NCBI GenBank assembly: GCA_016931415.1
Contig: JAFGEW010000057.1
Coordinates: 1-56,949 of the forward strand
Reading direction: 5' to 3'
Length of the DNA stretch: 56,949 nt
Source: Verrucomicrobiota bacterium
GTDB lineage: Bacteria; Auribacterota; JABMQX01; JAFGEW01
Shown: positions 1 through 56,949 of the stretch, piece after piece
Numbering within the stretch: position 1 is the first letter of the stretch
How the letters are laid out: the number at the start of each line of letters is the position of its first letter
The notes under the pieces: generated by a model
What the model saw: the letters and a program-made list of their open reading frames with translations, nothing else
Database searches by the model: none
Told to the model about the DNA's origin: nothing
Program-made: the position numbers and the translations under genes

Positions 1-14
1 AGGAGGACTCGCCC

Positions 15-89
15 ATGCCGTCCGGTAAGAAAGCAAATGTCCTGACGATCAGCCGCCCGGTAAGATCCGCAAATGTCTTGACAGGGTGA
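15..89 (+). other. 24-codon ORF spanning an imperfect direct repeat at the window edge
   Basis: A Shine-Dalgarno-like AGGAGGA at bases 1-7 is followed by ATG at 15 and a 24-codon frame ending in TGA at 87-89. The DNA contains two similar copies of a CCGGTAAGA...GCAAATGTC(C/T)TGAC unit, starting near bases 22 and 58, so the peptide repeats a (S/K)ANVLT motif. It may be the border of a mobile element or of a tandem duplication that lies mostly outside the window. Whether the peptide is made is unknown. Confidence 0.3.
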
Positions 90-1428
90 TGCCGTACGCG
101 AGCCGCCGCGCCAGCTGCCCGATGGCGTGCATGAGCCCGAGCCGCGCCACCCACGAGGTGACGTAGCCGAACTTGCGGTAGCCGAAGTTGAAGAACAGGT
201 AGGGGAGCCATTGCCGTGTGTCGAGCGGCAGGCGCCGCACGATGTTCTTGAGCGAGTAGACCTGCGCGTACATCCACAGATAACCGCGGTACAGCTCGTC
301 GGCCGTCATCTGCTTCGGGTGGTAGACCACGTGCGCCGTGTTGTAGTGAGTCGGGTCGAAATCGAAAATCCGGCCCTCGTGCAGCAGGCGACGGTGCAGC
401 ACGGTGCCCGGGTACGGCGTGAGGATGTGGGCCGTCATTGTCTCGACCTTGTTGCGCACGAGCCAATCGACCGTGTGAGGGAACACGTCCGTCGTGTCGT
501 TGTCGAAGCCGAAGACCATGCTCGCGTTGACCATCATGCCGCGCGCGTGGATCTCGGCGATCACGCGGTCGTACTCCTCGACTCTGTTCTGGCGCTTGTG
601 CACCGTCGAGATCGAGGCGCCGTTGATTGATTCGAACCCGATGAACAGGCTGCGGCAGCCTGATTCGGCCATGAGGTCCATGAGGTCAGGATGGAGCCCG
701 ATGTTGGCCGACACGGCGCAGTGCCACGTGAGCCCGAGCGGCATGATGGCGCGAACGAACCGCCGCGTCCACGCGGGGTCGCCGATGAAGTTGTCGTCGA
801 TGAACATGACCTGGCGCGTGCCGAGACGCTTGATCTCCTCGACGACGTGCTCGACGGGCCGGTTACGGTAGCAGTTGTGGACGTACTCGCACGAGTTGTA
901 GCAGAAGTCGCATCGGAACGCGCAGCCGCGGCTCGTGCACACGATGTTTGTGTAGAGATAGCTCGAACGGTTGAGCATTTCCCACTTCGGGCGCGGCGTC
1001 CGGGCCAGATCGGTCGGCGCGGTGTTGTAGTAGGTGCGTTTGAGCCCGCCCTGGGCGGCATCGTCGAGAATCCGCGGCCACAGCTCCTCTGCCTCCCCGA
1101 TGCAGACCGAGTCGGCGTGCTGGAGGACTTCTTCGGGACACGAGCTCGGGTAGATTCCGCCAAGAATGACGGGCACGCGCCTGGCGCGATACTCGGCGGC
1201 GATCTCGTAGGCGCGCCGCGAGGTATCGACGTTGACCGTGATGCCCACGAGATCGGGCCGGTCGTCGAAGCGGAGCGGGTGTGCGTTCTCGTCCTCGAGG
1301 ACAACCTCGTGCTCGGGCGGCGTGAGCGCGGCGAGCATGAGCGGGGCGATGGACGGCGACAACATCCGCTTGTACTCGGAGTCCATCGGCCGCAGGCTCA
1401 TGCGGGGGGTGATGAGCTTGATCTTCAT
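49..1428 (-). CDS. B12-binding-type radical SAM protein
   Basis: This 459-residue protein has the layout of cobalamin-binding radical SAM enzymes. An N-terminal Rossmann-like B12-binding region (about residues 1-130) contains the VPVILGG and GEAEE segments. The radical SAM core follows, with the iron-sulfur motif CxxxCxxC at C169, C173 and C176 (CAFRCDFC). A conserved FIDDNF strand follows the core cysteines. Such enzymes cleave S-adenosylmethionine for methylations or rearrangements, often in lipid, hopanoid or pigment metabolism; the substrate cannot be read from the sequence. I start at ATG 1428 (MKIKLI), typical of the family; a GTG two codons upstream sits closer to the GGAGG and is an alternative. 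The stop lies just inside the left-edge repeat. Confidence 0.85.
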   Translation of the reverse strand: MKIKLITPRMSLRPMDSEYKRMLSPSIAPLMLAALTPPEHEVVLEDENAHPLRFDDRPDLVGITVNVDTSRRAYEIAAEYRARRVPVILGGIYPSSCPEEVLQHADSVCIGEAEELWPRILDDAAQGGLKRTYYNTAPTDLARTPRPKWEMLNRSSYLYTNIVCTSRGCAFRCDFCYNSCEYVHNCYRNRPVEHVVEEIKRLGTRQVMFIDDNFIGDPAWTRRFVRAIMPLGLTWHCAVSANIGLHPDLMDLMAESGCRSLFIGFESINGASISTVHKRQNRVEEYDRVIAEIHARGMMVNASMVFGFDNDTTDVFPHTVDWLVRNKVETMTAHILTPYPGTVLHRRLLHEGRIFDFDPTHYNTAHVVYHPKQMTADELYRGYLWMYAQVYSLKNIVRRLPLDTRQWLPYLFFNFGYRKFGYVTSWVARLGLMHAIGQLARRLAYGITLSRHLRILPGG

Positions 1429-1478
1429 CGGCACCGGTCCCTCCTCGATGATGCCTTCCTCAGCGAGCAGAGGAAGAG

Positions 1479-1533
1479 CTACCTCGCGAGCGACTGGCCT
1501 TCCATGTCCTGCGGGACAGGGCCCGTCCCAGGC
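1479..1533 (-). pseudogene. 3' remnant of a second phosphodiesterase gene
   Basis: Read on the minus strand, these bases encode PVPQDMEGQSLAR followed by TAG. This is nearly identical to the last residues of the intact phosphodiesterase next door (PVPKDMEGRSLAQ, stop at 1568). Nothing upstream continues the homology before the neighbouring gene ends. The simplest reading is that a tandem duplicate of the phosphodiesterase was deleted, leaving only its tail between the two present genes. Confidence 0.6.
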
Positions 1534-1567
1534 TTCTCTCGACGTTTTCGCCGGTGGGAGACAACGG

Positions 1568-2956
1568 CTACTGGGCGAGAGATCGGCCCTCCATGTCTTT
1601 CGGGACGGGGACGCCGAGCAGGTCGAGGATCGTCGGTGCGCCGTCGATGAGATTCGCCTTATCGTTGCGGCCTCGCTTCGCGCCCGGCCACGCCAGGATG
1701 TGCATGCCGTGCTGGGCGTGCATGGCGTCGTCGGGGCCGATCTCGGTCTCGAACGACCAGATCGAGTCGTGGCCGACGTCCTCGGTGGCGCGCCAGTACA
1801 GGTCGTCGAAGTAGACGATCAAGTCCGGCGCTTGCTCGATGTGCTCGAGCGAGTAGATCTCGTTCGGCTTGAAGCACTGCGTGCGCAAAGGGCGGCCCTT
1901 GTCGTCGGGGATCGACTTGAACAGGGCGATGAGCTCGTCGCGCGTCCGTTCGTACTCGGACGGCTCGACGGCGCCTTGTGCTTCGCGACCCTTGACGTTG
2001 AGGAACACCCGGCTCACATAGCCTCCCCAGCCCCAGGCTTTGGTCTTGGGCCAGTCCACGCTCAAGTTCTTGAGACGGGTGACCTTTGGGGGCGGTTCCC
2101 TGAGGGTGAGCCAGTTCTTCTGGATGAGGAAGTCGTTGATGCAGATCGAGCCGTCCATGCGCTGCGCGCCGTGGTCGCTCACGACGAGCACGGCGGTGCG
2201 CTCATCGAGGAGGTCCAGGACCGTGCCGATCTCGCGGTCCAGGGCGACGTAGTAGTCACGGATCGCGTTCTCGAACGGGTTGCCCGGCCGATAGAGGCGG
2301 TGCTGCGGGTCGTGGTACTTCCAGAATCCGTGCTGGATCCGGTCGGGGCCCATCTCGACGAACATGAAGAAATCCCACGGCCGCGTTGTCATCATGTGCC
2401 GAACAAGCTTGAAGCGCTTCTCGGTCATCGCGCGGATGTCGTCGAGAAGGCGCTGCTTGTCCTCGGTGCGGAAGTCGTCGGCGTCGAGCATGTAGCCGCC
2501 GACCACGTCCTTGATCTCGGCAGAAAGCTCCTTGGGGTACGTGTACTCGCAGGTCGTGTCGGGCGTGAGGAAGCTCGCGACCAGCTCGCCGTTGAGCGGC
2601 TTGGGCGGGTAGGTCTGCGGCACGCCGATGGCGATCGACCGCTTGCCCGCCGCGCCGAGCACATCCCACACACGCGGTTCTTTGACCGCGTTGTTGTTGG
2701 CGATCCACATCTCGTCGTACGAGTAGCCCTTGCGGTTCCGGAACCCGTAGAACCCCAACCGGCCGGGGTTCTTGGACGTAAGCATCACGCTCCAGGCCGG
2801 GATCGTGATCGCCGGGATCGTACTGTTGAGCTTGCCGTATCGGCCGGCGTCCATGAGCCGCCGGAAGTTCGGCAGCCGGTCGGTCATCTCGTCGAAGATC
2901 AGCCCGTGCGGCGTCGAGTCCAGCCCGATCACGAGCACCTTATCAGCTTTGGGCAT
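1568..2956 (-). CDS. Type I phosphodiesterase/nucleotide pyrophosphatase family protein
   Basis: This 462-residue protein belongs to the alkaline phosphatase superfamily. The N-terminus has the first metal ligand in VIGLDSTP. It is followed by the PAITIPAWSVMLT segment, which carries the nucleophile Thr/Ser region, and the N-P-G-R-L-G-F-Y-G block. Further metal ligands appear in the central MGPDRIQHGFW segment and in VVSDHGAQRMDG. Members hydrolyse phosphodiesters or phosphoglycans or transfer phospho-groups; the substrate is unknown here. There is no signal peptide, so it is probably cytoplasmic. ATG 2956 is preceded by AGGGGGAC at good spacing; a GTG seven codons upstream is possible. It lies downstream of sucD on the same strand, separated by an 106-base gap that holds a long inverted repeat. 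Confidence 0.85.
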   Translation of the reverse strand: MPKADKVLVIGLDSTPHGLIFDEMTDRLPNFRRLMDAGRYGKLNSTIPAITIPAWSVMLTSKNPGRLGFYGFRNRKGYSYDEMWIANNNAVKEPRVWDVLGAAGKRSIAIGVPQTYPPKPLNGELVASFLTPDTTCEYTYPKELSAEIKDVVGGYMLDADDFRTEDKQRLLDDIRAMTEKRFKLVRHMMTTRPWDFFMFVEMGPDRIQHGFWKYHDPQHRLYRPGNPFENAIRDYYVALDREIGTVLDLLDERTAVLVVSDHGAQRMDGSICINDFLIQKNWLTLREPPPKVTRLKNLSVDWPKTKAWGWGGYVSRVFLNVKGREAQGAVEPSEYERTRDELIALFKSIPDDKGRPLRTQCFKPNEIYSLEHIEQAPDLIVYFDDLYWRATEDVGHDSIWSFETEIGPDDAMHAQHGMHILAWPGAKRGRNDKANLIDGAPTILDLLGVPVPKDMEGRSLAQ

Positions 2957-2972
2957 TTTTGAAGTCCCCCTA

Positions 2973-3050
2973 ACCACGGGGACACGGGGGACACTGGGAG
3001 CACTGCGATGTCTGCGCCTTCTTCCCCCGTGTTCCCCGTGTCCCCGTGGT
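2973..3050. repeat. Imperfect 22-bp inverted repeat between sucD and the phosphodiesterase gene
   Basis: The left arm (2973-2994) and right arm (3029-3050) are inverted copies built on ACCACGGGGACACGGGG, matching at 21 of 22 positions, with about 34 bases between. It could fold into a large hairpin in the transcript. It has no T-tract, so it looks more like a REP-type palindrome than a classic terminator. Confidence 0.6.
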
Positions 3051-3062
3051 CAATTGACATTC

Positions 3063-3935
3063 CTACGCCGCCAGCACGTCGGCCATGCGCTGGCCGATGA
3101 CGGCGGGCGTCTCGGCGACGGTGATTCCGGCGGCCTTGAACGCCTCGATCTTCTCGGCGGCCGTGCCCTTACCGCCGGCGATGATCGCGCCGGCGTGTCC
3201 CATGCGTTTGCCCTTGGGGGCCGTCTGCCCGGCGATGAAGCCGACAACGGGCTTCGTCATCTCGTCGCGCACGAACGCCGCCGCGTCTTCCTCGGCGGTG
3301 CCGCCGATCTCGCCGATGACGACGACGCCTTCCGTGTCCAGGTCGGCTTCGAACATCTCGAGCAGCTCGATGAAGCCCGTGCCGGGCACCGGGTCGCCGC
3401 CGATGCCGATGCACGTTGATTGCCCGATGCCGAGCGACGTGAGCTGCCAGACCGCCTCGTACGTCAGCGTGCCCGAGCGCGAGATCACGCCCACCGACCC
3501 CGGCTTGTGAATGTAGCCCGGCATGATGCCGATCTTGCACTGCCCCGGCGTAATCACGCCCGGGCAATTCGGCCCGATGAGGCGCGCCGGCTTGTCGTCC
3601 AGCCAGCGCTTGATCTTCACCATGTCGAGCGCCGGGATGCCTTCCGTGATGCAGACGATCAGCTCGATGCCCGCGTCCGCCGCTTCCATAATCGCGTCGG
3701 CCGAGAACGCCGCCGGCACGTAGATCGCGCTCGCGTTCGCGCCCGTCTTGGCGACCGCTTCGCTGCACGTGTCGAACACGGGGATCCCATCGAGGTCCGT
3801 GCCGCCCTTGCCCGGCGTCACCCCGCCGACCATCTTCGTCCCGTACTCGACCATCTGCCGGGTATGGAACGCCCCCGCGCTCCCCGTGATCCCCTGACAG
3901 ATCACGCGAGTGTTCTTGTCAACCAGAATGCTCAC
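3063..3935 (-). CDS. sucD: Succinate-CoA ligase (ADP-forming) alpha subunit
   Basis: This 290-residue protein matches the full length of SucD, the CoA-binding subunit that with SucC interconverts succinyl-CoA and succinate with ATP or GTP formation in the TCA cycle. Visible landmarks are the N-terminal CoA-binding Rossmann segment (QGITGSAG), IGPNCPGVI, the SRSGTLTYE turn, [10 protein letters not shown], and the active-site histidine H247 in [11 protein letters not shown]. The start [15 protein letters not shown] is typical. No sucC is present in the window although it normally precedes sucD. Instead an ATPase/DUF4435 defence-type pair ends 45 bases upstream on the same strand. Confidence 0.97.
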
Positions 3936-3980
3936 GTCACTCGCTCCCTCTTTCGTTGCCCTTCTCCGGCGCTCGTGTGG

Positions 3981-4913
3981 TCACAGCATAGCAGCAACGG
4001 CAGCGATAGCAGCCTCGAAGCGTTCTGTCCAAGGCGCAGAGAAGTCCAGCGTGCCAAACAGACACTCGACTAGGCGCTTCTCTGCATTCCTCCCGAGTCG
4101 GCATCCTGCAGCGGCGACCTGTCTGCAGTCCTCCACAAGGAACCTGGCGTACCACTTGCCGCTGAACACCCTGTCATGGAGGCCACGACGGTAGAGGCGG
4201 TCTACATACGCCCTGGCGCTCGCGTGCTTTCTGCGAAAAGGGCCAACATCAAGCCCAGCCTCGTTTCTGAGTGAGCTCAGCAACCGTTCCTGGGACCCAG
4301 AGTTGACGGCCGAGTATACGCCATCATGTATCAGGGACTGTGAAGCCCCGTAGTTCTGCGTGCGCACCTTGAGACGGACAACCAACACGCAGTAGACCAC
4401 CCAATCACGCCAGCACTCCGCTGCGGCCCTGGTCCAGGCGAGCGTGTCTGTGGCGATGCGGACGATCGCTTCCTGGATGTCGACATGTCCCACGGCGGAG
4501 ACAGAGCGCGCGAGGTCGCCATGTCTGAAAAGATAGTTCTCCATGCAGTAGTGCTCGGTGTAGTGCACATGTGGCGACCTAGCCCTGCATCCTCTGATAT
4601 CATCGATATCCTTGTCTAGGAAGAAGAGAACTCCTGTTGCTTTCCCTTCGAGTGTGCTCAGGAGGAGACGCCGTCGCCGCAGACGGCGGTACAACCCAAG
4701 CAAGGCCTTCTTGCCGTCACCCCGGAATTCAGGCACGTTCTCAACTCGTTCGATGATGTACCTGTGATTTGTCGGTCGGAGGGTCTTCGAGCAGAGCCCG
4801 CTGTAGAAGGGAATGTCGCTGTGGTTTTCGACAAACACCCAAAGATGCTGGCTGTACATCTGCATGCGGCGGACGAAGCCAGCCGTGGAGTATCTTGGTC
4901 GCGACGTGCTCAC
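3981..4913 (-). CDS. ariB: DUF4435 TOPRIM-like effector, AriB-like (PARIS)
   Basis: This 310-residue protein carries the hallmarks of DUF4435, the TOPRIM-like nuclease fold of the PARIS effector AriB. The acidic residue E29 sits in WVFVENHSDIPFY, a GDGKK stretch lies at 65-69, an FFLDKDIDD acidic cluster holds D100, D102 and D104, and a CMENYL block carries E125. In characterised PARIS, AriB is held by the ATPase AriA and released on phage sensing to act as a toxic tRNA-cleaving nuclease. Its start overlaps the end of the upstream ATPase gene by ATGA (4910-4913), so the pair is translationally coupled. Codon use is visibly less GC-biased than in the neighbours, which suggests transfer. The family assignment rests on motifs only, and its trigger is unknown. 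Confidence 0.72.
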   Translation of the reverse strand: MSTSRPRYSTAGFVRRMQMYSQHLWVFVENHSDIPFYSGLCSKTLRPTNHRYIIERVENVPEFRGDGKKALLGLYRRLRRRRLLLSTLEGKATGVLFFLDKDIDDIRGCRARSPHVHYTEHYCMENYLFRHGDLARSVSAVGHVDIQEAIVRIATDTLAWTRAAAECWRDWVVYCVLVVRLKVRTQNYGASQSLIHDGVYSAVNSGSQERLLSSLRNEAGLDVGPFRRKHASARAYVDRLYRRGLHDRVFSGKWYARFLVEDCRQVAAAGCRLGRNAEKRLVECLFGTLDFSAPWTERFEAAIAAVAAML

Positions 4914-6073
4914 AGTCTGAAGATCTTCGTGTCGTCCAGATCTGCGATGATCTCGGGTGAATGCGTTGCAGCGATAATCTGCGCCTCAGGGTTGAGCTCC
5001 CGCATTGCGGAGAGCAGAGCCCCCTGCCACTCGATGTGCATGGAGATCTCCGGTTCGTCCACAATGAGGCTCGACTTCTCGGATCTAATGGTCTCGACAA
5101 GGATATAAAGCAGATGCTTCTCTCCAGAGGACAACGAACGCAGGCCAATCGGCGTGTCGTCGTCAGTCACCACGTCCACTGACTTCTCGCCGAAGTAGAG
5201 GTGCTTATTGCCACTGAACATCCTTTGGACGAGTGCTTCCAGCTTCGTCTTGGGAGCCATGGCCATTCCGATTTCTCTCTCTACGCGGTCAATCCTTCCA
5301 ACGACGTTACGCAGGAGAGCATCCTCCTTGTACCTCTTGCGAAACTGCTTCTCAGACTTCGGCTTGGCTCTGGGGCTCTGGCGCCTCAGGAAGCTTACCA
5401 TCTGAGCGTATGCGGTTTTCCAGTCCAGCTCTCCTTGCCGCCCAGCGTCGGCCTTTCGCATCGCCAGCACCTCCTGCAGGATGTCGACGAGGGCTTTCTG
5501 TTGGGATTGTCGGACAGATGCCTGTATCCCTCCGAAGAGGTCCAGCCAGTACCGCTCGAAAGACGATTCGAAGCCAAGATCAAATGATTCCTCTTCCTCG
5601 AATGACCTTTCGGCATCCCTGTATGGGTGTCGTGCGAGACGGAGAAGTCGTATCGTGGGGAGATAGCTGTGCCTCCATGCGCCTGTTGTCTTCTGCCGAG
5701 ACGGCGAGACCTTCCAATCGATGCGCATCTCCCGGCGGTAGCGCCCAGGGAAGGTGCGCATCCTCTCGATGAACTCCACGTCGTCGGTGCCGGCGAACAT
5801 GTCGAGCTGTCGTTTGAACTCGGCCTTGTCGAAGCTGTACAGGAAGGCCTTGCTATAATCCTCCGAGTAGATGGTCACCTCTGCCGACGAGAAGGGAACC
5901 ATTGCCAGCATCGAAGCATCCCCGCTGAGCGCTGAGTGCAGGATCTTGAGAAGTGACGTCTTGCCGCTTCCGTTCAGACCGAAGAACACGTTCACGTCCC
6001 TGTTGAGCCGCTTCGTGTAGACCCCTTTGCGGCCTGCTAGATTGGACACCTTGAAGTCGACGACGTGGGCCAT
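4910..6073 (-). CDS. ariA: ABC-type AAA ATPase, AriA-like (PARIS)
   Basis: This 387-residue SMC/ABC-like ATPase has Walker A GLNGSGKTS (32-40), a long charged middle region, signature LSSGEKHLL (from 314), Walker B LIVDEPE (336-342) and an ATHSPEI H-loop (H371). This is the AAA_15/21 architecture of defence ATPases. The tight coupling to a downstream DUF4435 gene is the defining layout of PARIS, in which AriA senses phage anti-restriction proteins and releases AriB. OLD/Gabija-type and retron-type ATPases share the fold, but their partners differ. RBS-like GAGGGTGG precedes ATG 6073. The cassette is transcribed towards sucD and is divergent from the amidohydrolase gene. Confidence 0.75.
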   Translation of the reverse strand: MAHVVDFKVSNLAGRKGVYTKRLNRDVNVFFGLNGSGKTSLLKILHSALSGDASMLAMVPFSSAEVTIYSEDYSKAFLYSFDKAEFKRQLDMFAGTDDVEFIERMRTFPGRYRREMRIDWKVSPSRQKTTGAWRHSYLPTIRLLRLARHPYRDAERSFEEEESFDLGFESSFERYWLDLFGGIQASVRQSQQKALVDILQEVLAMRKADAGRQGELDWKTAYAQMVSFLRRQSPRAKPKSEKQFRKRYKEDALLRNVVGRIDRVEREIGMAMAPKTKLEALVQRMFSGNKHLYFGEKSVDVVTDDDTPIGLRSLSSGEKHLLYILVETIRSEKSSLIVDEPEISMHIEWQGALLSAMRELNPEAQIIAATHSPEIIADLDDTKIFRL

Positions 6074-6312
6074 GCTTAACCACCCTCACTCACGTGCCCT
6101 GGCTCCGACTGGCGCAGACACAACACCAGCATGATACGGCGCGGAGGTCATCCTGCGCAACTGGCGTTTTGCCATCCGGAGAGCACTGGCCCCGGACGCA
6201 TTCTCCCAGACGCCTCGGCGCCGGCGTGCTTCGTAGACGGCCCGCTGGACTTCGCCCTCCTGTTCCGCTACCCTGATTCGGCACGCGCAACGCTCATTCG
6301 GAGGCTCCCGTT

Positions 6313-7149
6313 ATGGACGGGCCGATAGTTGACATTCATGCGCATGCGTTTCCGGATGCGTTGGCGGCGCGCATCGTCGGGCCGATGGCGGCCGAGGCGG
6401 GCGTGCCGGCGGCGCATGCGGGGACGGTGGGGTCGCTGCGCGACTCGATGAAACGCGCGGGCATCGCCCTGAGCGTCATCATGCCGGTGGCGACCAAGCC
6501 CGAGCAGGTGGCGTCCGTCAACCGCTGGGTGCTCGATCAGAACGCCGCCATCGGAATGGCGGGCGGCGTTGCGGGCGGCGTGATCAGCTTCGGCGCCCTG
6601 CACCCGCTGTTCGACGACGCGGTGGGCGAGGTCAACCGGCTTGCCGACGCGGGCGTCCTGGGCGCGAAGTTCCATCCCGACTACCAGCGCTTCCGGCCCG
6701 ACGACGGCGCCATGGCGCCGCTCTACGAGGCGTTCGTCGAGCGCGACATGATTGTGCTGTTCCACTGTGGCAAGGACCTGAGCGTGCCGCCGCCCGTGAT
6801 GGGTACGCCGGAGCGCATCCTGGCCGTGCACGAGGCGTTCCCGACGATGCGCCTGATCTGCGCGCATTTCGGCGGCTACGAGATGTGGGACGAGGTCGAG
6901 GCGACGCTGCTTGGGCGGGACGTCTGGCTCGACACGTCGTACACGGTCGGCCGTCTGCCCGACGAACAGCTCGTGGACATGATCCGTCGTCACGGCGTCG
7001 ATCGCGTGCTGTTTGGCACGGACACGCCGTGGGACGACCAGCTCAAGGAGGTCGAGGCGCTCCGGCGCCTGGCGCTGACCGACGACGAGCGCGAGGCGAT
7101 CTTCGGACTGAACGCGATGGCGCTCCTCGGGCTGGACACGCTGCACTGA
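6313..7149 (+). CDS. Amidohydrolase (amidohydro_2/TIM-barrel metal-dependent hydrolase)
   Basis: This 278-residue protein starts with the metal-binding motif DIHAHAF (H9, H11). It continues with KFHPDYQ, a LFHCG strand, the conserved AHFGG histidine and the C-terminal catalytic aspartate in FGTDTPW. This is the pattern of the PF04909 amidohydrolases, which decarboxylate or hydrolyse small carboxylic or cyclic substrates; the substrate is not predictable. It is a full-length single-domain protein with no signal peptide. It is followed 47 bases later by a membrane protein gene on the same strand. Confidence 0.85.
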   Translation: MDGPIVDIHAHAFPDALAARIVGPMAAEAGVPAAHAGTVGSLRDSMKRAGIALSVIMPVATKPEQVASVNRWVLDQNAAIGMAGGVAGGVISFGALHPLFDDAVGEVNRLADAGVLGAKFHPDYQRFRPDDGAMAPLYEAFVERDMIVLFHCGKDLSVPPPVMGTPERILAVHEAFPTMRLICAHFGGYEMWDEVEATLLGRDVWLDTSYTVGRLPDEQLVDMIRRHGVDRVLFGTDTPWDDQLKEVEALRRLALTDDEREAIFGLNAMALLGLDTLH

Positions 7150-7196
7150 CATTGCGCGCGGTCTGACGGCACACGTTTTGCTGAGGGGATTCCCGT

Positions 7197-7934
7197 ATGA
7201 GATTGGCGAGCATTCCGTTGCCGCGCCGGCTCGCGTCGTCGAGCATTCCGCCCGTGGTGGGCGCGATCCTTGTCGTCGCGATCGTAATGCACCTGTTCGG
7301 CCTGATCCTGGTGTTCGCCGACAAGGCGCTCCTGTCGTGGTGGATCGAGGAGGACGGCGTCGTCGAGTGGCTGACGACTGCGGCGCTCATGGCGGCGTTT
7401 GTGGTCGCCCTCGTCGTGCGGGCGCGGTTTCACCCGAAGCGGGAACGTCGGGCGGCGCGGCGGTTCTGGCTTGTGCTGGGCGTGCTGATGCTTTTGGGCG
7501 GCCTCGAGGAGATCTCGTACGGCCAGCGCGTGTTCGGCATCCCAACGCCGGCGTGCTTCAAGGCCAACCCGTCACCGGAGGAAGATAACTTCTACAACAA
7601 GCAGGGCGAACTCAACCTGCACAATCTCGTCATCTACGGCCACGACATGAACAAGCTGATCTACGGCAAGGTCGTTACGCTCGTCATGTTCTTCTATTGG
7701 GTCGTCGTGCCGATCGTCTACCGAGCCAAGGTGCGGTTCCGGCGCGGGTGCGACCGCTGGGGCGTGCCCGTGATGCAGGTCTACCAGCTCGCGTTGGCCG
7801 TCGTGCTCGCGGCGCTCACGTACGCCGTCCGCCCTATCGTGCACCACATCACGGAGGTGCTCGAGATGAGCGGGGCGTTCATCTTTCTTGTGCTGATGCT
7901 GCATCCGTACAACACGTCGGCACGTCCCGTGTAG
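7197..7934 (+). CDS. Uncharacterised multi-pass membrane protein
   Basis: This 245-residue protein has about five to six hydrophobic segments: residues ~20-42, ~58-76, ~90-105, ~160-180, ~198-215 and ~222-240. Between the third and fourth lies a conserved-looking block, LEEISYGQRVFGIPTP...N-K-Q-G-E-L-N-L-H-N, which resembles an EEISWGQR...NLHN signature seen in uncharacterised bacterial membrane proteins. Its function is unknown. ATG 7197 is preceded by a GAGGGG ribosome-binding site. Its placement after the amidohydrolase suggests co-transcription but gives no clear functional link. Confidence 0.75.
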   Translation: MRLASIPLPRRLASSSIPPVVGAILVVAIVMHLFGLILVFADKALLSWWIEEDGVVEWLTTAALMAAFVVALVVRARFHPKRERRAARRFWLVLGVLMLLGGLEEISYGQRVFGIPTPACFKANPSPEEDNFYNKQGELNLHNLVIYGHDMNKLIYGKVVTLVMFFYWVVVPIVYRAKVRFRRGCDRWGVPVMQVYQLALAVVLAALTYAVRPIVHHITEVLEMSGAFIFLVLMLHPYNTSARPV

Positions 7935-8157
7935 CGTCGGCGTCCCGCCGGCTGTGGCGGCAGGCGTCTTGCCCGCCGCGTCGATGTCGAACTGAAGGCG
8001 GGACGCTGTGTTCCTGGCCTGGCCACTCCGTGGTTGACGCGTCCCGGTGCGGCGGACATACTCACGCCCCGGCACGGCTGATCCGGCAGCCACTCGGACC
8101 TGAGGCCAGATCTCGTCAAGCAACGTTCCGGGGCACCTGTGTGAGGAGATAAGGACG

Positions 8158-9477
8158 ATGGCGGCTCTCAATCCGCTCGCGCAAGAACTCAACGGCATCA
8201 TCGGGGCGGCAAACGTGCACGTGCTCGAGATGCTCTCGGCGCTCGGCAAGCGGATGTTCTTCCCCAAGGGCATCCTGACTCAGAGCGCCGAGGCCAAGCA
8301 GAAGGCGCACAAGTTCAACGCATCGATCGGCATCGCGCTCGAGAACGGCGAGCCGATGTACCTGCCCTGCGTGCACAAGTACTTCAACGGGCTCGACCCG
8401 AAGGACCTCTACCCCTACGCGACGCACGGCAAGCCGGAGCTGCGCAAGCGGTGGCGCGAGAAGATCCTCGTCGAGAACCCGAAGCTCAACGGCAAACCGC
8501 TCGGCGCGCCGATTGTCACCTCGGGCGTCACGAGCGGGCTGAGCCTGGTGTCCGACCTGTTCGTCGATCCCGGTGACGTTGTTGTGCTGCCCGACCTGTT
8601 CTGGGGCAACTACCGGCTCACGTTCGTCGAGCGTGCCCAGGGCGAGATCAAGACATTTACGACCTACGACGCGCGCGGCGCGTTCAACGTCGCCGCGTTC
8701 AAGGAGACGCTGCTCGCGGAGGGCCAGAAGAACGGCAAGCTCATCGTGCTGCTCAACTTCCCGAACAATCCGGCGGGCTACATGATCAACATCAAGGAAG
8801 CGAACGGCATCCACGACGCGCTGCTCGCCGCGGCCAAGGCCGGCACCAATCTTGTCGTCGTGACTGATGATGCTTACTTCGGCCTCGTCTATGATGAGCA
8901 CAGTCTGCAGGAGTCGGTCTTCGGCTGGGTGGCCAACATGCATCCGCGCGTGCTGGCGATCAAGCTCGACGGCGCGACCAAGGAGGAGTTCGTCTGGGGC
9001 TTCCGCACCGGGTTTCTGACCTACTCGCCCGGCGGCAAGGTGACCGATGAGCTGCTCACCGCGCTCGAGAAGAAGACGATGGGCAACATCCGCGCCTCGA
9101 TCTCCAACTGCGCTCACCCGTCGCAGACGATCGTGCTCAAGGCGCTCAACGACCCGCAGTTCACCGTCGAGAAGAAGCAGAAGTTCGCGCTCATGAAGGC
9201 GCGCGCCGACAAGATCCACGAGGTGCTCAAGGACCCGAAATACGGCGAGGTCATGACCATGTACCCGTTCAATGCGGGCTACTTCATGTGCCTCAAGCTC
9301 AAGACGGTCGAGGCCGAGCCGCTTCGCGTGCACCTGCTCGACAAGTACGGCGTTGGGCTGATCAGCATGGGCAAGGTGGATCTGCGCATCGCCTTCTCGT
9401 GCCTCGAGGTGGACCAGATCGCCGAGATGTTCGAGATCATCTACCAGGGCGTTAAGGACCTGGAGGGGAAGAAGTAG
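8158..9477 (+). CDS. Class I/II PLP-dependent aminotransferase
   Basis: This 439-residue fold-type I aminotransferase shows the expected landmarks: SGVTSGLSL for phosphate and cofactor contact, FPNNPAGY (N204 contacts the PLP hydroxyl), VVTDDAYFG (D237/D238 for the pyridine nitrogen), the Schiff-base lysine K275 in DGATKEEF, and the following WGFRTGF arginine. It catalyses amino-group transfer between an amino acid and a 2-oxo acid, probably aspartate-like or aromatic. The sequence alone does not separate these. GAGGAG precedes ATG 8158. It ends before a strong hairpin shared with the convergent pilin-like gene. Confidence 0.9.
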   Translation: MAALNPLAQELNGIIGAANVHVLEMLSALGKRMFFPKGILTQSAEAKQKAHKFNASIGIALENGEPMYLPCVHKYFNGLDPKDLYPYATHGKPELRKRWREKILVENPKLNGKPLGAPIVTSGVTSGLSLVSDLFVDPGDVVVLPDLFWGNYRLTFVERAQGEIKTFTTYDARGAFNVAAFKETLLAEGQKNGKLIVLLNFPNNPAGYMINIKEANGIHDALLAAAKAGTNLVVVTDDAYFGLVYDEHSLQESVFGWVANMHPRVLAIKLDGATKEEFVWGFRTGFLTYSPGGKVTDELLTALEKKTMGNIRASISNCAHPSQTIVLKALNDPQFTVEKKQKFALMKARADKIHEVLKDPKYGEVMTMYPFNAGYFMCLKLKTVEAEPLRVHLLDKYGVGLISMGKVDLRIAFSCLEVDQIAEMFEIIYQGVKDLEGKK

Positions 9478-9507
9478 CCACGGATCCCCACAGAGTGCAC
9501 AGATTAA

Positions 9508-9535
9508 CGCCCGAGGTCGCGCGCGACCTCGGGCG
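9508..9535. terminator. Hairpin between convergent genes
   Basis: Perfect 12-bp arms (9508-9519 and 9524-9535, CGCCCGAGGTCG and its complement) enclose a CGCG loop. The hairpin is followed on the plus strand by a short pyrimidine stretch. It lies 30 bases after the aminotransferase stop and 63 bases before the stop of the opposing gene, so it can terminate transcription from both sides. The T-tract is weak. Confidence 0.6.
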
Positions 9536-9598
9536 TCTGCTTTCTCCGTGCTCGCCGTGACCGCGTGTCCCCACGCACCTCGGCGGGTGAGCTTTACC

Positions 9599-10348
9599 CT
9601 ACTCGGCCGATTCGTTTTCGTTCTCCTCTTCGGCCATACCTTCGCCATACCACGGCGGGTCGGACCAGAACGCCTTGTAGTCGTCGGCGTCGGGGTCGCC
9701 GTCCTTGTCATCGTCCTCGTCGGGGTCGAGCGGCTGGACGCCGATGGTCCACTTGACGTGGCCGTCCTGATAGAGGACATTGCGGCCGTCCAGGTGGTGG
9801 TTGGCGAGCCGGCGGGTCTCGTCGGTGATCTCGATACCGGCCTTCTTGTCGGCCAACAGGCGGACGGTGGACCTCGCGTTTTCCGTCCACGGGACCGTGG
9901 GCTTGTCCGTGCCGTCGATGCCGTAGGCGTAGCTGATGACCTGCTTGTTGTTGGCCGACTCGAATGGGCCAAGCGGGTCATCGTCGATCTTGTCTCGGAT
10001 GTCCCATGGCGTGTCCTTGGCGCTCGGGCAGAAGAACACCTTGAACGCTGAGCAATAGTTGGGGAACAGGATCCCCAGGTCCAGCCAGGCGTTTTCGGGC
10101 TTTGTGGCGCCGACGTGCCACGGGTACATCTCCCGTAAGTCCTGCGAGTACTGCTTCATGGCGAGCCCGAGCTGCTTAGTGTTGCTCAGGCACGAGGCCC
10201 GCCGCGCCTGCTCGCGCGACCCGAACAGCCCCGACATGGCGGTCGGTACCAGCGCGATCAGCATAACCAGCACGACGGTAATGCGTACGAGCGCCGGCGG
10301 GATCCGCCCGTCCCGCGTACGTGTCCTCATCCCCTGGCTCGCTTCCAT
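9599..10348 (-). CDS. Pilin-like membrane-anchored protein with H-X10-DG motif (copy 1)
   Basis: This 249-residue protein has one N-terminal membrane helix followed by [21 protein letters not shown], a block typical of pseudopilin-like H-X9-DG (DUF1559-related) proteins. Downstream are an FPNYCSAFKVFFCPS cysteine block and HHLDGRNVLYQDGHVKW. It ends with an acidic DPDEDDDKDGDPD stretch and the shared tail DYKAFWSDPPWYG. The usual prepilin cleavage signal (G/FTLIE) is absent, and the cytoplasmic GYF_2 domain seen in copies 2 and 3 is missing. It faces outward by prediction. It is the last gene of a four-copy tandem. ATG 10348 is preceded by AGGAGG. Confidence 0.75.
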   Translation of the reverse strand: MEASQGMRTRTRDGRIPPALVRITVVLVMLIALVPTAMSGLFGSREQARRASCLSNTKQLGLAMKQYSQDLREMYPWHVGATKPENAWLDLGILFPNYCSAFKVFFCPSAKDTPWDIRDKIDDDPLGPFESANNKQVISYAYGIDGTDKPTVPWTENARSTVRLLADKKAGIEITDETRRLANHHLDGRNVLYQDGHVKWTIGVQPLDPDEDDDKDGDPDADDYKAFWSDPPWYGEGMAEEENENESAE

Positions 10349-10385
10349 TCCTCCATCCTCCTGTTCGTGTGCCACGTGTCAGCAC

Positions 10386-11288
10386 TCATTGCCCGAAATA
10401 AGGCGGGTCGGACCACCACCGCGTGTAGTCCTTCTCATCGGGCCGGCCGATGCGGTCGTTCGTCTCGTCGGGATCAAGCCACTCGGGGCCGGCCTGCCAC
10501 CTGACATGGCCGTCGTTGTGCAGGACGTTCCGGCCGTACGTGCCATGGGGCGATTGGGCCGACAGCTCGATGCCGGCCTTCTTGTCGGCCAGCAGGCGCA
10601 CGCTGGCTGGATCGGTGGACTTCCACGGCCGGGCTGGGTCGCGGAGCGGCCGCGCATAGCCGTAGCTGTAGCTGATCGTCTCCTTCGAGCTCCCTCCCGC
10701 GAAGGTGTTCAGCGGTTCCTCGCGGAGCCGTTTCCCGTCTGCTGACACAGGCTCGAAGACCTGGTCGTTCGAGCTCGGGCACCTGAATACCTGCATGGCG
10801 CTCGCGTAGTTGGGGTAGATCAGGCCCATGTCGCGCCACGCCTCGCCGGGATCGGCGGCGCCTTCGCGCCACGGGTACAGACCGTGGAAGTCCTGCGTGT
10901 ACTGACTCATGGCCAGACCACACTGCTTCAGGTTGCTCAGGCAGCTTGCACGCCGGGCTGCCTCGCGCGCGGCGGACAGCGCCGGGAGCAGCACGAAGTA
11001 CGCTCCGGCGGCGACCACCGCGATGACGACCAGCACGCCGATCAGCAGGCCGACGTTGGCGCCCTTTCTCCCGGACCGTGTTCGCGCGCCGGGCGCGAAG
11101 CGGCCGGCGAGCTGCGGCACGTCGCCGGCCGGCACCCACGAGCCCGTCTCAGGGCTGTAGACGAGGTCGCGGGGCAGAATCCGGCGCTGCTGCACCCATG
11201 CCTTCACCGTCTCCAGGTCGAGCGGCCCGAACTCACCGGCTGCCACCTTGACCCGCCATTGTCCTTGCTGCTGTTGCGTCTCGGTCAT
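10386..11288 (-). CDS. GYF_2-domain pilin-like protein with H-X10-DG motif (copy 2)
   Basis: This 300-residue protein starts with a GYF_2 (DUF4339) domain at about residues 10-65 (GEFGPLDLETVKAWVQQ and SWVPAGDVPQLAG). A membrane helix follows (about 80-102), then the pilin-like block [21 protein letters not shown]. The C-terminal half carries an [11 protein letters not shown] block, GRNVLHNDGHVRW with a histidine ten residues before the DG pair, and the tail DYTRWWSDPPYFG. GYF_2 domains are thought to bind peptides on the cytoplasmic side; the rest is probably external. The start is ATG 11288 behind GGAGG. Copies 1-4 share the same order of motifs and arose by tandem duplication. Confidence 0.75.
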   Translation of the reverse strand: MTETQQQQGQWRVKVAAGEFGPLDLETVKAWVQQRRILPRDLVYSPETGSWVPAGDVPQLAGRFAPGARTRSGRKGANVGLLIGVLVVIAVVAAGAYFVLLPALSAAREAARRASCLSNLKQCGLAMSQYTQDFHGLYPWREGAADPGEAWRDMGLIYPNYASAMQVFRCPSSNDQVFEPVSADGKRLREEPLNTFAGGSSKETISYSYGYARPLRDPARPWKSTDPASVRLLADKKAGIELSAQSPHGTYGRNVLHNDGHVRWQAGPEWLDPDETNDRIGRPDEKDYTRWWSDPPYFGQ

Positions 11289-11375
11289 TGCCCACACCTC
11301 CCATTCGACTTTCCCTGCGGGACGCACGCACGCGCCTCGATGCGTGTCGCCTCGCGATTCCTCTCGCCCCTTGCC

Positions 11376-12338
11376 TCACTTCATCTCGAACTCTCCGTAG
11401 TACGGCGGGTCGCACCACCAGCGCGTGTAGTCGGCCTTGTGGGGGGCGCCGACGCTGTAATCGTCCTCGTCGGGATCGAGGGCTCCTGGTCCCGCTTTCC
11501 ACCTCACGTGCCCGTCCTGGTACATGACGTTGCGGCCGTCGTCCTTGTGGTTGGCGCAATTCGCTGCATTGCCGGGGCTTCCGATCTCCGTGCCGGCCTT
11601 CTTGTCGGCAAGCAGGCGCACGGTCGATTTGGCGTCTTCGGTCCACGGTTTCGACCCGCCATTCCGGTTGTCGAGGCTGTAGCTGTAGCTGATGGTCTCT
11701 TTCGAGCTGTTCATGTCGAACGGATCGAGCGGGTGGGCAACCTTCTTCGCGACGGAGTTGGAGTCCCACATCCTGTCGTTACCGCTGGGGCAGTAGAACG
11801 TCTTCATCGCCGAGCAGTAGTTCGGAAACAGGAGGCCGAGATCGCACCAAGCCTTGTTTGGCTCCGAGACGCCCGTGCGCCACGGATAGACCTCCTTGAA
11901 GTCCTGCGAGTACTGCTTCATGGCCAGACCGAGCTGCTTGATGTTGCTCAGGCAGCTCGCGCGCCGGGCCGACTCGCGGGCCCGCGCCAGCGCCGGGAGC
12001 AGCATGCCCGCGAGGATCGCGAGGCAGAAGAAGCCGACCACGCCGGCTACGATGGCGCCGATGAGGCAGCCGCTGCTCCGGGCTTGTGCCGGCGCGTAGG
12101 GCCCTGGGTATGGCGCCGCTGCCCCGGGCGGCGGGAAGCAGCCGGCGAGCTGTGGCTCGTTGCCCGCCGGGAGCCAGGCGCCCGTCTCGGTATTACTCAC
12201 GAAGTCGGCCGGGCCGACTCGGCGCTCCTGTGCCCATTGGCGGAGCGTCGCCACGTCGACCGGCCCGAACTGCCCGGCCGGCGTCCTGGCCCACCATTGT
12301 CCTTGGCCCTGCGGTTGCTGCGATTCAGGTTCTGACAT
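11376..12338 (-). CDS. GYF_2-domain pilin-like protein with H-X10-DG motif (copy 3)
   Basis: This 320-residue paralog of copy 2 has an N-terminal GYF_2 domain (about residues 10-72), a Pro/Ala-rich linker, and a membrane helix (about 88-115, [19 protein letters not shown]). The block [21 protein letters not shown] follows, then the cysteine block [37 protein letters not shown], and an acidic DPDEDDY segment with the tail [14 protein letters not shown]. There is no prepilin peptidase signal. ATG 12338 is preceded by GGGAGGATGAAGAG. Function is unknown; membrane-anchored cell-surface assembly is an inference from the family. Confidence 0.75.
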
Positions 12339-12377
12339 CTCTTCATCCTCCCGTACGGGCGCGTGCGCGCCCACCCA

Positions 12378-13082
12378 TCATTCCCCGTAGCACGGCGGAT
12401 CCGACCACCAGTCGGTGTAGTCCCGTGCGTCAGGCGTACCGACAACGTCGCTGCCCGGGTCCAGGTCAACAGCGTCCGGTCCGGCGACCCACGCGGTGCT
12501 TCCATCGGCGTTGGCCACATTGCGGCCCTTGGCCCTGTGCGCGGTCCTCTCAAGGTCCGGTCCGATCGTTGTTGTGCCCGCCTTCTTATCGGCCAGCACT
12601 CGTCTTGTGGCCGAACCGTCGCTCACCCAAGACCCGGCGCCATCATCTCGTGCGTCGAAGCTGTAGCCGTAGCTGATGGCGTCCGTTGTATCGCTGGGCG
12701 TGAAAGGGATGCTTTCAGGCTTCTTCTCGAACCGAGTGAAAGACTCGTCTCGCTGTCTGCGCGGCATCCCCGGGCAGATGAAAGCATCCGGATCGTCCAC
12801 GAAAGAAGGGTAGAGGAGGCCAAGGTCCCGCCACGCCTCTCGAGGCTCCGCGGCCCCTGTTTTCCACGGGTATTGCCCATCACTGCTCAGGGTGCACAGC
12901 TCAAGCGCCCGGTGGATCTGATGGAGATGACTTCTGCATACCACGCGGACTATGAGTGAGCGGGATTCGATCAGTCCGCCCAAGCGGGCAACCACATGGA
13001 GAACCGGCACGATCGTGCTGCCCAGAATGACGAACTTAGCGAGTGCGCGTCCAACAAAGAAAGAACGCTCGCTCTCCGACAT
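12378..13082 (-). CDS. Divergent pilin-like protein with H-X10-DG motif (copy 4)
   Basis: This 234-residue protein is the most divergent and first-transcribed copy of the tandem. It has a single N-terminal hydrophobic segment (about 15-38) and no GYF_2 domain. The family landmarks remain: YPWKTGAAEPREAWRDLG, a single FICPG cysteine, RRVLADKKAG, HRAKGRNVANADGSTAW and the tail DYTDWWSDPPCYGE. The ARRASCLSN block is degraded to CRSHLHQIHRALEL. ATG 13082 is chosen over an upstream TTG; its ribosome-binding site is weak. Confidence 0.7.
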   Translation of the reverse strand: MSESERSFFVGRALAKFVILGSTIVPVLHVVARLGGLIESRSLIVRVVCRSHLHQIHRALELCTLSSDGQYPWKTGAAEPREAWRDLGLLYPSFVDDPDAFICPGMPRRQRDESFTRFEKKPESIPFTPSDTTDAISYGYSFDARDDGAGSWVSDGSATRRVLADKKAGTTTIGPDLERTAHRAKGRNVANADGSTAWVAGPDAVDLDPGSDVVGTPDARDYTDWWSDPPCYGE

Positions 13083-13338
13083 GGCACCCAACCGCAGCCT
13101 CGACTTGAGTCGCTTCTCGCACGATGGGAATTATCGCACGAAATCCAAGCAGCGTCAACCCGCAGAACGGATTGGCACCTGATGCACAGTGGTTGAGGCT
13201 ACTCCTTGGACACGATGAGGCGATAATCGCGATACGGGCGCGTCGCTTGACGGTCCCATCCGATCGAGCTACATATGGCATGAGGTACCGGCACATCCGC
13301 GGTTGGGCGGCCCGGCGAGCGCATCGAGAGGAGCCAGC

Positions 13339-13986
13339 ATGACACGCAAGCGTCTCGGCTGCATCATCGCGCCCGTTGTGATTATCCTCTTCCTCGCTGT
13401 CTACATGCTGATCCTCAATCCACAGTGCTGTCATGACTGCATGGTGTGCGAGTCCAACTTGATGCGACTCCACTTCGCGCTCGAGCGCTACGCTGAAAAC
13501 CACGGCGGCCGCTACCCGGAACGACTTGAAGAGTTGCACCCGAAGTATGTGGATCTTGGGAAGCTACGGTGCCCAAGACGCCCGGCGAGCCGAGGGACTC
13601 TCGACACTGGGTACGAGTACATTGCGGGCGCGGCCAAGGACGATGAAGGCAACAGGCCGGTTTTGTTCTGCAGCCGCTACCACCTCAACGGCCACGGCCC
13701 GGGTCCGTACGAGGTGCTGTTCTGTGTTCTGACAAAGGGCGGCGCTGTTGTCCACGTCGAGAGCGATGACATCCGGAAATACACTGGCCCGATGAGGAGG
13801 TACTTCCTCTACTTCCGCCGCTATCCCTACGACGGCAGCGTGCCGCAGCTCGAGACGGTCCGTGCCCTCGAACACGAGTTCCCCAAGGACTACACTGGTC
13901 GCTGGGTGCGTGTCTCCGAAGACGCGGCGGGCAAGGCAGGCTTACAGCCGGAAGTCCATGCTCCAGCCGGCGGAGCAGGGGAGTAG
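13339..13986 (+). CDS. Pseudopilin-like (GspG-like) membrane-anchored protein
   Basis: This 215-residue protein has an N-terminal membrane helix (about residues 8-27) followed by CESNLMRLHFALERYAENHGGRYPERLEEL. That pattern is typical of type II secretion GspG-like pseudopilins in this kind of genome. A CPRRP loop and a YRCL-less C-terminal domain follow. It has no G/FTLIE cleavage motif. GAGAGGAGCC precedes ATG 13339. It is divergent from the four-copy pilin-like tandem. Its last 45 bases overlap the end of the convergent metallo-hydrolase gene. Confidence 0.65.
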   Translation: MTRKRLGCIIAPVVIILFLAVYMLILNPQCCHDCMVCESNLMRLHFALERYAENHGGRYPERLEELHPKYVDLGKLRCPRRPASRGTLDTGYEYIAGAAKDDEGNRPVLFCSRYHLNGHGPGPYEVLFCVLTKGGAVVHVESDDIRKYTGPMRRYFLYFRRYPYDGSVPQLETVRALEHEFPKDYTGRWVRVSEDAAGKAGLQPEVHAPAGGAGE

Positions 13987-14784
13987 GCGGTCGGGGAATT
14001 GGCTCCGGAAGCGTGTGACGGCGCGCTCGCCCGTGCAGTGGGCGGGGCCGAGGCGTGCAACGCCGAGATCGCTGAACGCGCGGGCCGTCATTTCGATGCG
14101 CTCGGACGACGCGCCACCGAGGTGCATGCCGCCGAGGACGCAATGGATGGTGCCGGCGCCGGCGATCGCGGCGACGTGGCGCATCGTGTTGACGACGCCG
14201 GCGTGCGCGCAGCCAAGGACGATGGCGACCCCCTCAGCGGCGGTGAAGTAGAGGGCCTGGTCGTCGAGGAGGGGGTCGGGCCGGGTGCAGGCCTCATCGA
14301 GGTAGAAGGGGCCGCCCACATCCTCGAAGCCGGTCGAACGCGGGACTTGGCCCGTGGCGAAGAGACCGGGCAGGACCTCAGTCGGGCGTGCCGTCTCGAT
14401 CAGCTCGCCGGCGTGCCGCGCCAGCGCGTGCGCCGCCTCGGTCGGCATGCCGATCGAGCGCGCCAAGCCGCCCTCGCCCCGCGCGTATTTCGGGTCGAAG
14501 GCGGCGAGGTGAGTGAAGACGGATGCCTCGGGCGCGGCGCTGAGTGCTGTGGGCAACCCGCCCGTGTGGTCGTAGTGGCCGTGGCTCAACACGATGGCGT
14601 CGGCCGTCGAGAGATCGATGCCGAGCGCCTGCGCGTTCGGGCCGAGCGCGCCGCCTTGGCCCGTGTCGAACAGCACACGGCCGTCGTCGGTCTCGATCCA
14701 GACGGCGAAGCCATGCTCGGGCTGGAGATCGGCGCGGCCGGCGGTGTCTTCGACGAGTACGGTGAGCCTGATCGAGCCGGCCAT
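13942..14784 (-). CDS. Metallo-beta-lactamase-fold hydrolase, COG1237 type
   Basis: This 280-residue protein has the metallo-beta-lactamase metal site SHGHYDHTGGL, then LGCAHAGVVNT and the HLGGAS and GPAHCTG segments typical of COG1237. These proteins are often annotated as dihydropterin-ribofuranosyl-aminobenzene phosphate synthase-like. COG1237 members are frequently found next to MinD-type ATPases and NifX-like proteins, as here. It is the last gene of the sigma-54 operon, 12 bases after the NifX-like gene. Its 3' end overlaps the opposing pilin-like gene by 45 bases. Confidence 0.85.
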   Translation of the reverse strand: MAGSIRLTVLVEDTAGRADLQPEHGFAVWIETDDGRVLFDTGQGGALGPNAQALGIDLSTADAIVLSHGHYDHTGGLPTALSAAPEASVFTHLAAFDPKYARGEGGLARSIGMPTEAAHALARHAGELIETARPTEVLPGLFATGQVPRSTGFEDVGGPFYLDEACTRPDPLLDDQALYFTAAEGVAIVLGCAHAGVVNTMRHVAAIAGAGTIHCVLGGMHLGGASSERIEMTARAFSDLGVARLGPAHCTGERAVTRFRSQFPDRLLPCSAGWSMDFRL

Positions 14785-14796
14785 GGCCCGTTCCTC

Positions 14797-15135
14797 TCAG
14801 TGGTCGCAGAGGTTTGTGCCGGTCTGGAGCGCTCCGGCCAGGTACGCCTCGACGAGTATCTCCGGCGGTTCGCACGGCGCGCCGACCTGCACCTGGATGC
14901 CGTTCTGGACAAAGAGCTGCTGCGCGCGCATGCCCATGCCGCCGGCGATAATGAGCGTCGCACCCTGCTCGTGCAGCCAGCGAGGCAGCAGGCCCGGCTC
15001 GTGGTCGGGCGCCTCGACGGTTTCGGTTTTTGTGATCGTTTTGGTGCTCGGGTCAACGTCGATCAGGGCGAACGCCTCGCAATGGCCGAAGTGCAGGGCC
15101 AGCTTGCCGTTCGCAACCGGGATGGCGATCTTCAT
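14797..15135 (-). CDS. NifX/NifB-family (dinitrogenase Fe-Mo cofactor, ORP-like) protein, copy C
   Basis: This 112-residue protein starts MKIAIPVANGKLALHFGHC, the characteristic opening of the PF02579 family that binds metal-sulfur clusters (NifX, NifY, NafY, and ORP with its Mo-Cu cluster). It continues with a flexible acidic loop, LIIAGGMGMRAQ and a C-terminal GAPCEPPEILVEAYLAG. The FGHC and APC cysteines could be cluster ligands. ATG 15135 has GAGGAGAG upstream. It lies 35 bases after the Mrp gene in a 13-gene operon. Confidence 0.88.
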   Translation of the reverse strand: MKIAIPVANGKLALHFGHCEAFALIDVDPSTKTITKTETVEAPDHEPGLLPRWLHEQGATLIIAGGMGMRAQQLFVQNGIQVQVGAPCEPPEILVEAYLAGALQTGTNLCDH

Positions 15136-15170
15136 CAATCTCTCCTCTGTAGTTTGTTGTGCGGCCCGTG

Positions 15171-16016
15171 TCAGGACACGTCGCTCTTGGCTTTCGGTGA
15201 TGGAGCGAGCGTTTTGACGATCCGGGCGAACGCCTGTGCCGCCTCGCTGCCCGAATGCAGTTGGGTGAACGGCTGGCCCGTGTCGCCCGACTCGACGAGC
15301 TGCGGGTCGAACGGGATTGCGCCCAGAAACGGCACCTTCATTTCGGCTGCCATGTGTTCCGCGCCGCCGTGGCCGAACACATCGGTGCGCTCGCCGCAAT
15401 GCGGGCAGACGAAGCCGCGCATGTTCTCGATCACGCCGAGGACGGGCAGGTTGACGCTCCGGCAGAACGTGATCGCCTTCCGAACGTCGATGACGGCCAG
15501 CTCTTGCGGCGTGGTGACGATGACGGCGCCGTCGGCGTTCTCGATGAGCTGGACGACCGACAGCGGCTCGTCGCCCGTGCCTGGCGGCGAGTCGATGACC
15601 AGATAGTCGAGATCGCCCCACTCGACGTCCTTGAGGAACTGCTTGATGACGTTGGCCTTCATCGGCCCGCGCCAGATGGTCGCCGCGTCGGTGTGCTGCA
15701 GGAGGAAGCCGATCGACATCGTCTTGATGCCGGCGACGGCCATCGGCACGATCGCGCCGTCTCGCACCGTGGGCCGCGCATCCTCGATGCCGAGCAGTTT
15801 CGGCACGCTCGGGCCGTGGATGTCCACGTCGAGCAGGCCGACCTCGTAGCCCATCGCCGCGAGCGACAGCGCGAGATTGACCGCCACGGTACTTTTGCCT
15901 ACGCCGCCTTTGCCGGAGAGCACGAGCCACTTACGCCGCACGCGCCCCATGCGCAGGCGCATCTCGGCCATCTCGCGCGCCATGGTCTGTTTGATGTCGT
16001 CCTGGTGATCGCTCAC
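15171..16016 (-). CDS. Mrp/ApbC (NBP35) family P-loop Fe-S carrier ATPase
   Basis: This 281-residue protein has the deviant Walker A SGKGGVGKST (about 34-43), the switch DVDIHGPSVPKLLG, IDSPPGTGDE, and the C-terminal CPHCG pair (C204, C207) that bridges an iron-sulfur cluster at the dimer interface. Mrp/ApbC proteins carry Fe-S clusters. In the Desulfovibrio ORP system an Mrp-type ATPase is part of the ORP gene set. The start overlaps the end of the preceding MinD gene by ATGA at 16013-16016. Confidence 0.9.
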   Translation of the reverse strand: MSDHQDDIKQTMAREMAEMRLRMGRVRRKWLVLSGKGGVGKSTVAVNLALSLAAMGYEVGLLDVDIHGPSVPKLLGIEDARPTVRDGAIVPMAVAGIKTMSIGFLLQHTDAATIWRGPMKANVIKQFLKDVEWGDLDYLVIDSPPGTGDEPLSVVQLIENADGAVIVTTPQELAVIDVRKAITFCRSVNLPVLGVIENMRGFVCPHCGERTDVFGHGGAEHMAAEMKVPFLGAIPFDPQLVESGDTGQPFTQLHSGSEAAQAFARIVKTLAPSPKAKSDVS

Positions 16017-16930
16017 ACGTTCTCCTCCGGTGCTGTTCCGTTGCCGAGCTCGCGCGCCACTGCGGCCCAGAGCCGGCGCACATGATCCGCAGTGGATGAG
16101 CCTGCATACTCGACAATGCTGACTCCGTCAAGCTGCGCCCGGGTGAACGCGGTGTCGTACGGGATTGTTCCCACGACCCGGACGCCGAGGCGCTCAGCCG
16201 TCGCCGCGATGCGCTCGCTGATCGCCGGGTTGATGTCGTGTTTGTTGACGCACAGGAGCGCCGGGATCCCAAAGTGCCGGACGAGCGCGTGGACGCGCTC
16301 GAAATCGTGTAGGCCCGAGAGCGTTGGCTCGGTCACGATGAGCACCATGTCGGCGCCCGTGATCGACGCAACCACCGGACAGCCGATTCCAGGCGCGCCG
16401 TCGACGAGGATCAGGTCACACTGATCGCGCTCGGCGAGCTCCCGGGCTTGTGTGCGCACCACGGTGACGAGCTTGCCGGAGTTCTCGCCGCCCGGACGCA
16501 GGCGTGCATGCACCATCGCGCCGTGCCGGGTCTCGGACACGAACCACTCGCCGGTGACTACGGGCTGGAACACGATAGCGTCGGTCGGGCAGAAGCGCAC
16601 GCAGACGCCGCAGCCCTCACAGGCGATCGGTTCGACGCGGTAGGTCTTGGCGATGGTTCGGCTCGGCGGCCCGTCGTAACGTATCGCGCCGAATCGGCAC
16701 ACGGCTTGACACCGGGCGCACGCGATGCATTCCTCGACCAGGATGCGCGCCTCCTTCCCACCTGAGAACGATTCGCGATGCCACGTTTTCGGGTCGAGGA
16801 TCAGGTGCAGGTCGGCCGCGTCGACGTCGCAGTCGGCGAGCACGGCGCGTCCAGCCAACGCGGCAAACGACGCAACAAGACTCGTTTTACCCGTGCCGCC
16901 CTTGCCGCTGATAACGATCAGCTCTTTCAT
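16013..16930 (-). CDS. MinD-family ATPase with 2[4Fe-4S] ferredoxin insert (copy 1)
   Basis: This 305-residue protein has the MinD-type Walker A SGKGGTGKTS (8-17) followed by a ferredoxin insert. The two CxxCxxCxxxC clusters are at C68/C71/C74/C78 and C104/C107/C110/C114. The MinD fold then resumes with VDGAPGIGCPV and VTEPTLSGLHD. It corresponds to the paired MinD-ferredoxin ATPases of ORP operons, where the complex has been linked to cell division. It overlaps both neighbours by 4 bases (ATGA). Confidence 0.92.
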   Translation of the reverse strand: MKELIVISGKGGTGKTSLVASFAALAGRAVLADCDVDAADLHLILDPKTWHRESFSGGKEARILVEECIACARCQAVCRFGAIRYDGPPSRTIAKTYRVEPIACEGCGVCVRFCPTDAIVFQPVVTGEWFVSETRHGAMVHARLRPGGENSGKLVTVVRTQARELAERDQCDLILVDGAPGIGCPVVASITGADMVLIVTEPTLSGLHDFERVHALVRHFGIPALLCVNKHDINPAISERIAATAERLGVRVVGTIPYDTAFTRAQLDGVSIVEYAGSSTADHVRRLWAAVARELGNGTAPEENV

Positions 16931-17805
16931 CGGACCGCCGCCCTTTCGATTCGTGCCAGGATGCCTTTGAACAGCGGCGCAAACTCGGGGAGCGCCTCGA
17001 CAATCAAGTCACCGCGCGAGTAAGCCTGCGCGATGCGCAGGTTGTGGGGGATCTCACCGAGGATCGGGATCCGCTCGTCGGCGCAATAGCGCTGCACGCG
17101 GTCGTCGCCGATATCGGCGCGGTTGATGACGACGCCCATCGGGACGTCAAGCTCGCGCACGGTCTCGACGGCGATCGTGAGATCGTGAAGTCCGAACGGC
17201 GTTGGCTCGGTCACGAGGCAGACAAAACCGGTCTCGTTCACGGCGGCCACCATCGGGCATGTCGTGCCCGGCGGCGCGTCAATGATGGCCAGATCGCTCT
17301 TGCCAAGAGAGGCCCGCACAGCCCTCACGATAGGCGGCGACGCTGCGGCCTCGCCGATCTCGACGCGCCCCTGAATAAATCGGAACCCGTTTGCCGAGCC
17401 GGACTCGATCACGCCGACATTGCGCGGTTCGTCCGTCAGCGCGTTCTCCGGGCAGATGAGCCAGCACGCGCCGCAGCCGTGGCAGAGCTCGTCGAAAATC
17501 ACGACGCGGCCGTTGATGCAGGCGATCGCGTTGAACTCGCAGACGGCCGCGCACTTGCCGCAGCCCGTGCACAGCGCTGCGTCGAGCTTGGGCCGCGCCA
17601 GGGCCACCGGCGTGGTCTCCTCGATCCGCGCTTTGACGAAGATCTGCGCGTTGGGCTCCTCGACGTCGCAGTCGGCAAGCTGCACGCGCAGCCCGCGCGC
17701 CGCGGCGACCACAGCGAGGTTCACGGCCACCGTTGTTTTGCCCGTACCGCCTTTGCCGCTCGCCACAGCGACGACTAGGGCGGGACGCACTGCCGGGTCA
17801 CTCAT
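16927..17805 (-). CDS. MinD-family ATPase with 2[4Fe-4S] ferredoxin insert (copy 2)
   Basis: This 292-residue paralog of the following gene has Walker A SGKGGTGKTT (16-25) and the cofactor-binding DCDVEEPNA. Its ferredoxin clusters are at C79/C82/C85/C89 and C108/C111/C114/C118. IDAPPGTTCPM and VTEPTPFGLHD follow. The paired genes probably form a heterodimer, as with the two MinD proteins of the Desulfovibrio ORP complex. ATG 17805 (MSDPAV) has AGGAAGG 8 bases upstream and overlaps the radical SAM stop by 8 bases. Confidence 0.92.
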   Translation of the reverse strand: MSDPAVRPALVVAVASGKGGTGKTTVAVNLAVVAAARGLRVQLADCDVEEPNAQIFVKARIEETTPVALARPKLDAALCTGCGKCAAVCEFNAIACINGRVVIFDELCHGCGACWLICPENALTDEPRNVGVIESGSANGFRFIQGRVEIGEAAASPPIVRAVRASLGKSDLAIIDAPPGTTCPMVAAVNETGFVCLVTEPTPFGLHDLTIAVETVRELDVPMGVVINRADIGDDRVQRYCADERIPILGEIPHNLRIAQAYSRGDLIVEALPEFAPLFKGILARIERAAVR

Positions 17806-18787
17806 TTCGTAGGCCTTCCTTCCCAGGGGTGCCCCGGTGTGTCTGCGCCGCGTCGTCTCGTACGGCGACGAGATAGGGCACCCCATTGTACGTTACGCGC
17901 GAGATTTGATTGTGGGCGATAAGGTCCGCGACGAGACCGGGCACACCCATTCTCTGTTCGATCTGCCGTGCTTGTTCCTCGCGCAACGGATGACGCAGGC
18001 AGATGTCCATAATCGTCCCCTCGGGGTCAGTTGTCCGGGCGGTGCCGAATAGACCCTCTTCATATCCGGTGATCTCGCGGACATGCCCAAGGATCTCTCT
18101 CGCGGTGTGAATGACCGACGGCGATGGCGCTTTCACCCCCCGCTCCGTCGGCGGTCTTACAGGCACCATGAGATCCACACGATCCGGTTCGACACGATCG
18201 AGAACCCGCTTCAGATCACCCAAAGACTTCGCGGAGTCATTGAGTCCGGCGACAAGCATCACCTCGGTCCACAGGAGCCCGGGGAATGCCCGCCGGAAGG
18301 CCACCAGCCCTTCGATAATCTGCTCATAGTCCAACCGCGGGTGCGGCCTGTTGATCTGCCGGAAGACGGCTGCCGATCCGGCATCAAGAGAAGGCATCAC
18401 GACATCCGCCTCCAACAGGTTTGCTCTCACATCGGGACGGTCCAGCAGCGATCCGTTGGTGATCACCGCGACTCGTGCCTTGAGCTCCGTCTTGCACAGG
18501 TGCACGAGCCACCCAAGGTCCGCACACAAGGTCGGCTCACCATCTCCTGCGAACGTGACATAATCGGCATCTGATCCCGGCAGCGCCGCGGCGATCTGTT
18601 CCGCAATCATCTCCTTGGGGAAGTAGCTCCGGCGCTCGACCGTAAGTCGAGTGGTCGGTCCAAGCTGGCAGTAGACACAGGAATACGAACATACCTTCCG
18701 CGGGATGGGGCTCACGCCCAACGACCGGCCAAGCCGGCGTGACGGCACGGGACCATAGACGGCTTTGTGTGGAGAGGCATCTGTCAT
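17798..18787 (-). CDS. Radical SAM protein, COG0731-like
   Basis: This 329-residue protein has the motif CSYSCVYC (C33, C37, C40), preceded by the YGPVPSRRLGRSLGVSPIP block typical of COG0731-type Fe-S oxidoreductases. FAGDGEPTL (SAM site), VITNGSLL, SLDAGS and the C-terminal TYNGVPYLV segment follow. These enzymes often sit next to MinD/ORP genes, but the reaction is unknown. It is the first gene after a 118-base gap in the operon that holds no gene. It overlaps the downstream MinD gene by 8 bases. Confidence 0.87.
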   Translation of the reverse strand: MTDASPHKAVYGPVPSRRLGRSLGVSPIPRKVCSYSCVYCQLGPTTRLTVERRSYFPKEMIAEQIAAALPGSDADYVTFAGDGEPTLCADLGWLVHLCKTELKARVAVITNGSLLDRPDVRANLLEADVVMPSLDAGSAAVFRQINRPHPRLDYEQIIEGLVAFRRAFPGLLWTEVMLVAGLNDSAKSLGDLKRVLDRVEPDRVDLMVPVRPPTERGVKAPSPSVIHTAREILGHVREITGYEEGLFGTARTTDPEGTIMDICLRHPLREEQARQIEQRMGVPGLVADLIAHNQISRVTYNGVPYLVAVRDDAAQTHRGTPGKEGLRNE

Positions 18788-18905
18788 GACGAGACAGACC
18801 TTCCTTGTGCTGCTCCCTGTGCTGCTCGACCATCATAAGCGCCAAGCATGTACAGCTTCTGCGCTCCGGGCACAGGAGGCGCCTTGTGCATCGTCACTCC
18901 CTGCC

Positions 18906-19148
18906 CTACACCCCTCGCGTCATGGCAGCCCCGCACTGCGGGCACTTCATCTGTACGCACGGTGTGCCTTGCGGGTGGGGCGCTTTGGCGCCGCATGCGG
19001 GGCAGACGCAGACGCCCCCCGGTCCGGCACCCGACCCGCCCATCCGACCACGACCCCCGCCTGCACCGCGGCCACCGCCGGCACGTCCTGCGCCGCCTCC
19101 ACGACCTCGACCGCCTCCCGAGCCCGAACCACGTCCTTGTCCGTTCAT
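18906..19148 (-). CDS. Gly/Arg-rich small protein with zinc ribbon
   Basis: This 80-residue protein has a Gly/Arg-rich N-terminal half (about 1-45). Its C-terminal zinc ribbon has two CPxCG knuckles (VCPACGA and KCPQCGAAM) plus one further cysteine between them. Small zinc-ribbon and DUF5320 proteins of this style accompany NifX-like and MinD-like genes in anaerobes. The start overlaps the NifU-like stop by ATGA (19145-19148), which strongly supports it as a real gene. Confidence 0.7.
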   Translation of the reverse strand: MNGQGRGSGSGGGRGRGGGAGRAGGGRGAGGGRGRMGGSGAGPGGVCVCPACGAKAPHPQGTPCVQMKCPQCGAAMTRGV

Positions 19149-19579
19149 TTTTGCTCTCCTGAGCTTGATTTGATGTGCTCCTGCAGGTCTCCGTGCGCTG
19201 CGGCAAGCGCTATCTGAAACGTTGTCGCCGCCAGAAGCGCGCAGTGCTCAAACGCCTCGGGCAGGCCGCCAAGATAGTGCAGTACAGCCCTCTGGCTGAT
19301 GTGCGACGCCTGCTCGACCGTGAGGTCCGCCGCGAGCAGCGTCACGGCGCTGCCGCACGCGAGTGTCGCGGCGCAGCCGTCGGTGTCGAATGTGGCCTTC
19401 TCGACCCGGCCGGCGCGCAGCTTGATCCAGACCTCCATCGTGTCGCCACATGGTCCGGTATGGCGCACGTGGGCATCGGCGTTTGGCAGGCGCCATCGGT
19501 TCTTCGGCAGGAAGGCGAGCCATCGCCCTCGCCCCGTCAACTGCACTGGAGGCGTTGAAGGAGCCCGCTGCGGGTCCAC
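19145..19579 (-). CDS. NifU-like Fe-S scaffold protein
   Basis: This 144-residue protein matches the NifU N-terminal/IscU scaffold family. It has HTGPCGDTMEVWIKL (C44), TDGCAATLACGS (C69, C75) and EHCALLA (C113); three of these correspond to the conserved cluster-binding cysteines. A role in building or donating a metal-sulfur cluster for the operon products is inferred. No ATG fits; I choose GTG 19579, which follows AGGGAG at normal spacing and lies 16 bases after the ferredoxin stop. Confidence 0.8.
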   Translation of the reverse strand: MDPQRAPSTPPVQLTGRGRWLAFLPKNRWRLPNADAHVRHTGPCGDTMEVWIKLRAGRVEKATFDTDGCAATLACGSAVTLLAADLTVEQASHISQRAVLHYLGGLPEAFEHCALLAATTFQIALAAAHGDLQEHIKSSSGEQK

Positions 19580-19595
19580 CTCATACTCCCTTACC

Positions 19596-20066
19596 TTACG
19601 CGAGCGACAACGCCCCGTTCGGGCACTCGGCGACGCAGACGCCGCAGCCGATGCAGTCGTCGCTGATCGTCGCCGTGCCGTTGACCACCACGATCGCCTC
19701 GGTCGGACAAATGTCGAGGCAGATGCCGCATCCGGTGCACCGCTCCGCTGACACGATCGGCTTGGGGCGTCTCGGGCCCGGTGCTTTGCCTGACTCGATG
19801 CTCTCGATGCGGCGTTCAATCTCTGCCTTCTGGTGCTCCATTGAAGCAGCAGTCCTTCTCAATTCGTCGAGTTGGTCCCGGTGCGGCTCCTGAGGTGGTG
19901 GCGCGGCTGACCGGTCAACCGCGCCGAAGCCACCCGTGACTTGTCCCTGTCCGCGGCGCATGCCTTGGCCCAGACCGCGCCCGAGCCCGCGACCCTGTCC
20001 GCGGCCTCGACCGAAGCCGCCTCTGCCAGAGCCACCACCGCGGCCTCTCATTCCACCCGGCGACAT
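19596..20066 (-). CDS. 2[4Fe-4S] ferredoxin with Gly/Arg-rich N-terminal tail and coiled segment
   Basis: This 156-residue protein begins with a Gly/Arg-rich tail (1-45) like that of its operon neighbours. A charged helical segment follows (about 62-92, LDELRRTAASMEHQKAEIE). It ends with a bacterial ferredoxin carrying two clusters (CTGCGICLDICP and CIGCGVCVAECP). The helix resembles the DUF5320-type helix of the preceding protein, so the two may share an interaction surface. It probably passes electrons to the cluster-handling ATPases. Confidence 0.82.
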   Translation of the reverse strand: MSPGGMRGRGGGSGRGGFGRGRGQGRGLGRGLGQGMRRGQGQVTGGFGAVDRSAAPPPQEPHRDQLDELRRTAASMEHQKAEIERRIESIESGKAPGPRRPKPIVSAERCTGCGICLDICPTEAIVVVNGTATISDDCIGCGVCVAECPNGALSLA

Positions 20067-20068
20067 GG

Positions 20069-20473
20069 TTACTTGTCCGAGTCCTGCGGCTGCTGGGACT
20101 CCAGCTCTTCGATACGGTTCTTGATCTCGGCCAGCGAGTTGGTGAGATATTCGGCCTGGGCCTTGAGCGTATCGCGTTCCACATCACGCGTCGGCGCCTG
20201 CATCGGCATCGGCCCGCCATAGACGGGTGCGCCATAGGCAGGTGCGCCCCACCAGCCGGCGCGTGCCCAGCCGGGTAGCCCAGTTGCATAGTACATGTTG
20301 CGCCACCCGCGGCCGCCGCCGCGGCCGCCGAAGCCACGGCCCCCGCCGCCGCCAAAGCCTCGTCCGCCCACCGGATTCATGAACCCCGGCACCGGATACC
20401 CGGCGCAGTAACCTGCGGCTCGTCCTGTCATCGGGCCCATGCCCATCGGACCTGTTCGATCTCCGCCTGGCAT
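20069..20473 (-). CDS. DUF5320 family protein
   Basis: This 134-residue protein starts MPGGDRTGPMGMGPMTGR followed by AGYCAGY, the recognisable DUF5320 opening. It continues with a Gly-rich aromatic middle and ends in a predicted coiled coil (about 100-128, LKAQAEYLTNSLAEIKNRIEEL without a break). DUF5320 proteins are strongly associated with NifX-like and MinD-like genes of anaerobes. Function is unknown. It is separated from the next gene by only 2 bases. Confidence 0.82.
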   Translation of the reverse strand: MPGGDRTGPMGMGPMTGRAAGYCAGYPVPGFMNPVGGRGFGGGGGRGFGGRGGGRGWRNMYYATGLPGWARAGWWGAPAYGAPVYGGPMPMQAPTRDVERDTLKAQAEYLTNSLAEIKNRIEELESQQPQDSDK

Positions 20474-20521
20474 TTTAGTGTTCCTCCTTGCCTATCGTGA
20501 TAGTCGGTTTGCTGTCGTTCG

Positions 20522-20884
20522 TCAGGCCCAGTGGCCCTGGACGTCCGCGTCTTCGGCGGGCGCCAGCGTGCCGGCCTTGAACTGCTCGATTGCCTCCGCG
20601 ACCGTCCCCGTCACGGCCGCGAAAACCTTGATGCCTCCCGCGCTCAGTGCTCTGAATGCGTTTGGCCCGCAATGGCCGGTCAGCAGCGCCTCGGCGCCGA
20701 GTGCGGCCACATTCTGGGCAGCCTGAATGCCGGCGCCCTGCGCGGCGTTGAGGTTCTGCCCGTTATCCATCGCCTGGAACTCGCCCGTGTCAGTGTCCAC
20801 GAGGACGAAGAACCGCGCCCGCCCGAAGCGGGGATCTACTTCGCTGTCGAGTTCCTTCCCGCGTGACGTTACTGCCACTTTCAT
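20522..20884 (-). CDS. NifX/NifB-family (ORP-like) protein, copy B
   Basis: This 120-residue PF02579-family protein starts MKVAVTSRGKELDSEVDPRFGRARFF, with the DPRFGR signature. It continues with AQNVAALGAEALLTGHCGPNA (a possible cysteine ligand) and an acidic C-terminus. Orange-protein-type relatives bind a Mo-Cu sulfide cluster. The start at ATG 20884 has GGAGG directly upstream. It follows panD by 10 bases. Confidence 0.9.
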   Translation of the reverse strand: MKVAVTSRGKELDSEVDPRFGRARFFVLVDTDTGEFQAMDNGQNLNAAQGAGIQAAQNVAALGAEALLTGHCGPNAFRALSAGGIKVFAAVTGTVAEAIEQFKAGTLAPAEDADVQGHWA

Positions 20885-20894
20885 GTCGGCCTCC

Positions 20895-21275
20895 TCACAG
20901 CTTCCTTTGCGCCCCCATCGGGTGCGTGCTTCGGATGTGGTTGTTCTCATCGAGGTTGACGACGATAGGCTGATAGCCGATCGCTTCCTCGTCGGTCATC
21001 TCGGCATACGAGATGACGTGCACAACGTCGCCCACGACGGCGCTGCGCGCGGCGGGGCCGTTGAGGCACACAGTGCCGGAGCCGGCCTCGCCCGGGATGA
21101 TGAAGGTCTCGATGCGCGAGCCGTTGTTGAGGTTGACGATCTGCACGCGCTCCCAGGGCAGCATGTCGGCCGCCTCGATGAGGTCGGTGTCGAGCGTGAT
21201 GCTTCCCTCGTAGGTCAACTCCGTCTGGGTGACTGTCGCCCCGTGGAGTTTCGATTTGCAGATGGCGCGCAGCAT
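20895..21275 (-). CDS. panD: Aspartate 1-decarboxylase
   Basis: This 126-residue proenzyme of the pyruvoyl-dependent decarboxylase makes beta-alanine for pantothenate and CoA. The self-cleavage site is in the expected place: Gly24-Ser25 in YEGSITLD, which leaves a pyruvoyl group on Ser25. K9, NLNNGSR and the GEAGSGTVCLNGPAAR block are also typical. It is encoded between two NifX-like genes, 16 and 10 bases from them, inside a sigma-54 operon. That is an unusual place for panD. Confidence 0.97.
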   Translation of the reverse strand: MLRAICKSKLHGATVTQTELTYEGSITLDTDLIEAADMLPWERVQIVNLNNGSRIETFIIPGEAGSGTVCLNGPAARSAVVGDVVHVISYAEMTDEEAIGYQPIVVNLDENNHIRSTHPMGAQRKL

Positions 21276-21291
21276 TAGCTCGTGTTCCTCT

Positions 21292-21705
21292 TCACCACTG
21301 TGGTCCCTGCTCTTGGCCGCGTCGCCTGCCCCGACCGCGGCCGAAACCGCCGCGCCATCCCGGGCCGCGCCCGCAACACCCGGGCATCAGGAAGTGCGGG
21401 CTCGGCAGCCGGCCACCGAGGTAGGCAGACAGCACCTCCTCGCATTCGCCGCTCACGAACGGTATGAGCGTCGTCCCAGACGCGGCGATCAGCCCGGCGA
21501 GCGGGCGTGAGATCGCACCGCAGATCAGGACGTCAACGCCCAGCTCCCTCAGGCGCGAGGCCCGCCGCGGTAGCGGGAGTGAACCGAGATCTTCCTCGGT
21601 CCGTTCAGTCTCGCTTCCGTTCTGAGTTTTGACCACCAGCAGCCGCTGGGCCGTGTCGAAAACGGGCGAGACCCGCCCTTGCCATGTCGGCACCGCAATT
21701 CGCAT
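21292..21705 (-). CDS. NifX/NifB-family (ORP-like) protein with Gly/Arg-rich tail, copy A
   Basis: This 137-residue protein is the first gene of the operon. It opens MRIAVPTWQGRVSPVFDTA, a PF02579 variant, then has LICGAISRPLAGLIAASG. It ends in a CCGRGPGWRGGFGRGRGR tail like the Gly/Arg-rich tails of the operon's other small proteins. ATG 21705 follows GAGG, with the -24/-12 promoter about 25 bases further upstream. Confidence 0.85.
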   Translation of the reverse strand: MRIAVPTWQGRVSPVFDTAQRLLVVKTQNGSETERTEEDLGSLPLPRRASRLRELGVDVLICGAISRPLAGLIAASGTTLIPFVSGECEEVLSAYLGGRLPSPHFLMPGCCGRGPGWRGGFGRGRGRRRGQEQGPQW

Positions 21706-21728
21706 GTTGAACCTCAAAGCAGACCAAA

Positions 21729-21744
21729 TGCACGTCCCGTGCCA
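21729..21744 (-). promoter_or_regulatory. Sigma-54 (-24/-12) promoter of the ORP-like operon
   Basis: On the minus strand the sequence is TGGCACGGGACGTGCA. It carries the invariant GG and GC pairs with the required 10-base spacing and differs from the consensus TGGCACG-N4-TTGC(A/T) at one position only. The predicted transcription start is about 13 bases before ATG 21705. The adjacent gene encodes a sigma-54 activator, which supports the call. Confidence 0.85.
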
Positions 21745-21874
21745 TGGGCGGGGTCATGGCGTCGTAGGTCACTGTAAGATGCTCAAGAACAGGAGCTTAA
21801 GATAATGATATCGCGTCTGCCCTGAGGCTAGGCTTGGGCGTAGCGTAGCGATAATGCGCTCATATTTGGGCTAA

Positions 21875-21898
21875 CTGAGTCGCATATACGCGACTCAG
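21875..21898. promoter_or_regulatory. Perfect palindrome, candidate upstream activator site
   Basis: The arms CTGAGTCGC (21875-21883) and GCGACTCAG (21890-21898) are a perfect 9-bp inverted repeat with a 6-base spacer. They lie about 150 bases upstream of the -24/-12 promoter, the usual distance for an enhancer bound by a Fis-type HTH activator. It abuts the stop codon of the regulator gene, so it could instead act as that gene's transcription terminator, although no T-tract follows. Confidence 0.6.
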
Positions 21899-23257
21899 CT
21901 ACTGGCGGGTGCGACCGTCCTGATCGGGCAGGTGGATGCCAAGCGACCTGATCTTACGGAACAGCGTGCTCTTGTGGACGCCCAGCTCCTTGGCGGTGGC
22001 AAGACGGCTCCAGTTGTTGCGGGCTAGCGCGTCGCGGATGAAGCGCGCCTCGATTTCCCTAAGCGTCTGCGCGCCGGCAAAGACAGGCGCGAGGCTCTCC
22101 GCCGGGCGCAGGTGCTCGGGCAGATGGCGCGGCTCGATCATGCCGCCGGGGCAGACGACGAACGCGTGTTCGAGGATGTTCTCCAGCTCGCGCACGTTGC
22201 CGGGGTAGTCGTGTCCCATGAGGATGGCGAGTACCTCGGGCGAGATACCGCTGACGTCCTTGCCGCGCAACCGGTTGAAGTGCCCGATGAAGTGCTCGAT
22301 AAGCAGCGGGATGTCTTCCTTGCGCTCGCGCAGTGGCGGCAGCTCGAGTCGCACGACGTTGATCCGGTAGTAGAGGTCTTGGCGGAACGTGCCGTGAGCG
22401 ACGAGCTCATCGAGTTTTCGGTTTGTCGCGGCGATCACCCGCGCGTCGGCCGTCAGCGTCTCGGTGCCGCCGAGCGGCTCGTATGCTTTCTCCTGCAGTA
22501 CGCGCAGCAGGCGCACCTGGAGCGCAGGCGAGACGTCGCCGATCTCGTCGAGGAAGATCGTGCCGCCGTCGGCGAGCGCGAACCGGCCCTTGCGGTCGCG
22601 TTTCGCGTCCGTGAACGCCCCCGCCGTGTGACCGAAGAGCTCGGATTCGAGCAGCGTGTCGGGCAACGCGCCGCAGTTCACGGTCACGAGCCGCTTGCGG
22701 CGCCGCGGGCTCAGGTTGTGGATCGCGCGCGCGACAAGTTCCTTGCCCGTGCCGCTTTCGCCCTCGATGAGCACCGTCGCATCGCTGCGGGCCACCTCCG
22801 GCAGGATGTCGAACAGGCCCTGCATCCGGTGATTGCGGCTGATGATGTCCTCGAACGCGTGGCGCCCGTCGAGCTCCTTGCGCAACTCCTCGACGAGGCT
22901 CAGGTCGCGGAACGTCTCGACGCCGCCGATGATCTGCCCCGTGTCGTCCCTGAGTAGGGCCGTCGAGATGCTGATCGGCACTCGTTCGCCTTGGGCGTTG
23001 ACGATGTAGACGGCCCGGTTGACAACCGGCTTGCCCGTCTCCATCGTGCGGCGCAGCGCGCAGTCGGTCTCGCAGATGCTCGCGCGGAACACGTCGCAGC
23101 AGCGTTTACCGATCGCCTCGGCGCGCTCGACGCCCGTGATCCGCTCGGCCGCCCGGTTGAACGACGTGATCCGCCACTCGGCGTTGACGGTGAACACTCC
23201 GTCGGCGACCGAGTCGAGGATGATGTCGCGTTGTCTGTCGTGCGGCCTGTCGGGCAT
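21899..23257 (-). CDS. Sigma-54-dependent transcriptional activator (PAS-AAA+-Fis HTH)
   Basis: This 452-residue enhancer-binding protein has three parts. An N-terminal PAS domain (about 8-120) carries clustered cysteines (C53, C54, C62, C66) that could sense redox state or bind an Fe-S or metal ligand. The AAA+ domain (about 135-365) has Walker A GESGTGKE (166-173) and Walker B GGTIFLDEIGD. A C-terminal Fis-type HTH (WSRLATAKELGVHKSTLFRK) follows. The sigma-54-contact loop reads GAFTDA (213-218) instead of GAFTGA. It lies upstream of and parallel to the ORP-like operon, matching the cognate regulator of the Desulfovibrio ORP operons. ATG 23257 (MPDRPHD) is chosen; upstream codons are low-complexity. 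Confidence 0.93.
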   Translation of the reverse strand: MPDRPHDRQRDIILDSVADGVFTVNAEWRITSFNRAAERITGVERAEAIGKRCCDVFRASICETDCALRRTMETGKPVVNRAVYIVNAQGERVPISISTALLRDDTGQIIGGVETFRDLSLVEELRKELDGRHAFEDIISRNHRMQGLFDILPEVARSDATVLIEGESGTGKELVARAIHNLSPRRRKRLVTVNCGALPDTLLESELFGHTAGAFTDAKRDRKGRFALADGGTIFLDEIGDVSPALQVRLLRVLQEKAYEPLGGTETLTADARVIAATNRKLDELVAHGTFRQDLYYRINVVRLELPPLRERKEDIPLLIEHFIGHFNRLRGKDVSGISPEVLAILMGHDYPGNVRELENILEHAFVVCPGGMIEPRHLPEHLRPAESLAPVFAGAQTLREIEARFIRDALARNNWSRLATAKELGVHKSTLFRKIRSLGIHLPDQDGRTRQ

Positions 23258-23364
23258 GCCTTCGCCCCTTTTCCCTGACCGACGGAGTGTAGCATAAGAT
23301 TGCGCCGCGGGCGTTGTGATGGTACACAGTGGCGCGCGCAACGATATCACTGATGAGGGCATAT

Positions 23365-24147
23365 ATGAACGCGAGCGAGATCGGATTGGTGCTCTATACC
23401 GTGCGGGACCGGGCGGAGAAGGACTTTGCCGGGACGCTGCGCGAGGTGGCCGAGATCGGCTACGGCTGCGCGGAGATCTGCGGCACATTCGGGCTCGCGG
23501 CAGGCGCCGTGTGCGATCTCGGCGAGGAGCTTGGTCTCCGCCTGCTGTCGGCCCACGTCGGACTGGGCGACGTGACTGAGCATTTCCATAAGACCGTACG
23601 CTACTACAGCACGGTGGGCGTCGAATCGCTCGTCGTACCGTGGATTGACGAGAAGCACCGCGATTCGGTCGAGGCGGCCAAGAAGACGGCGCGGCTCTTC
23701 AACCAGATCGGCATGCGCCTCGAGGACAACGGCCTCTCATTCATGTTCCACAACCACGACGTCGAGTTCAAGCCGATCGGCGGCACGACAGCTTGGGACA
23801 TCCTCGTCCGCGAGTGCGATCCACGCTACGTCGGGTTCGAGCTCGACGTGTTCTGGGCCGCCAAGGGGGGACGCGACCCGATAGACGTGCTCCGCACGCT
23901 CGAAGGCCGGTCGCGCTACCTCCACGCCAAGGACATGACCGCCAGCGGTGCGATGACCGAGGTTGGCGCGGGCACGCTCGACTTCGCCGCGATGGCCGCC
24001 GTTCGACGGCAGATCGGCATCAAGTGCTTCTTCGTCGAGCATGATGAGCCGAAGCTCCCCTCCATGAAGAGCGCCCGCAAGAGCTTCGACCACCTGCGCA
24101 AGAAGGTCAACGAACCGGCGAAGGACGCCGAGGTGCTCGAGGGCTAG
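23365..24147 (+). CDS. Sugar phosphate isomerase/epimerase (xylose isomerase-like TIM barrel)
   Basis: This 260-residue protein belongs to the AP endonuclease 2/xylose-isomerase-like TIM-barrel family. It has LYTVRDRAEKDFAGTLREVAEIGYGCAEI at the N-terminus, LSAHVGL, the metal-binding MFHNHDVEF, the GFELDVFWAAKGG strand, YLHAKDM and the C-terminal FVEHDEP acid. These enzymes isomerise or epimerise sugars and sugar phosphates; the substrate is unknown. I start at ATG 23365, behind GAGGG; ATG 23353 is an alternative. It is divergent from the sigma-54 regulator. Confidence 0.87.
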   Translation: MNASEIGLVLYTVRDRAEKDFAGTLREVAEIGYGCAEICGTFGLAAGAVCDLGEELGLRLLSAHVGLGDVTEHFHKTVRYYSTVGVESLVVPWIDEKHRDSVEAAKKTARLFNQIGMRLEDNGLSFMFHNHDVEFKPIGGTTAWDILVRECDPRYVGFELDVFWAAKGGRDPIDVLRTLEGRSRYLHAKDMTASGAMTEVGAGTLDFAAMAAVRRQIGIKCFFVEHDEPKLPSMKSARKSFDHLRKKVNEPAKDAEVLEG

Positions 24148-24151
24148 GACG

Positions 24152-24586
24152 ATGCAGAGGAACGAGCGCTTCCTCGACAAGGCATCGCCGCCGACCCAGG
24201 AAGCGGTCGAGGCCGCGCTCGGAGCACGGGCGCTCAAGACGTGGCGCGCGGTGGTGGCGTATCTCGATGACGCGTACGGCGTCGAGCCCGACCTCGGATT
24301 CACGGGGGGCACCTACGGCTGGCGGTTCCGCTACCGCAAGGGCGGGCGGACTATCGGCGCGCTGTATCCCGAGAAGGGCTCGTTCACGGTCCTCGTCGTA
24401 CTCAACGCCGAGGAGCTCGAGGAGCTCGAGCCGCAACTTGGCAGACTCTCGGAACCCTTGCAGAAGGTCATCGAGGGCGCCACCCCGTACAACGAGGGCA
24501 AGTGGTGCTGGATGCGCATGCCGGGCACGGCCACGCTTGGCGAGCTGAAGCGCCTTTTCGCCCTGAAACGCAAGCCGAAGGCATAG
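24152..24586 (+). CDS. DUF3788 family protein
   Basis: This 144-residue protein resembles DUF3788: an ERFLDKASPPT opening, FTGGTYGWRFRYRKGG, and a short FTVLVVLNAEELEELE stretch, ending with a Lys-rich tail. Members are small cytoplasmic proteins of unknown function. It begins only 4 bases after the isomerase stop, so the two are probably co-transcribed. Its stop is 4 bases from that of the convergent glycosidase-like gene. Confidence 0.8.
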   Translation: MQRNERFLDKASPPTQEAVEAALGARALKTWRAVVAYLDDAYGVEPDLGFTGGTYGWRFRYRKGGRTIGALYPEKGSFTVLVVLNAEELEELEPQLGRLSEPLQKVIEGATPYNEGKWCWMRMPGTATLGELKRLFALKRKPKA

Positions 24587-24590
24587 CGGC

Positions 24591-26669
24591 TCACCCCTCC
24601 ATCAGCACGGCCAGTGAGCGTGGGGGGATGGCGACCGTGTCGTCGCTCTCGACGGCGTCCGGCCGCTCGGGCGTGGCGACGACAAGACGGCCCTTGTCGC
24701 CATCGAGCTTGACGGACGCCTCGATCTCGCGCGTTGCGTCGTGATTGGCGATGGCGACCGCGCGCTTGCCCGACCTGGGCTGCACGAAGACCGAGTACGG
24801 TCTGTGCGGCTTGCCGTCGACGATGGCGCTCGCGCCGAGCACGTCGCGGAACTCACCGTCCCACAGGAACTCGCGGTAGCGCGCGCGCAGCGCGTCGATC
24901 TTCTTGCCGTACTCGATCGTGAGCGGGAAACCGTCCAGGCGCCCTTTGAAGTTGTACGGTTCGTAGCTGATGATGTAGCGCCACAAGAGGCAGGCGTTGA
25001 GCTTCTCGCGGTCGTCGAAGCCGTGGACGGCCACCATGATTGGCGCGAAGGGGTCGAAGTAACGGTGCCCCGGCTCGTGGTGCCGGTCCACGCGGAAGTA
25101 CGAGACGGCGTATCCGCGAAAGAGCTGTGCGAACAACGCCTCGCCGCAGAGAAGGAAGCCGGGATCGTGCTCGTCGGCGAGCGCGCGGAACTCGGCCGCG
25201 AGCGGCAGGTCGCCGCCGTAGATGTATCCCGGCACCGGGTGCCCGTGGTCGGGGTCGAAGCAGTAGTGGGCCTGGCCGTGCGAGAGCACCTCGTCGTACA
25301 GAATGCCCGCCGCACCGAGCTCGATGTTCTTTTCGAACTCGTGGCAGGCGATCGCACGCCATCGCTTGCTCAGGTGGCACATCGAGACGAAACGCCGCGT
25401 GTTGATGTCGGCCAGTTGCGTCGGTGTCTGGTACGTATAGCCCGGATGGTGGTACGGGTTGCCGTAGGGGTCCTTGGCCGCGTCGGTGTGCAGCTCGCGC
25501 CGGTACCAGTCGGTCGACGTGTCGCTCCACGTGTACTTGTTGAAGAGCACCACCTTGACGCCGAGCGCGTGAATGGCGGCGATGGCGTCGCGCAATTCGT
25601 CCTTCGTGCCGAGGCGCGGGTCGGTATCGTGCGACGGGTTGCCGCGGTCCTGGCCGCCGCGGTTCCAGCCGACGAGTTGGATGGCTCTTACGCCGTGCTT
25701 GGCGCAGTCCTCGCCGTAGGTGACGAGCTCCGTGTAGCGGCAGCGCAGGTCGTCCTCGGGCGAGTTGATGTGGATCTGCTGCCAGGAATGAACGTCGCGC
25801 GCCCAGCCGGGTGCCTTGGCATGCTTGAGCCACGTCGTGAGCCAGTGCTTGTAGTGGTCGGCGCCCTTGTGCCACGTGCCGATGTAGGGCCGCACCACGA
25901 TGGGCGACGAGCGCCAGGCGCCGCCCGGTGCGAGGAACGGGAACTGCGACACGTCCAGCTCGAGGTGGACAGGGGTACCCCCGATCGTTTCGTCACCAGG
26001 CGCGCGGTAATCCAGCGAGCTGCCGTAGCCGGGCTTGAGCAGGAACAGGAACTGCGTCATACCCCGCAGCTCGGGTTCATGGCAGGCGATGTAACACCCC
26101 TGCTGCTCGCTGGCGACGAGCAGGAAGGGATGGTGCGGCGAGAGCGACATCTGGGCCGGGTAGTCCACGCCCCAGTAGCCGCGGTCGTTGTGAAACTCCG
26201 GCAGCAGCGGTCGCCTGACCAGCTCGCAGTGACACGTGATGCGCGTCAGCGGCTCGTCGGGCGACGGCATGGGGATGTCGCCCAGGCACGGGAATGTCAT
26301 CGCCTCGACCACATGGGAGGACCGGTTCTCGATTGCGGCCTCGAACGTCAGCCCCTCGGGATCGAGCGTCACGATCAGCTCGAGCCGCACGTCGAGCGGC
26401 CCGCCGTGTACGGACTTGAGCTGTTCCCAGACAAAGCGTGCCAGCGCGCCGTCAGGCGAGACCGTGCAGCACGGCGGCTCCTGCTCAGTGCCAATGGCCA
26501 GGTTGTTGCGCCGGTCGGGTAGCGGAACGAGCAGCTTGAACGAGAGCCCGAGCCCGGCCCGGTTCTGGATACGCCAGCCGGTCGCCTTGCTCACCAGCCC
26601 GGCGAGCGCGCCGGTGGCGGCGTCGAATGCTGCTTCGACCGAATCATTCCGCAGGGTGACGTAGCGCAT
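24591..26669 (-). CDS. Large glycoside-hydrolase-like protein (DUF6259-type)
   Basis: This 692-residue protein starts with a beta-rich domain (about 1-260, with FPCLGDIPMPSPDEP). A (beta/alpha)8-like domain follows with a WARDVHSWQQIHIN opening, the strands AIQLVGWNRGG, VKVVLFNKYTW and GAAGILYDEVLSHG, and FLLCGEALF, ending in a small beta domain. The acids in GILYDE and CGEAL are candidate catalytic residues. The layout is that of GH36/GH31-like or DUF6259 glycosidases. There is no signal peptide, so a cytoplasmic role on an oligosaccharide is likely. ATG 26669 follows AGGAAGAAGGG. Confidence 0.7.
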   Translation of the reverse strand: MRYVTLRNDSVEAAFDAATGALAGLVSKATGWRIQNRAGLGLSFKLLVPLPDRRNNLAIGTEQEPPCCTVSPDGALARFVWEQLKSVHGGPLDVRLELIVTLDPEGLTFEAAIENRSSHVVEAMTFPCLGDIPMPSPDEPLTRITCHCELVRRPLLPEFHNDRGYWGVDYPAQMSLSPHHPFLLVASEQQGCYIACHEPELRGMTQFLFLLKPGYGSSLDYRAPGDETIGGTPVHLELDVSQFPFLAPGGAWRSSPIVVRPYIGTWHKGADHYKHWLTTWLKHAKAPGWARDVHSWQQIHINSPEDDLRCRYTELVTYGEDCAKHGVRAIQLVGWNRGGQDRGNPSHDTDPRLGTKDELRDAIAAIHALGVKVVLFNKYTWSDTSTDWYRRELHTDAAKDPYGNPYHHPGYTYQTPTQLADINTRRFVSMCHLSKRWRAIACHEFEKNIELGAAGILYDEVLSHGQAHYCFDPDHGHPVPGYIYGGDLPLAAEFRALADEHDPGFLLCGEALFAQLFRGYAVSYFRVDRHHEPGHRYFDPFAPIMVAVHGFDDREKLNACLLWRYIISYEPYNFKGRLDGFPLTIEYGKKIDALRARYREFLWDGEFRDVLGASAIVDGKPHRPYSVFVQPRSGKRAVAIANHDATREIEASVKLDGDKGRLVVATPERPDAVESDDTVAIPPRSLAVLMEG

Positions 26670-26876
26670 GCCCTTCTTCCTGACCATGCCGGCCCGGCGC
26701 GAACGCGTGCTTGCAGGCGGACGTAGAAATGCCACAGACCGCGACAGCGGTCAAGACATCGCGCATCCTGTGGACGAGGAGAGGCAAACGTGCAACACGA
26801 CGCAGGGCCATGCCCCTCGCTGTGGGCTGGCGGAACCTGCGCCGGGTTGTCTACACGGCTATCTTCTCGCGGTGGC

Positions 26877-27086
26877 TCAGATGAGCACCGGCTCGCAGAG
26901 GTTGCTCGCCTTGGCGGCGCCGCGGCCGCAGATGTGACAGATGTACTTGGCGTCCTTGGTCAGGGTGGCCGCCTCGTCCATCTTGCGCTTGGAGACGAGT
27001 TCGCACATGTGGTTGGCGTGACCCGTATGCTGCTTGAAGAGCTTGTGCTCGGGCACGACGCGCGCCTTGGAGAACTTCTCGTCCAT
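26877..27086 (-). CDS. Small CxxC protein of unknown function
   Basis: This 69-residue protein has a basic N-terminus, a C-x(21)-CHICG arrangement (C28, C50, C53) and a C-terminal NLCEPV cysteine. A KYICHICGRGAAKASNLC pattern suggests a small zinc-binding ribbon. ATG 27086 is preceded by GAGAGGTG. It sits alone between the glycosidase-like gene (207 bases downstream) and divergent arsC. I do not recognise a named family. Confidence 0.6.
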   Translation of the reverse strand: MDEKFSKARVVPEHKLFKQHTGHANHMCELVSKRKMDEAATLTKDAKYICHICGRGAAKASNLCEPVLI

Positions 27087-27302
27087 CGGGCACCTCTCAG
27101 TGTTAGTCCGCCATCGCTGGCCGTCTGTCATCTCTGGCGGTCCGCCGTCTCTGGCGGCAATCACGACCTGTGGAACAAACGTTGTCTCGATTTCGGAAAC
27201 GCAAAAGGCCGCCCTGGTGTTCCAGCCTAATGAGAGATATGATAGACATCTCAATGGCGTGTGTACCGCGCGGCGCCTGATCGATGGGCAAGGGAGGCGG
27301 AC

Positions 27303-27734
27303 ATGATGCGAAAGATCCTCTTCCTGTGCACGGGCAACTCGTGCCGCAGCCAGATGGCCGAGGGGTGGGCGCGCCGCCTCAAGGCCGACATGATCGAGGC
27401 CCACTCGGCTGGCGTGGAGCCGCGAGCCCTCGACCCACGCGCTGTCCAGGTGATGGCTGAGGCAGGCGTGGACATCTCGTCGCATCGTGCCAAGCACGTT
27501 GATGAGTTCGCAGACGTCAAGTTTGACTACGTCGTGACCGTCTGTGGCCATGCCCACGAGACCTGCCCGGCCTGGCTGCACAAGTCGCCCGTGATCCACA
27601 TCGGCTTCGATGATCCGCCCACGCTCGCAACTGCCGCTCACACTGAGGACGAGGCGCTGGTCCACTACCGGCGCGTGCGCGACGAGATCCGTGCCTTTGT
27701 CCAGACCCTGCCCGACTCGCTCGTCACGAGATGA
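27303..27734 (+). CDS. arsC: Arsenate reductase, thioredoxin-coupled (low-MW phosphatase fold)
   Basis: This 143-residue protein starts with the P-loop CTGNSCRS (C9-x5-R15). The second and third catalytic cysteines are C81 and C88, in VCGHAHETC. This is the three-cysteine arrangement of thioredoxin-coupled ArsC of the Staphylococcus type. It reduces arsenate to arsenite in the cytoplasm. No arsB, acr3 or arsR is seen nearby; the upstream neighbour is the divergent CxxC protein gene. GGGAGG precedes tandem ATG codons at 27303 and 27306. Confidence 0.93.
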   Translation: MMRKILFLCTGNSCRSQMAEGWARRLKADMIEAHSAGVEPRALDPRAVQVMAEAGVDISSHRAKHVDEFADVKFDYVVTVCGHAHETCPAWLHKSPVIHIGFDDPPTLATAAHTEDEALVHYRRVRDEIRAFVQTLPDSLVTR

Positions 27735-27742
27735 AACACACC

Positions 27743-27771
27743 GGCGGCCCCCCCCGGTGAAGGAGGCCGCC
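27743..27771. terminator. GC-rich hairpin between convergent arsC and a protease gene
   Basis: Arms GGCGGCC (27743-27749) and GGCCGCC (27765-27771) form a 7-bp stem with a 15-base loop in the 64-base gap between two convergent genes. There is no clear T-tract, so it is a weak call. Confidence 0.35.
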
Positions 27772-27798
27772 ACGTTGTGAGTGCTGCGTTCCTTTGGC

Positions 27799-29994
27799 CT
27801 ATTGCTCCTTCGGGTTTTGGTCGGAGGCCTGGATGAGCCCGCTCTCGGTGCCGGTCGGGCCGATCGTTGAGACAGCGAACCGGTTTGTGCTTGAGAACCA
27901 CTCGACGTCCTTGGCGTGCGTCTTGTCCAGATCGACGATGAACTCGAGCATGCCCCGGTCGGCGACATCCGGGCTGAGGGTTACGACGGGATACCAAGGC
28001 CGATCGTTGAGAGCCATCGGGCCGATACGCCGGTAGACGCGGTAAGCGATTGGCCGCTCGTACGGGTGCTGATCGCGATAGCCTGGCGCACGCCATGTGA
28101 CGCGGGCAGACTTCTTTGTCCTGTCGGTGTATTCCCAGCGCACATCGGCGGGCGGCCGCGGCGAATCGGGCGAGCCGTAGGGCGTCTTGAGCGTGACCGT
28201 GTATGACTTGTCGTGACCCGTGGAGCAGGCGATGTTGAAGTCGATGGCCTCGATGTAGAAGTAGGCCGGCTGCGCGTCTCTGACGACCTTGACGAGCATG
28301 AGCCCGCGCCCGCCGACGACGTTGATGTTGCCCCACGCGTTTGGCTTACGGTGGTAGCCGTTGAAAGTGACGACTTCTTTGGCGTCGCGGTTGGGCAACC
28401 GCAGGACACCGTCCCGGTTGGTCTGGCCGATGATGACCGGATCTTTCGACACGGGCAGGCCGAAGTTGCCGTCCTCGACGACCTCAAACCACGTGACGCC
28501 TTGGTCGTCGTGGGCCGGCTTGCTCTGGTCGACCGCCATGCCGCGCTGGAATATCTCGACGCGCGTGTTGGGTAACGGCTTGCCGTTGACGTCGACGATA
28601 CGCAGGAAGCACTCGTCCGGAATGGCGAAGTAGTGGTCGCCGAAGTAGCCACGCGGCTTGTCGATTGTCTGGTTGAGATACATGGCGGTGACCTCGCTCC
28701 ACAGATGCGGGCCGTGCCAGTGCATCATCACGTTCGGATGATTCTGAAAGTGGGCGATGTTCTCGCCGTTGTCGGGCCACACGTGGTCCTCGTGGCCGCC
28801 GTAGTCGATGGCGTAGTAGTCGACGAGGCCGAGCTGGTGGCCGAGCTCGTGGGGCAGCGACCACTCGGTCTGGTTGCGCCACCGGTGGTCCGGGTCGGCG
28901 AAGACGCCCGTCTTGTTCTCCTCGTCGCTGTTGCCCCAGATCCAGCCGCCCTGGTGGTAGCTTACGCCGTCGGCGGCAACAAGCGCCTTGCGGATCACAT
29001 CGGGGGTCACGTCATCGGTGTAGATGATCCGGTCGAGCCGCACGCGGGCCTGAACGCCCTGGGGCGCTGTGGCGTAGACCGAGTTGGCGAACAGCAGGTT
29101 CATGATGTCAACGTGCCAGCGATAGAAATCCTCCCACGAGAACGTGCCGTAGGCGGTCCGGTTGCGGTGCCACGACTCGACGCGCCCCTTGTCGACGAGG
29201 TAGAAGTACGAGAACGCCCACATCGCATCAGTCGCCCTGTTGTTGATCGTGGCGATCTCTTTCTGATCGGTGACGATCTCGAAGCCGATCGTGTGGTGGC
29301 CGTCCTGCCATGTGTACTTGTGCTCGAAGGTCGCCTCGCCCATCTCGGCGATGCCCTTCTTGTGCGAGCCCGTGGCGACCTCCTGATCGTCAACGAGCCA
29401 GCGATAGTCGAACGGGCCGGACGTGGCGAAGCCGAGGTTCTTGACGTGGGCCGTGAACGTGATCGTCTCGCCCGGCTCATACTTGAACTTGAGGTCCTGG
29501 ACGACGTAGTCCGGATTGAGGAAGCGGTCCTTGCCCTCGGCCTCGAGTTCCTTGACGCGCTTGTCGAGCGCGGGTGCGCCGCCCGGTGTTGGCGCGTTGG
29601 TGATGTCGAAGTACTGCACGAGGCCGTGCAGGCCGGCGAGCTTCGGGTCCATCTCGATATAGGTGACGCTCAGGTCCGGCAGCTCGGGTCTGACGTCCCA
29701 GGCCGCGCCCCGGAAGATGAGCGGGTTCTCGGTGCCAAAGCGCTTCTCCTCTCCATCAACCACGAAGCGGTACGACGTGCTGAGCCGGTCGGCGACCTGA
29801 CTGCGAGGGATGATGCGGTGGTCGGCTGTGCCGACCCTATCCAGGCTGTCCCAGACGAGAAGCTGGATGCCCTCATCGCGCACGATGCAGTCGAGCAGCA
29901 CCGTGCCGTCCTTGAGCTCGAGGATGTCGCCGAACACGGTCGGCGCTATAGCGATCATGGCAAGTGCTGCGGCAAACGAAACCAGTGCTTTCAT
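27799..29994 (-). CDS. Secreted zinc metalloprotease with HELGHQLGLVD motif (paralog 1)
   Basis: This 731-residue exported protein has a signal peptide (about 1-22). A CARDB/Ig-like module follows at about 150-210 (KYEPGETITFTAHVKNLGF). The zinc site HELGHQLGLVD (H382, E383, H386, D392) is preceded by YHQGGWIWGNSDEEN and followed by HVWPDNGE. A fibronectin-III-like domain closes the protein (RVTWRAPGY...YRVYRRIG). Aspartate as the third ligand is like snapalysin-type metzincins. The substrate is unknown. GGAAAGGGG precedes ATG 29994. Its tandem paralog lies 229 bases upstream. Confidence 0.8.
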   Translation of the reverse strand: MKALVSFAAALAMIAIAPTVFGDILELKDGTVLLDCIVRDEGIQLLVWDSLDRVGTADHRIIPRSQVADRLSTSYRFVVDGEEKRFGTENPLIFRGAAWDVRPELPDLSVTYIEMDPKLAGLHGLVQYFDITNAPTPGGAPALDKRVKELEAEGKDRFLNPDYVVQDLKFKYEPGETITFTAHVKNLGFATSGPFDYRWLVDDQEVATGSHKKGIAEMGEATFEHKYTWQDGHHTIGFEIVTDQKEIATINNRATDAMWAFSYFYLVDKGRVESWHRNRTAYGTFSWEDFYRWHVDIMNLLFANSVYATAPQGVQARVRLDRIIYTDDVTPDVIRKALVAADGVSYHQGGWIWGNSDEENKTGVFADPDHRWRNQTEWSLPHELGHQLGLVDYYAIDYGGHEDHVWPDNGENIAHFQNHPNVMMHWHGPHLWSEVTAMYLNQTIDKPRGYFGDHYFAIPDECFLRIVDVNGKPLPNTRVEIFQRGMAVDQSKPAHDDQGVTWFEVVEDGNFGLPVSKDPVIIGQTNRDGVLRLPNRDAKEVVTFNGYHRKPNAWGNINVVGGRGLMLVKVVRDAQPAYFYIEAIDFNIACSTGHDKSYTVTLKTPYGSPDSPRPPADVRWEYTDRTKKSARVTWRAPGYRDQHPYERPIAYRVYRRIGPMALNDRPWYPVVTLSPDVADRGMLEFIVDLDKTHAKDVEWFSSTNRFAVSTIGPTGTESGLIQASDQNPKEQ

Positions 29995-30171
29995 GAGGAA
30001 CCCCTTTCCTGAGGACCTGCTGAGGCTTATCTGGCGCCTAACCCCGATGGCGCTTTCTGAATACATGGCCGTTCGCGGAGTCTTCTGCAAGGGGATTCTT
30101 GCCCAACGGCACTATTTTCTTGGTGCGGGTCGCTAACGGACTCGTCGAGAACGCTGGGTTGTGTTGATAAG

Positions 30172-30198
30172 GAAGAGGCGGCCTCACGCCGCCCCTTC
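30172..30198 (-). terminator. Hairpin after the 728-residue protease gene
   Basis: Core arms GGCGGC and GCCGCC (30177-30182 and 30188-30193) are extended by further pairs to 30172 and 30198, with a 5-base loop. The hairpin lies 25 bases past the stop at 30224 on the minus strand and is followed by a pyrimidine-rich TTCCTT stretch. It is a plausible intrinsic terminator. Confidence 0.45.
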
Positions 30199-30223
30199 TC
30201 TGATCACTCGCTGGACGCTTGTG

Positions 30224-32410
30224 TTACTGCGTCGCGTTCTTGTCCTTTGCCTGTTCGAGGCCGCTCTCGATGCCCGTGCCGGCGACGGTCGTGACCGCGA
30301 AGCGCTGCGTGTCGGAGTAGTAGGGGACATCAAGGACCTCAGTCTCGACAAGGTCGATGATGAACTCGTGCGTGTTCGGTTCCACCGTAGCGACCGGCCA
30401 CCAAGGTCGGTCGTTCAGGCCCATCGAGCCGAAGCGGCGGTAGATGCGGAACGCGATCGGCCGGTCGATGTAGCTCTGCTCCTGCCCTTGGGGAGGCGTC
30501 CAAGTCACGCGCGCCAGGTCTGTGCGTCCAGGTGCTTTGACGTAGGCAGTCGCCCCGTCAGTTCCCGTTCTCTGCTCGACGTACTCCCACGCGACCTCAA
30601 CGGGCCGTCTGGGCGAGTTGGCCGAGCCGAACGGGCTCCGCAGCGCCATCGTGAACGTGTCCTTGTGGCCCGTGTACGTGGCGAGCCCGAAATCAACCGC
30701 CTGGAGCCAGTACCAAGCGACCTCGCCATCCTTGGTGACCTTGGCGAGCATCAGGCCGCGGTTGCCCACCACGTTGATGTCGCCGAACGGGTTCGCCGTG
30801 CGGTGGTAGCCGTTAAGGGTCTTGACTTCGATCTGCACGTCGCGGTTGGGCAGACGCATGAGACCGTCTTTGTCGGTGGTGCCGACGATGACTGGCTCCT
30901 TCGAGAGACCCTCGGTGTAGAAGCCGTTGTCTTCCTGCACGATCGGATACCAGGTCACGCCGTCCGGTTCGAGGCGCGGCTTGGCGTTAAGGTCCACCTT
31001 GGCGGCGCGCTGATAGATCTCCACCTTGGCGCCCGGCACGCCTGCGGCGTTGACGTCGACGACCTTGAGGTAGTTCTCCTTGGGGAAGTAGAAGTAGTAG
31101 TCGCCGAAGTAGCCGCGCGGCTTGTCCCACGTCTGGTTGAAGTACATGGCGCTGTACTCGCTGTAGAGATGCGGCCCGTGCCAAGCCATCATGATGATCG
31201 GATGGGTGAACAGGTGGGTGACTTTCTCGCCGTTATCGGGCCAGACGTGCACGTCGTCGCCACCGTAGTCGATCGCGTAGTAGTCGATCAGGCCGAGCTG
31301 GTGGCCCAGCTCGTGTGGCAGCGACCACTCGGTCGAGTTTCGCCATTCACGATCCGGATCGGCGAACACACCTGTCGTGTTCTCCTCGTCGGTGTTGCCC
31401 CAAACCCAGCCGCCTTGGTGGTAGCCGATGCCGTCGGGATCGTTGAACGACCTGTCGTGGATCTCAGGCGTGATGTCGTCCGTGTAGATGATCCGGTCGA
31501 GGCGAACGCGGCCGATAATGCCCTTGGGCGCCGACGGGTAGACGGAGGCGGCGAAGAGCTGGTTCATGATCGTTACGTGCCAGCGGTAGTAGTCCTCCCA
31601 GGAGAAGGTGCCGTACGCCGTGCGGTTACGGTGCCACGCCTCGACCCGGCCCTTGTCGACGATGAAGCGAAAGGCCCAGCCCCACATCGGGTCGGTGGCC
31701 TTGTTGTTGATCGTGGCGATCTCGCGCTGGGTTGTGGCGACCTCGAATCCAATTGTGTGGAATCCGTCCTGCCAGGCCCACTTGTGCTCGAAGCTCGTTT
31801 CCTCCATCTCCTTGAGTGACGTGTCGCATGTGCCACGTGCGGCTTCCTGATCGTCAATGAGCCAGCGATACCCGAACGGCTGTGCCGTCGTGAAGCCGAG
31901 GTTCTTGACGTGCGCCGTGAACGTGATCTGCTCGCCCGGCTTGTACTTGAACTTGAGGTTCTGCACGATGTACTCGGGCTCGAGAAACTTGCTCTTGCCC
32001 TGCGCCTCGAGCTCAGCTACCCGCTTGTCGAGCACAGGTGCCCCGCCGATCCACGGGGCGTTGCTCAGCCCCTCGTACTGCACGCGGCCGTGCAAGCCGG
32101 CCAGCTTCGGGTTCATCTCGATATAGGTGACCGAGAGGTCGGGCAGTTGCGGGTGGATGTCCCAGGCCTCAGGCCGCTCGATGGCCGGATTGCCGCCTTT
32201 CTCGGCGACCTGACTGCGTGGGATGATACGGTAGTCGAACGAGCCAACCTTAGCCGCGCTGTCCCAGACAACGAAGTGCGTGCCTTCGTCACGCACATAA
32301 CACCCCCCGAGTACGGTGCCGTCTTCGAGCTCCAGAGTGTCAGCCAACGCGGGGCCGGTCGTACTGAGAACGGCAATGAGTAGAAGCATGGTAGGTCGGT
32401 GTGATTTCAT
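30224..32410 (-). CDS. Secreted zinc metalloprotease with HELGHQLGLID motif (paralog 2)
   Basis: This 728-residue exported paralog of the adjacent protein has a signal peptide (about 1-23, ending in PALADTLE). The CARDB-like module (KYKPGEQITFTAHVKN) and the zinc site HELGHQLGLID (H366, E367, H370, D376) follow. The fibronectin-III-like end reads RVTWTPPQGQ...FRIYRRFGSMGLNDRPW. Much of the middle (RTAYGTFSWEDYYRWHV and RLDRIIYTDD) is nearly identical to paralog 1, so the pair arose by tandem duplication. ATG 32410 has GGAAAGGG upstream; longer in-frame starts are rejected. Confidence 0.8.
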   Translation of the reverse strand: MKSHRPTMLLLIAVLSTTGPALADTLELEDGTVLGGCYVRDEGTHFVVWDSAAKVGSFDYRIIPRSQVAEKGGNPAIERPEAWDIHPQLPDLSVTYIEMNPKLAGLHGRVQYEGLSNAPWIGGAPVLDKRVAELEAQGKSKFLEPEYIVQNLKFKYKPGEQITFTAHVKNLGFTTAQPFGYRWLIDDQEAARGTCDTSLKEMEETSFEHKWAWQDGFHTIGFEVATTQREIATINNKATDPMWGWAFRFIVDKGRVEAWHRNRTAYGTFSWEDYYRWHVTIMNQLFAASVYPSAPKGIIGRVRLDRIIYTDDITPEIHDRSFNDPDGIGYHQGGWVWGNTDEENTTGVFADPDREWRNSTEWSLPHELGHQLGLIDYYAIDYGGDDVHVWPDNGEKVTHLFTHPIIMMAWHGPHLYSEYSAMYFNQTWDKPRGYFGDYYFYFPKENYLKVVDVNAAGVPGAKVEIYQRAAKVDLNAKPRLEPDGVTWYPIVQEDNGFYTEGLSKEPVIVGTTDKDGLMRLPNRDVQIEVKTLNGYHRTANPFGDINVVGNRGLMLAKVTKDGEVAWYWLQAVDFGLATYTGHKDTFTMALRSPFGSANSPRRPVEVAWEYVEQRTGTDGATAYVKAPGRTDLARVTWTPPQGQEQSYIDRPIAFRIYRRFGSMGLNDRPWWPVATVEPNTHEFIIDLVETEVLDVPYYSDTQRFAVTTVAGTGIESGLEQAKDKNATQ

Positions 32411-32568
32411 GGCGCAACCCTTTCCTCGGCCCCCTCCTCCAGAAAGGGGCAGTGTGGTGTGAACTAACCCCCGATGGCCACCGACAGCCCCTTGTGGCCA
32501 TGCCCCTCCTATGTCCCTCTTCTGCGGGGCGCGAGCAAGAAGAAAATTACGGCTTGCCAACCGCCGCT

Positions 32569-32586
32569 CTGTGAATAAGATCACAG
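32569..32586. promoter_or_regulatory. CRP/FNR-type operator palindrome
   Basis: CTGTGAATAAGATCACAG is a perfect 6-6-6 palindrome with the CRP core TGTGA-N6-TCACA. It lies 89 bases upstream of the DUF485 start, in the divergent region between the protease and symporter genes. Acetate symporter operons are CRP-controlled in enterobacteria, but no CRP-family regulator is in the window. Confidence 0.55.
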
Positions 32587-32620
32587 CCGTTTGTCGCGTT
32601 GAGCCTGTTTGGGGATCTGG

Positions 32621-32644
32621 ACCCCGGCCGCCGCAGGCCGGGGT
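32621..32644 (+). terminator. Leader hairpin, possible attenuator, before the symporter operon
   Basis: Arms ACCCCGGCC and GGCCGGGGT (32621-32629 and 32636-32644) are perfect, with a 6-base loop, followed by TCTTCC. This is terminator-like. It sits between the CRP-like site and the GTG start at 32675, so it could attenuate the operon. The short T-tract weakens the case. Confidence 0.4.
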
Positions 32645-32674
32645 TCTTCCGCATCTGAGAGAGGAGGAGATGTC

Positions 32675-32971
32675 GTGCTTCACGAGCCTGTGTTGAAAGA
32701 CAGCCGCGATGTTGAGACGCCCCACAAAACGCACTTGGGCGTCTGGATGTTCCTTGTCTACGCCGTTATTTACGCGGGCTTCGTGGCGATCTGCGTTATC
32801 AAGCCGGTGCTGATGGAGGCCACCATCTTCTCCGGCCTGAACTTGGCGGTCGTCTACGGGTTCGGACTCATCATCGTTGCCCTGGTCATGGCGCTTATCT
32901 ACAACCACCTGTGCGCGGTGCACGAAGGCCATGTCAACAAGAGCAGAGCAGCATCAGGGGAGGGCAAGTAG
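32675..32971 (+). CDS. DUF485 family membrane protein
   Basis: This 98-residue protein has two membrane segments (about 22-44, WMFLVYAVIYAGFVAIC, and 56-78, NLAVVYGFGLIIVALVMAL), a basic tail and the ICVIKP block of DUF485 (YjcH-like). Such proteins accompany acetate-type sodium symporters. The start is a GTG behind GGAGGAG. The stop abuts the symporter ATG at 32972 with no gap, so the two are translationally linked. Confidence 0.88.
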   Translation: MLHEPVLKDSRDVETPHKTHLGVWMFLVYAVIYAGFVAICVIKPVLMEATIFSGLNLAVVYGFGLIIVALVMALIYNHLCAVHEGHVNKSRAASGEGK

Positions 32972-34939
32972 ATGGGCAGCCTGCTCTTCGCCGAAGTTGA
33001 GCTCACAGCCGTGACGCTGTTTGCGGCCTTTGTGGTGTTCGTGTTGTGGCTTTCCTTCTACCTTGGCCGGCGGACTAAGTCATCGAAGAGCTACTTCGCC
33101 GCCGGCGGGGGTATCCACTGGTCGGTCAACGGGATCGCCTTCGCCGGCGACTACCTGTCGGCAGCATCGTTTCTGGGTATCTGCGGCATGATCGCCACGG
33201 TCGGCTACGACGGGTTCCTCTACTCGATCGGGTATCTGGCCGGGTGGATCGTGGCGCTGTTCGTGGTGGCCGAGCCGATGAAACGGCTTGGCAAGTACAC
33301 GTTCACCGATGCACTCGACTCGAAGTTCAACTCGCGCGGCATCCAGCTTGCCGCGGCGATCAGCACGCTCGTGGTGTCGATCTGCTACCTCATCCCGCAG
33401 ATGGTCGGCGCCGGCGCGCTTGTCTACCCGCTGCTCGGGCTGCCGAAGTCGATGGGCGTCATCATGGTGGGCGCCATCGTGATCACGATCGTGGCCACGG
33501 CGGGCATGACATCGACGACGTACGTACAGTTCATCAAGGGCGGCCTGCTCGTGATCTTCTCGTTGATCCTTGTCATCTCCGTCTGCGTGCGCGGGCTCTC
33601 GACTAGTCCCGACCGCAACGGCGAAGCGCCGCTGTACAGCTACGCGACGATGACGGCCACGGAAAACGGTGAGGGCGAGCTGATCCTTGACAACGAAAGT
33701 TACCAATACCTCGCCGTCAAACAGATCAAGGACCTCCGCCTTATCAAGCTGATGAAGGACAACGCCGAAGGTGTCGCGCAGGTCGGTTGGTGGAAGAACC
33801 AGGTCAACGACGACGGAACGATCACGCTCAGCGAGTGCCAGTCGAAAACGACGGCACCCGATGGGGCCACTGTTCTCAACGGTGAAGAAGCCTCGCCGGA
33901 TAGCGATTTTCGTCCCGCCGGCCACCTGATTGCCATCGAGGGCAAGTCGGGTGACGAGGCCAAGACGGACTCGATTGGGCCGTTTGAGTTTCTGGCCAAG
34001 CTCAGCTCGCCCGAGACGATCATTCGTCAGGAGCGTGAGGTGTCGTTCGAGGATGGCAAGGACAAAGTTGTCGTTCGCTATCCCATCTCCTTCACGGGCG
34101 ACCAAGTGATGAATCCCGGGCTCCAGTTCAAGGTAGGCGGTACGATCTGGGAGCGCCTGAACTTCGTCTCGCTCATGCTGGCGCTGTTCTGCGGCACGGC
34201 GGCGCTGCCGCACATCTTGATTCGCTACTACACGGTGCCGAGCCAAGCGTGCGCGCGCAAGTCGACGATCGTAGCGATCGCGGTGATCGGGTTCTTCTAT
34301 ATTCTGACGCTGTACATGGGCCTGGGCGCGATGGTGAACAACGTCGTCGACGTGGGCGACAACAACATGGCCGGGCCGCTGCTGGCCAAGTCGTTCGGCG
34401 TGTTTCTGTTCTCGATCATCTCGGCGATCGCCTTTGCCACGATCCTGGGCACGGTGAGCGGCCTGATCGTCGCCGCCTCCGGCGCGGTGGCGCACGACTT
34501 CCTCGACCGGTTCATCAAGCTCGATTTCACGGACCGGCAGAAGGTCTACGCGGGCAAGGTAGCGGCGTTTAGCGTCGGGCTCGTCGCCATTATCCTGGGC
34601 ATCGTTTTCGAGGGGATGAACGTCTCGTATCTGGTCGGGTGGGCGTTCGCTGTCGCGGCTTCGGCCAACCTGCCGGCGATCATCATGCTGCTGTTCTGGA
34701 AAAAGACGACGGCCAAGGGCATCGTCGCCTCGATCATCGTCGGCGTCGTGGCCGCGTTGGGCATCATTCTGCTCTCACCCGAGATGTACACCAAGCTCTA
34801 CAAGCTCGATCCGGCGCTCGCCCCGATGCCGTTCGACAGCCCGGCCGTCATCTCAGTGCCGCTGAGTTTTGCCGCGCTCGTCGTCGTTTCGCTGTTGACT
34901 CAGAAGAACGGCCGCAGCGCGAAGGTCGCAGCCGCATAG
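32972..34939 (+). CDS. Sodium/solute symporter, ActP-like (acetate-type), with a large insert
   Basis: This 655-residue sodium:solute symporter belongs to the ActP (cation/acetate) group. It has YFAAGGGIHWSVNG, FAGDYLSAASFLGI, SICYLIPQMVGAG and the later LPHILIRYYTVPSQACARKS and FATILGTVSGLIVAASGAV blocks. Its likely role is cation-coupled uptake of acetate or a similar short carboxylate. ActP proteins are usually about 550 residues; here residues about 211-393 form a hydrophilic insert between helices that explains the extra length. It directly follows the DUF485 partner. Confidence 0.88.
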   Translation: MGSLLFAEVELTAVTLFAAFVVFVLWLSFYLGRRTKSSKSYFAAGGGIHWSVNGIAFAGDYLSAASFLGICGMIATVGYDGFLYSIGYLAGWIVALFVVAEPMKRLGKYTFTDALDSKFNSRGIQLAAAISTLVVSICYLIPQMVGAGALVYPLLGLPKSMGVIMVGAIVITIVATAGMTSTTYVQFIKGGLLVIFSLILVISVCVRGLSTSPDRNGEAPLYSYATMTATENGEGELILDNESYQYLAVKQIKDLRLIKLMKDNAEGVAQVGWWKNQVNDDGTITLSECQSKTTAPDGATVLNGEEASPDSDFRPAGHLIAIEGKSGDEAKTDSIGPFEFLAKLSSPETIIRQEREVSFEDGKDKVVVRYPISFTGDQVMNPGLQFKVGGTIWERLNFVSLMLALFCGTAALPHILIRYYTVPSQACARKSTIVAIAVIGFFYILTLYMGLGAMVNNVVDVGDNNMAGPLLAKSFGVFLFSIISAIAFATILGTVSGLIVAASGAVAHDFLDRFIKLDFTDRQKVYAGKVAAFSVGLVAIILGIVFEGMNVSYLVGWAFAVAASANLPAIIMLLFWKKTTAKGIVASIIVGVVAALGIILLSPEMYTKLYKLDPALAPMPFDSPAVISVPLSFAALVVVSLLTQKNGRSAKVAAA

Positions 34940-35013
34940 GGTCATGCCTGTGCCTGAAGAGAACGCATTTGACGGCCGGGCTGGAGCGCGATGCTTCAGC
35001 TCGGCCACTCCGT

Positions 35014-35260
35014 TCAGACACCCACGCCGGCCGATCCGAGCGGCAGGCGGATGAAAAGCGTGATGCCCTCGGATTCGCCCGCTTCGAACGTGAAGGTGTT
35101 GCCGTGTCTGGCGACGGCCACGCTGTAGCAGGAGGCCAAGCGGCGGTCGCCGATCGCTTCGCCGATGGCGCGCCGCATGGGGGCTCAGGTTGCGGATAAC
35201 CTGCTCACACGGGGCAGGCTGGCAGCGCACCTCGATGGCTTGTCGTTCCGGGTTGCGGAA
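35014..35260 (-). pseudogene. Remnant of a sensor histidine kinase C-terminus
   Basis: The minus strand from 35178 down to the TGA at 35014 reads SCYSVAVARHGNTFTFEAG, then ITLFIRLPLG. This matches the last helix and strand of a histidine kinase ATP-binding domain. Upstream, in a different frame, CEQVIRNLSPHA resembles the N-box (QVxxNL). The D- and G-boxes between are absent. Frameshift and deletion leave it non-functional. Confidence 0.6.
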
Positions 35261-35372
35261 TGCTCCCCGGTCTGGGAGGTCTGCTATTCCACCGGCGAAC
35301 GCTCCGTGCCCCACTGCCACTGCTGCGAAGGGCAACACAAGTCAGCAGGCAAGTGCCGAAGGAGTGTTCGCA

Positions 35373-35740
35373 ATGGCTTGGACGTCGTCTGCTCTTCTGG
35401 GCGTCGTGGCGTGCACCGCCGTGGTGCTTCTGCTTGGAGCCTGCGGCACGCCGGCCACGCGCACCGGCGAGGCCGGCCAGGGTCTGGCGGTCCCAGAAAT
35501 CCGGATACCCCACCAGTACGTCTGTATTGCGTACCTCAGTGTCAAGTGCGATGGCGAGGAGCGGTTCCGCTCCGAATGGGTCAAGGATTGGATCGATGGA
35601 AAGCCGACGTCGACCTGATGGGCATCAGGCGGCTCGAACTGATCGTCGAGGACGGCGGCGATGGCGACTGGGGCGACTGCGCCATTTGGTTCTCACCGAT
35701 GGTCGGGCGGTCGTGGATGTCGTGTAGACCATGTCATTAG
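35373..35740 (+). pseudogene. Internally deleted and frameshifted metzincin-NPCBM protease remnant
   Basis: ATG 35373, behind AAGGAG, begins a lipoprotein signal (VVLLLGAC) and the N-terminal RIPHQYVCIAYL block of the protease family. The frame then jumps directly to SVKCDGEERFRSEWVKDWIDG, part of the C-terminal NPCBM domain. About 480 codons, including the HExxH site, are missing. Near 35600 the frame shifts by one base; the tail DLMGIRRLELIVEDGGDG and the terminal block continue in the neighbouring frame to the stop at 35740. It is a dead copy at the head of the protease array. Confidence 0.75.
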
Positions 35741-36020
35741 GCATGCGTGAGGAGTTCAGCACGGAGAACACGGAGAGAGAGCAGTCTCCTTGTCGCGCCG
35801 CGCACACCCAGTCGCGGCGAGCAGTGGCACATGCGTCTGACGTCGGTGTCGTCGAGGGGCAGGCGACAGAGTTGCCTTCGACGGGCTCGGGATGCTATAC
35901 TGGAGCTGATGTCGGCAAGGGCGCTGCGGAGGTGGGTGTCCTCGCCGCGTGCTTGGGGAGGATTTCCCGTGGCCCGCTGCGCATGGCGCATGGGCTGACA
36001 ACCGAGGAGGAGAACACACG
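35741..36020. other. Spacer before the protease operon
   Basis: These 280 bases hold no gene I can support. Repeated CACGGAGAACACGGAGAG-type words lie near 35758-35780. The last 20 bases contain the GAGGAGG ribosome-binding site for the next gene. I see no convincing promoter, although the promoter of the array must be here or further upstream. Confidence 0.4.
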
Positions 36021-37823
36021 ATGACTCAGAGAATGCTCACACGCCTGATCGTGGGTGGCTGCGTTGCTGTCGTGCTAATGGTGTGCGGCGAGTTCGCGCT
36101 CGCAGCGGCCGGCGGGGATGACGCGGCCGCGGCGCCCGCCAAGGTCAGAACGCCGCACGAGTTTGTCTACATTGTCTACCTCAACCCGGCCGACCGCGAG
36201 TGCCTGCCGAACTACCAGGAGCGGCTCGACCGCGTCATGACGACGATCCAGACGTGGTATCGCGACGAGATGGTGCGCAACGGCTTCGGCGCGATGACCT
36301 TCCCGCTCGAGCGTGACGAGGACGGCAAGCTCGTTATCCACGTCGTCAGAGGTACCCGGGCCTACGCCCAAGGCGAGGAGATCACGACCGGCGAGATGCG
36401 CGACGTGCAGGTCAAGCCGGCGCTCCTCAAAGAGGGCATCGACGTCGACCAGGAGCACATCATCATCCTCGCCAACGGCGCGTACGTGACCGAGAACGAC
36501 AACGGCGATAAGCTCGTTTACAGCTCGTCGCACTATGTCGGCAGTGGCAACCATAGGAGCGGAGCAGCGTGGGTGACCGACTACGAGTTTCTCGATCCGC
36601 TCAATCTCGAGAAAAAGGAGCCGGCGGTCTTCGACGGCGGCACGCGCCGCTACACGCTCGGCCACTATATGGTCACCTACATTGGCGGGATCGCCCACGA
36701 GTTCGGCCATGCGCTCGGTCTGCCGCATAACATGGAGACCGAGGCGCAGTTCGAGGAACTCGGCTACACGCTCATGGGCAGCGGCAACTACCATTTCCTT
36801 GCCAAACGTGCGGGCGATGAGAAGGAGTCCTACCTGAGCAAGGCGCACGCGACGATCCTCTCATCGCACCCGCTGTTCAGGCGCGACACGACTGACATTG
36901 ACGTGAGGCCCGTGTGCAAGTGGCACGACATCGAATTCGCGTCAGGCGACGGCGAGTACGTCGTCAGCGGCCGCGTCGAATCGGTACCGCGCGCTTACGC
37001 TGTGGTCGCCTACCACGACCTGACGCGCCACGCCGTTGACTACGATGCGACGAGTTGGGTCGGCACGGTCGGTGACGACGGGCGGTTCGAGGTCCGTGTT
37101 GGCGCGCTCAAGCCGGGCGTCTACGAGTTGCGGCTCAAGTGCTACTTCGTCAACGGGGATAAATGCGAACTCAGCTATCAGTTCCCGCTCGACGATACGT
37201 TCCAGCTCCCCGTCGAAGACCTGAAGCGCCAGACACTTTGCGAGCTCTATGTGAAGCCGGCCATCGAGGCGCGCGATCCTGACGCGCTGCTTCTCGCGAT
37301 CAACTCGCTCAAGACGGTCGACGACATTTACACCCGCCGTGCCCAGGCCTACCACCGTCTTATGACGCGCGAACGGACAAGGCCACAGCCGCTCGGCGCG
37401 CTCGGCGACGACGTGCGCGAGGTGCAGCTCTCGACAGCGGGGTGGGAATCAGCGAGCGTTGGCTGGGAGCGTCCCATGCGCGACCGCATTCCGGACGGCG
37501 CGCCACTCGAGTCCGGCAAGCAGTTCTATGAGTTCGGCTTGTACGCCCACGCCGATTCGAGCTACGTCTACAATCTGGAAGGCAAATGGGAACGCTTCAC
37601 CGCCGTCTGCGGGCTCCAGAACGAAGTCGAGGGCTCGGTGGTCTTCGCTGTCAAGTGCGACGGCAAGGAAGTATTCCGCTCCGATCTGATTAACGACTGG
37701 ACCGAAGTCCCCGTTGACCTTGACGTGACCGGTGTCAGGAAGCTCGAACTGATTGCCACCGACGGCGGCGACGGTAAGTGGGCTGACTGCTCCGTCTGGT
37801 TTGCACCAACGGTGACACGATAG
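36021..37823 (+). CDS. Secreted metzincin-type metalloprotease with NPCBM domain (array member 1)
   Basis: This 600-residue exported protein has a signal peptide (about 1-30) and a conserved N-terminal block, PHEFVYIVYLNPADRECLP. Its zinc site is HEFGHALGLPH (H226, E227, H230, H236), followed by a Met-turn-like TLMGSGNYH (M252). This is the metzincin HExxHxxGxxH-Met pattern. A beta-rich domain follows, with GEYVVSGRVES and a YELRLKCY strand. The C-terminus (from about 490) is an NPCBM carbohydrate-binding-like domain with LESGKQFYEFGLYAHADSSY. The peptidase cuts an unknown protein, probably outside the cell. It is the first intact gene of the array, with GAGGAGG before ATG 36021. Confidence 0.85.
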   Translation: MTQRMLTRLIVGGCVAVVLMVCGEFALAAAGGDDAAAAPAKVRTPHEFVYIVYLNPADRECLPNYQERLDRVMTTIQTWYRDEMVRNGFGAMTFPLERDEDGKLVIHVVRGTRAYAQGEEITTGEMRDVQVKPALLKEGIDVDQEHIIILANGAYVTENDNGDKLVYSSSHYVGSGNHRSGAAWVTDYEFLDPLNLEKKEPAVFDGGTRRYTLGHYMVTYIGGIAHEFGHALGLPHNMETEAQFEELGYTLMGSGNYHFLAKRAGDEKESYLSKAHATILSSHPLFRRDTTDIDVRPVCKWHDIEFASGDGEYVVSGRVESVPRAYAVVAYHDLTRHAVDYDATSWVGTVGDDGRFEVRVGALKPGVYELRLKCYFVNGDKCELSYQFPLDDTFQLPVEDLKRQTLCELYVKPAIEARDPDALLLAINSLKTVDDIYTRRAQAYHRLMTRERTRPQPLGALGDDVREVQLSTAGWESASVGWERPMRDRIPDGAPLESGKQFYEFGLYAHADSSYVYNLEGKWERFTAVCGLQNEVEGSVVFAVKCDGKEVFRSDLINDWTEVPVDLDVTGVRKLELIATDGGDGKWADCSVWFAPTVTR

Positions 37824-37843
37824 AGTGAACAAGGAGGTTTCTC

Positions 37844-39634
37844 GTGACGCAACTAGGGTATGTGCTTCTTCTGGTCCTGATGTGCGTCGCCGCGACGCTG
37901 CTTCCGAGTGCCGGCACGGCGCTCACGACAGAGGATCCGGCTGCGCCGGCCGGAGCGGTCAGAGCACCGCATCAGTACGTTTACATCGTCTACCTCAATC
38001 CGGCCGATCGAGAGTGCCTGCCCGACTATCAGGAGCGGCTCGACCGGGTTATGACCGTGGTTCAGACGTGGTACAGCGACGAGATGGTGCGCAACGGCTT
38101 CGGGCCGATGACGTTTCCACTCGAGCGCGACGAGGACGGCCGTCTCGTCATTCACGTTGTGAACAGCAGCCGCATCTACGTCAAGGGTGAGGAGATCACC
38201 AGTGACGACAAGCGCGACGTACGGGTCAAACCGGCACTCCTCAAGGAAGGCATCGACATCGACCAGGAGCACATCATCATTTTCGACAACTCCATCTTCG
38301 TCGAGAAGCGCGACGACGGCTTCTCTTACGACAGCTCGTCGGCTTACTGCGGCCTTGGCGATCACCGTAGCGGCACGGCGTGGGTCACTGATGCCGAGCT
38401 GCTTGACCCGCTCAACCTGGACAAGAAGGAGCCGATGATCTACGACGGCGGCACCCGTCCGTACACGCTTGGCGGCTACAACGTGACCTACCTCGGCGGG
38501 GTCGCCCACGAGTTCGGCCACGCCCTCGGCCTGCCGCACAACATGGAGACCGACGAGGAGCGCGAGGCGCTGGGTATCGCGCTTATGGGCAGCGGCAACT
38601 ACCACTTGTTCGGCGAGCGCGCCGGCATGGAGAAGGGTGCGTTCCTGTCGAAGGCGCACGCGACAATCCTCGCGTCGCACCCGCTATTCCGGCGCGACAC
38701 GACCGACATTGATGTCCGGGCCACGTGCAAGTGGCACGAACTCGAGTTCGCCTCGGGCGACGGCGAGTACGTCGTGAGCGGCCGCGTCGAGTCGACGCCG
38801 CCTGCCTATGCCGTCATCGCCTACCACGATCTGACTCGCCACCGGCTCGATTACGATGCGACGAGCTGGGTCGGCACGGTCGACAAGGACGGGCGGTTCG
38901 AGGTCCGCGTCGGCGCACTCAAGCCGGGCCTCTACGAGTTGCGGCTCAAGTGCTACTCCGTCAACGGCGACAAGCGAGAGCTTGCCTACAAATTCGAGCT
39001 CGACGACACCTTCAAGCTCCCCGTCGACGCGCTCAGACGCCGCACGCTTTACGAGGCCTACGCGAAGCCAGCCATCGAGGCCAACGACCTCGAGGCGCTG
39101 CTCGCCGCCATCGCGAAGCTCAAGGGCGTTGAGGACATCTACCTCCGCCGCGCCCAAGCCTACTCCCGCGCCATGACGCGCAAGCCGACGGAACTGCGCA
39201 AGCTCAGCAACCTCGACGACGGCGTGCGCGAAGTGGTGCTTTCGTCTGTCGAGTGGGAATCGGCCAGTGTCGGCTGGGATAGGCCGAAGGTCGATCATAT
39301 CGACGATTTCACACCGCTCGAATCGGGCAAGCAGTTCTATGACTTCGGCCTGTATGCACATGCCGATTCGAGCTACGTCTACAATCTCGACGGCAAGTGG
39401 AAGCGGTTCACCGCCGCGTGCGGGCTCCAGAACGAGGTCGAGGGCTCGGTGGTCTTCGCCGTCAAGTGCGACGGTAAGGAGGTGTTCCGCTCGCATCTGA
39501 TCGAGAACTGGACCGAAGTCCCCGTTGACCTTGACGTGACCGGCATCAAGAAGCTCGAGCTCATCGCCACCGATGGGGGCAACGGCAAGTGGGCCGATTG
39601 CTCCATCTGGTTCGGGCCCACGCTCTCGCGCTAG
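37844..39634 (+). CDS. Secreted metzincin-type metalloprotease with NPCBM domain (array member 2)
   Basis: This 596-residue paralog shares most motifs of member 1. It has a signal peptide (about 1-26), APHQYVYIVYLNPADRE, the zinc site HEFGHALGLPH (H222, E223, H226, H232), ALMGSGNYHLF, and an NPCBM domain with GLYAHADSSYVYNLDG. GTG 37844 has AAGGAGG upstream, 20 bases after the previous stop. The TAG stop lies within the CTAG target duplication of an inserted IS element, so the ORF is unbroken. Confidence 0.85.
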   Translation: MTQLGYVLLLVLMCVAATLLPSAGTALTTEDPAAPAGAVRAPHQYVYIVYLNPADRECLPDYQERLDRVMTVVQTWYSDEMVRNGFGPMTFPLERDEDGRLVIHVVNSSRIYVKGEEITSDDKRDVRVKPALLKEGIDIDQEHIIIFDNSIFVEKRDDGFSYDSSSAYCGLGDHRSGTAWVTDAELLDPLNLDKKEPMIYDGGTRPYTLGGYNVTYLGGVAHEFGHALGLPHNMETDEEREALGIALMGSGNYHLFGERAGMEKGAFLSKAHATILASHPLFRRDTTDIDVRATCKWHELEFASGDGEYVVSGRVESTPPAYAVIAYHDLTRHRLDYDATSWVGTVDKDGRFEVRVGALKPGLYELRLKCYSVNGDKRELAYKFELDDTFKLPVDALRRRTLYEAYAKPAIEANDLEALLAAIAKLKGVEDIYLRRAQAYSRAMTRKPTELRKLSNLDDGVREVVLSSVEWESASVGWDRPKVDHIDDFTPLESGKQFYDFGLYAHADSSYVYNLDGKWKRFTAACGLQNEVEGSVVFAVKCDGKEVFRSHLIENWTEVPVDLDVTGIKKLELIATDGGNGKWADCSIWFGPTLSR

Positions 39635-39652
39635 CAGGTTGCTGAAAAAGCC
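39635..39652 (+). repeat. Left terminal inverted repeat of the IS5-type element
   Basis: This is the outer end of the IS. It pairs with 40976-40993 in inverted orientation at 16 of 18 positions. The adjacent CTAG contains the stop codon of the preceding protease gene. Confidence 0.88.
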
Positions 39653-39782
39653 TCTATATCAAGGAATCGTCCTCGTGTCATCGTGCTTTGAGGTCTCGAA
39701 TGGCTCTGACCGGGCCGTGCCGTGGCCCGATCAACCGACGCGCGCCGATCGGTCTTGGTCACCGCGCCGATTGGGGCTTGCC

Positions 39783-40904
39783 TTACGGTGCCACAGCCGT
39801 CAACAGGTTGCGTATTCGGATCAGGTTGTAGGCCGCCGCAACGAACGTCCACATCCAGCCGACGCGCCTCGTGCCTTTGTGTCTTGTTTTTCGCAGCCCG
39901 CCGATGGTCTTGATCCAGCCGAAGATCTCCTCGACGCGCTTGCGCACGCGCTGGCTAATGCGATACCCGACGTGGCGCGTCGTGCGCGCGTCGATGCTCG
40001 AGCGGCGTCGCGTGTCGTTTTGCGCCACGTGCGGGACGGCACCCACCACGCGGATCGTATCGACAAAGCCCTGGCTGTCATAGGCCTTGTCGGCCCCGAC
40101 GCTGATGCGATGCGTGCCCGGCACCTCGGCGATCATCTCGATGGCCGCGTCGCGTTCGGCCGTGCCGCACGCCGTGGTCAACCTGGTATCGACCACCAGG
40201 CCATTGCGATTCTCCATCAGCACGTGCCCCATGTAGGACAGCTTGGCCTCTTTGCCTTGGCCCTTGCGATACAGACGCGCCTCGGGGTCCGTCTTCGAGG
40301 CATGCGTGTCGTTGGCCCGCCGCTGGCCGTGGAAGTTGACCTCCTCGTTGCGCCCGCCTCGCGTGCTGTCCGAGGAGGGGTGGCGGCCTTGCGAGTTGTC
40401 GGACGCTCCGGCATCGGCCTTGGGTTGAAAGCTCTTGAAGGAGGCCCACGCCTCGACCAGCGTGCCGTCAACAGTGAAATGCTCGGCCGACAGCAACCCT
40501 TCGGCACACGCCTGCCTGAGCACGGCGGCAAGGAACCCGGCGGCGATATCGGACCGGAGAAGCCGCTCCCGGTTCTTCGAAAACGTCGAGGCATTCCAGA
40601 CCTCGTCATCGATGCCGAGCCCGACAAACCAGCGAAACAACAGATTATAGTCGAGTTGCTGGACCAGCTGCCGTTCGCTGCGCACCGTGTAGAACGCCTG
40701 CAGCAGCAACGCGCGCAGCAGACGCTCGGGTGCGATCGAGGGGCGCCCCTCGTCCGAATACATCGCCGCGAACCGCGGCGACAGCTCGTGGAGCGCGCCG
40801 TCAACAAGCCGACGCACCACGCGCAATGGATGATCGGCCGGTACCCGATCCTCAAGACTTACATAAGAAAACATCGCGCCTTGATTGCTGTCACCGCCGC
40901 GCAT
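39783..40904 (-). CDS. IS5-family transposase
   Basis: This 373-residue transposase has an N-terminal DUF772-like region (FSYVSLEDRVPADHPLR, FSKNRERLL). The DDE core has HFTVDGTLVEAWAS for the first Asp, GADKAYDSQG for the second, and the RKRVEEIFGWIK acidic residue near the C-terminus. The product is full-length with no obvious frameshift, so the element may be active. AAGGGGG precedes ATG 40904. Confidence 0.93.
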   Translation of the reverse strand: MRGGDSNQGAMFSYVSLEDRVPADHPLRVVRRLVDGALHELSPRFAAMYSDEGRPSIAPERLLRALLLQAFYTVRSERQLVQQLDYNLLFRWFVGLGIDDEVWNASTFSKNRERLLRSDIAAGFLAAVLRQACAEGLLSAEHFTVDGTLVEAWASFKSFQPKADAGASDNSQGRHPSSDSTRGGRNEEVNFHGQRRANDTHASKTDPEARLYRKGQGKEAKLSYMGHVLMENRNGLVVDTRLTTACGTAERDAAIEMIAEVPGTHRISVGADKAYDSQGFVDTIRVVGAVPHVAQNDTRRRSSIDARTTRHVGYRISQRVRKRVEEIFGWIKTIGGLRKTRHKGTRRVGWMWTFVAAAYNLIRIRNLLTAVAP

Positions 40905-40975
40905 TGTCGTTCCCCCTTGTCGGTGCCGTCTTCAGTCCTCGTCGAGCAACACGAGTATATATACGACGTGACAAG

Positions 40976-40993
40976 GGGTTTTTCAACAACCTG
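40976..40993 (-). repeat. Right terminal inverted repeat of the IS5-type element
   Basis: This is the inverted partner of the left repeat, followed by the second CTAG target copy. The ribosome-binding site of the next protease gene begins within 20 bases. Confidence 0.88.
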
Positions 40994-41017
40994 CTAGAGG
41001 CGCAAGGAGGAACACTG

Positions 41018-44000
41018 GTGAGGTACATTCTGGCTGTCAGTCTGATTGTGGTGGAGTGTGCGGTGGCATTGCTGACGAGCGGCTGCACATCGGTGACCGG
41101 CAACGGCCCAGCTCCCGCCGAAGCGGGAGTGCGGACACCTCACCAATATGTTCATATCATCTACCTGAATCCCGCGGACCGTGAGTGCCTGCCGGATTAC
41201 CACAAACGTATCGATGCGCTGATGACCGAAGTGCAGGGTTGGTACCGAGATGAGATGGTGCGAAACGGCTTCGAGCCGATGACGTTCCCGCTTGAACGAG
41301 ATGCCGACGGCAACCTGATCATCCATGTGATCCAGGGGACCAAGTCGTATGCCTGGCGCGAGGAGGTCTCGACGACAGAGATCCGCGAGAATCAAGTCAA
41401 GAGGCCAATGCTGGCGAAGGGCATCGATATTGACCAGGAGCACATCATCATCTTTCAGAACGCCACCTTCCCCAGCGAACCGGGGTACAAGAGGAGTTAT
41501 CGCTGTTGGGTGCCCTACTGTGGAGGAGGCAACCACCAGCACGGCACAGCCTACGTGCACGACTACCCGGGCATGGACATCGTGAACACCCCCACGATTG
41601 GCATGGGCGGCGGAGTGGCGCACGAGTTCGGGCACGCGCTCGGTCTCCCGCACAACAGAGAGACGGACGAACAGCGCGCGCAGCTCGGGCACGCATTGAT
41701 GGGCAACGGCAACGAGCGTTTCTCCGCGCCCCGTATTGGGGAAGGGAAGGGCGCATTTCTGTCGAAGGCGCATGCGACCGCGCTCTCGTCTCACCCGTTG
41801 TTCAGACGCGACACGACGGACATCGACGTCAAGCCCGAGGTTCGATTCTCTGATATTGCATTTACCCGGGGCGAGGGTGAATACATCGTCAGCGGTCACG
41901 TCGAGTCGTCGCCGGCTCCCTATGCCGTGCTCGCCTATCATGACGACAAGGCAATCGGAATGGACTACGAAGCGACGAGCTGGGTCGCAGACTTCGACAA
42001 AGACGGACGCTTCGAGGTTCACGTGGGACAGCTCAAGCCCGGCCCGTTTGAGTTGCGGCTCCGCGCCTACATGGTCAACGGCGATCACCGTCAGTTGGGA
42101 TATGGTTTCGAGATCGGGCCATCGCTCGAGATCCCGATCGCCGAGCTGAATCGGCAGACGCTGTACGAGCTCTACGCCAAGCCGGCCATCACGGCTCGCG
42201 ATACCGGCGCGCTGCTTACCGCGATCGAGAAGCTCGCGGGTGTCTACGACATCTACTATCGTCGGGCCAGAGCATACTACGACCAGCTGACACGCCCCCG
42301 GCCCGAGCCGAAGAGACTCGCCGATCTCCCGGACTCGGTGAGCCAAGTGCCACTTTCATCGGTCAGTTGGGAATCGGCGACGGTCGGGTGGGAGGCGCCG
42401 ACGCGCGACGGGATCCCGGCCAGCGATGAGGAGGGGCAGAGCATCTCCTGGCCGCTTGAGTCGGGAATGCGGTTCCACGAGAGCGGCCTCTACGCCCACG
42501 CAAACTCCAGCTATGTCTTCAAGCTCGACGGCAACTGGACGCGGTTCTCGAGCGGCTACGGGCTTCAGAATAACAACAAGGGATCAGTTGTCTTTGTCGT
42601 CAAGTGCGACGGCTTCGAATGCTTCCGCTCCGAGCTGATCGAGGACTGGGTCGAACGGCACATCGACATCGACCTCACCGGCGTCGGAGAGCTCGAGCTC
42701 ATCGTTGAGGACGGTGACAACGGCGGGTGGGGTGATTGCGGCGTCTGGTTTTCGCCCATGCTTACACGTTTGGATCGTGATGGCTCGGACGGGAGGATAA
42801 AGCAGACACGGCTTGTTCAAGAGGATCCTCCCGCCCATCAATACGTTCACATCGTCTACTTCAATCCGGCCGGGCGCAAATGCCCGCCAGGATACTACAA
42901 GCGGCTCGAACGTGTGATGACCGAGATCCAAACATGGTATCGCGATGAGATGGAGCGGAATGGCTTCGGACCGATGACGTTCGCGCTGGAGCGTGATATC
43001 GGAGGCCGGATGGTGATCCACGTCGTCACCGGCACGAAACCCTATGTCTATGGCGAGGAGATCAGCGCCAAGGAGATCTTCGACGACTGGGTCAAGCCGC
43101 AACTGCTTGAGCAAGGCCTCGACGTCGAGCAGGAACACATCATTGTGTTCCAGAACAGCTGCTTCGAAACCGTCAGCGACGATGTCTGGTGCATCCACAG
43201 TTGGGCGCCGTATTGGGGTGGTGGCTGCCGGACGGATGGTGTTGCCTGGGTCATCGATTTCACGTTGTTTGACCCGCTCAATCTGGCAAGGGAGAAGCCG
43301 TTCGTCTATACCGGTGATCGTCGGTACGGGCCGTTGAACCGGTTCATCGTGTCCCATATGGGCGGCGTGGCGCACGAGTTCGGCCATGCACTCGGCCTGC
43401 CGCACAACGACCAGACCGAGGAGCAGTTGGCGAAGCTTGGCTACGCGCTCATGGGCAGCGGCAACTATCACTTGTTCGGCGAGCGAGCGGGCCAGGAGAA
43501 AGGCGCGTTTCTCTCCAAGGCACACGCGGCCATCCTGTCGTCGCACCCGCTGTTCAAGCGCAATAAGGACGATATCGATGTGAAGGCCGATTTCCGATTT
43601 GGGGAGATCACGTTTGTTGCCGGGGAGGGGGAGTACACCGTCCGCGGGCAGGTCGAGGCCGCGCCGCACGCGTATGCGGTCGTTGCCTATCACGACGGTT
43701 TGAAGGATCAGATGGATTACGACGCGACGAGTTGGGTGGGCATGGTCGACGAGAACGGCCGCTTCGAGGTGCGTGTCGAGTGCCCTGATCCCGGAGAGTT
43801 CGTGTTGCGGCTGCGCTGCTATGCGGTGAACAGCGATCGGGCCGAGCTGGTCTACCGGTTCGCGCTCGACAACTCGCTGACGATCCCCGTCGAGGAGCTC
43901 AACCGGCAGTCGTTGTACGAGCTTCACGCCAAGCCGGCCATCATTGCCCAGGATCCCGACGCGTTGCTCGAGGCGATCGAGAAGCTCAAGGGCAAGGACG

Positions 44001-44512
44001 ACATCTATCTGCACCGTGCTCGGGCCTACCACGGCCTCATTACGCGCCCGGCAACCACGCCTCAAGCGCTCAGCGCCGTCGAGGAAACAGTGCGTGAAAT
44101 CCCGCTCTCGGCGGTGACGTGGGAATCGGCGACGGTCGGCTGGCAAGAACCAGCGCGCGACCGCTTCCCGGATGAGGAGCGGCCGGCGCGGCCGCTCGAG
44201 TCCGGCGCGCAGTTCCATGAGACGGGCTTATGGGCTCATTCAAGGTCCAGCTACGTCTACAATCTTGATGGACGATGGAAGCGGTTGACCACCGGCTGCG
44301 GGCTCCAGAATCTGGTCGAGGGTTCAGTGGTGTTTGTCATTAAGTGCGATGGTACGGTGCAGTTTCGCTCCGAGAAGGTGACGGATTGGACTGAACGAAA
44401 GGCCGACGTCGATCTGACGGACGTCCAGCGGCTCGAGTTGATTGTGGAGGACGGCGGCGATGGCGACTGGGGCGACTGCGCCATCTGGTTTTCTCCGAAG
44501 CTGTCACGTTAG
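41018..44512 (+). CDS. Double metzincin-NPCBM metalloprotease fusion (array members 3 and 4 fused)
   Basis: This 1164-residue lipoprotein is two complete array proteases in one chain. The first module has a lipobox (LLTSGC, C23), PHQYVHIIYLNPADRE, zinc site HEFGHALGLPH (H202, E203, H206, H212) and an NPCBM domain. Near residue 590 a short linker joins a second module lacking a signal peptide: AHQYVHIVYFNPAGRKC, zinc site HEFGHALGLPH (H786, E787, H790, H796) and a second NPCBM domain. It probably formed by loss of the stop and start between two tandem genes. GTG 41018 has AAGGAGG upstream; in-frame starts reaching into the IS are rejected. Confidence 0.88.
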   Translation: MRYILAVSLIVVECAVALLTSGCTSVTGNGPAPAEAGVRTPHQYVHIIYLNPADRECLPDYHKRIDALMTEVQGWYRDEMVRNGFEPMTFPLERDADGNLIIHVIQGTKSYAWREEVSTTEIRENQVKRPMLAKGIDIDQEHIIIFQNATFPSEPGYKRSYRCWVPYCGGGNHQHGTAYVHDYPGMDIVNTPTIGMGGGVAHEFGHALGLPHNRETDEQRAQLGHALMGNGNERFSAPRIGEGKGAFLSKAHATALSSHPLFRRDTTDIDVKPEVRFSDIAFTRGEGEYIVSGHVESSPAPYAVLAYHDDKAIGMDYEATSWVADFDKDGRFEVHVGQLKPGPFELRLRAYMVNGDHRQLGYGFEIGPSLEIPIAELNRQTLYELYAKPAITARDTGALLTAIEKLAGVYDIYYRRARAYYDQLTRPRPEPKRLADLPDSVSQVPLSSVSWESATVGWEAPTRDGIPASDEEGQSISWPLESGMRFHESGLYAHANSSYVFKLDGNWTRFSSGYGLQNNNKGSVVFVVKCDGFECFRSELIEDWVERHIDIDLTGVGELELIVEDGDNGGWGDCGVWFSPMLTRLDRDGSDGRIKQTRLVQEDPPAHQYVHIVYFNPAGRKCPPGYYKRLERVMTEIQTWYRDEMERNGFGPMTFALERDIGGRMVIHVVTGTKPYVYGEEISAKEIFDDWVKPQLLEQGLDVEQEHIIVFQNSCFETVSDDVWCIHSWAPYWGGGCRTDGVAWVIDFTLFDPLNLAREKPFVYTGDRRYGPLNRFIVSHMGGVAHEFGHALGLPHNDQTEEQLAKLGYALMGSGNYHLFGERAGQEKGAFLSKAHAAILSSHPLFKRNKDDIDVKADFRFGEITFVAGEGEYTVRGQVEAAPHAYAVVAYHDGLKDQMDYDATSWVGMVDENGRFEVRVECPDPGEFVLRLRCYAVNSDRAELVYRFALDNSLTIPVEELNRQSLYELHAKPAIIAQDPDALLEAIEKLKGKDDIYLHRARAYHGLITRPATTPQALSAVEETVREIPLSAVTWESATVGWQEPARDRFPDEERPARPLESGAQFHETGLWAHSRSSYVYNLDGRWKRLTTGCGLQNLVEGSVVFVIKCDGTVQFRSEKVTDWTERKADVDLTDVQRLELIVEDGGDGDWGDCAIWFSPKLSR

Positions 44513-44537
44513 AACGAACACCCAGGGAGGTCGTCCC

Positions 44538-46265
44538 GTGGCACGAGTACGCCATGTGTTGTTGACCGTCGCGGCCTGTGCCGCCCTGATGCTGCTCTCG
44601 GGCGCCGCGATGGCGCTCACGACCGAGGAGCCGGCTGGGCCGGCGCGCGAGATGAGAACGCCGCATCAGTACGTCTACGTTGTCTACCTGAACCCGGCCG
44701 ACCGGGAATGCCTGCCCGGCTATGAGGAGCGGCTCGATGGCGCGCTCACCGCGATCCAGGACTGGTATCGCCGCGAGATGAAGCGCAACGGTTTTGGGGA
44801 GATGACCTTCCCGCTCGATCGCGATGAGGACGGCAAGCTCATCGTTCATCTCGTCAACGGCACGCTCACCTACGATCGCGGCAAGGGCGTCTCGACTGAC
44901 GAGGTCCGCGAGAACCAGGTCAAACCGGCGCTGCTCGAGGAAGGCATCGACATCGACCAGGAACACGTCGTGATTGTCCAGAACGCCAACTACTTCAAGG
45001 AGGTCGACGGCGAGACGGAGATCGAGGGCTGGGCGCCGTTCTGCGGCGAGGGCGATCACGGGCACGGCACGGCGTATTGTACCGACTCGAATCACCTCGA
45101 GCTGTCGCGGATGCCGGCCACCGGGCTCGGCGGCGTCGCACACGAGCTCGGCCATGCGCTCGGTCTGCCGCACAACAGCGAGACCGCCGCAGAGGCTCAG
45201 ACGCTCGGTACCGCCCTGATGGGCCGAGGCCAGTACGTGTTCCTGGCCGAGCGCGCCGGGGCGAAGAAGGGCGCGTTCCTGACCAAAGCCCATGCGATCG
45301 CACTCTCGTCGCACCCGCTGCTCAAGGGCAACACGAAAGACGTCGACGTCGAGCCCGACTGCCGTTTCAGCGACATCACGTTCGCTCAGGGCAAGGGCGA
45401 GTACATCGTGCGCGGGCGCGTCGAGTCGACGCCGGCAGCGTACGCGCTGCTCGCTTACCACGACGACATGGTCGAGGCGATGGACTACGAGGCGACAAGC
45501 TGGGTTGCCGACTTCGATGAGGAGGGCCGCTTCGAGGCCCATGTCGGCGAGCTGAAACCGGGTCCGTTCGAGCTGCGGCTTCGCGCTTGCCTGGAAAACG
45601 GCGACACGTGCACGCTCGAGTTCCAGTTCGAGATCGACAAGTCGCTCCAGATCCCGATCGCCGAGTTACAGCGCCAGGCGATCTACGAGCTTCACGCCAA
45701 GCCCGCCATCGAGGCGCGCGACACGGACGCCCTGCTGGCCGCCATCGGCCAACTCGCCGGCTACAACGACATCCATTACCGCCGGGCCAGGGCCTGGTAC
45801 CAGCAGATGACCCGGACGAAGCCCGAGCCGGTCACGCTGAGCGTGCTCAAGGACTCGGTCCGCCAGGTACCGCTCTCGACGGTTCAGTGGGAATCGGCCA
45901 CGGTCGGCTGGGAGGAGCCGGCGCGCGACGGCCTCCCCGGTGGTGCACCGCTCGAGTCGGGCGCGCAGTTCCATGAGACCGGCCTCTACGCGCACGCTCC
46001 GTCGAGCTATGTGTTTGATCTCGGCGGCAACTGGAAGCGGTTCACGAGCGGCTATGGCCTGCTCAACATCTGCAAGGGTTCAGTGATCTTTGTTGTCAAG
46101 TGCGACGGCGAGGAGCGGTTCCGCTCGGAGCTCGTCGAGGACTGGGTCGAGGGTTGGGTGGACGTCGACCTGACCGGAGTCAAGAAGCTCGAGTTGATCG
46201 TCGAGGAGGAATTCGACGCCTGGGCCGACTGCGCCCTCTGGTTCTCGCCGATTGTGACACGCTAA
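44538..46265 (+). CDS. Secreted metzincin-type metalloprotease with NPCBM domain (array member 5)
   Basis: This 575-residue protein has a signal peptide (about 1-25), MRTPHQYVYVVYLNPADRE, and a variant zinc site HELGHALGLPH (H202, E203, H206, H212) in which Phe after the first Glu is Leu. ALMGRGQYVFL follows, with an Arg and Gln change next to the Met-turn. The C-terminal NPCBM domain contains ETGLYAHAPSSYVFDLGG. GTG 44538 follows GGGAGG, 25 bases after the previous stop. The changes around the active site suggest a different substrate. Confidence 0.85.
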   Translation: MARVRHVLLTVAACAALMLLSGAAMALTTEEPAGPAREMRTPHQYVYVVYLNPADRECLPGYEERLDGALTAIQDWYRREMKRNGFGEMTFPLDRDEDGKLIVHLVNGTLTYDRGKGVSTDEVRENQVKPALLEEGIDIDQEHVVIVQNANYFKEVDGETEIEGWAPFCGEGDHGHGTAYCTDSNHLELSRMPATGLGGVAHELGHALGLPHNSETAAEAQTLGTALMGRGQYVFLAERAGAKKGAFLTKAHAIALSSHPLLKGNTKDVDVEPDCRFSDITFAQGKGEYIVRGRVESTPAAYALLAYHDDMVEAMDYEATSWVADFDEEGRFEAHVGELKPGPFELRLRACLENGDTCTLEFQFEIDKSLQIPIAELQRQAIYELHAKPAIEARDTDALLAAIGQLAGYNDIHYRRARAWYQQMTRTKPEPVTLSVLKDSVRQVPLSTVQWESATVGWEEPARDGLPGGAPLESGAQFHETGLYAHAPSSYVFDLGGNWKRFTSGYGLLNICKGSVIFVVKCDGEERFRSELVEDWVEGWVDVDLTGVKKLELIVEEEFDAWADCALWFSPIVTR

Positions 46266-46285
46266 CTAGAAGGAGAACACCGACC

Positions 46286-48082
46286 ATGCGTTTTTTGCTT
46301 GCACGACGCATCGCGCTCTCTCTTGTCGCGACGCTGATGGCCATGGCCGCCGTTTCGGCCGGCGCCGACACGCCTCCGCCGATCCGACCGCCGCATCAAG
46401 CCGTCTACATCGTCTATTTCAACCCCGCCGACCGCGAGTGCTTGCCCCGCTACCAGGAACGTGTCGACCGCGTCATGACCGAGGTGACGGCCTGGTACGC
46501 CAAGGAGATGAAGCGCAACGGCTTCGGCGAGAGGACGTTTCCGCTCGAACGCGATGAGGACGGCAAGCTCATCATCCACGTCGTCAACGGCTCGCGCGTG
46601 TACGCGGAAGGCGAGGCGATGGGCCACGAGGAGATCCGCGACAAGCAGGTCAAGCCGGTGCTGCTTGGGGAAGGCATCGACATCGACCAGGAACACATAA
46701 TCATCTTCCAGAACCTCAACTTCGTCACCGAAGGTGAGGGTGAGATCTCGGTTCGCTGCTGGGCGCCGTACTGCGGCGGCGGTGGGACTGAACAAGGCAC
46801 GGCGTGGGTGACGGACTACGCGCTGCTCGACGTCGAGAACCTGTCGAACACGACGATGATGGTCGATCTCGGCTTCAAAGAGAAGTGGACGCTGAGCCGG
46901 TACGTGATCAGCCATCTGGGCGGCGTGGCGCACGAGTTTGGCCACGCCCTTGGCCTCCCTCACAACGCCGAGACGGACGCGCAGCGCGCCGAGCTCGGCA
47001 CCGCGCTCATGGGCAGCGGCAACTACCACCTGTTCGCCGAGCGCATCAGCGACGACAAGGGGGCGTATCTGACCAAGGCGCACGCGACCATCCTCTCGTC
47101 GCACCCGCTGTTCAACCCGAAGCCGGTCGAGTTCGACGGCGAGGTGACCTGTACGTTCCACGACGTGGCGTTTGCAGCGGGCGACGGCGAGTACACGGTG
47201 AGCGGCCGGGTCGAGACGACGCCGCGCGCGTACGCGGTCGTGGCCTACCACGACGGGCGCGCCCGCGCGATGGACTACGACGCGACGAGCTGGGTGGCTG
47301 GCGTCGATGACGAGGGCCGCTTCGCCGTGCGCGTCGGCGCGCTCACACCCGGGCGCTTCGAGCTGCACGTTGGGTGCTGCCTGGTGAACGGTGAACGGCG
47401 CTTTCTGAGCTACGAATTCGACGTGGACCAGGACTTGCAGGTTCCGATCGAGGTGCTCAAGCGACAGACGATCTACGAACTGTACGCGAACCCGGCCATC
47501 GACGCGCGCGATGCGGAGGCGATGCACGCCGCCGTGGACAAGCTCAAGGGCGTTGACGACATCCAGTACCGGCGGGCCGTAGCCTACCTGGACCTGATGA
47601 CGCGCAAGCCGGTCGAGCCGAAGCGGCTCGGCGAGCTTGGCGACAACGTACGCGAGGTGCAGCTCTCGCAGGTCACGTGGGAGTCAGCCGATGTCGGTTG
47701 GGACGAGCCGACGCGCGGGTCTGTCCCGGTCAGAGATGAGGACGACAACAGGAAGGATATGCCGCTCGAATCCGGTGAGCGGTTCCACGAGACGGGCCTG
47801 TACGCGCACGCCGACTCGCGCTACGTTTTCAACCTCGACGGCGCGTGGAAGTCGTTCACGAGCGGCTACGGGCTCGAGAACCGGTGCCAGGGCTCGGTCG
47901 TGTTCGTTATCAAGTGCGACGGCGAGGAGCGATTCCGCTCCGACCTGATCGACGATTGGACCGAGCACCGCGTCGAGATCGACGTCATGGGCGTCAAGCA
48001 GCTCGAGCTCATCGCCTCAGACAACGGCGACGGCCATCAGGGCGACTGCGCGATCTGGTTCTCTCCGATCCTGAAGCGCTGA
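46286..48082 (+). CDS. Secreted metzincin-type metalloprotease with NPCBM domain (array member 6)
   Basis: This 598-residue last member of the array has a signal peptide (about 1-28), RPPHQAVYIVYFNPADRE, zinc site HEFGHALGLPH (H216, E217, H220, H226) and ALMGSGNYHLF. It has a slightly longer hinge region (VRDEDDNRKDMPLES) before an NPCBM domain with ETGLYAHADSRYVFNLDG. ATG 46286 has GAAGGAG upstream, 20 bases after member 5. No terminator-like hairpin is visible after the stop. Confidence 0.85.
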   Translation: MRFLLARRIALSLVATLMAMAAVSAGADTPPPIRPPHQAVYIVYFNPADRECLPRYQERVDRVMTEVTAWYAKEMKRNGFGERTFPLERDEDGKLIIHVVNGSRVYAEGEAMGHEEIRDKQVKPVLLGEGIDIDQEHIIIFQNLNFVTEGEGEISVRCWAPYCGGGGTEQGTAWVTDYALLDVENLSNTTMMVDLGFKEKWTLSRYVISHLGGVAHEFGHALGLPHNAETDAQRAELGTALMGSGNYHLFAERISDDKGAYLTKAHATILSSHPLFNPKPVEFDGEVTCTFHDVAFAAGDGEYTVSGRVETTPRAYAVVAYHDGRARAMDYDATSWVAGVDDEGRFAVRVGALTPGRFELHVGCCLVNGERRFLSYEFDVDQDLQVPIEVLKRQTIYELYANPAIDARDAEAMHAAVDKLKGVDDIQYRRAVAYLDLMTRKPVEPKRLGELGDNVREVQLSQVTWESADVGWDEPTRGSVPVRDEDDNRKDMPLESGERFHETGLYAHADSRYVFNLDGAWKSFTSGYGLENRCQGSVVFVIKCDGEERFRSDLIDDWTEHRVEIDVMGVKQLELIASDNGDGHQGDCAIWFSPILKR

Positions 48083-48184
48083 GGCACTTGGGGAGGAAGA
48101 CGGCTGGCACAGGACCTCCCGCGGGTAGTATAAGACCGGTGCGTGGCCATGCTCTATCAGCGGGGTGATGGGATCGTGCCGGAC

Positions 48185-50492
48185 ATGGGGAAGACGCCAG
48201 ACGACATCCGACGCTCCGTCGAGACACAGCTCGAAGCGGCACGCCGCGGCCTGCTCGACCTGAGCATGCGCAACCGCCTGCTCAACTTCCGGCCGGGCAA
48301 GGCGCGCTCGCTGCGCATCGTCGACGAGGTGCCGCGCGAGGTTTACCATCGACTCGTCCTCGACGAGCGGGCCATGGTCTTCCGTCCTAGGCCCGAGTCC
48401 GAACCCGAGCCGGCACCGGAACCTGGACCCTCGCCTCAGCCTGATCCCGCGCCGCAGCCCGAGCAGCAGACACCGCCGCCATATGCCGATCCGCAAGCTC
48501 ATGGCGCTCGCCGGCGGCCTGATCCAGAGGATCAAACCCTGCTTCATGCTCAGCCCGCTGTCGATCGCGCAGTTTCTCGACCCGCGCGTGACCAAGTTCG
48601 ACGTCGTCGTTTTCGACGAGGCGAGCCAGGTCCATCCCGCCGACGCGCTCGGCGCTATGCTGCGCGCCGGCCAGATCGTCGCCATGGGCGACACGCATCA
48701 GCTCCCGCCGACGACGTTCTTTGACTACCTCGTTGACGCGCGTGACGAATACGATGAGGAAGCGGCCACGACGGTGACGGACATTGAGAGCATTCTCCAC
48801 CTGTGCAAGCGCAGCTTCCCGTCCAAGACGTTGCGCTGGCATTACCGGAGCCGCCACGAGTCCCTGATCGCTGTGTCGAACCAGGAATTCTACGACAACC
48901 GCTTGCTCTTCTACCCGTCGCCCATCGACGAGATTGACCGGCTCGGCCTCGCCTTCGTTCACCTGCCCGAGACGCAGTACGACCGCGGCCGCAGCGCGAC
49001 GAACCGCGAGGAGGCGCGTGCTGTCGTCGCCGCCGCCTTCGATCAGTACCGGCGGTTCCCCGAGCGCAGCGTCGGGATCGGCACCTTCAACATCAAGCAG
49101 CAGGAGGCTATACTCGAGGAGGTCGAGCGCCAGCTCCGCGCCCAGCCCGATATGGAACCGTTCTTCGCGCCCAACCGGCACGAGCACTTCTTCGTCAAGA
49201 ACATCGAGACGATCCAGGGCGACGAGCGCGACACAATCCTCATCAGCATCGGCTACGGGCGCGACAGCGCGGGCAAGCTGACGCACAACTTCGGCCCGCT
49301 CAATCACAAGGGCGGCGAGCGCCGCCTCAACGTCCTTATCACCCGTGCACGCGAGCAGTGCATCGTCTTCTCGAACTTCCGCGGCGATGACCTCCGCGTC
49401 GATGCCGCGACCCCTGCCGGCGTCGCCGCGCTCAAGGCGTTCCTCGACTTCGCCGAGCACCGCATGCTGCGCCGTACGGCTGAGTCGCCCGACGAGCGCG
49501 AAACCCCGTTCCACGACGAGATCAGCGCTTTCCTGCGCGAGCACGGCCACGAAGTGCGCACGCGCGTCGGTTGCGCGGGCTTCCGCGTGGACTTGGGCGT
49601 CATCGACGACAGGAACCCCGGCCGGTACCTGCTCGGTGTCGAATGCGACGGGCCCAAGTACCACGGCTCGCATGTCGCGCGCGACCGCGACCGCCTTCGC
49701 CGCCAGATCCTCGAGAAGCTCGGATGGCAGATCGACTGCGTCTGGTCCACGGACTGGTACCGTAGCCGCACGGCGTGCGAGCATCGGCTGCTCCAGGCCA
49801 TTGCCGCCGCGAGACTCGACCCCCCGCGCCCCAAGCCGGAGCGGAAGGCGCCCGAACTGGTCGTCGCCGTGCCCACACCCGCGCCGGTGGTCATCGAGCA
49901 GCGTCCGGACGCGAGCCTGCCGCCGACGCGGTCGCTCGAGGATTTTGCCGACGAGTACGTGCGCGCCGACTCGCTTGGCATACCGGCCGGCGGCGACATC
50001 AATGACTGCCCGCAGGACCAGCTCGCCGCCGCCGTGCGCACCGTTGTCAACGTCGAGGGGCCGATCCACGTCGACGAGGCCATCCGCCGCATCCGATCGC
50101 TCTGGGGCCTGGCGCGTACGGGCGACAAGGCCTACGCGACGATCCTCACCGCGACTTGGGCCGCCGAGGATCGCGGCTGGATCGAGCGCCGCGGCCTATT
50201 CCTTTGGCCCGGCGACCAGCGCCCGGTCCCCGTGCGCCGCCGCACCGACGACCCGCCGCCGCGCCTCGATCTGATCTGCGAGCCCGAGATTGCCGAGGCC
50301 GTCAAGCGCGTCCTCCAGTTCCAACACGCCACCGTCGCCGACGAGCTCGTGGTGCAGGCCTCGCGCCTCCTTGGCTTCAAGCTCACCGCCCGCACCACGG
50401 CCGACCGCATGCACCGCATCGTGGACGAACTGGTCGCCGGCGGCGACCTCGTCACCCTTCCCAACGGCATGCTCGCTTTGCCAGAAGCGTGA
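48185..50492 (+). pseudogene. Internally deleted DUF4011-helicase-Vsr-DUF3320 defence-type gene
   Basis: The first frame (from ATG 48185) encodes the start of a DUF4011 protein (ETQLEAARRGLLDLSMRNRLLNF, then a Pro/Glu/Gln-rich linker). At about 48480 a second frame takes over with PIRKLMALAGGLIQRIKPCF, joining the C-terminal half of an SF1 helicase (DVVVFDEASQVHPADALGA, NVLITRAREQ). A Vsr-like nuclease (VGCAGFRVDLGVI, VECDGPKYHGS) and a DUF3320 domain follow. The helicase Walker A and most of the core, expected at more than 1000 residues, are missing and the frames differ. Related intact proteins have been linked to phage defence. Confidence 0.8.
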
Positions 50493-50585
50493 ACAAGCGT
50501 CCCGGCAGGCGCGGAACCTCCTTCGATCAGTCAACGCAGGACCGGACGGCGACGGGCCGGGTGGCGAACGCAAGGGCCACGTTGG

Positions 50586-50903
50586 TCAGTGTCGTTTGCC
50601 GTCGGCTGGCTGTGCATTGAACGAGATCAGGTGAGCTTTCGGCAGGACGTATATGGTGCCGCGCTCGTCTAGCGGCAGGATGATGATCGCACCTTCCGCG
50701 TCCACCAGCTCATACACGAAGCCGGGTCTGCTCCCCGATTCAATGCTACCGCGTTCGGTGCCGACGGTTGCATTCCAGTCGCGGATCAAGATCTTCGATC
50801 CGGGTCGCTCGGCCACGGGCCGCTGGCGCGCAAGCACCCCATGCATAACGGCTGCGGTGACGAGGAAGATGCCGGCTGCAACAACCAGAAGGAACTGCCT
50901 CAT
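50586..50903 (-). CDS. Small exported or membrane-anchored protein, unknown function
   Basis: This 105-residue protein has an N-terminal hydrophobic segment (about 4-24, FLLVVAAGIFLVTAAVMHGVL) and a short basic/acidic beta-like domain, with ILIRDWNA and AIIILPLDERGTIYVL. ATG 50903 has GAGAGGAGG upstream and overlaps the preceding gene stop by ATGA, so it is likely real. I do not recognise a family. Confidence 0.5.
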   Translation of the reverse strand: MRQFLLVVAAGIFLVTAAVMHGVLARQRPVAERPGSKILIRDWNATVGTERGSIESGSRPGFVYELVDAEGAIIILPLDERGTIYVLPKAHLISFNAQPADGKRH

Positions 50904-51280
50904 TGTCTGACCTCCTCTGAGAGACTCCCGGCTGGGACCGAGCGTCCTGATGAGCCGCACCCGAAGGCGGCGATGGGGATAACGGTGATCATTGCGACAG
51001 CCCCGGTTTCGAGACCCATCCTGGCACCGTCCAGACGCAATGCTTCTTGTGGTTCGCTATAGGGTCGAGGATGGTCAAGCCACTCCAGTTGCCCCCCCTG
51101 GAGACCGGAGGCCGGATGCCGCCTGTGTGCCTCACTGAGTCTCACCAAGGTCTCCCCTTCGCTACCATCGGCGGCTGGAACCGCCGTGGTTGTCGTGATC
51201 AGGAAGGGGGGAAAGAGCAGCAGGACGGAGATCACGAGCGCCGCCGCAGCTACCACGACTCGCGTCGAATCGAGTCTCAT
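50900..51280 (-). CDS. Small membrane protein, unknown function
   Basis: This 126-residue protein has a strong N-terminal membrane segment (about 8-30, VVVAAAALVISVLLLFPPF) and a second weaker one (about 95-110). A soluble middle contains ETLVRLSEAHRRHPAS. ATG 51280 is preceded by GGGAGGTGG. The end overlaps the following small gene by 4 bases (50900-50903), so the two are co-translated. Function is unknown. Confidence 0.5.
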   Translation of the reverse strand: MRLDSTRVVVAAAALVISVLLLFPPFLITTTTAVPAADGSEGETLVRLSEAHRRHPASGLQGGQLEWLDHPRPYSEPQEALRLDGARMGLETGAVAMITVIPIAAFGCGSSGRSVPAGSLSEEVRQ

Positions 51281-51391
51281 ACCACCACCTCCCAACAGCC
51301 TTTGTCCGAGTCCCGAGCCCCGAGCCCGTGGCAGTGTAACACAGAAGCACACATTGAGGTGCGTGACTTGCCGGATGGTTGAGAAGGGAAG

Positions 51392-51464
51392 AGCCAGCGA
51401 TCGGGCTCGAACCGATGACCGCGGCATTACGAATGCCGTGCTCTACCAACTGAGCTACGCTGGC
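51392..51464 (-). tRNA. tRNA-Thr (anticodon CGU)
   Basis: The minus strand folds into a full cloverleaf. The acceptor arm GCCAGCG pairs with CGCTGGC. The D-arm is GCTCAGTTGGTAGAGC, the anticodon stem CGGCA/TGCCG closes the loop TTCGTAA with anticodon CGT (U in RNA), and the T-arm is GGTTCGAGCCC. No CCA is encoded. It decodes ACG. Confidence 0.92.
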
Positions 51465-52109
51465 CGCGTGATTCTGCCTTGCAGAATCACGTACGCAGAA
51501 CCTTCGATTCTTCGGCGCTGGGCGTTGATGCTGGTCGTCGAGACCTGCATCAACGCCTTCGCAGAATCACGCGCTCTGCATCGGCGCTTGTCGGGAAAGA
51601 GGTATTAGTCCGAAGGGCCTGGTGTTCCCCCGAAAGGGTCAAGGCCCCTGGAGCCAGAGGCTCCACAGGGGCTGCGACGACCAGGTCAGGCGCCGCAACC
51701 CCTCTCATTTATCGGCGCTCTTTTACGCCCCCTGAACCGGTATTGCAAGCGTTATGTGCCCCCGCCCGCAGAAAAACTGGCTGCTGAGTCGCAGCCTCTT
51801 TATTGACTGAAGCTCACCAGTTGAATAAGAGTGAATACTCGCGGACAGAATGAAGTCTGTCAGGGGAAAATGTATCATTTGCTTAAAGAAAAGGCTTGCC
51901 ACTTCTGTACTGGGTTCGTAGGATTCATCCGGCCGCTGTGCGGAGCGGTCGAGTTTGTTCGCTTGGCGTACGCCTGGTGGGTCGCAGGTTGGGAACCTGC
52001 CCCCGCAAGTGCTCACTGGATGGTCGCCGGGCGAGAACGCAGCGTTCGGTGCGTGCGGTCCCGCCAGAGTGTCCCCGATGCGCGCCGGCACAACTGAAAG
52101 GGGACGGCC
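51465..52109. other. Long spacer between tRNA-Thr and the TPR operon
   Basis: These 645 bases hold no supported protein gene. Near the tRNA, CGTGATTCTGC and its complement (51467-51477 and 51481-51491) form a perfect 11-bp palindrome. A third copy of the right arm, GCAGAATCACG, is at 51561-51571. At 51580-51722 lies a candidate structured RNA, described separately. From about 51770 the sequence becomes AT-richer and contains small palindromes such as GACAG-AATGAAGT-CTGTC and GCAGGTT-GGG-AACCTGC, but no promoter I can defend. Confidence 0.4.
51595..51708. ncRNA. Candidate structured RNA (unidentified)
   Basis: Nested complementary stretches suggest a rod-like fold: AAGAGG with CCTCT, CCTGGT with ACCAGG, and an inner GGCCCCTGGAGCC hairpin with AGA loop. 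A 9-bp direct repeat ATCGGCGCT flanks it on both sides (near 51580 and 51712). The core words of SRP, 6S, RNase P or tmRNA are not present, so the identity and strand remain open. Confidence 0.25.
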
Positions 52110-53387
52110 ATGCTTCCAAGACTCTTGTTCCTCGTCCTGTCCACTGCCCTGCTCACATGTCTCGCGGCGCAGTCGCCAGCCGCCGAAACCGACGCGCTCG
52201 AGGCGTACGCGCGCGGCGACTATGCGGGCGTCGTCAAGCTCGTCGAGAAATCGGTCCGGGACGGCTCGGCCGGCATCCAGGAGCACTTGCTGCTCGCGCG
52301 CGCGTACCTGCACCTCGACCGGAACAACGACGCGCTCGGCGTGCTGCGCACCGTGATCGAGCGTGACCACGAGAACCCGGACGCGAACGCGCTCATCGGC
52401 CAGATGCTCTACGAGGCGGGCAAGGCCAAAGAGGCGCTCGCGTACCTCGAGACCGCCCACCGGCTCAAGCAGGACGCCGTCACATCGAGCTTGCTGGGCA
52501 AGTGCCATTACGCGCTCGGCGATGCGCAGAAGGCCAAGATGTATCTCGAGCAGGCGCTCGCGCTCGACGTGCGCGACCCGTCGAACAGCTATCTGCTCGG
52601 GACGATCTGCCTCGATAGCGGCTCGGGCGCGCTGGCGGAGAAGTATCTGCTCCAGTCCGAGGAGGCGGGCACCGAGTCGGCCGAGCTGCACCGGCTGCTG
52701 GGCCGCGCCTACATGGAGCAGTACAAGTTCGTTGGACCGGTGCTCGTGCGCCGCATTCCGGGCAGTCCGAAGCCGGGCGAAGTCGTCGATGGCCACGTCG
52801 TGCTCGCGCCGCTCGAGGGCGTGACCGATCAGTACAAGGTCTGCACGCGTTACTCGGCGCTCTATGAGGGGATCCGGCTACTCGAAGCGTTGCCTGATGA
52901 TCCTGACGGGCTCTACATGGCCGCCTCGGGCTGGCTCGCTGCGGGCGATGCGGCGCGCGCCAACGACTCTCTCAGGCAACTGTCGAGGCACGAACCGCGA
53001 AGTCGCCGAACGCTCGACCTCACGGCCCGTGCCCTGATCGTCGCCGGCGACGTCGGCGCGCTCATTGAGGTGATCGAACGCGGCGAGAAAGCCAAGGTGT
53101 TCGACGCGCACGAGGCCGCCCAGCTCTACTACCGCGGCGCGGTCGTGCTGCTCGCACGGGGCGAGCGGACCGAGTGCCTCAAGATGCTCGAAGCGGCCGA
53201 CAAGCGCCAACCGGCGTCGGCTGCCGTCTTGCGAGCGCTCGCCGAGCTGAGCGTCACCATGGGCCGCGACAAGCAGGCGCGCGGCTACTACGCCCGCCTC
53301 GTCGAGCTGTTCCCCGACGCGTCCGACATCGACGGGCTGCGCAACGCCCTGCAGGTCCTCGAAGAGAAGACGGGAGGTGCACAATGA
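52110..53387 (+). CDS. Exported TPR-repeat protein
   Basis: This 425-residue protein has a signal peptide (about 1-24) and at least five tetratricopeptide-like helical pairs (for example LLLARAYLHLDRNNDALGVL and LLGKCHYALGDAQKAKMYLEQ). A central non-TPR stretch (about 206-245) lies between them. TPR proteins serve as scaffolds; the partner here is likely the protein encoded immediately downstream. ATG 52110 has AAAGGGGACGG upstream. The stop overlaps the next start by ATGA (53384-53387). Confidence 0.8.
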   Translation: MLPRLLFLVLSTALLTCLAAQSPAAETDALEAYARGDYAGVVKLVEKSVRDGSAGIQEHLLLARAYLHLDRNNDALGVLRTVIERDHENPDANALIGQMLYEAGKAKEALAYLETAHRLKQDAVTSSLLGKCHYALGDAQKAKMYLEQALALDVRDPSNSYLLGTICLDSGSGALAEKYLLQSEEAGTESAELHRLLGRAYMEQYKFVGPVLVRRIPGSPKPGEVVDGHVVLAPLEGVTDQYKVCTRYSALYEGIRLLEALPDDPDGLYMAASGWLAAGDAARANDSLRQLSRHEPRSRRTLDLTARALIVAGDVGALIEVIERGEKAKVFDAHEAAQLYYRGAVVLLARGERTECLKMLEAADKRQPASAAVLRALAELSVTMGRDKQARGYYARLVELFPDASDIDGLRNALQVLEEKTGGAQ

Positions 53388-56300
53388 AACCGGCTCTTGT
53401 TCTCGTGTTCGCCGCGGTTGTCGCCGCCTGTCTTGTCATGTCTGCCGACGGCTCGACCATTGGCGAGTTGGAGCAGCAGGTGCGGGAGAACCCGGCCTCG
53501 CTCGAGGCGAAGGAAGCGCTCGCCGAGGCGTACCTCGTCGAGTGCGAACTGGAGAAGTCGCTCAGCCTGTGGCGCGACGTCCTACGCGTCGCGCCCGACC
53601 ATGCGCGTGCGAAGTGCGTTGTGGACCGGCTCACGGCGCAGGCGCTCGATCTCGACAGCCATCTCGATGTGCTCGACCGGCTCATCGAGCAGGGCATTGT
53701 GCAAGGCACGAAAGACCTCCTCGACGCCGCCGCCGAACGTGCCGCGACCGACGAGCAGAAGGCGCGCATCATGTTCCTGCGCGGAGCGCTCATGATGCGC
53801 ACCGGCGACGAAGCGGGCGCGCGTGCGAGCTACCAGACCGCCGCGCGCCTTTATCCGGGCGCGGTGTGGGGTGGGCGGTCGGCCATCGCGCTCGCCCGCG
53901 CCGACGCGCGTGTGGGCCGCAAGACCGAGGCGCGCCGCAGCTTGACTGCGCTCATTGATGCAACGCCCGCCGGGCACGTCGCCGTGATCGAGGAAGCGCG
54001 GTTCGAGCTCGTGATGGTTGACCTGAGCGACCTGACGCCCGACGAGCGCGTCGCCGCGCTGCGTTCGGTGCTCACGGAGATCACCACCGATGAGGTGAAG
54101 CGCCGCGCGCTCAGCGAGCTGATCGCCGTGGTCACCGCGGCGCAGGCCCAATGGACGCCCGAGGCCGTCGCCGCCGCCGAAGCCGTGCTGCGGGCCAACG
54201 CGCCCGTTGATCAGGCCCAACGGCTGCTCGCCCAGCTCCTCGACGTGGCGCGCACAAGCGACGACGTCGCGACGCTCGACCGCCTGCTCTCGCTGTTCGG
54301 TGCGGTGGCGCTCGACGACGTCGGCCTGGCGCGTGAAGCTGCGTTTGTCAGGACTGAGGCGCTGCTCGCCCGCGCCGCAGTGAGCGATACCGTGGCCGAC
54401 GTGCGCCGGCTCGTTGCCGACGCGCGCTCGACGCTCGACGCGCTTGCCGCCGGGCGCGACGTCTACGCCGATCGCCGCCGTGTGCAGCGCCTGGTCGGGC
54501 AGTCGCACCTCGTCGAGGCGCAGAAGCTCATCGTGCTCGAGGCCCGCGCGTCGGCGCGCGCGAGCACCATCGAGGCGCTGCCCGCGCTGCTTGCCGCCAA
54601 GGCCCATTATCTCGACCGGCTCTCGGCCGACCCGCAAGAGGGCCTGTGCCGGCTCGAACAGATCGCCCGGCTCCTCGAGCATGTGCAGGAGTGGGAGATG
54701 GCCGTGCTCGTCTATCGCGAGATCGCCACGACGTTTCCGCAGCAGGCCGAGGGGCGGGACGCGCTGCTCAAGATGGCCTGGCTGCTCGATCAGCGCCTCG
54801 ACGCGCCGATGGAGGCGCTCGAGGCCTACGCCGAATACGCGGCGCGCTATCCGGCCGAGCTGCCGTACCGCCAGCTCGACGTGGGCGAGCGGCTGCGGCG
54901 CCTCGGCTACGCCAACGTGCTCGATTTCCAGAAACGCAACCGGATCACGCCCGACGGCATTTTCGGCCCGGCCGCGCGCCAGAAGCTCGACGAGCTCGAG
55001 GCGAGCTTTGACATGATCGCGGGCCGCAGGTCGCGCGAGTCCGACGTGCTCCGCGGCTCATACGTGCACCCGACGATGTTCGGCATCGCGCAGCGGCTCG
55101 AGCAGTCGGGTCGCCATCACGACGCCGTCGTCGCCTACCGGCTCTTCCTCAACCTGTTCCCGACCAAGCGCGAGGCCGACGATGCGCTGATCTCGATCGC
55201 CCGCCTCTTCCGCGACAACCTGCTCTTTGCCGAGGCGCTCGTCGCTTACCGCCAGCTTATGGACGATTTCGAGAAGGGCGACATGACGAGTCTCGCCTAC
55301 ATCGAGGCGGCGCAGTGCCTCGAGAACCTCAGCCGCTGGAAGGAAGCCAAGGAGCTCTACGAGCTCTACCTGCGCAACTACCCGGGCTATAACAAGGCGC
55401 CGCTGGCGAAGGAGCACCTCGCGCTCCTCGACGAGATCCAGCAGTACGAGGACTTCATCGCCGGGAATCCGGAGAGCCCGAAGCTCCCGGAGGCGCAGTA
55501 CCAGATCGCCGCCATCCTCTACAAGCAGATGAAGAACAACACGAAGGCGGCCGTTGAGTTCGCCCAGGTAGCCGAGCGCTATCCGAAGCACGTCCGCGCA
55601 CCCGATGCGCTGTTCACCGCCGGCACTGCGCAGCTCTTCGTCGAGAACTTCCCCGCCGCGCGCAACCTCTACGCGCGGGTCGTGAAGGACTACGCCGACA
55701 GCCGGCTCGCCGACGACGCGCAGTTCTGGATCGGCCACACGTACGAGTACAGCGCCCGTGCGCTTGGCAAGCTGGACGACGCGCGCGTCGTGCTCAAGCG
55801 CCGCAGCCTGCGCGAACGCGAGCGCCTGCTCGCCGACCTCGACCTGCGCCGCCGCTACAACGCCGGGGCGCAGCCCGGCGCCGAGCTGCCCGAGGACGTC
55901 TGGGGCGGCGACACGCTCGGTGTGCTGTCGAGCGGCTCGGTGCGCGACCGCGTCAACGCCGATCTGTTCCGTGCCGTGCGCGCGTATCGCGACGTGGTGG
56001 ACAAGTTCAAGATGGGCGACATGGCCGGTGACGCGCTGTTGCGTATCGGCGCGATCTACACCGAGTACCTCAAGGATCCGGACAAGGGCGTCGAAGCCTA
56101 CCGCGAGCTGTTGCAGAGCTACCCCGCCACGAAGGCCGCCAGCGACGCGCTCTTTGCCGTCGGCAGCTACTACGTCGAGAAAGAGCAGTACGACGAGGCG
56201 ATCAAGGCCTACGAGCAGTTCGCGTTCAACTACCCGCAGGACCCGAAGGCCGAGGACGCCATGTTCGCCATCGCCCGCTGCCACGCCGCGCTCAAGGATT

Positions 56301-56410
56301 GGAATAAGGCCCTCGACGCGTACCAGAGCTATCTGAACAAGTTCCCGTATGGGAAGAACGCCGAACCCGCGAAAGCGCAAGTCGAGTGGATCCGCATGTA
56401 TCATTTCTAG
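53384..56410 (+). CDS. Large exported TPR protein with embedded peptidoglycan-binding motif
   Basis: This 1008-residue protein has a signal peptide (about 1-24) and many TPR and YbgF/tol-pal-like repeats (A-YR-LL-YP-A-DAL-IG units). Near residues 500-535 an embedded peptidoglycan-binding domain reads LRRLGYANVLDFQKRN, then TPDGIFGPAARQKLDEL. The C-terminal half repeats VGSYYVEKEQYDEAIKAYEQ-type hairpins. It may tether an assembly to the cell wall. ATG 53384 overlaps the previous stop; GGAGGTGC precedes it. Confidence 0.82.
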   Translation: MKPALVLVFAAVVAACLVMSADGSTIGELEQQVRENPASLEAKEALAEAYLVECELEKSLSLWRDVLRVAPDHARAKCVVDRLTAQALDLDSHLDVLDRLIEQGIVQGTKDLLDAAAERAATDEQKARIMFLRGALMMRTGDEAGARASYQTAARLYPGAVWGGRSAIALARADARVGRKTEARRSLTALIDATPAGHVAVIEEARFELVMVDLSDLTPDERVAALRSVLTEITTDEVKRRALSELIAVVTAAQAQWTPEAVAAAEAVLRANAPVDQAQRLLAQLLDVARTSDDVATLDRLLSLFGAVALDDVGLAREAAFVRTEALLARAAVSDTVADVRRLVADARSTLDALAAGRDVYADRRRVQRLVGQSHLVEAQKLIVLEARASARASTIEALPALLAAKAHYLDRLSADPQEGLCRLEQIARLLEHVQEWEMAVLVYREIATTFPQQAEGRDALLKMAWLLDQRLDAPMEALEAYAEYAARYPAELPYRQLDVGERLRRLGYANVLDFQKRNRITPDGIFGPAARQKLDELEASFDMIAGRRSRESDVLRGSYVHPTMFGIAQRLEQSGRHHDAVVAYRLFLNLFPTKREADDALISIARLFRDNLLFAEALVAYRQLMDDFEKGDMTSLAYIEAAQCLENLSRWKEAKELYELYLRNYPGYNKAPLAKEHLALLDEIQQYEDFIAGNPESPKLPEAQYQIAAILYKQMKNNTKAAVEFAQVAERYPKHVRAPDALFTAGTAQLFVENFPAARNLYARVVKDYADSRLADDAQFWIGHTYEYSARALGKLDDARVVLKRRSLRERERLLADLDLRRRYNAGAQPGAELPEDVWGGDTLGVLSSGSVRDRVNADLFRAVRAYRDVVDKFKMGDMAGDALLRIGAIYTEYLKDPDKGVEAYRELLQSYPATKAASDALFAVGSYYVEKEQYDEAIKAYEQFAFNYPQDPKAEDAMFAIARCHAALKDWNKALDAYQSYLNKFPYGKNAEPAKAQVEWIRMYHF

Positions 56411-56428
56411 GCTAACGACAGACAAGAA

Positions 56429-56459
56429 GGCGCTCGGAGGGTTGTTCCCTCCGAGCGCC
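56429..56459 (+). terminator. Strong hairpin after the large TPR gene
   Basis: Perfect 13-bp arms (GGCGCTCGGAGGG at 56429-56441 and its complement at 56447-56459) enclose a TTGTT loop, 19 bases after the stop. It is followed by GTTGCTCT, a modest T-tract. Confidence 0.65.
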
Positions 56460-56606
56460 GTTGCTCTCCACGAGAGTCTCTGAGCTCGTGCTGCGGACCA
56501 GTTGCACCGGGCAGTACTCGACGAGAGCTCCTGAGCCCCGTAGGGGCGACATGTTTGTAGCCACGGGCGTCAGCCCGTGGAGGACGCGTCGTGATACGAG
56601 AAGCCG

Positions 56607-56661
56607 AACCCCGCAGGGGGTGGCATGTGTCGGTTCGCAGATGCCACCCCCTGCGGGGGTT
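56607..56661. repeat. 20-bp inverted repeat, REP-like
   Basis: Arms built on AACCCCGCAGGGGGTGGCAT (56607-56626) and its complement (56641-56661, with one bulged G) enclose a short loop. Each arm is itself partly self-complementary. Confidence 0.6.
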
Positions 56662-56663
56662 CG

Positions 56664-56749
56664 CCTGTCTGTCGTCGCCTGCCGTCCACGGGCTCACGCC
56701 CGTGGCTACAGGATGCCGCCCGCTGCGCGGGCTTCTCTGGGCGCGCGTC
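56664..56749. repeat. 86-bp direct repeat, copy 1
   Basis: It is identical to 56761-56846 except for one base (GCTGCGCGGGC versus GCTGCGTGGGC). The unit contains the palindrome CCACGGGC-TCAC-GCCCGTGG (56686-56705). Confidence 0.85.
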
Positions 56750-56760
56750 GAGGGGGGGTA

Positions 56761-56846
56761 CCTGTCTGTCGTCGCCTGCCGTCCACGGGCTCACGCCCGT
56801 GGCTACAGGATGCCGCCCGCTGCGTGGGCTTCTCTGGGCGCGCGTC
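56761..56846. repeat. 86-bp direct repeat, copy 2
   Basis: This is the second copy, offset by 97 bases. It includes the same palindrome at 56783-56802. It ends 30 bases before the IS630-type transposase fragment. Confidence 0.85.
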
Positions 56847-56875
56847 ATCGATGGGGCATTCGCCCTAGTGTCGAG

Positions 56876-56949
56876 TCACGTTAATATTGTTGGGTATAGC
56901 CGTTTGAGCTTGATGCGAGCGTCGGTTGTGGTGAAGCGCCAGTCCACGG
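56876..56949 (-). mobile_element. 3' end of an IS630-type transposase gene (runs off the window)
   Basis: On the minus strand the window ends in a frame encoding VDWRFTTTDARIKLKRLYP and a stop at 56876-56878. W-R-F-T-T-x-D-A-R-x-K-L-x-x-L-Y-P is the well-known C-terminal end of IS630-family transposases. The 5' part lies beyond the window. Confidence 0.75.

Follow-up and report, generated by a model that had tools for sequence, protein, structure and literature searches.

We identified six tandem metzincin-NPCBM modules, encoded by five genes that all lie on the plus strand at positions 36021-48082 of the window (Table 1), and consider that they probably constitute a set of secreted O-glycopeptidases of the OgpA/Amuc_1438 family that has diversified for different O-glycans, an activity predicted from sequence comparison and structural models. 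The window is the whole contig C57 (56,949 nt) of a 4.06-Mb genome estimated to be 98.9% complete and 4.5% contaminated. A seventh complete copy, 62% identical to gene 2, lies on a separate contig (C29:66271-68007). The copies keep their catalytic residues but differ in the glycan pocket, and for this reason we propose that between them they act on different O-glycans, or different O-glycan densities, of mucin-like glycoproteins.

Checking the open reading frames with their starts and stops, together with a Pfam search, bore out the initial annotation, which had described six complete modules in five genes, one gene of 1164 residues carrying two of them, plus one gutted copy. The intergenic spacers that it gave (20, 20 with the insertion sequence set aside, 25 and 20 nt) were reproduced, and so were the HE(F/L)GHALGLPH motif, which reads HE(F/L)GHALGLPHN and is accompanied by a Met-turn in 6/6 modules, and the C-terminal NPCBM domain in each. 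The claim that every module has a signal peptide or lipobox holds, on inspection by eye, for the five genes but not for the second module of gene 3, which lacks a signal peptide of its own; genes 1, 2, 4 and 5 have ordinary signal peptides, and a lipobox is present only in gene 3 and the gutted copy. The mature proteins would thus be exported or, in the lipobox type, lipid-anchored. Shine-Dalgarno-like sequences (AGGAGG/GGGAGG/AAGGAG) precede genes 2-5, and the array may be co-transcribed. The IS5-family element is bounded by 22-nt inverted repeats that are 91% complementary and by a duplicated CTAG (39631-39634 and 40994-40997); its target site was the gene 2 stop codon, which is preserved. 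The GC content of the array (61-66%) fits that of the window (64%).

Table 1. Features of the protease array, with positions in the window
Feature	Position	Strand	Description
Gutted copy	35373..35727	+	N-terminus with lipobox fused to the final ~45 NPCBM residues, with a frameshift; NPCBM tail match 35597-35701
Promoter-like site	35872..35901	+	TTGCCT-18-TATACT, TG before the -10; gene 1 begins ~120 nt downstream; identified by consensus match alone
Gene 1	36021..37823	+	Secreted metzincin (OgpA/Amuc_1438 type), helical linker and NPCBM
Gene 2	37844..39634	+	Architecture as gene 1: metzincin, linker and NPCBM (CBM51-like C-terminal domain)
IS5-family insertion sequence	39635..40993	-	Transposase 39783-40904 (- strand)
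Gene 3	41018..44512	+	Double-headed, 1164 aa, predicted lipoprotein (lipobox LTSGC), two complete metzincin-NPCBM modules
Gene 3 module N	41018..42769	+	Has lost the pre-zinc-helix segment and the pocket Tyr/Phe; carries the loop Trp; Met-turn GNGNE
Gene 3 module C	42770..44509	+	Short fused linker 42770-42832; His in place of the pocket aromatic; carries the loop Trp
Gene 4	44538..46265	+	HELGH; GRGQY Met-turn; pre-zinc-helix segment deleted; pocket Gly and loop Trp
Gene 5	46286..48082	+	Metzincin, linker and NPCBM; pocket His and loop Trp

Elsewhere in the window, a PARIS-like pair on the minus strand (3984-6073) comprises an AriA-type AAA ATPase (PADLOC AriA, E 6.7e-37) followed by a DUF4435/AriB-like protein (E 6e-7). 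Positions 14800-18787 (minus strand) encode clustered MinD/NifH-like Fe-S ATPases together with a Nitro_FeMo-Co domain protein and a radical SAM protein. Two adjacent paralogous ORFs of 763 and 902 aa (27799-32932, minus strand), oriented away from the array, carry HELGHQLGL-DYY and a weak CARDB match; neither matched a Pfam peptidase family, the 763-aa one had no PDB match, and they are possibly another uncharacterised family of secreted metalloproteases.

Profiles and models place the modules in the OgpA/Amuc_1438 O-glycopeptidase family. NPCBM (PF08305) was matched in all six modules at E 1e-24 to 1e-54, and the Pfam family PF12044 'Metallopep' in 5/5 genes at 27.6-42.2 bits, above its curated cut-off of 27 bits. 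When a profile built from the six modules was searched against all PDB sequences, Amuc_1438 (8dek, E 2.5e-48) and OgpA (6z2o, E 2.7e-30) were matched over the whole catalytic region, with an identity of ~22-29% in the aligned region, while the C-terminus matched CBM51/NPCBM structures; the second catalytic domain of gene 3 and that of gene 4, searched singly, also found Amuc_1438 and OgpA. The metzincin and NPCBM folds that had been expected were confirmed by Pfam, by AlphaFold2 models and by matches to PDB folds. In the models of gene 2 (pLDDT 86.8) and gene 4 (pLDDT 84.9), the catalytic part has a two-domain fold, a five-stranded sheet plus a beta-sandwich, whose best matches in the PDB were Amuc_1438 (8dek/8df2) and then OgpA (6z2x); the C-terminus best matched a CBM51 with methyl-galactose (2vmg, TM 0.82), and helices at 394-445 of the gene 2 model form a linker of the three-helix Amuc_1438 type. 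Membership of other peptidase families was rejected. No array gene matched PF13402, and the metzincin motif is present instead, which excludes M60/M88/M98. Matches to M6, M10, M12 and M66 mostly covered no more than the HEXXH stretch, and they largely fell short of the cut-off; scores just above it (M6, M10 and Reprolysin_3) arose only in the double-headed gene, which has two such stretches. An NCBIfam search gave no family name.

Amuc_1438 of Akkermansia muciniphila has been shown biochemically to be a Tn-antigen O-glycopeptidase, which cuts on the N-terminal side of a Ser/Thr that carries a single GalNAc; it consists of a signal peptide, a metzincin domain, a helical linker and an NPCBM domain, is matched by PF12044, and its catalytic part has been solved (8dek/8df2) (PMC9513282). 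A single array module is therefore of a known kind. The two share, in addition, the beta-sandwich, the CBM51-like character of the C-terminal domain, the zinc site and one pocket Tyr, although the two modelled modules are only 24-29% identical to Amuc_1438. Amuc_1438 is nevertheless a single gene with a single head and is specific for Tn, whereas the array has six tandem modules and one double-headed gene. OgpA of A. muciniphila (6z2d/o/p/q), a solved cousin of Amuc_1438, also cuts N-terminal to O-glycosylated Ser/Thr (PMC7518263). It shares with the array the two-domain catalytic fold, HEXXHXXGXXH, the Met-turn, Y318 and the F166 pocket aromatic; unlike the array modules it lacks NPCBM, and it stacks the core 1 Gal on Y116, where they have E, G or A. 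The M60-like O-glycopeptidases (M60/M88/M98: BT4244, ZmpB, IMPa) do a similar job and sometimes carry CBM51 modules (ZmpB), but they belong to another family with another zinc site. Multi-gene sets of them are known, with 16 M60 genes in Bacteroides caccae (PMC13355702).

We mapped the pocket positions by alignment to OgpA and Amuc_1438 numbering and compared them with those of 42 relatives. In 7/7 modules of this genome (the six of the array and C29), the zinc ligands, catalytic Glu, Met of the Met-turn and Y318 are invariant, and the first pocket aromatic (OgpA F166/Amuc_1438 Y171) is Y or F. The second pocket aromatic (OgpA W199/Amuc_1438 Y217), which contacts GalNAc, is F in 27 of the relatives, Y in 12, L in two and M in one; at this position the array has Y, Y, a gap, H, G and H (genes 1, 2, 3N, 3C, 4 and 5, respectively), so that the Y217-equivalent Tyr is kept only in genes 1 and 2 and in C29. 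In all four modules lacking it, the loop-6 position that corresponds to OgpA G163 is occupied by Trp, a residue found there in the aligned motif of none of the 42 relatives, and the three that keep the Tyr carry Ser, giving a clean 4/3 split. The split may reflect one inherited event; the branch uniting the four Trp-type modules is weak (support 59/47). The segment preceding the zinc helix, present in Amuc_1438, is missing from gene 3N and gene 4. The zinc helix modelled for gene 4 extends 8 residues ahead of the first His, compared with 13 for gene 2, and the gene 4 model lacks two strands. As the long zinc helix of OgpA blocks O6-substituted GalNAc (PMC7518263), gene 3N and gene 4 may, by analogy, accept branched glycans. 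These mapped differences support the suggestion, made from active-site variants (HELGH, MGRGQY), that the copies have diversified.

In the mechanism that we propose, the zinc centre would cut the peptide backbone, most likely immediately before a Ser/Thr bearing an O-glycan; the glycan would be read by a pocket that loop 6 forms together with the Met-turn loop and the beginning of the zinc helix, and the CBM51-like NPCBM would hold the enzyme on its glycosylated substrate. In the gene 3 product, a single chain attached to the cell would combine two different specificities. A bolder form of this proposal, which we advance only tentatively, is that the four altered modules have rebuilt the GalNAc pocket, with the aromatic moved from the zinc helix to the loop Trp and the helix shortened in two of them, and read O-glycans that the characterised members refuse (for instance O6-branched or non-GalNAc glycans of environmental or bacterial glycoproteins), gene 3 being the first double-headed member, with two specificities.

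The same pocket changes can be read differently. D166, Y171 and Y217 are all essential in Amuc_1438, and Y171A and Y217A abolish its activity (PMC9513282); the four altered modules could therefore have lost glycan dependence or activity, and D166 is present only in gene 2, being absent from the other five array modules. The array might then consist of general secreted metzincins for peptide scavenging, with either all modules or the four altered ones no longer requiring a glycan. The small number of mucin glycosidases in the genome would fit this, as would the family at large: its ~500 Amuc_1438 relatives in Verrucomicrobiota, Planctomycetota and Bacteroidota are mainly environmental and their 'biological roles may be diverse' (PMC9513282). 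We nonetheless regard scavenging as unlikely, because NPCBM and the first pocket aromatic have been retained throughout and because precisely those modules that lost the second aromatic have a Trp in a loop of this pocket, which looks like re-shaping of the pocket rather than its loss.

The copies are genuine. Pairwise identity among the six array modules is 54-73% for protein and 67-77% for DNA, and the longest exact word that they have in common is 37 nt, which argues against both recent copying and an artefact of assembly; we rejected the two. The dN/dS ratio between pairs ranges over 0.22-0.50, and most dS values fall at 0.7-1.4 (simple Nei-Gojobori estimates, rough at such divergence), and on these values the copies are under purifying selection, which again speaks against artefacts. 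In a tree with the relatives, all seven modules of this genome form one clade (support 100/98), pointing to a single founder followed by local duplication; by this phylogeny, the array is a lineage-specific tandem expansion. The interruption by an insertion sequence and the one dead copy, whose tail has 82% DNA identity to the second NPCBM of gene 3, indicate that part of the array may be decaying. Directly downstream of the array (48143-50492, plus strand) lies a gutted PDC-S37 candidate defence gene, of which the N part (profile positions 4-72) and the C part (900-1542 of 1550) are in different frames, an internal deletion in the same style as that of the upstream protease copy. That the whole array is a decaying and largely non-functional duplication, with no selected division of labour, is nevertheless very improbable: five reading frames are intact, all catalytic residues have been kept at dS near 1 and at the dN/dS values above, and the Shine-Dalgarno-like sites remain.

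The genomic context favours a role in glycan breakdown. The neighbours of the PMG_196 homologue are GH20, GH29, GH95, two sulfatases and a GlcNAc epimerase, those of the RUG14836 homologue an M60 peptidase and a Gfo/Idh/MocA oxidoreductase gene, and the seventh copy on C29 follows a GH36-like gene. The genome also carries four M60 genes. Three of them form a second tandem set, on contig C133 (L171:9313-15872, minus strand) near a C25 peptidase, and one of the three, a 955-aa ORF with two HELGHDFD motifs, is perhaps double-headed too. A 1336-aa ORF on contig C76 (L052:860-4867, minus strand) has a partial N-terminal NPCBM and no other Pfam match. Attack on glycoproteins by this organism is likely from its gene content, but with one GH29 and no GH20 the genome is not that of an obvious mucin forager, and such a reading of the whole genome is weak. 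Of the two roles first suggested for the array, extracellular degradation or envelope processing, the latter found no support and cleavage of glycoproteins is the better supported. A related possibility is that the substrates are O-glycosylated surface or pilin-like proteins of the bacterium itself, which the enzymes would trim or set free; the predicted lipid anchor of the double-headed member and the DUF1559-type genes within the window are compatible with it. This seems to us quite improbable, as neither glycosylation machinery nor a dedicated substrate gene was found among the genes examined beside the array, and relatives sit in catabolic glycan clusters.

It had been stated that no system of this form has been described. 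This does not hold for the single module, which Amuc_1438 matches, but it stands for the double-headed, six-module arrangement, which was not found elsewhere in the genomes searched: none of 1,114 other genomes of four phyla showed more than two adjacent copies. In the host phylum (44 genomes) close members are present only in the source genome, and the same-class relative G001 has only a distant homologue. Among 392 Planctomycetota (the phylum of RUG14836), 388 Verrucomicrobiota (that of Akkermansia) and 291 genomes of the PMG_196 phylum, relatives mostly occur as one gene per genome or, in Akkermansia-like genomes, as a short gene of OgpA type plus another of ~640 aa; these counts are lower bounds, as 5-7 candidates were scored per genome, but an array should still show. 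Relatives thus usually have a single gene, as had been foreseen in case the copies were artefacts, which they clearly are not. The largest grouping elsewhere is an adjacent pair, seen in four Verrucomicrobiota genomes (G647, G506, G503 and G524). Every close relative ORF examined has one catalytic match per frame and so is single-headed, and NPCBM is nearly always present, at the same distance, in relatives other than the OgpA type. No double-headed O-glycopeptidase was found in the open-access literature.

Tandem arrangement as such is not unique in the wider superfamily, given the Verrucomicrobiota pairs and a set of Poribacterial genes (L174-L176). The latter share the N-terminal block and an HELGHAFGL motif with the array and stand in tandem groups of two or three, but they are distant (E ~1e-17 to 1e-28) and differ in their WD40-like N-terminus, the lack of NPCBM, HD rather than HN after the third ligand, and an LMSYG Met-turn. 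Up to 11 such WD40-metzincin matches occur per Poribacterial genome, and some copies lack HEXXH. What is new in the present locus is the arrangement, with its six modules and double head, and the divergence of the copies; the type of enzyme is known.

In summary, the two members of this family characterised in the open literature come from one gut species and have one glycan specificity each. Seven diverged paralogues in which catalysis is constant and the pocket varied are a natural series for studying sugar choice, and they might supply glycoproteomics with new O-glycan-selective cutters. Gut bacteria use the same family to cut mucin-like glycoproteins, and so diversified a row of its members is unusual. 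With seven modules of the OgpA/Amuc_1438 family and four M60 genes, a poorly sampled lineage has invested heavily in enzymes of the O-glycopeptidase type.
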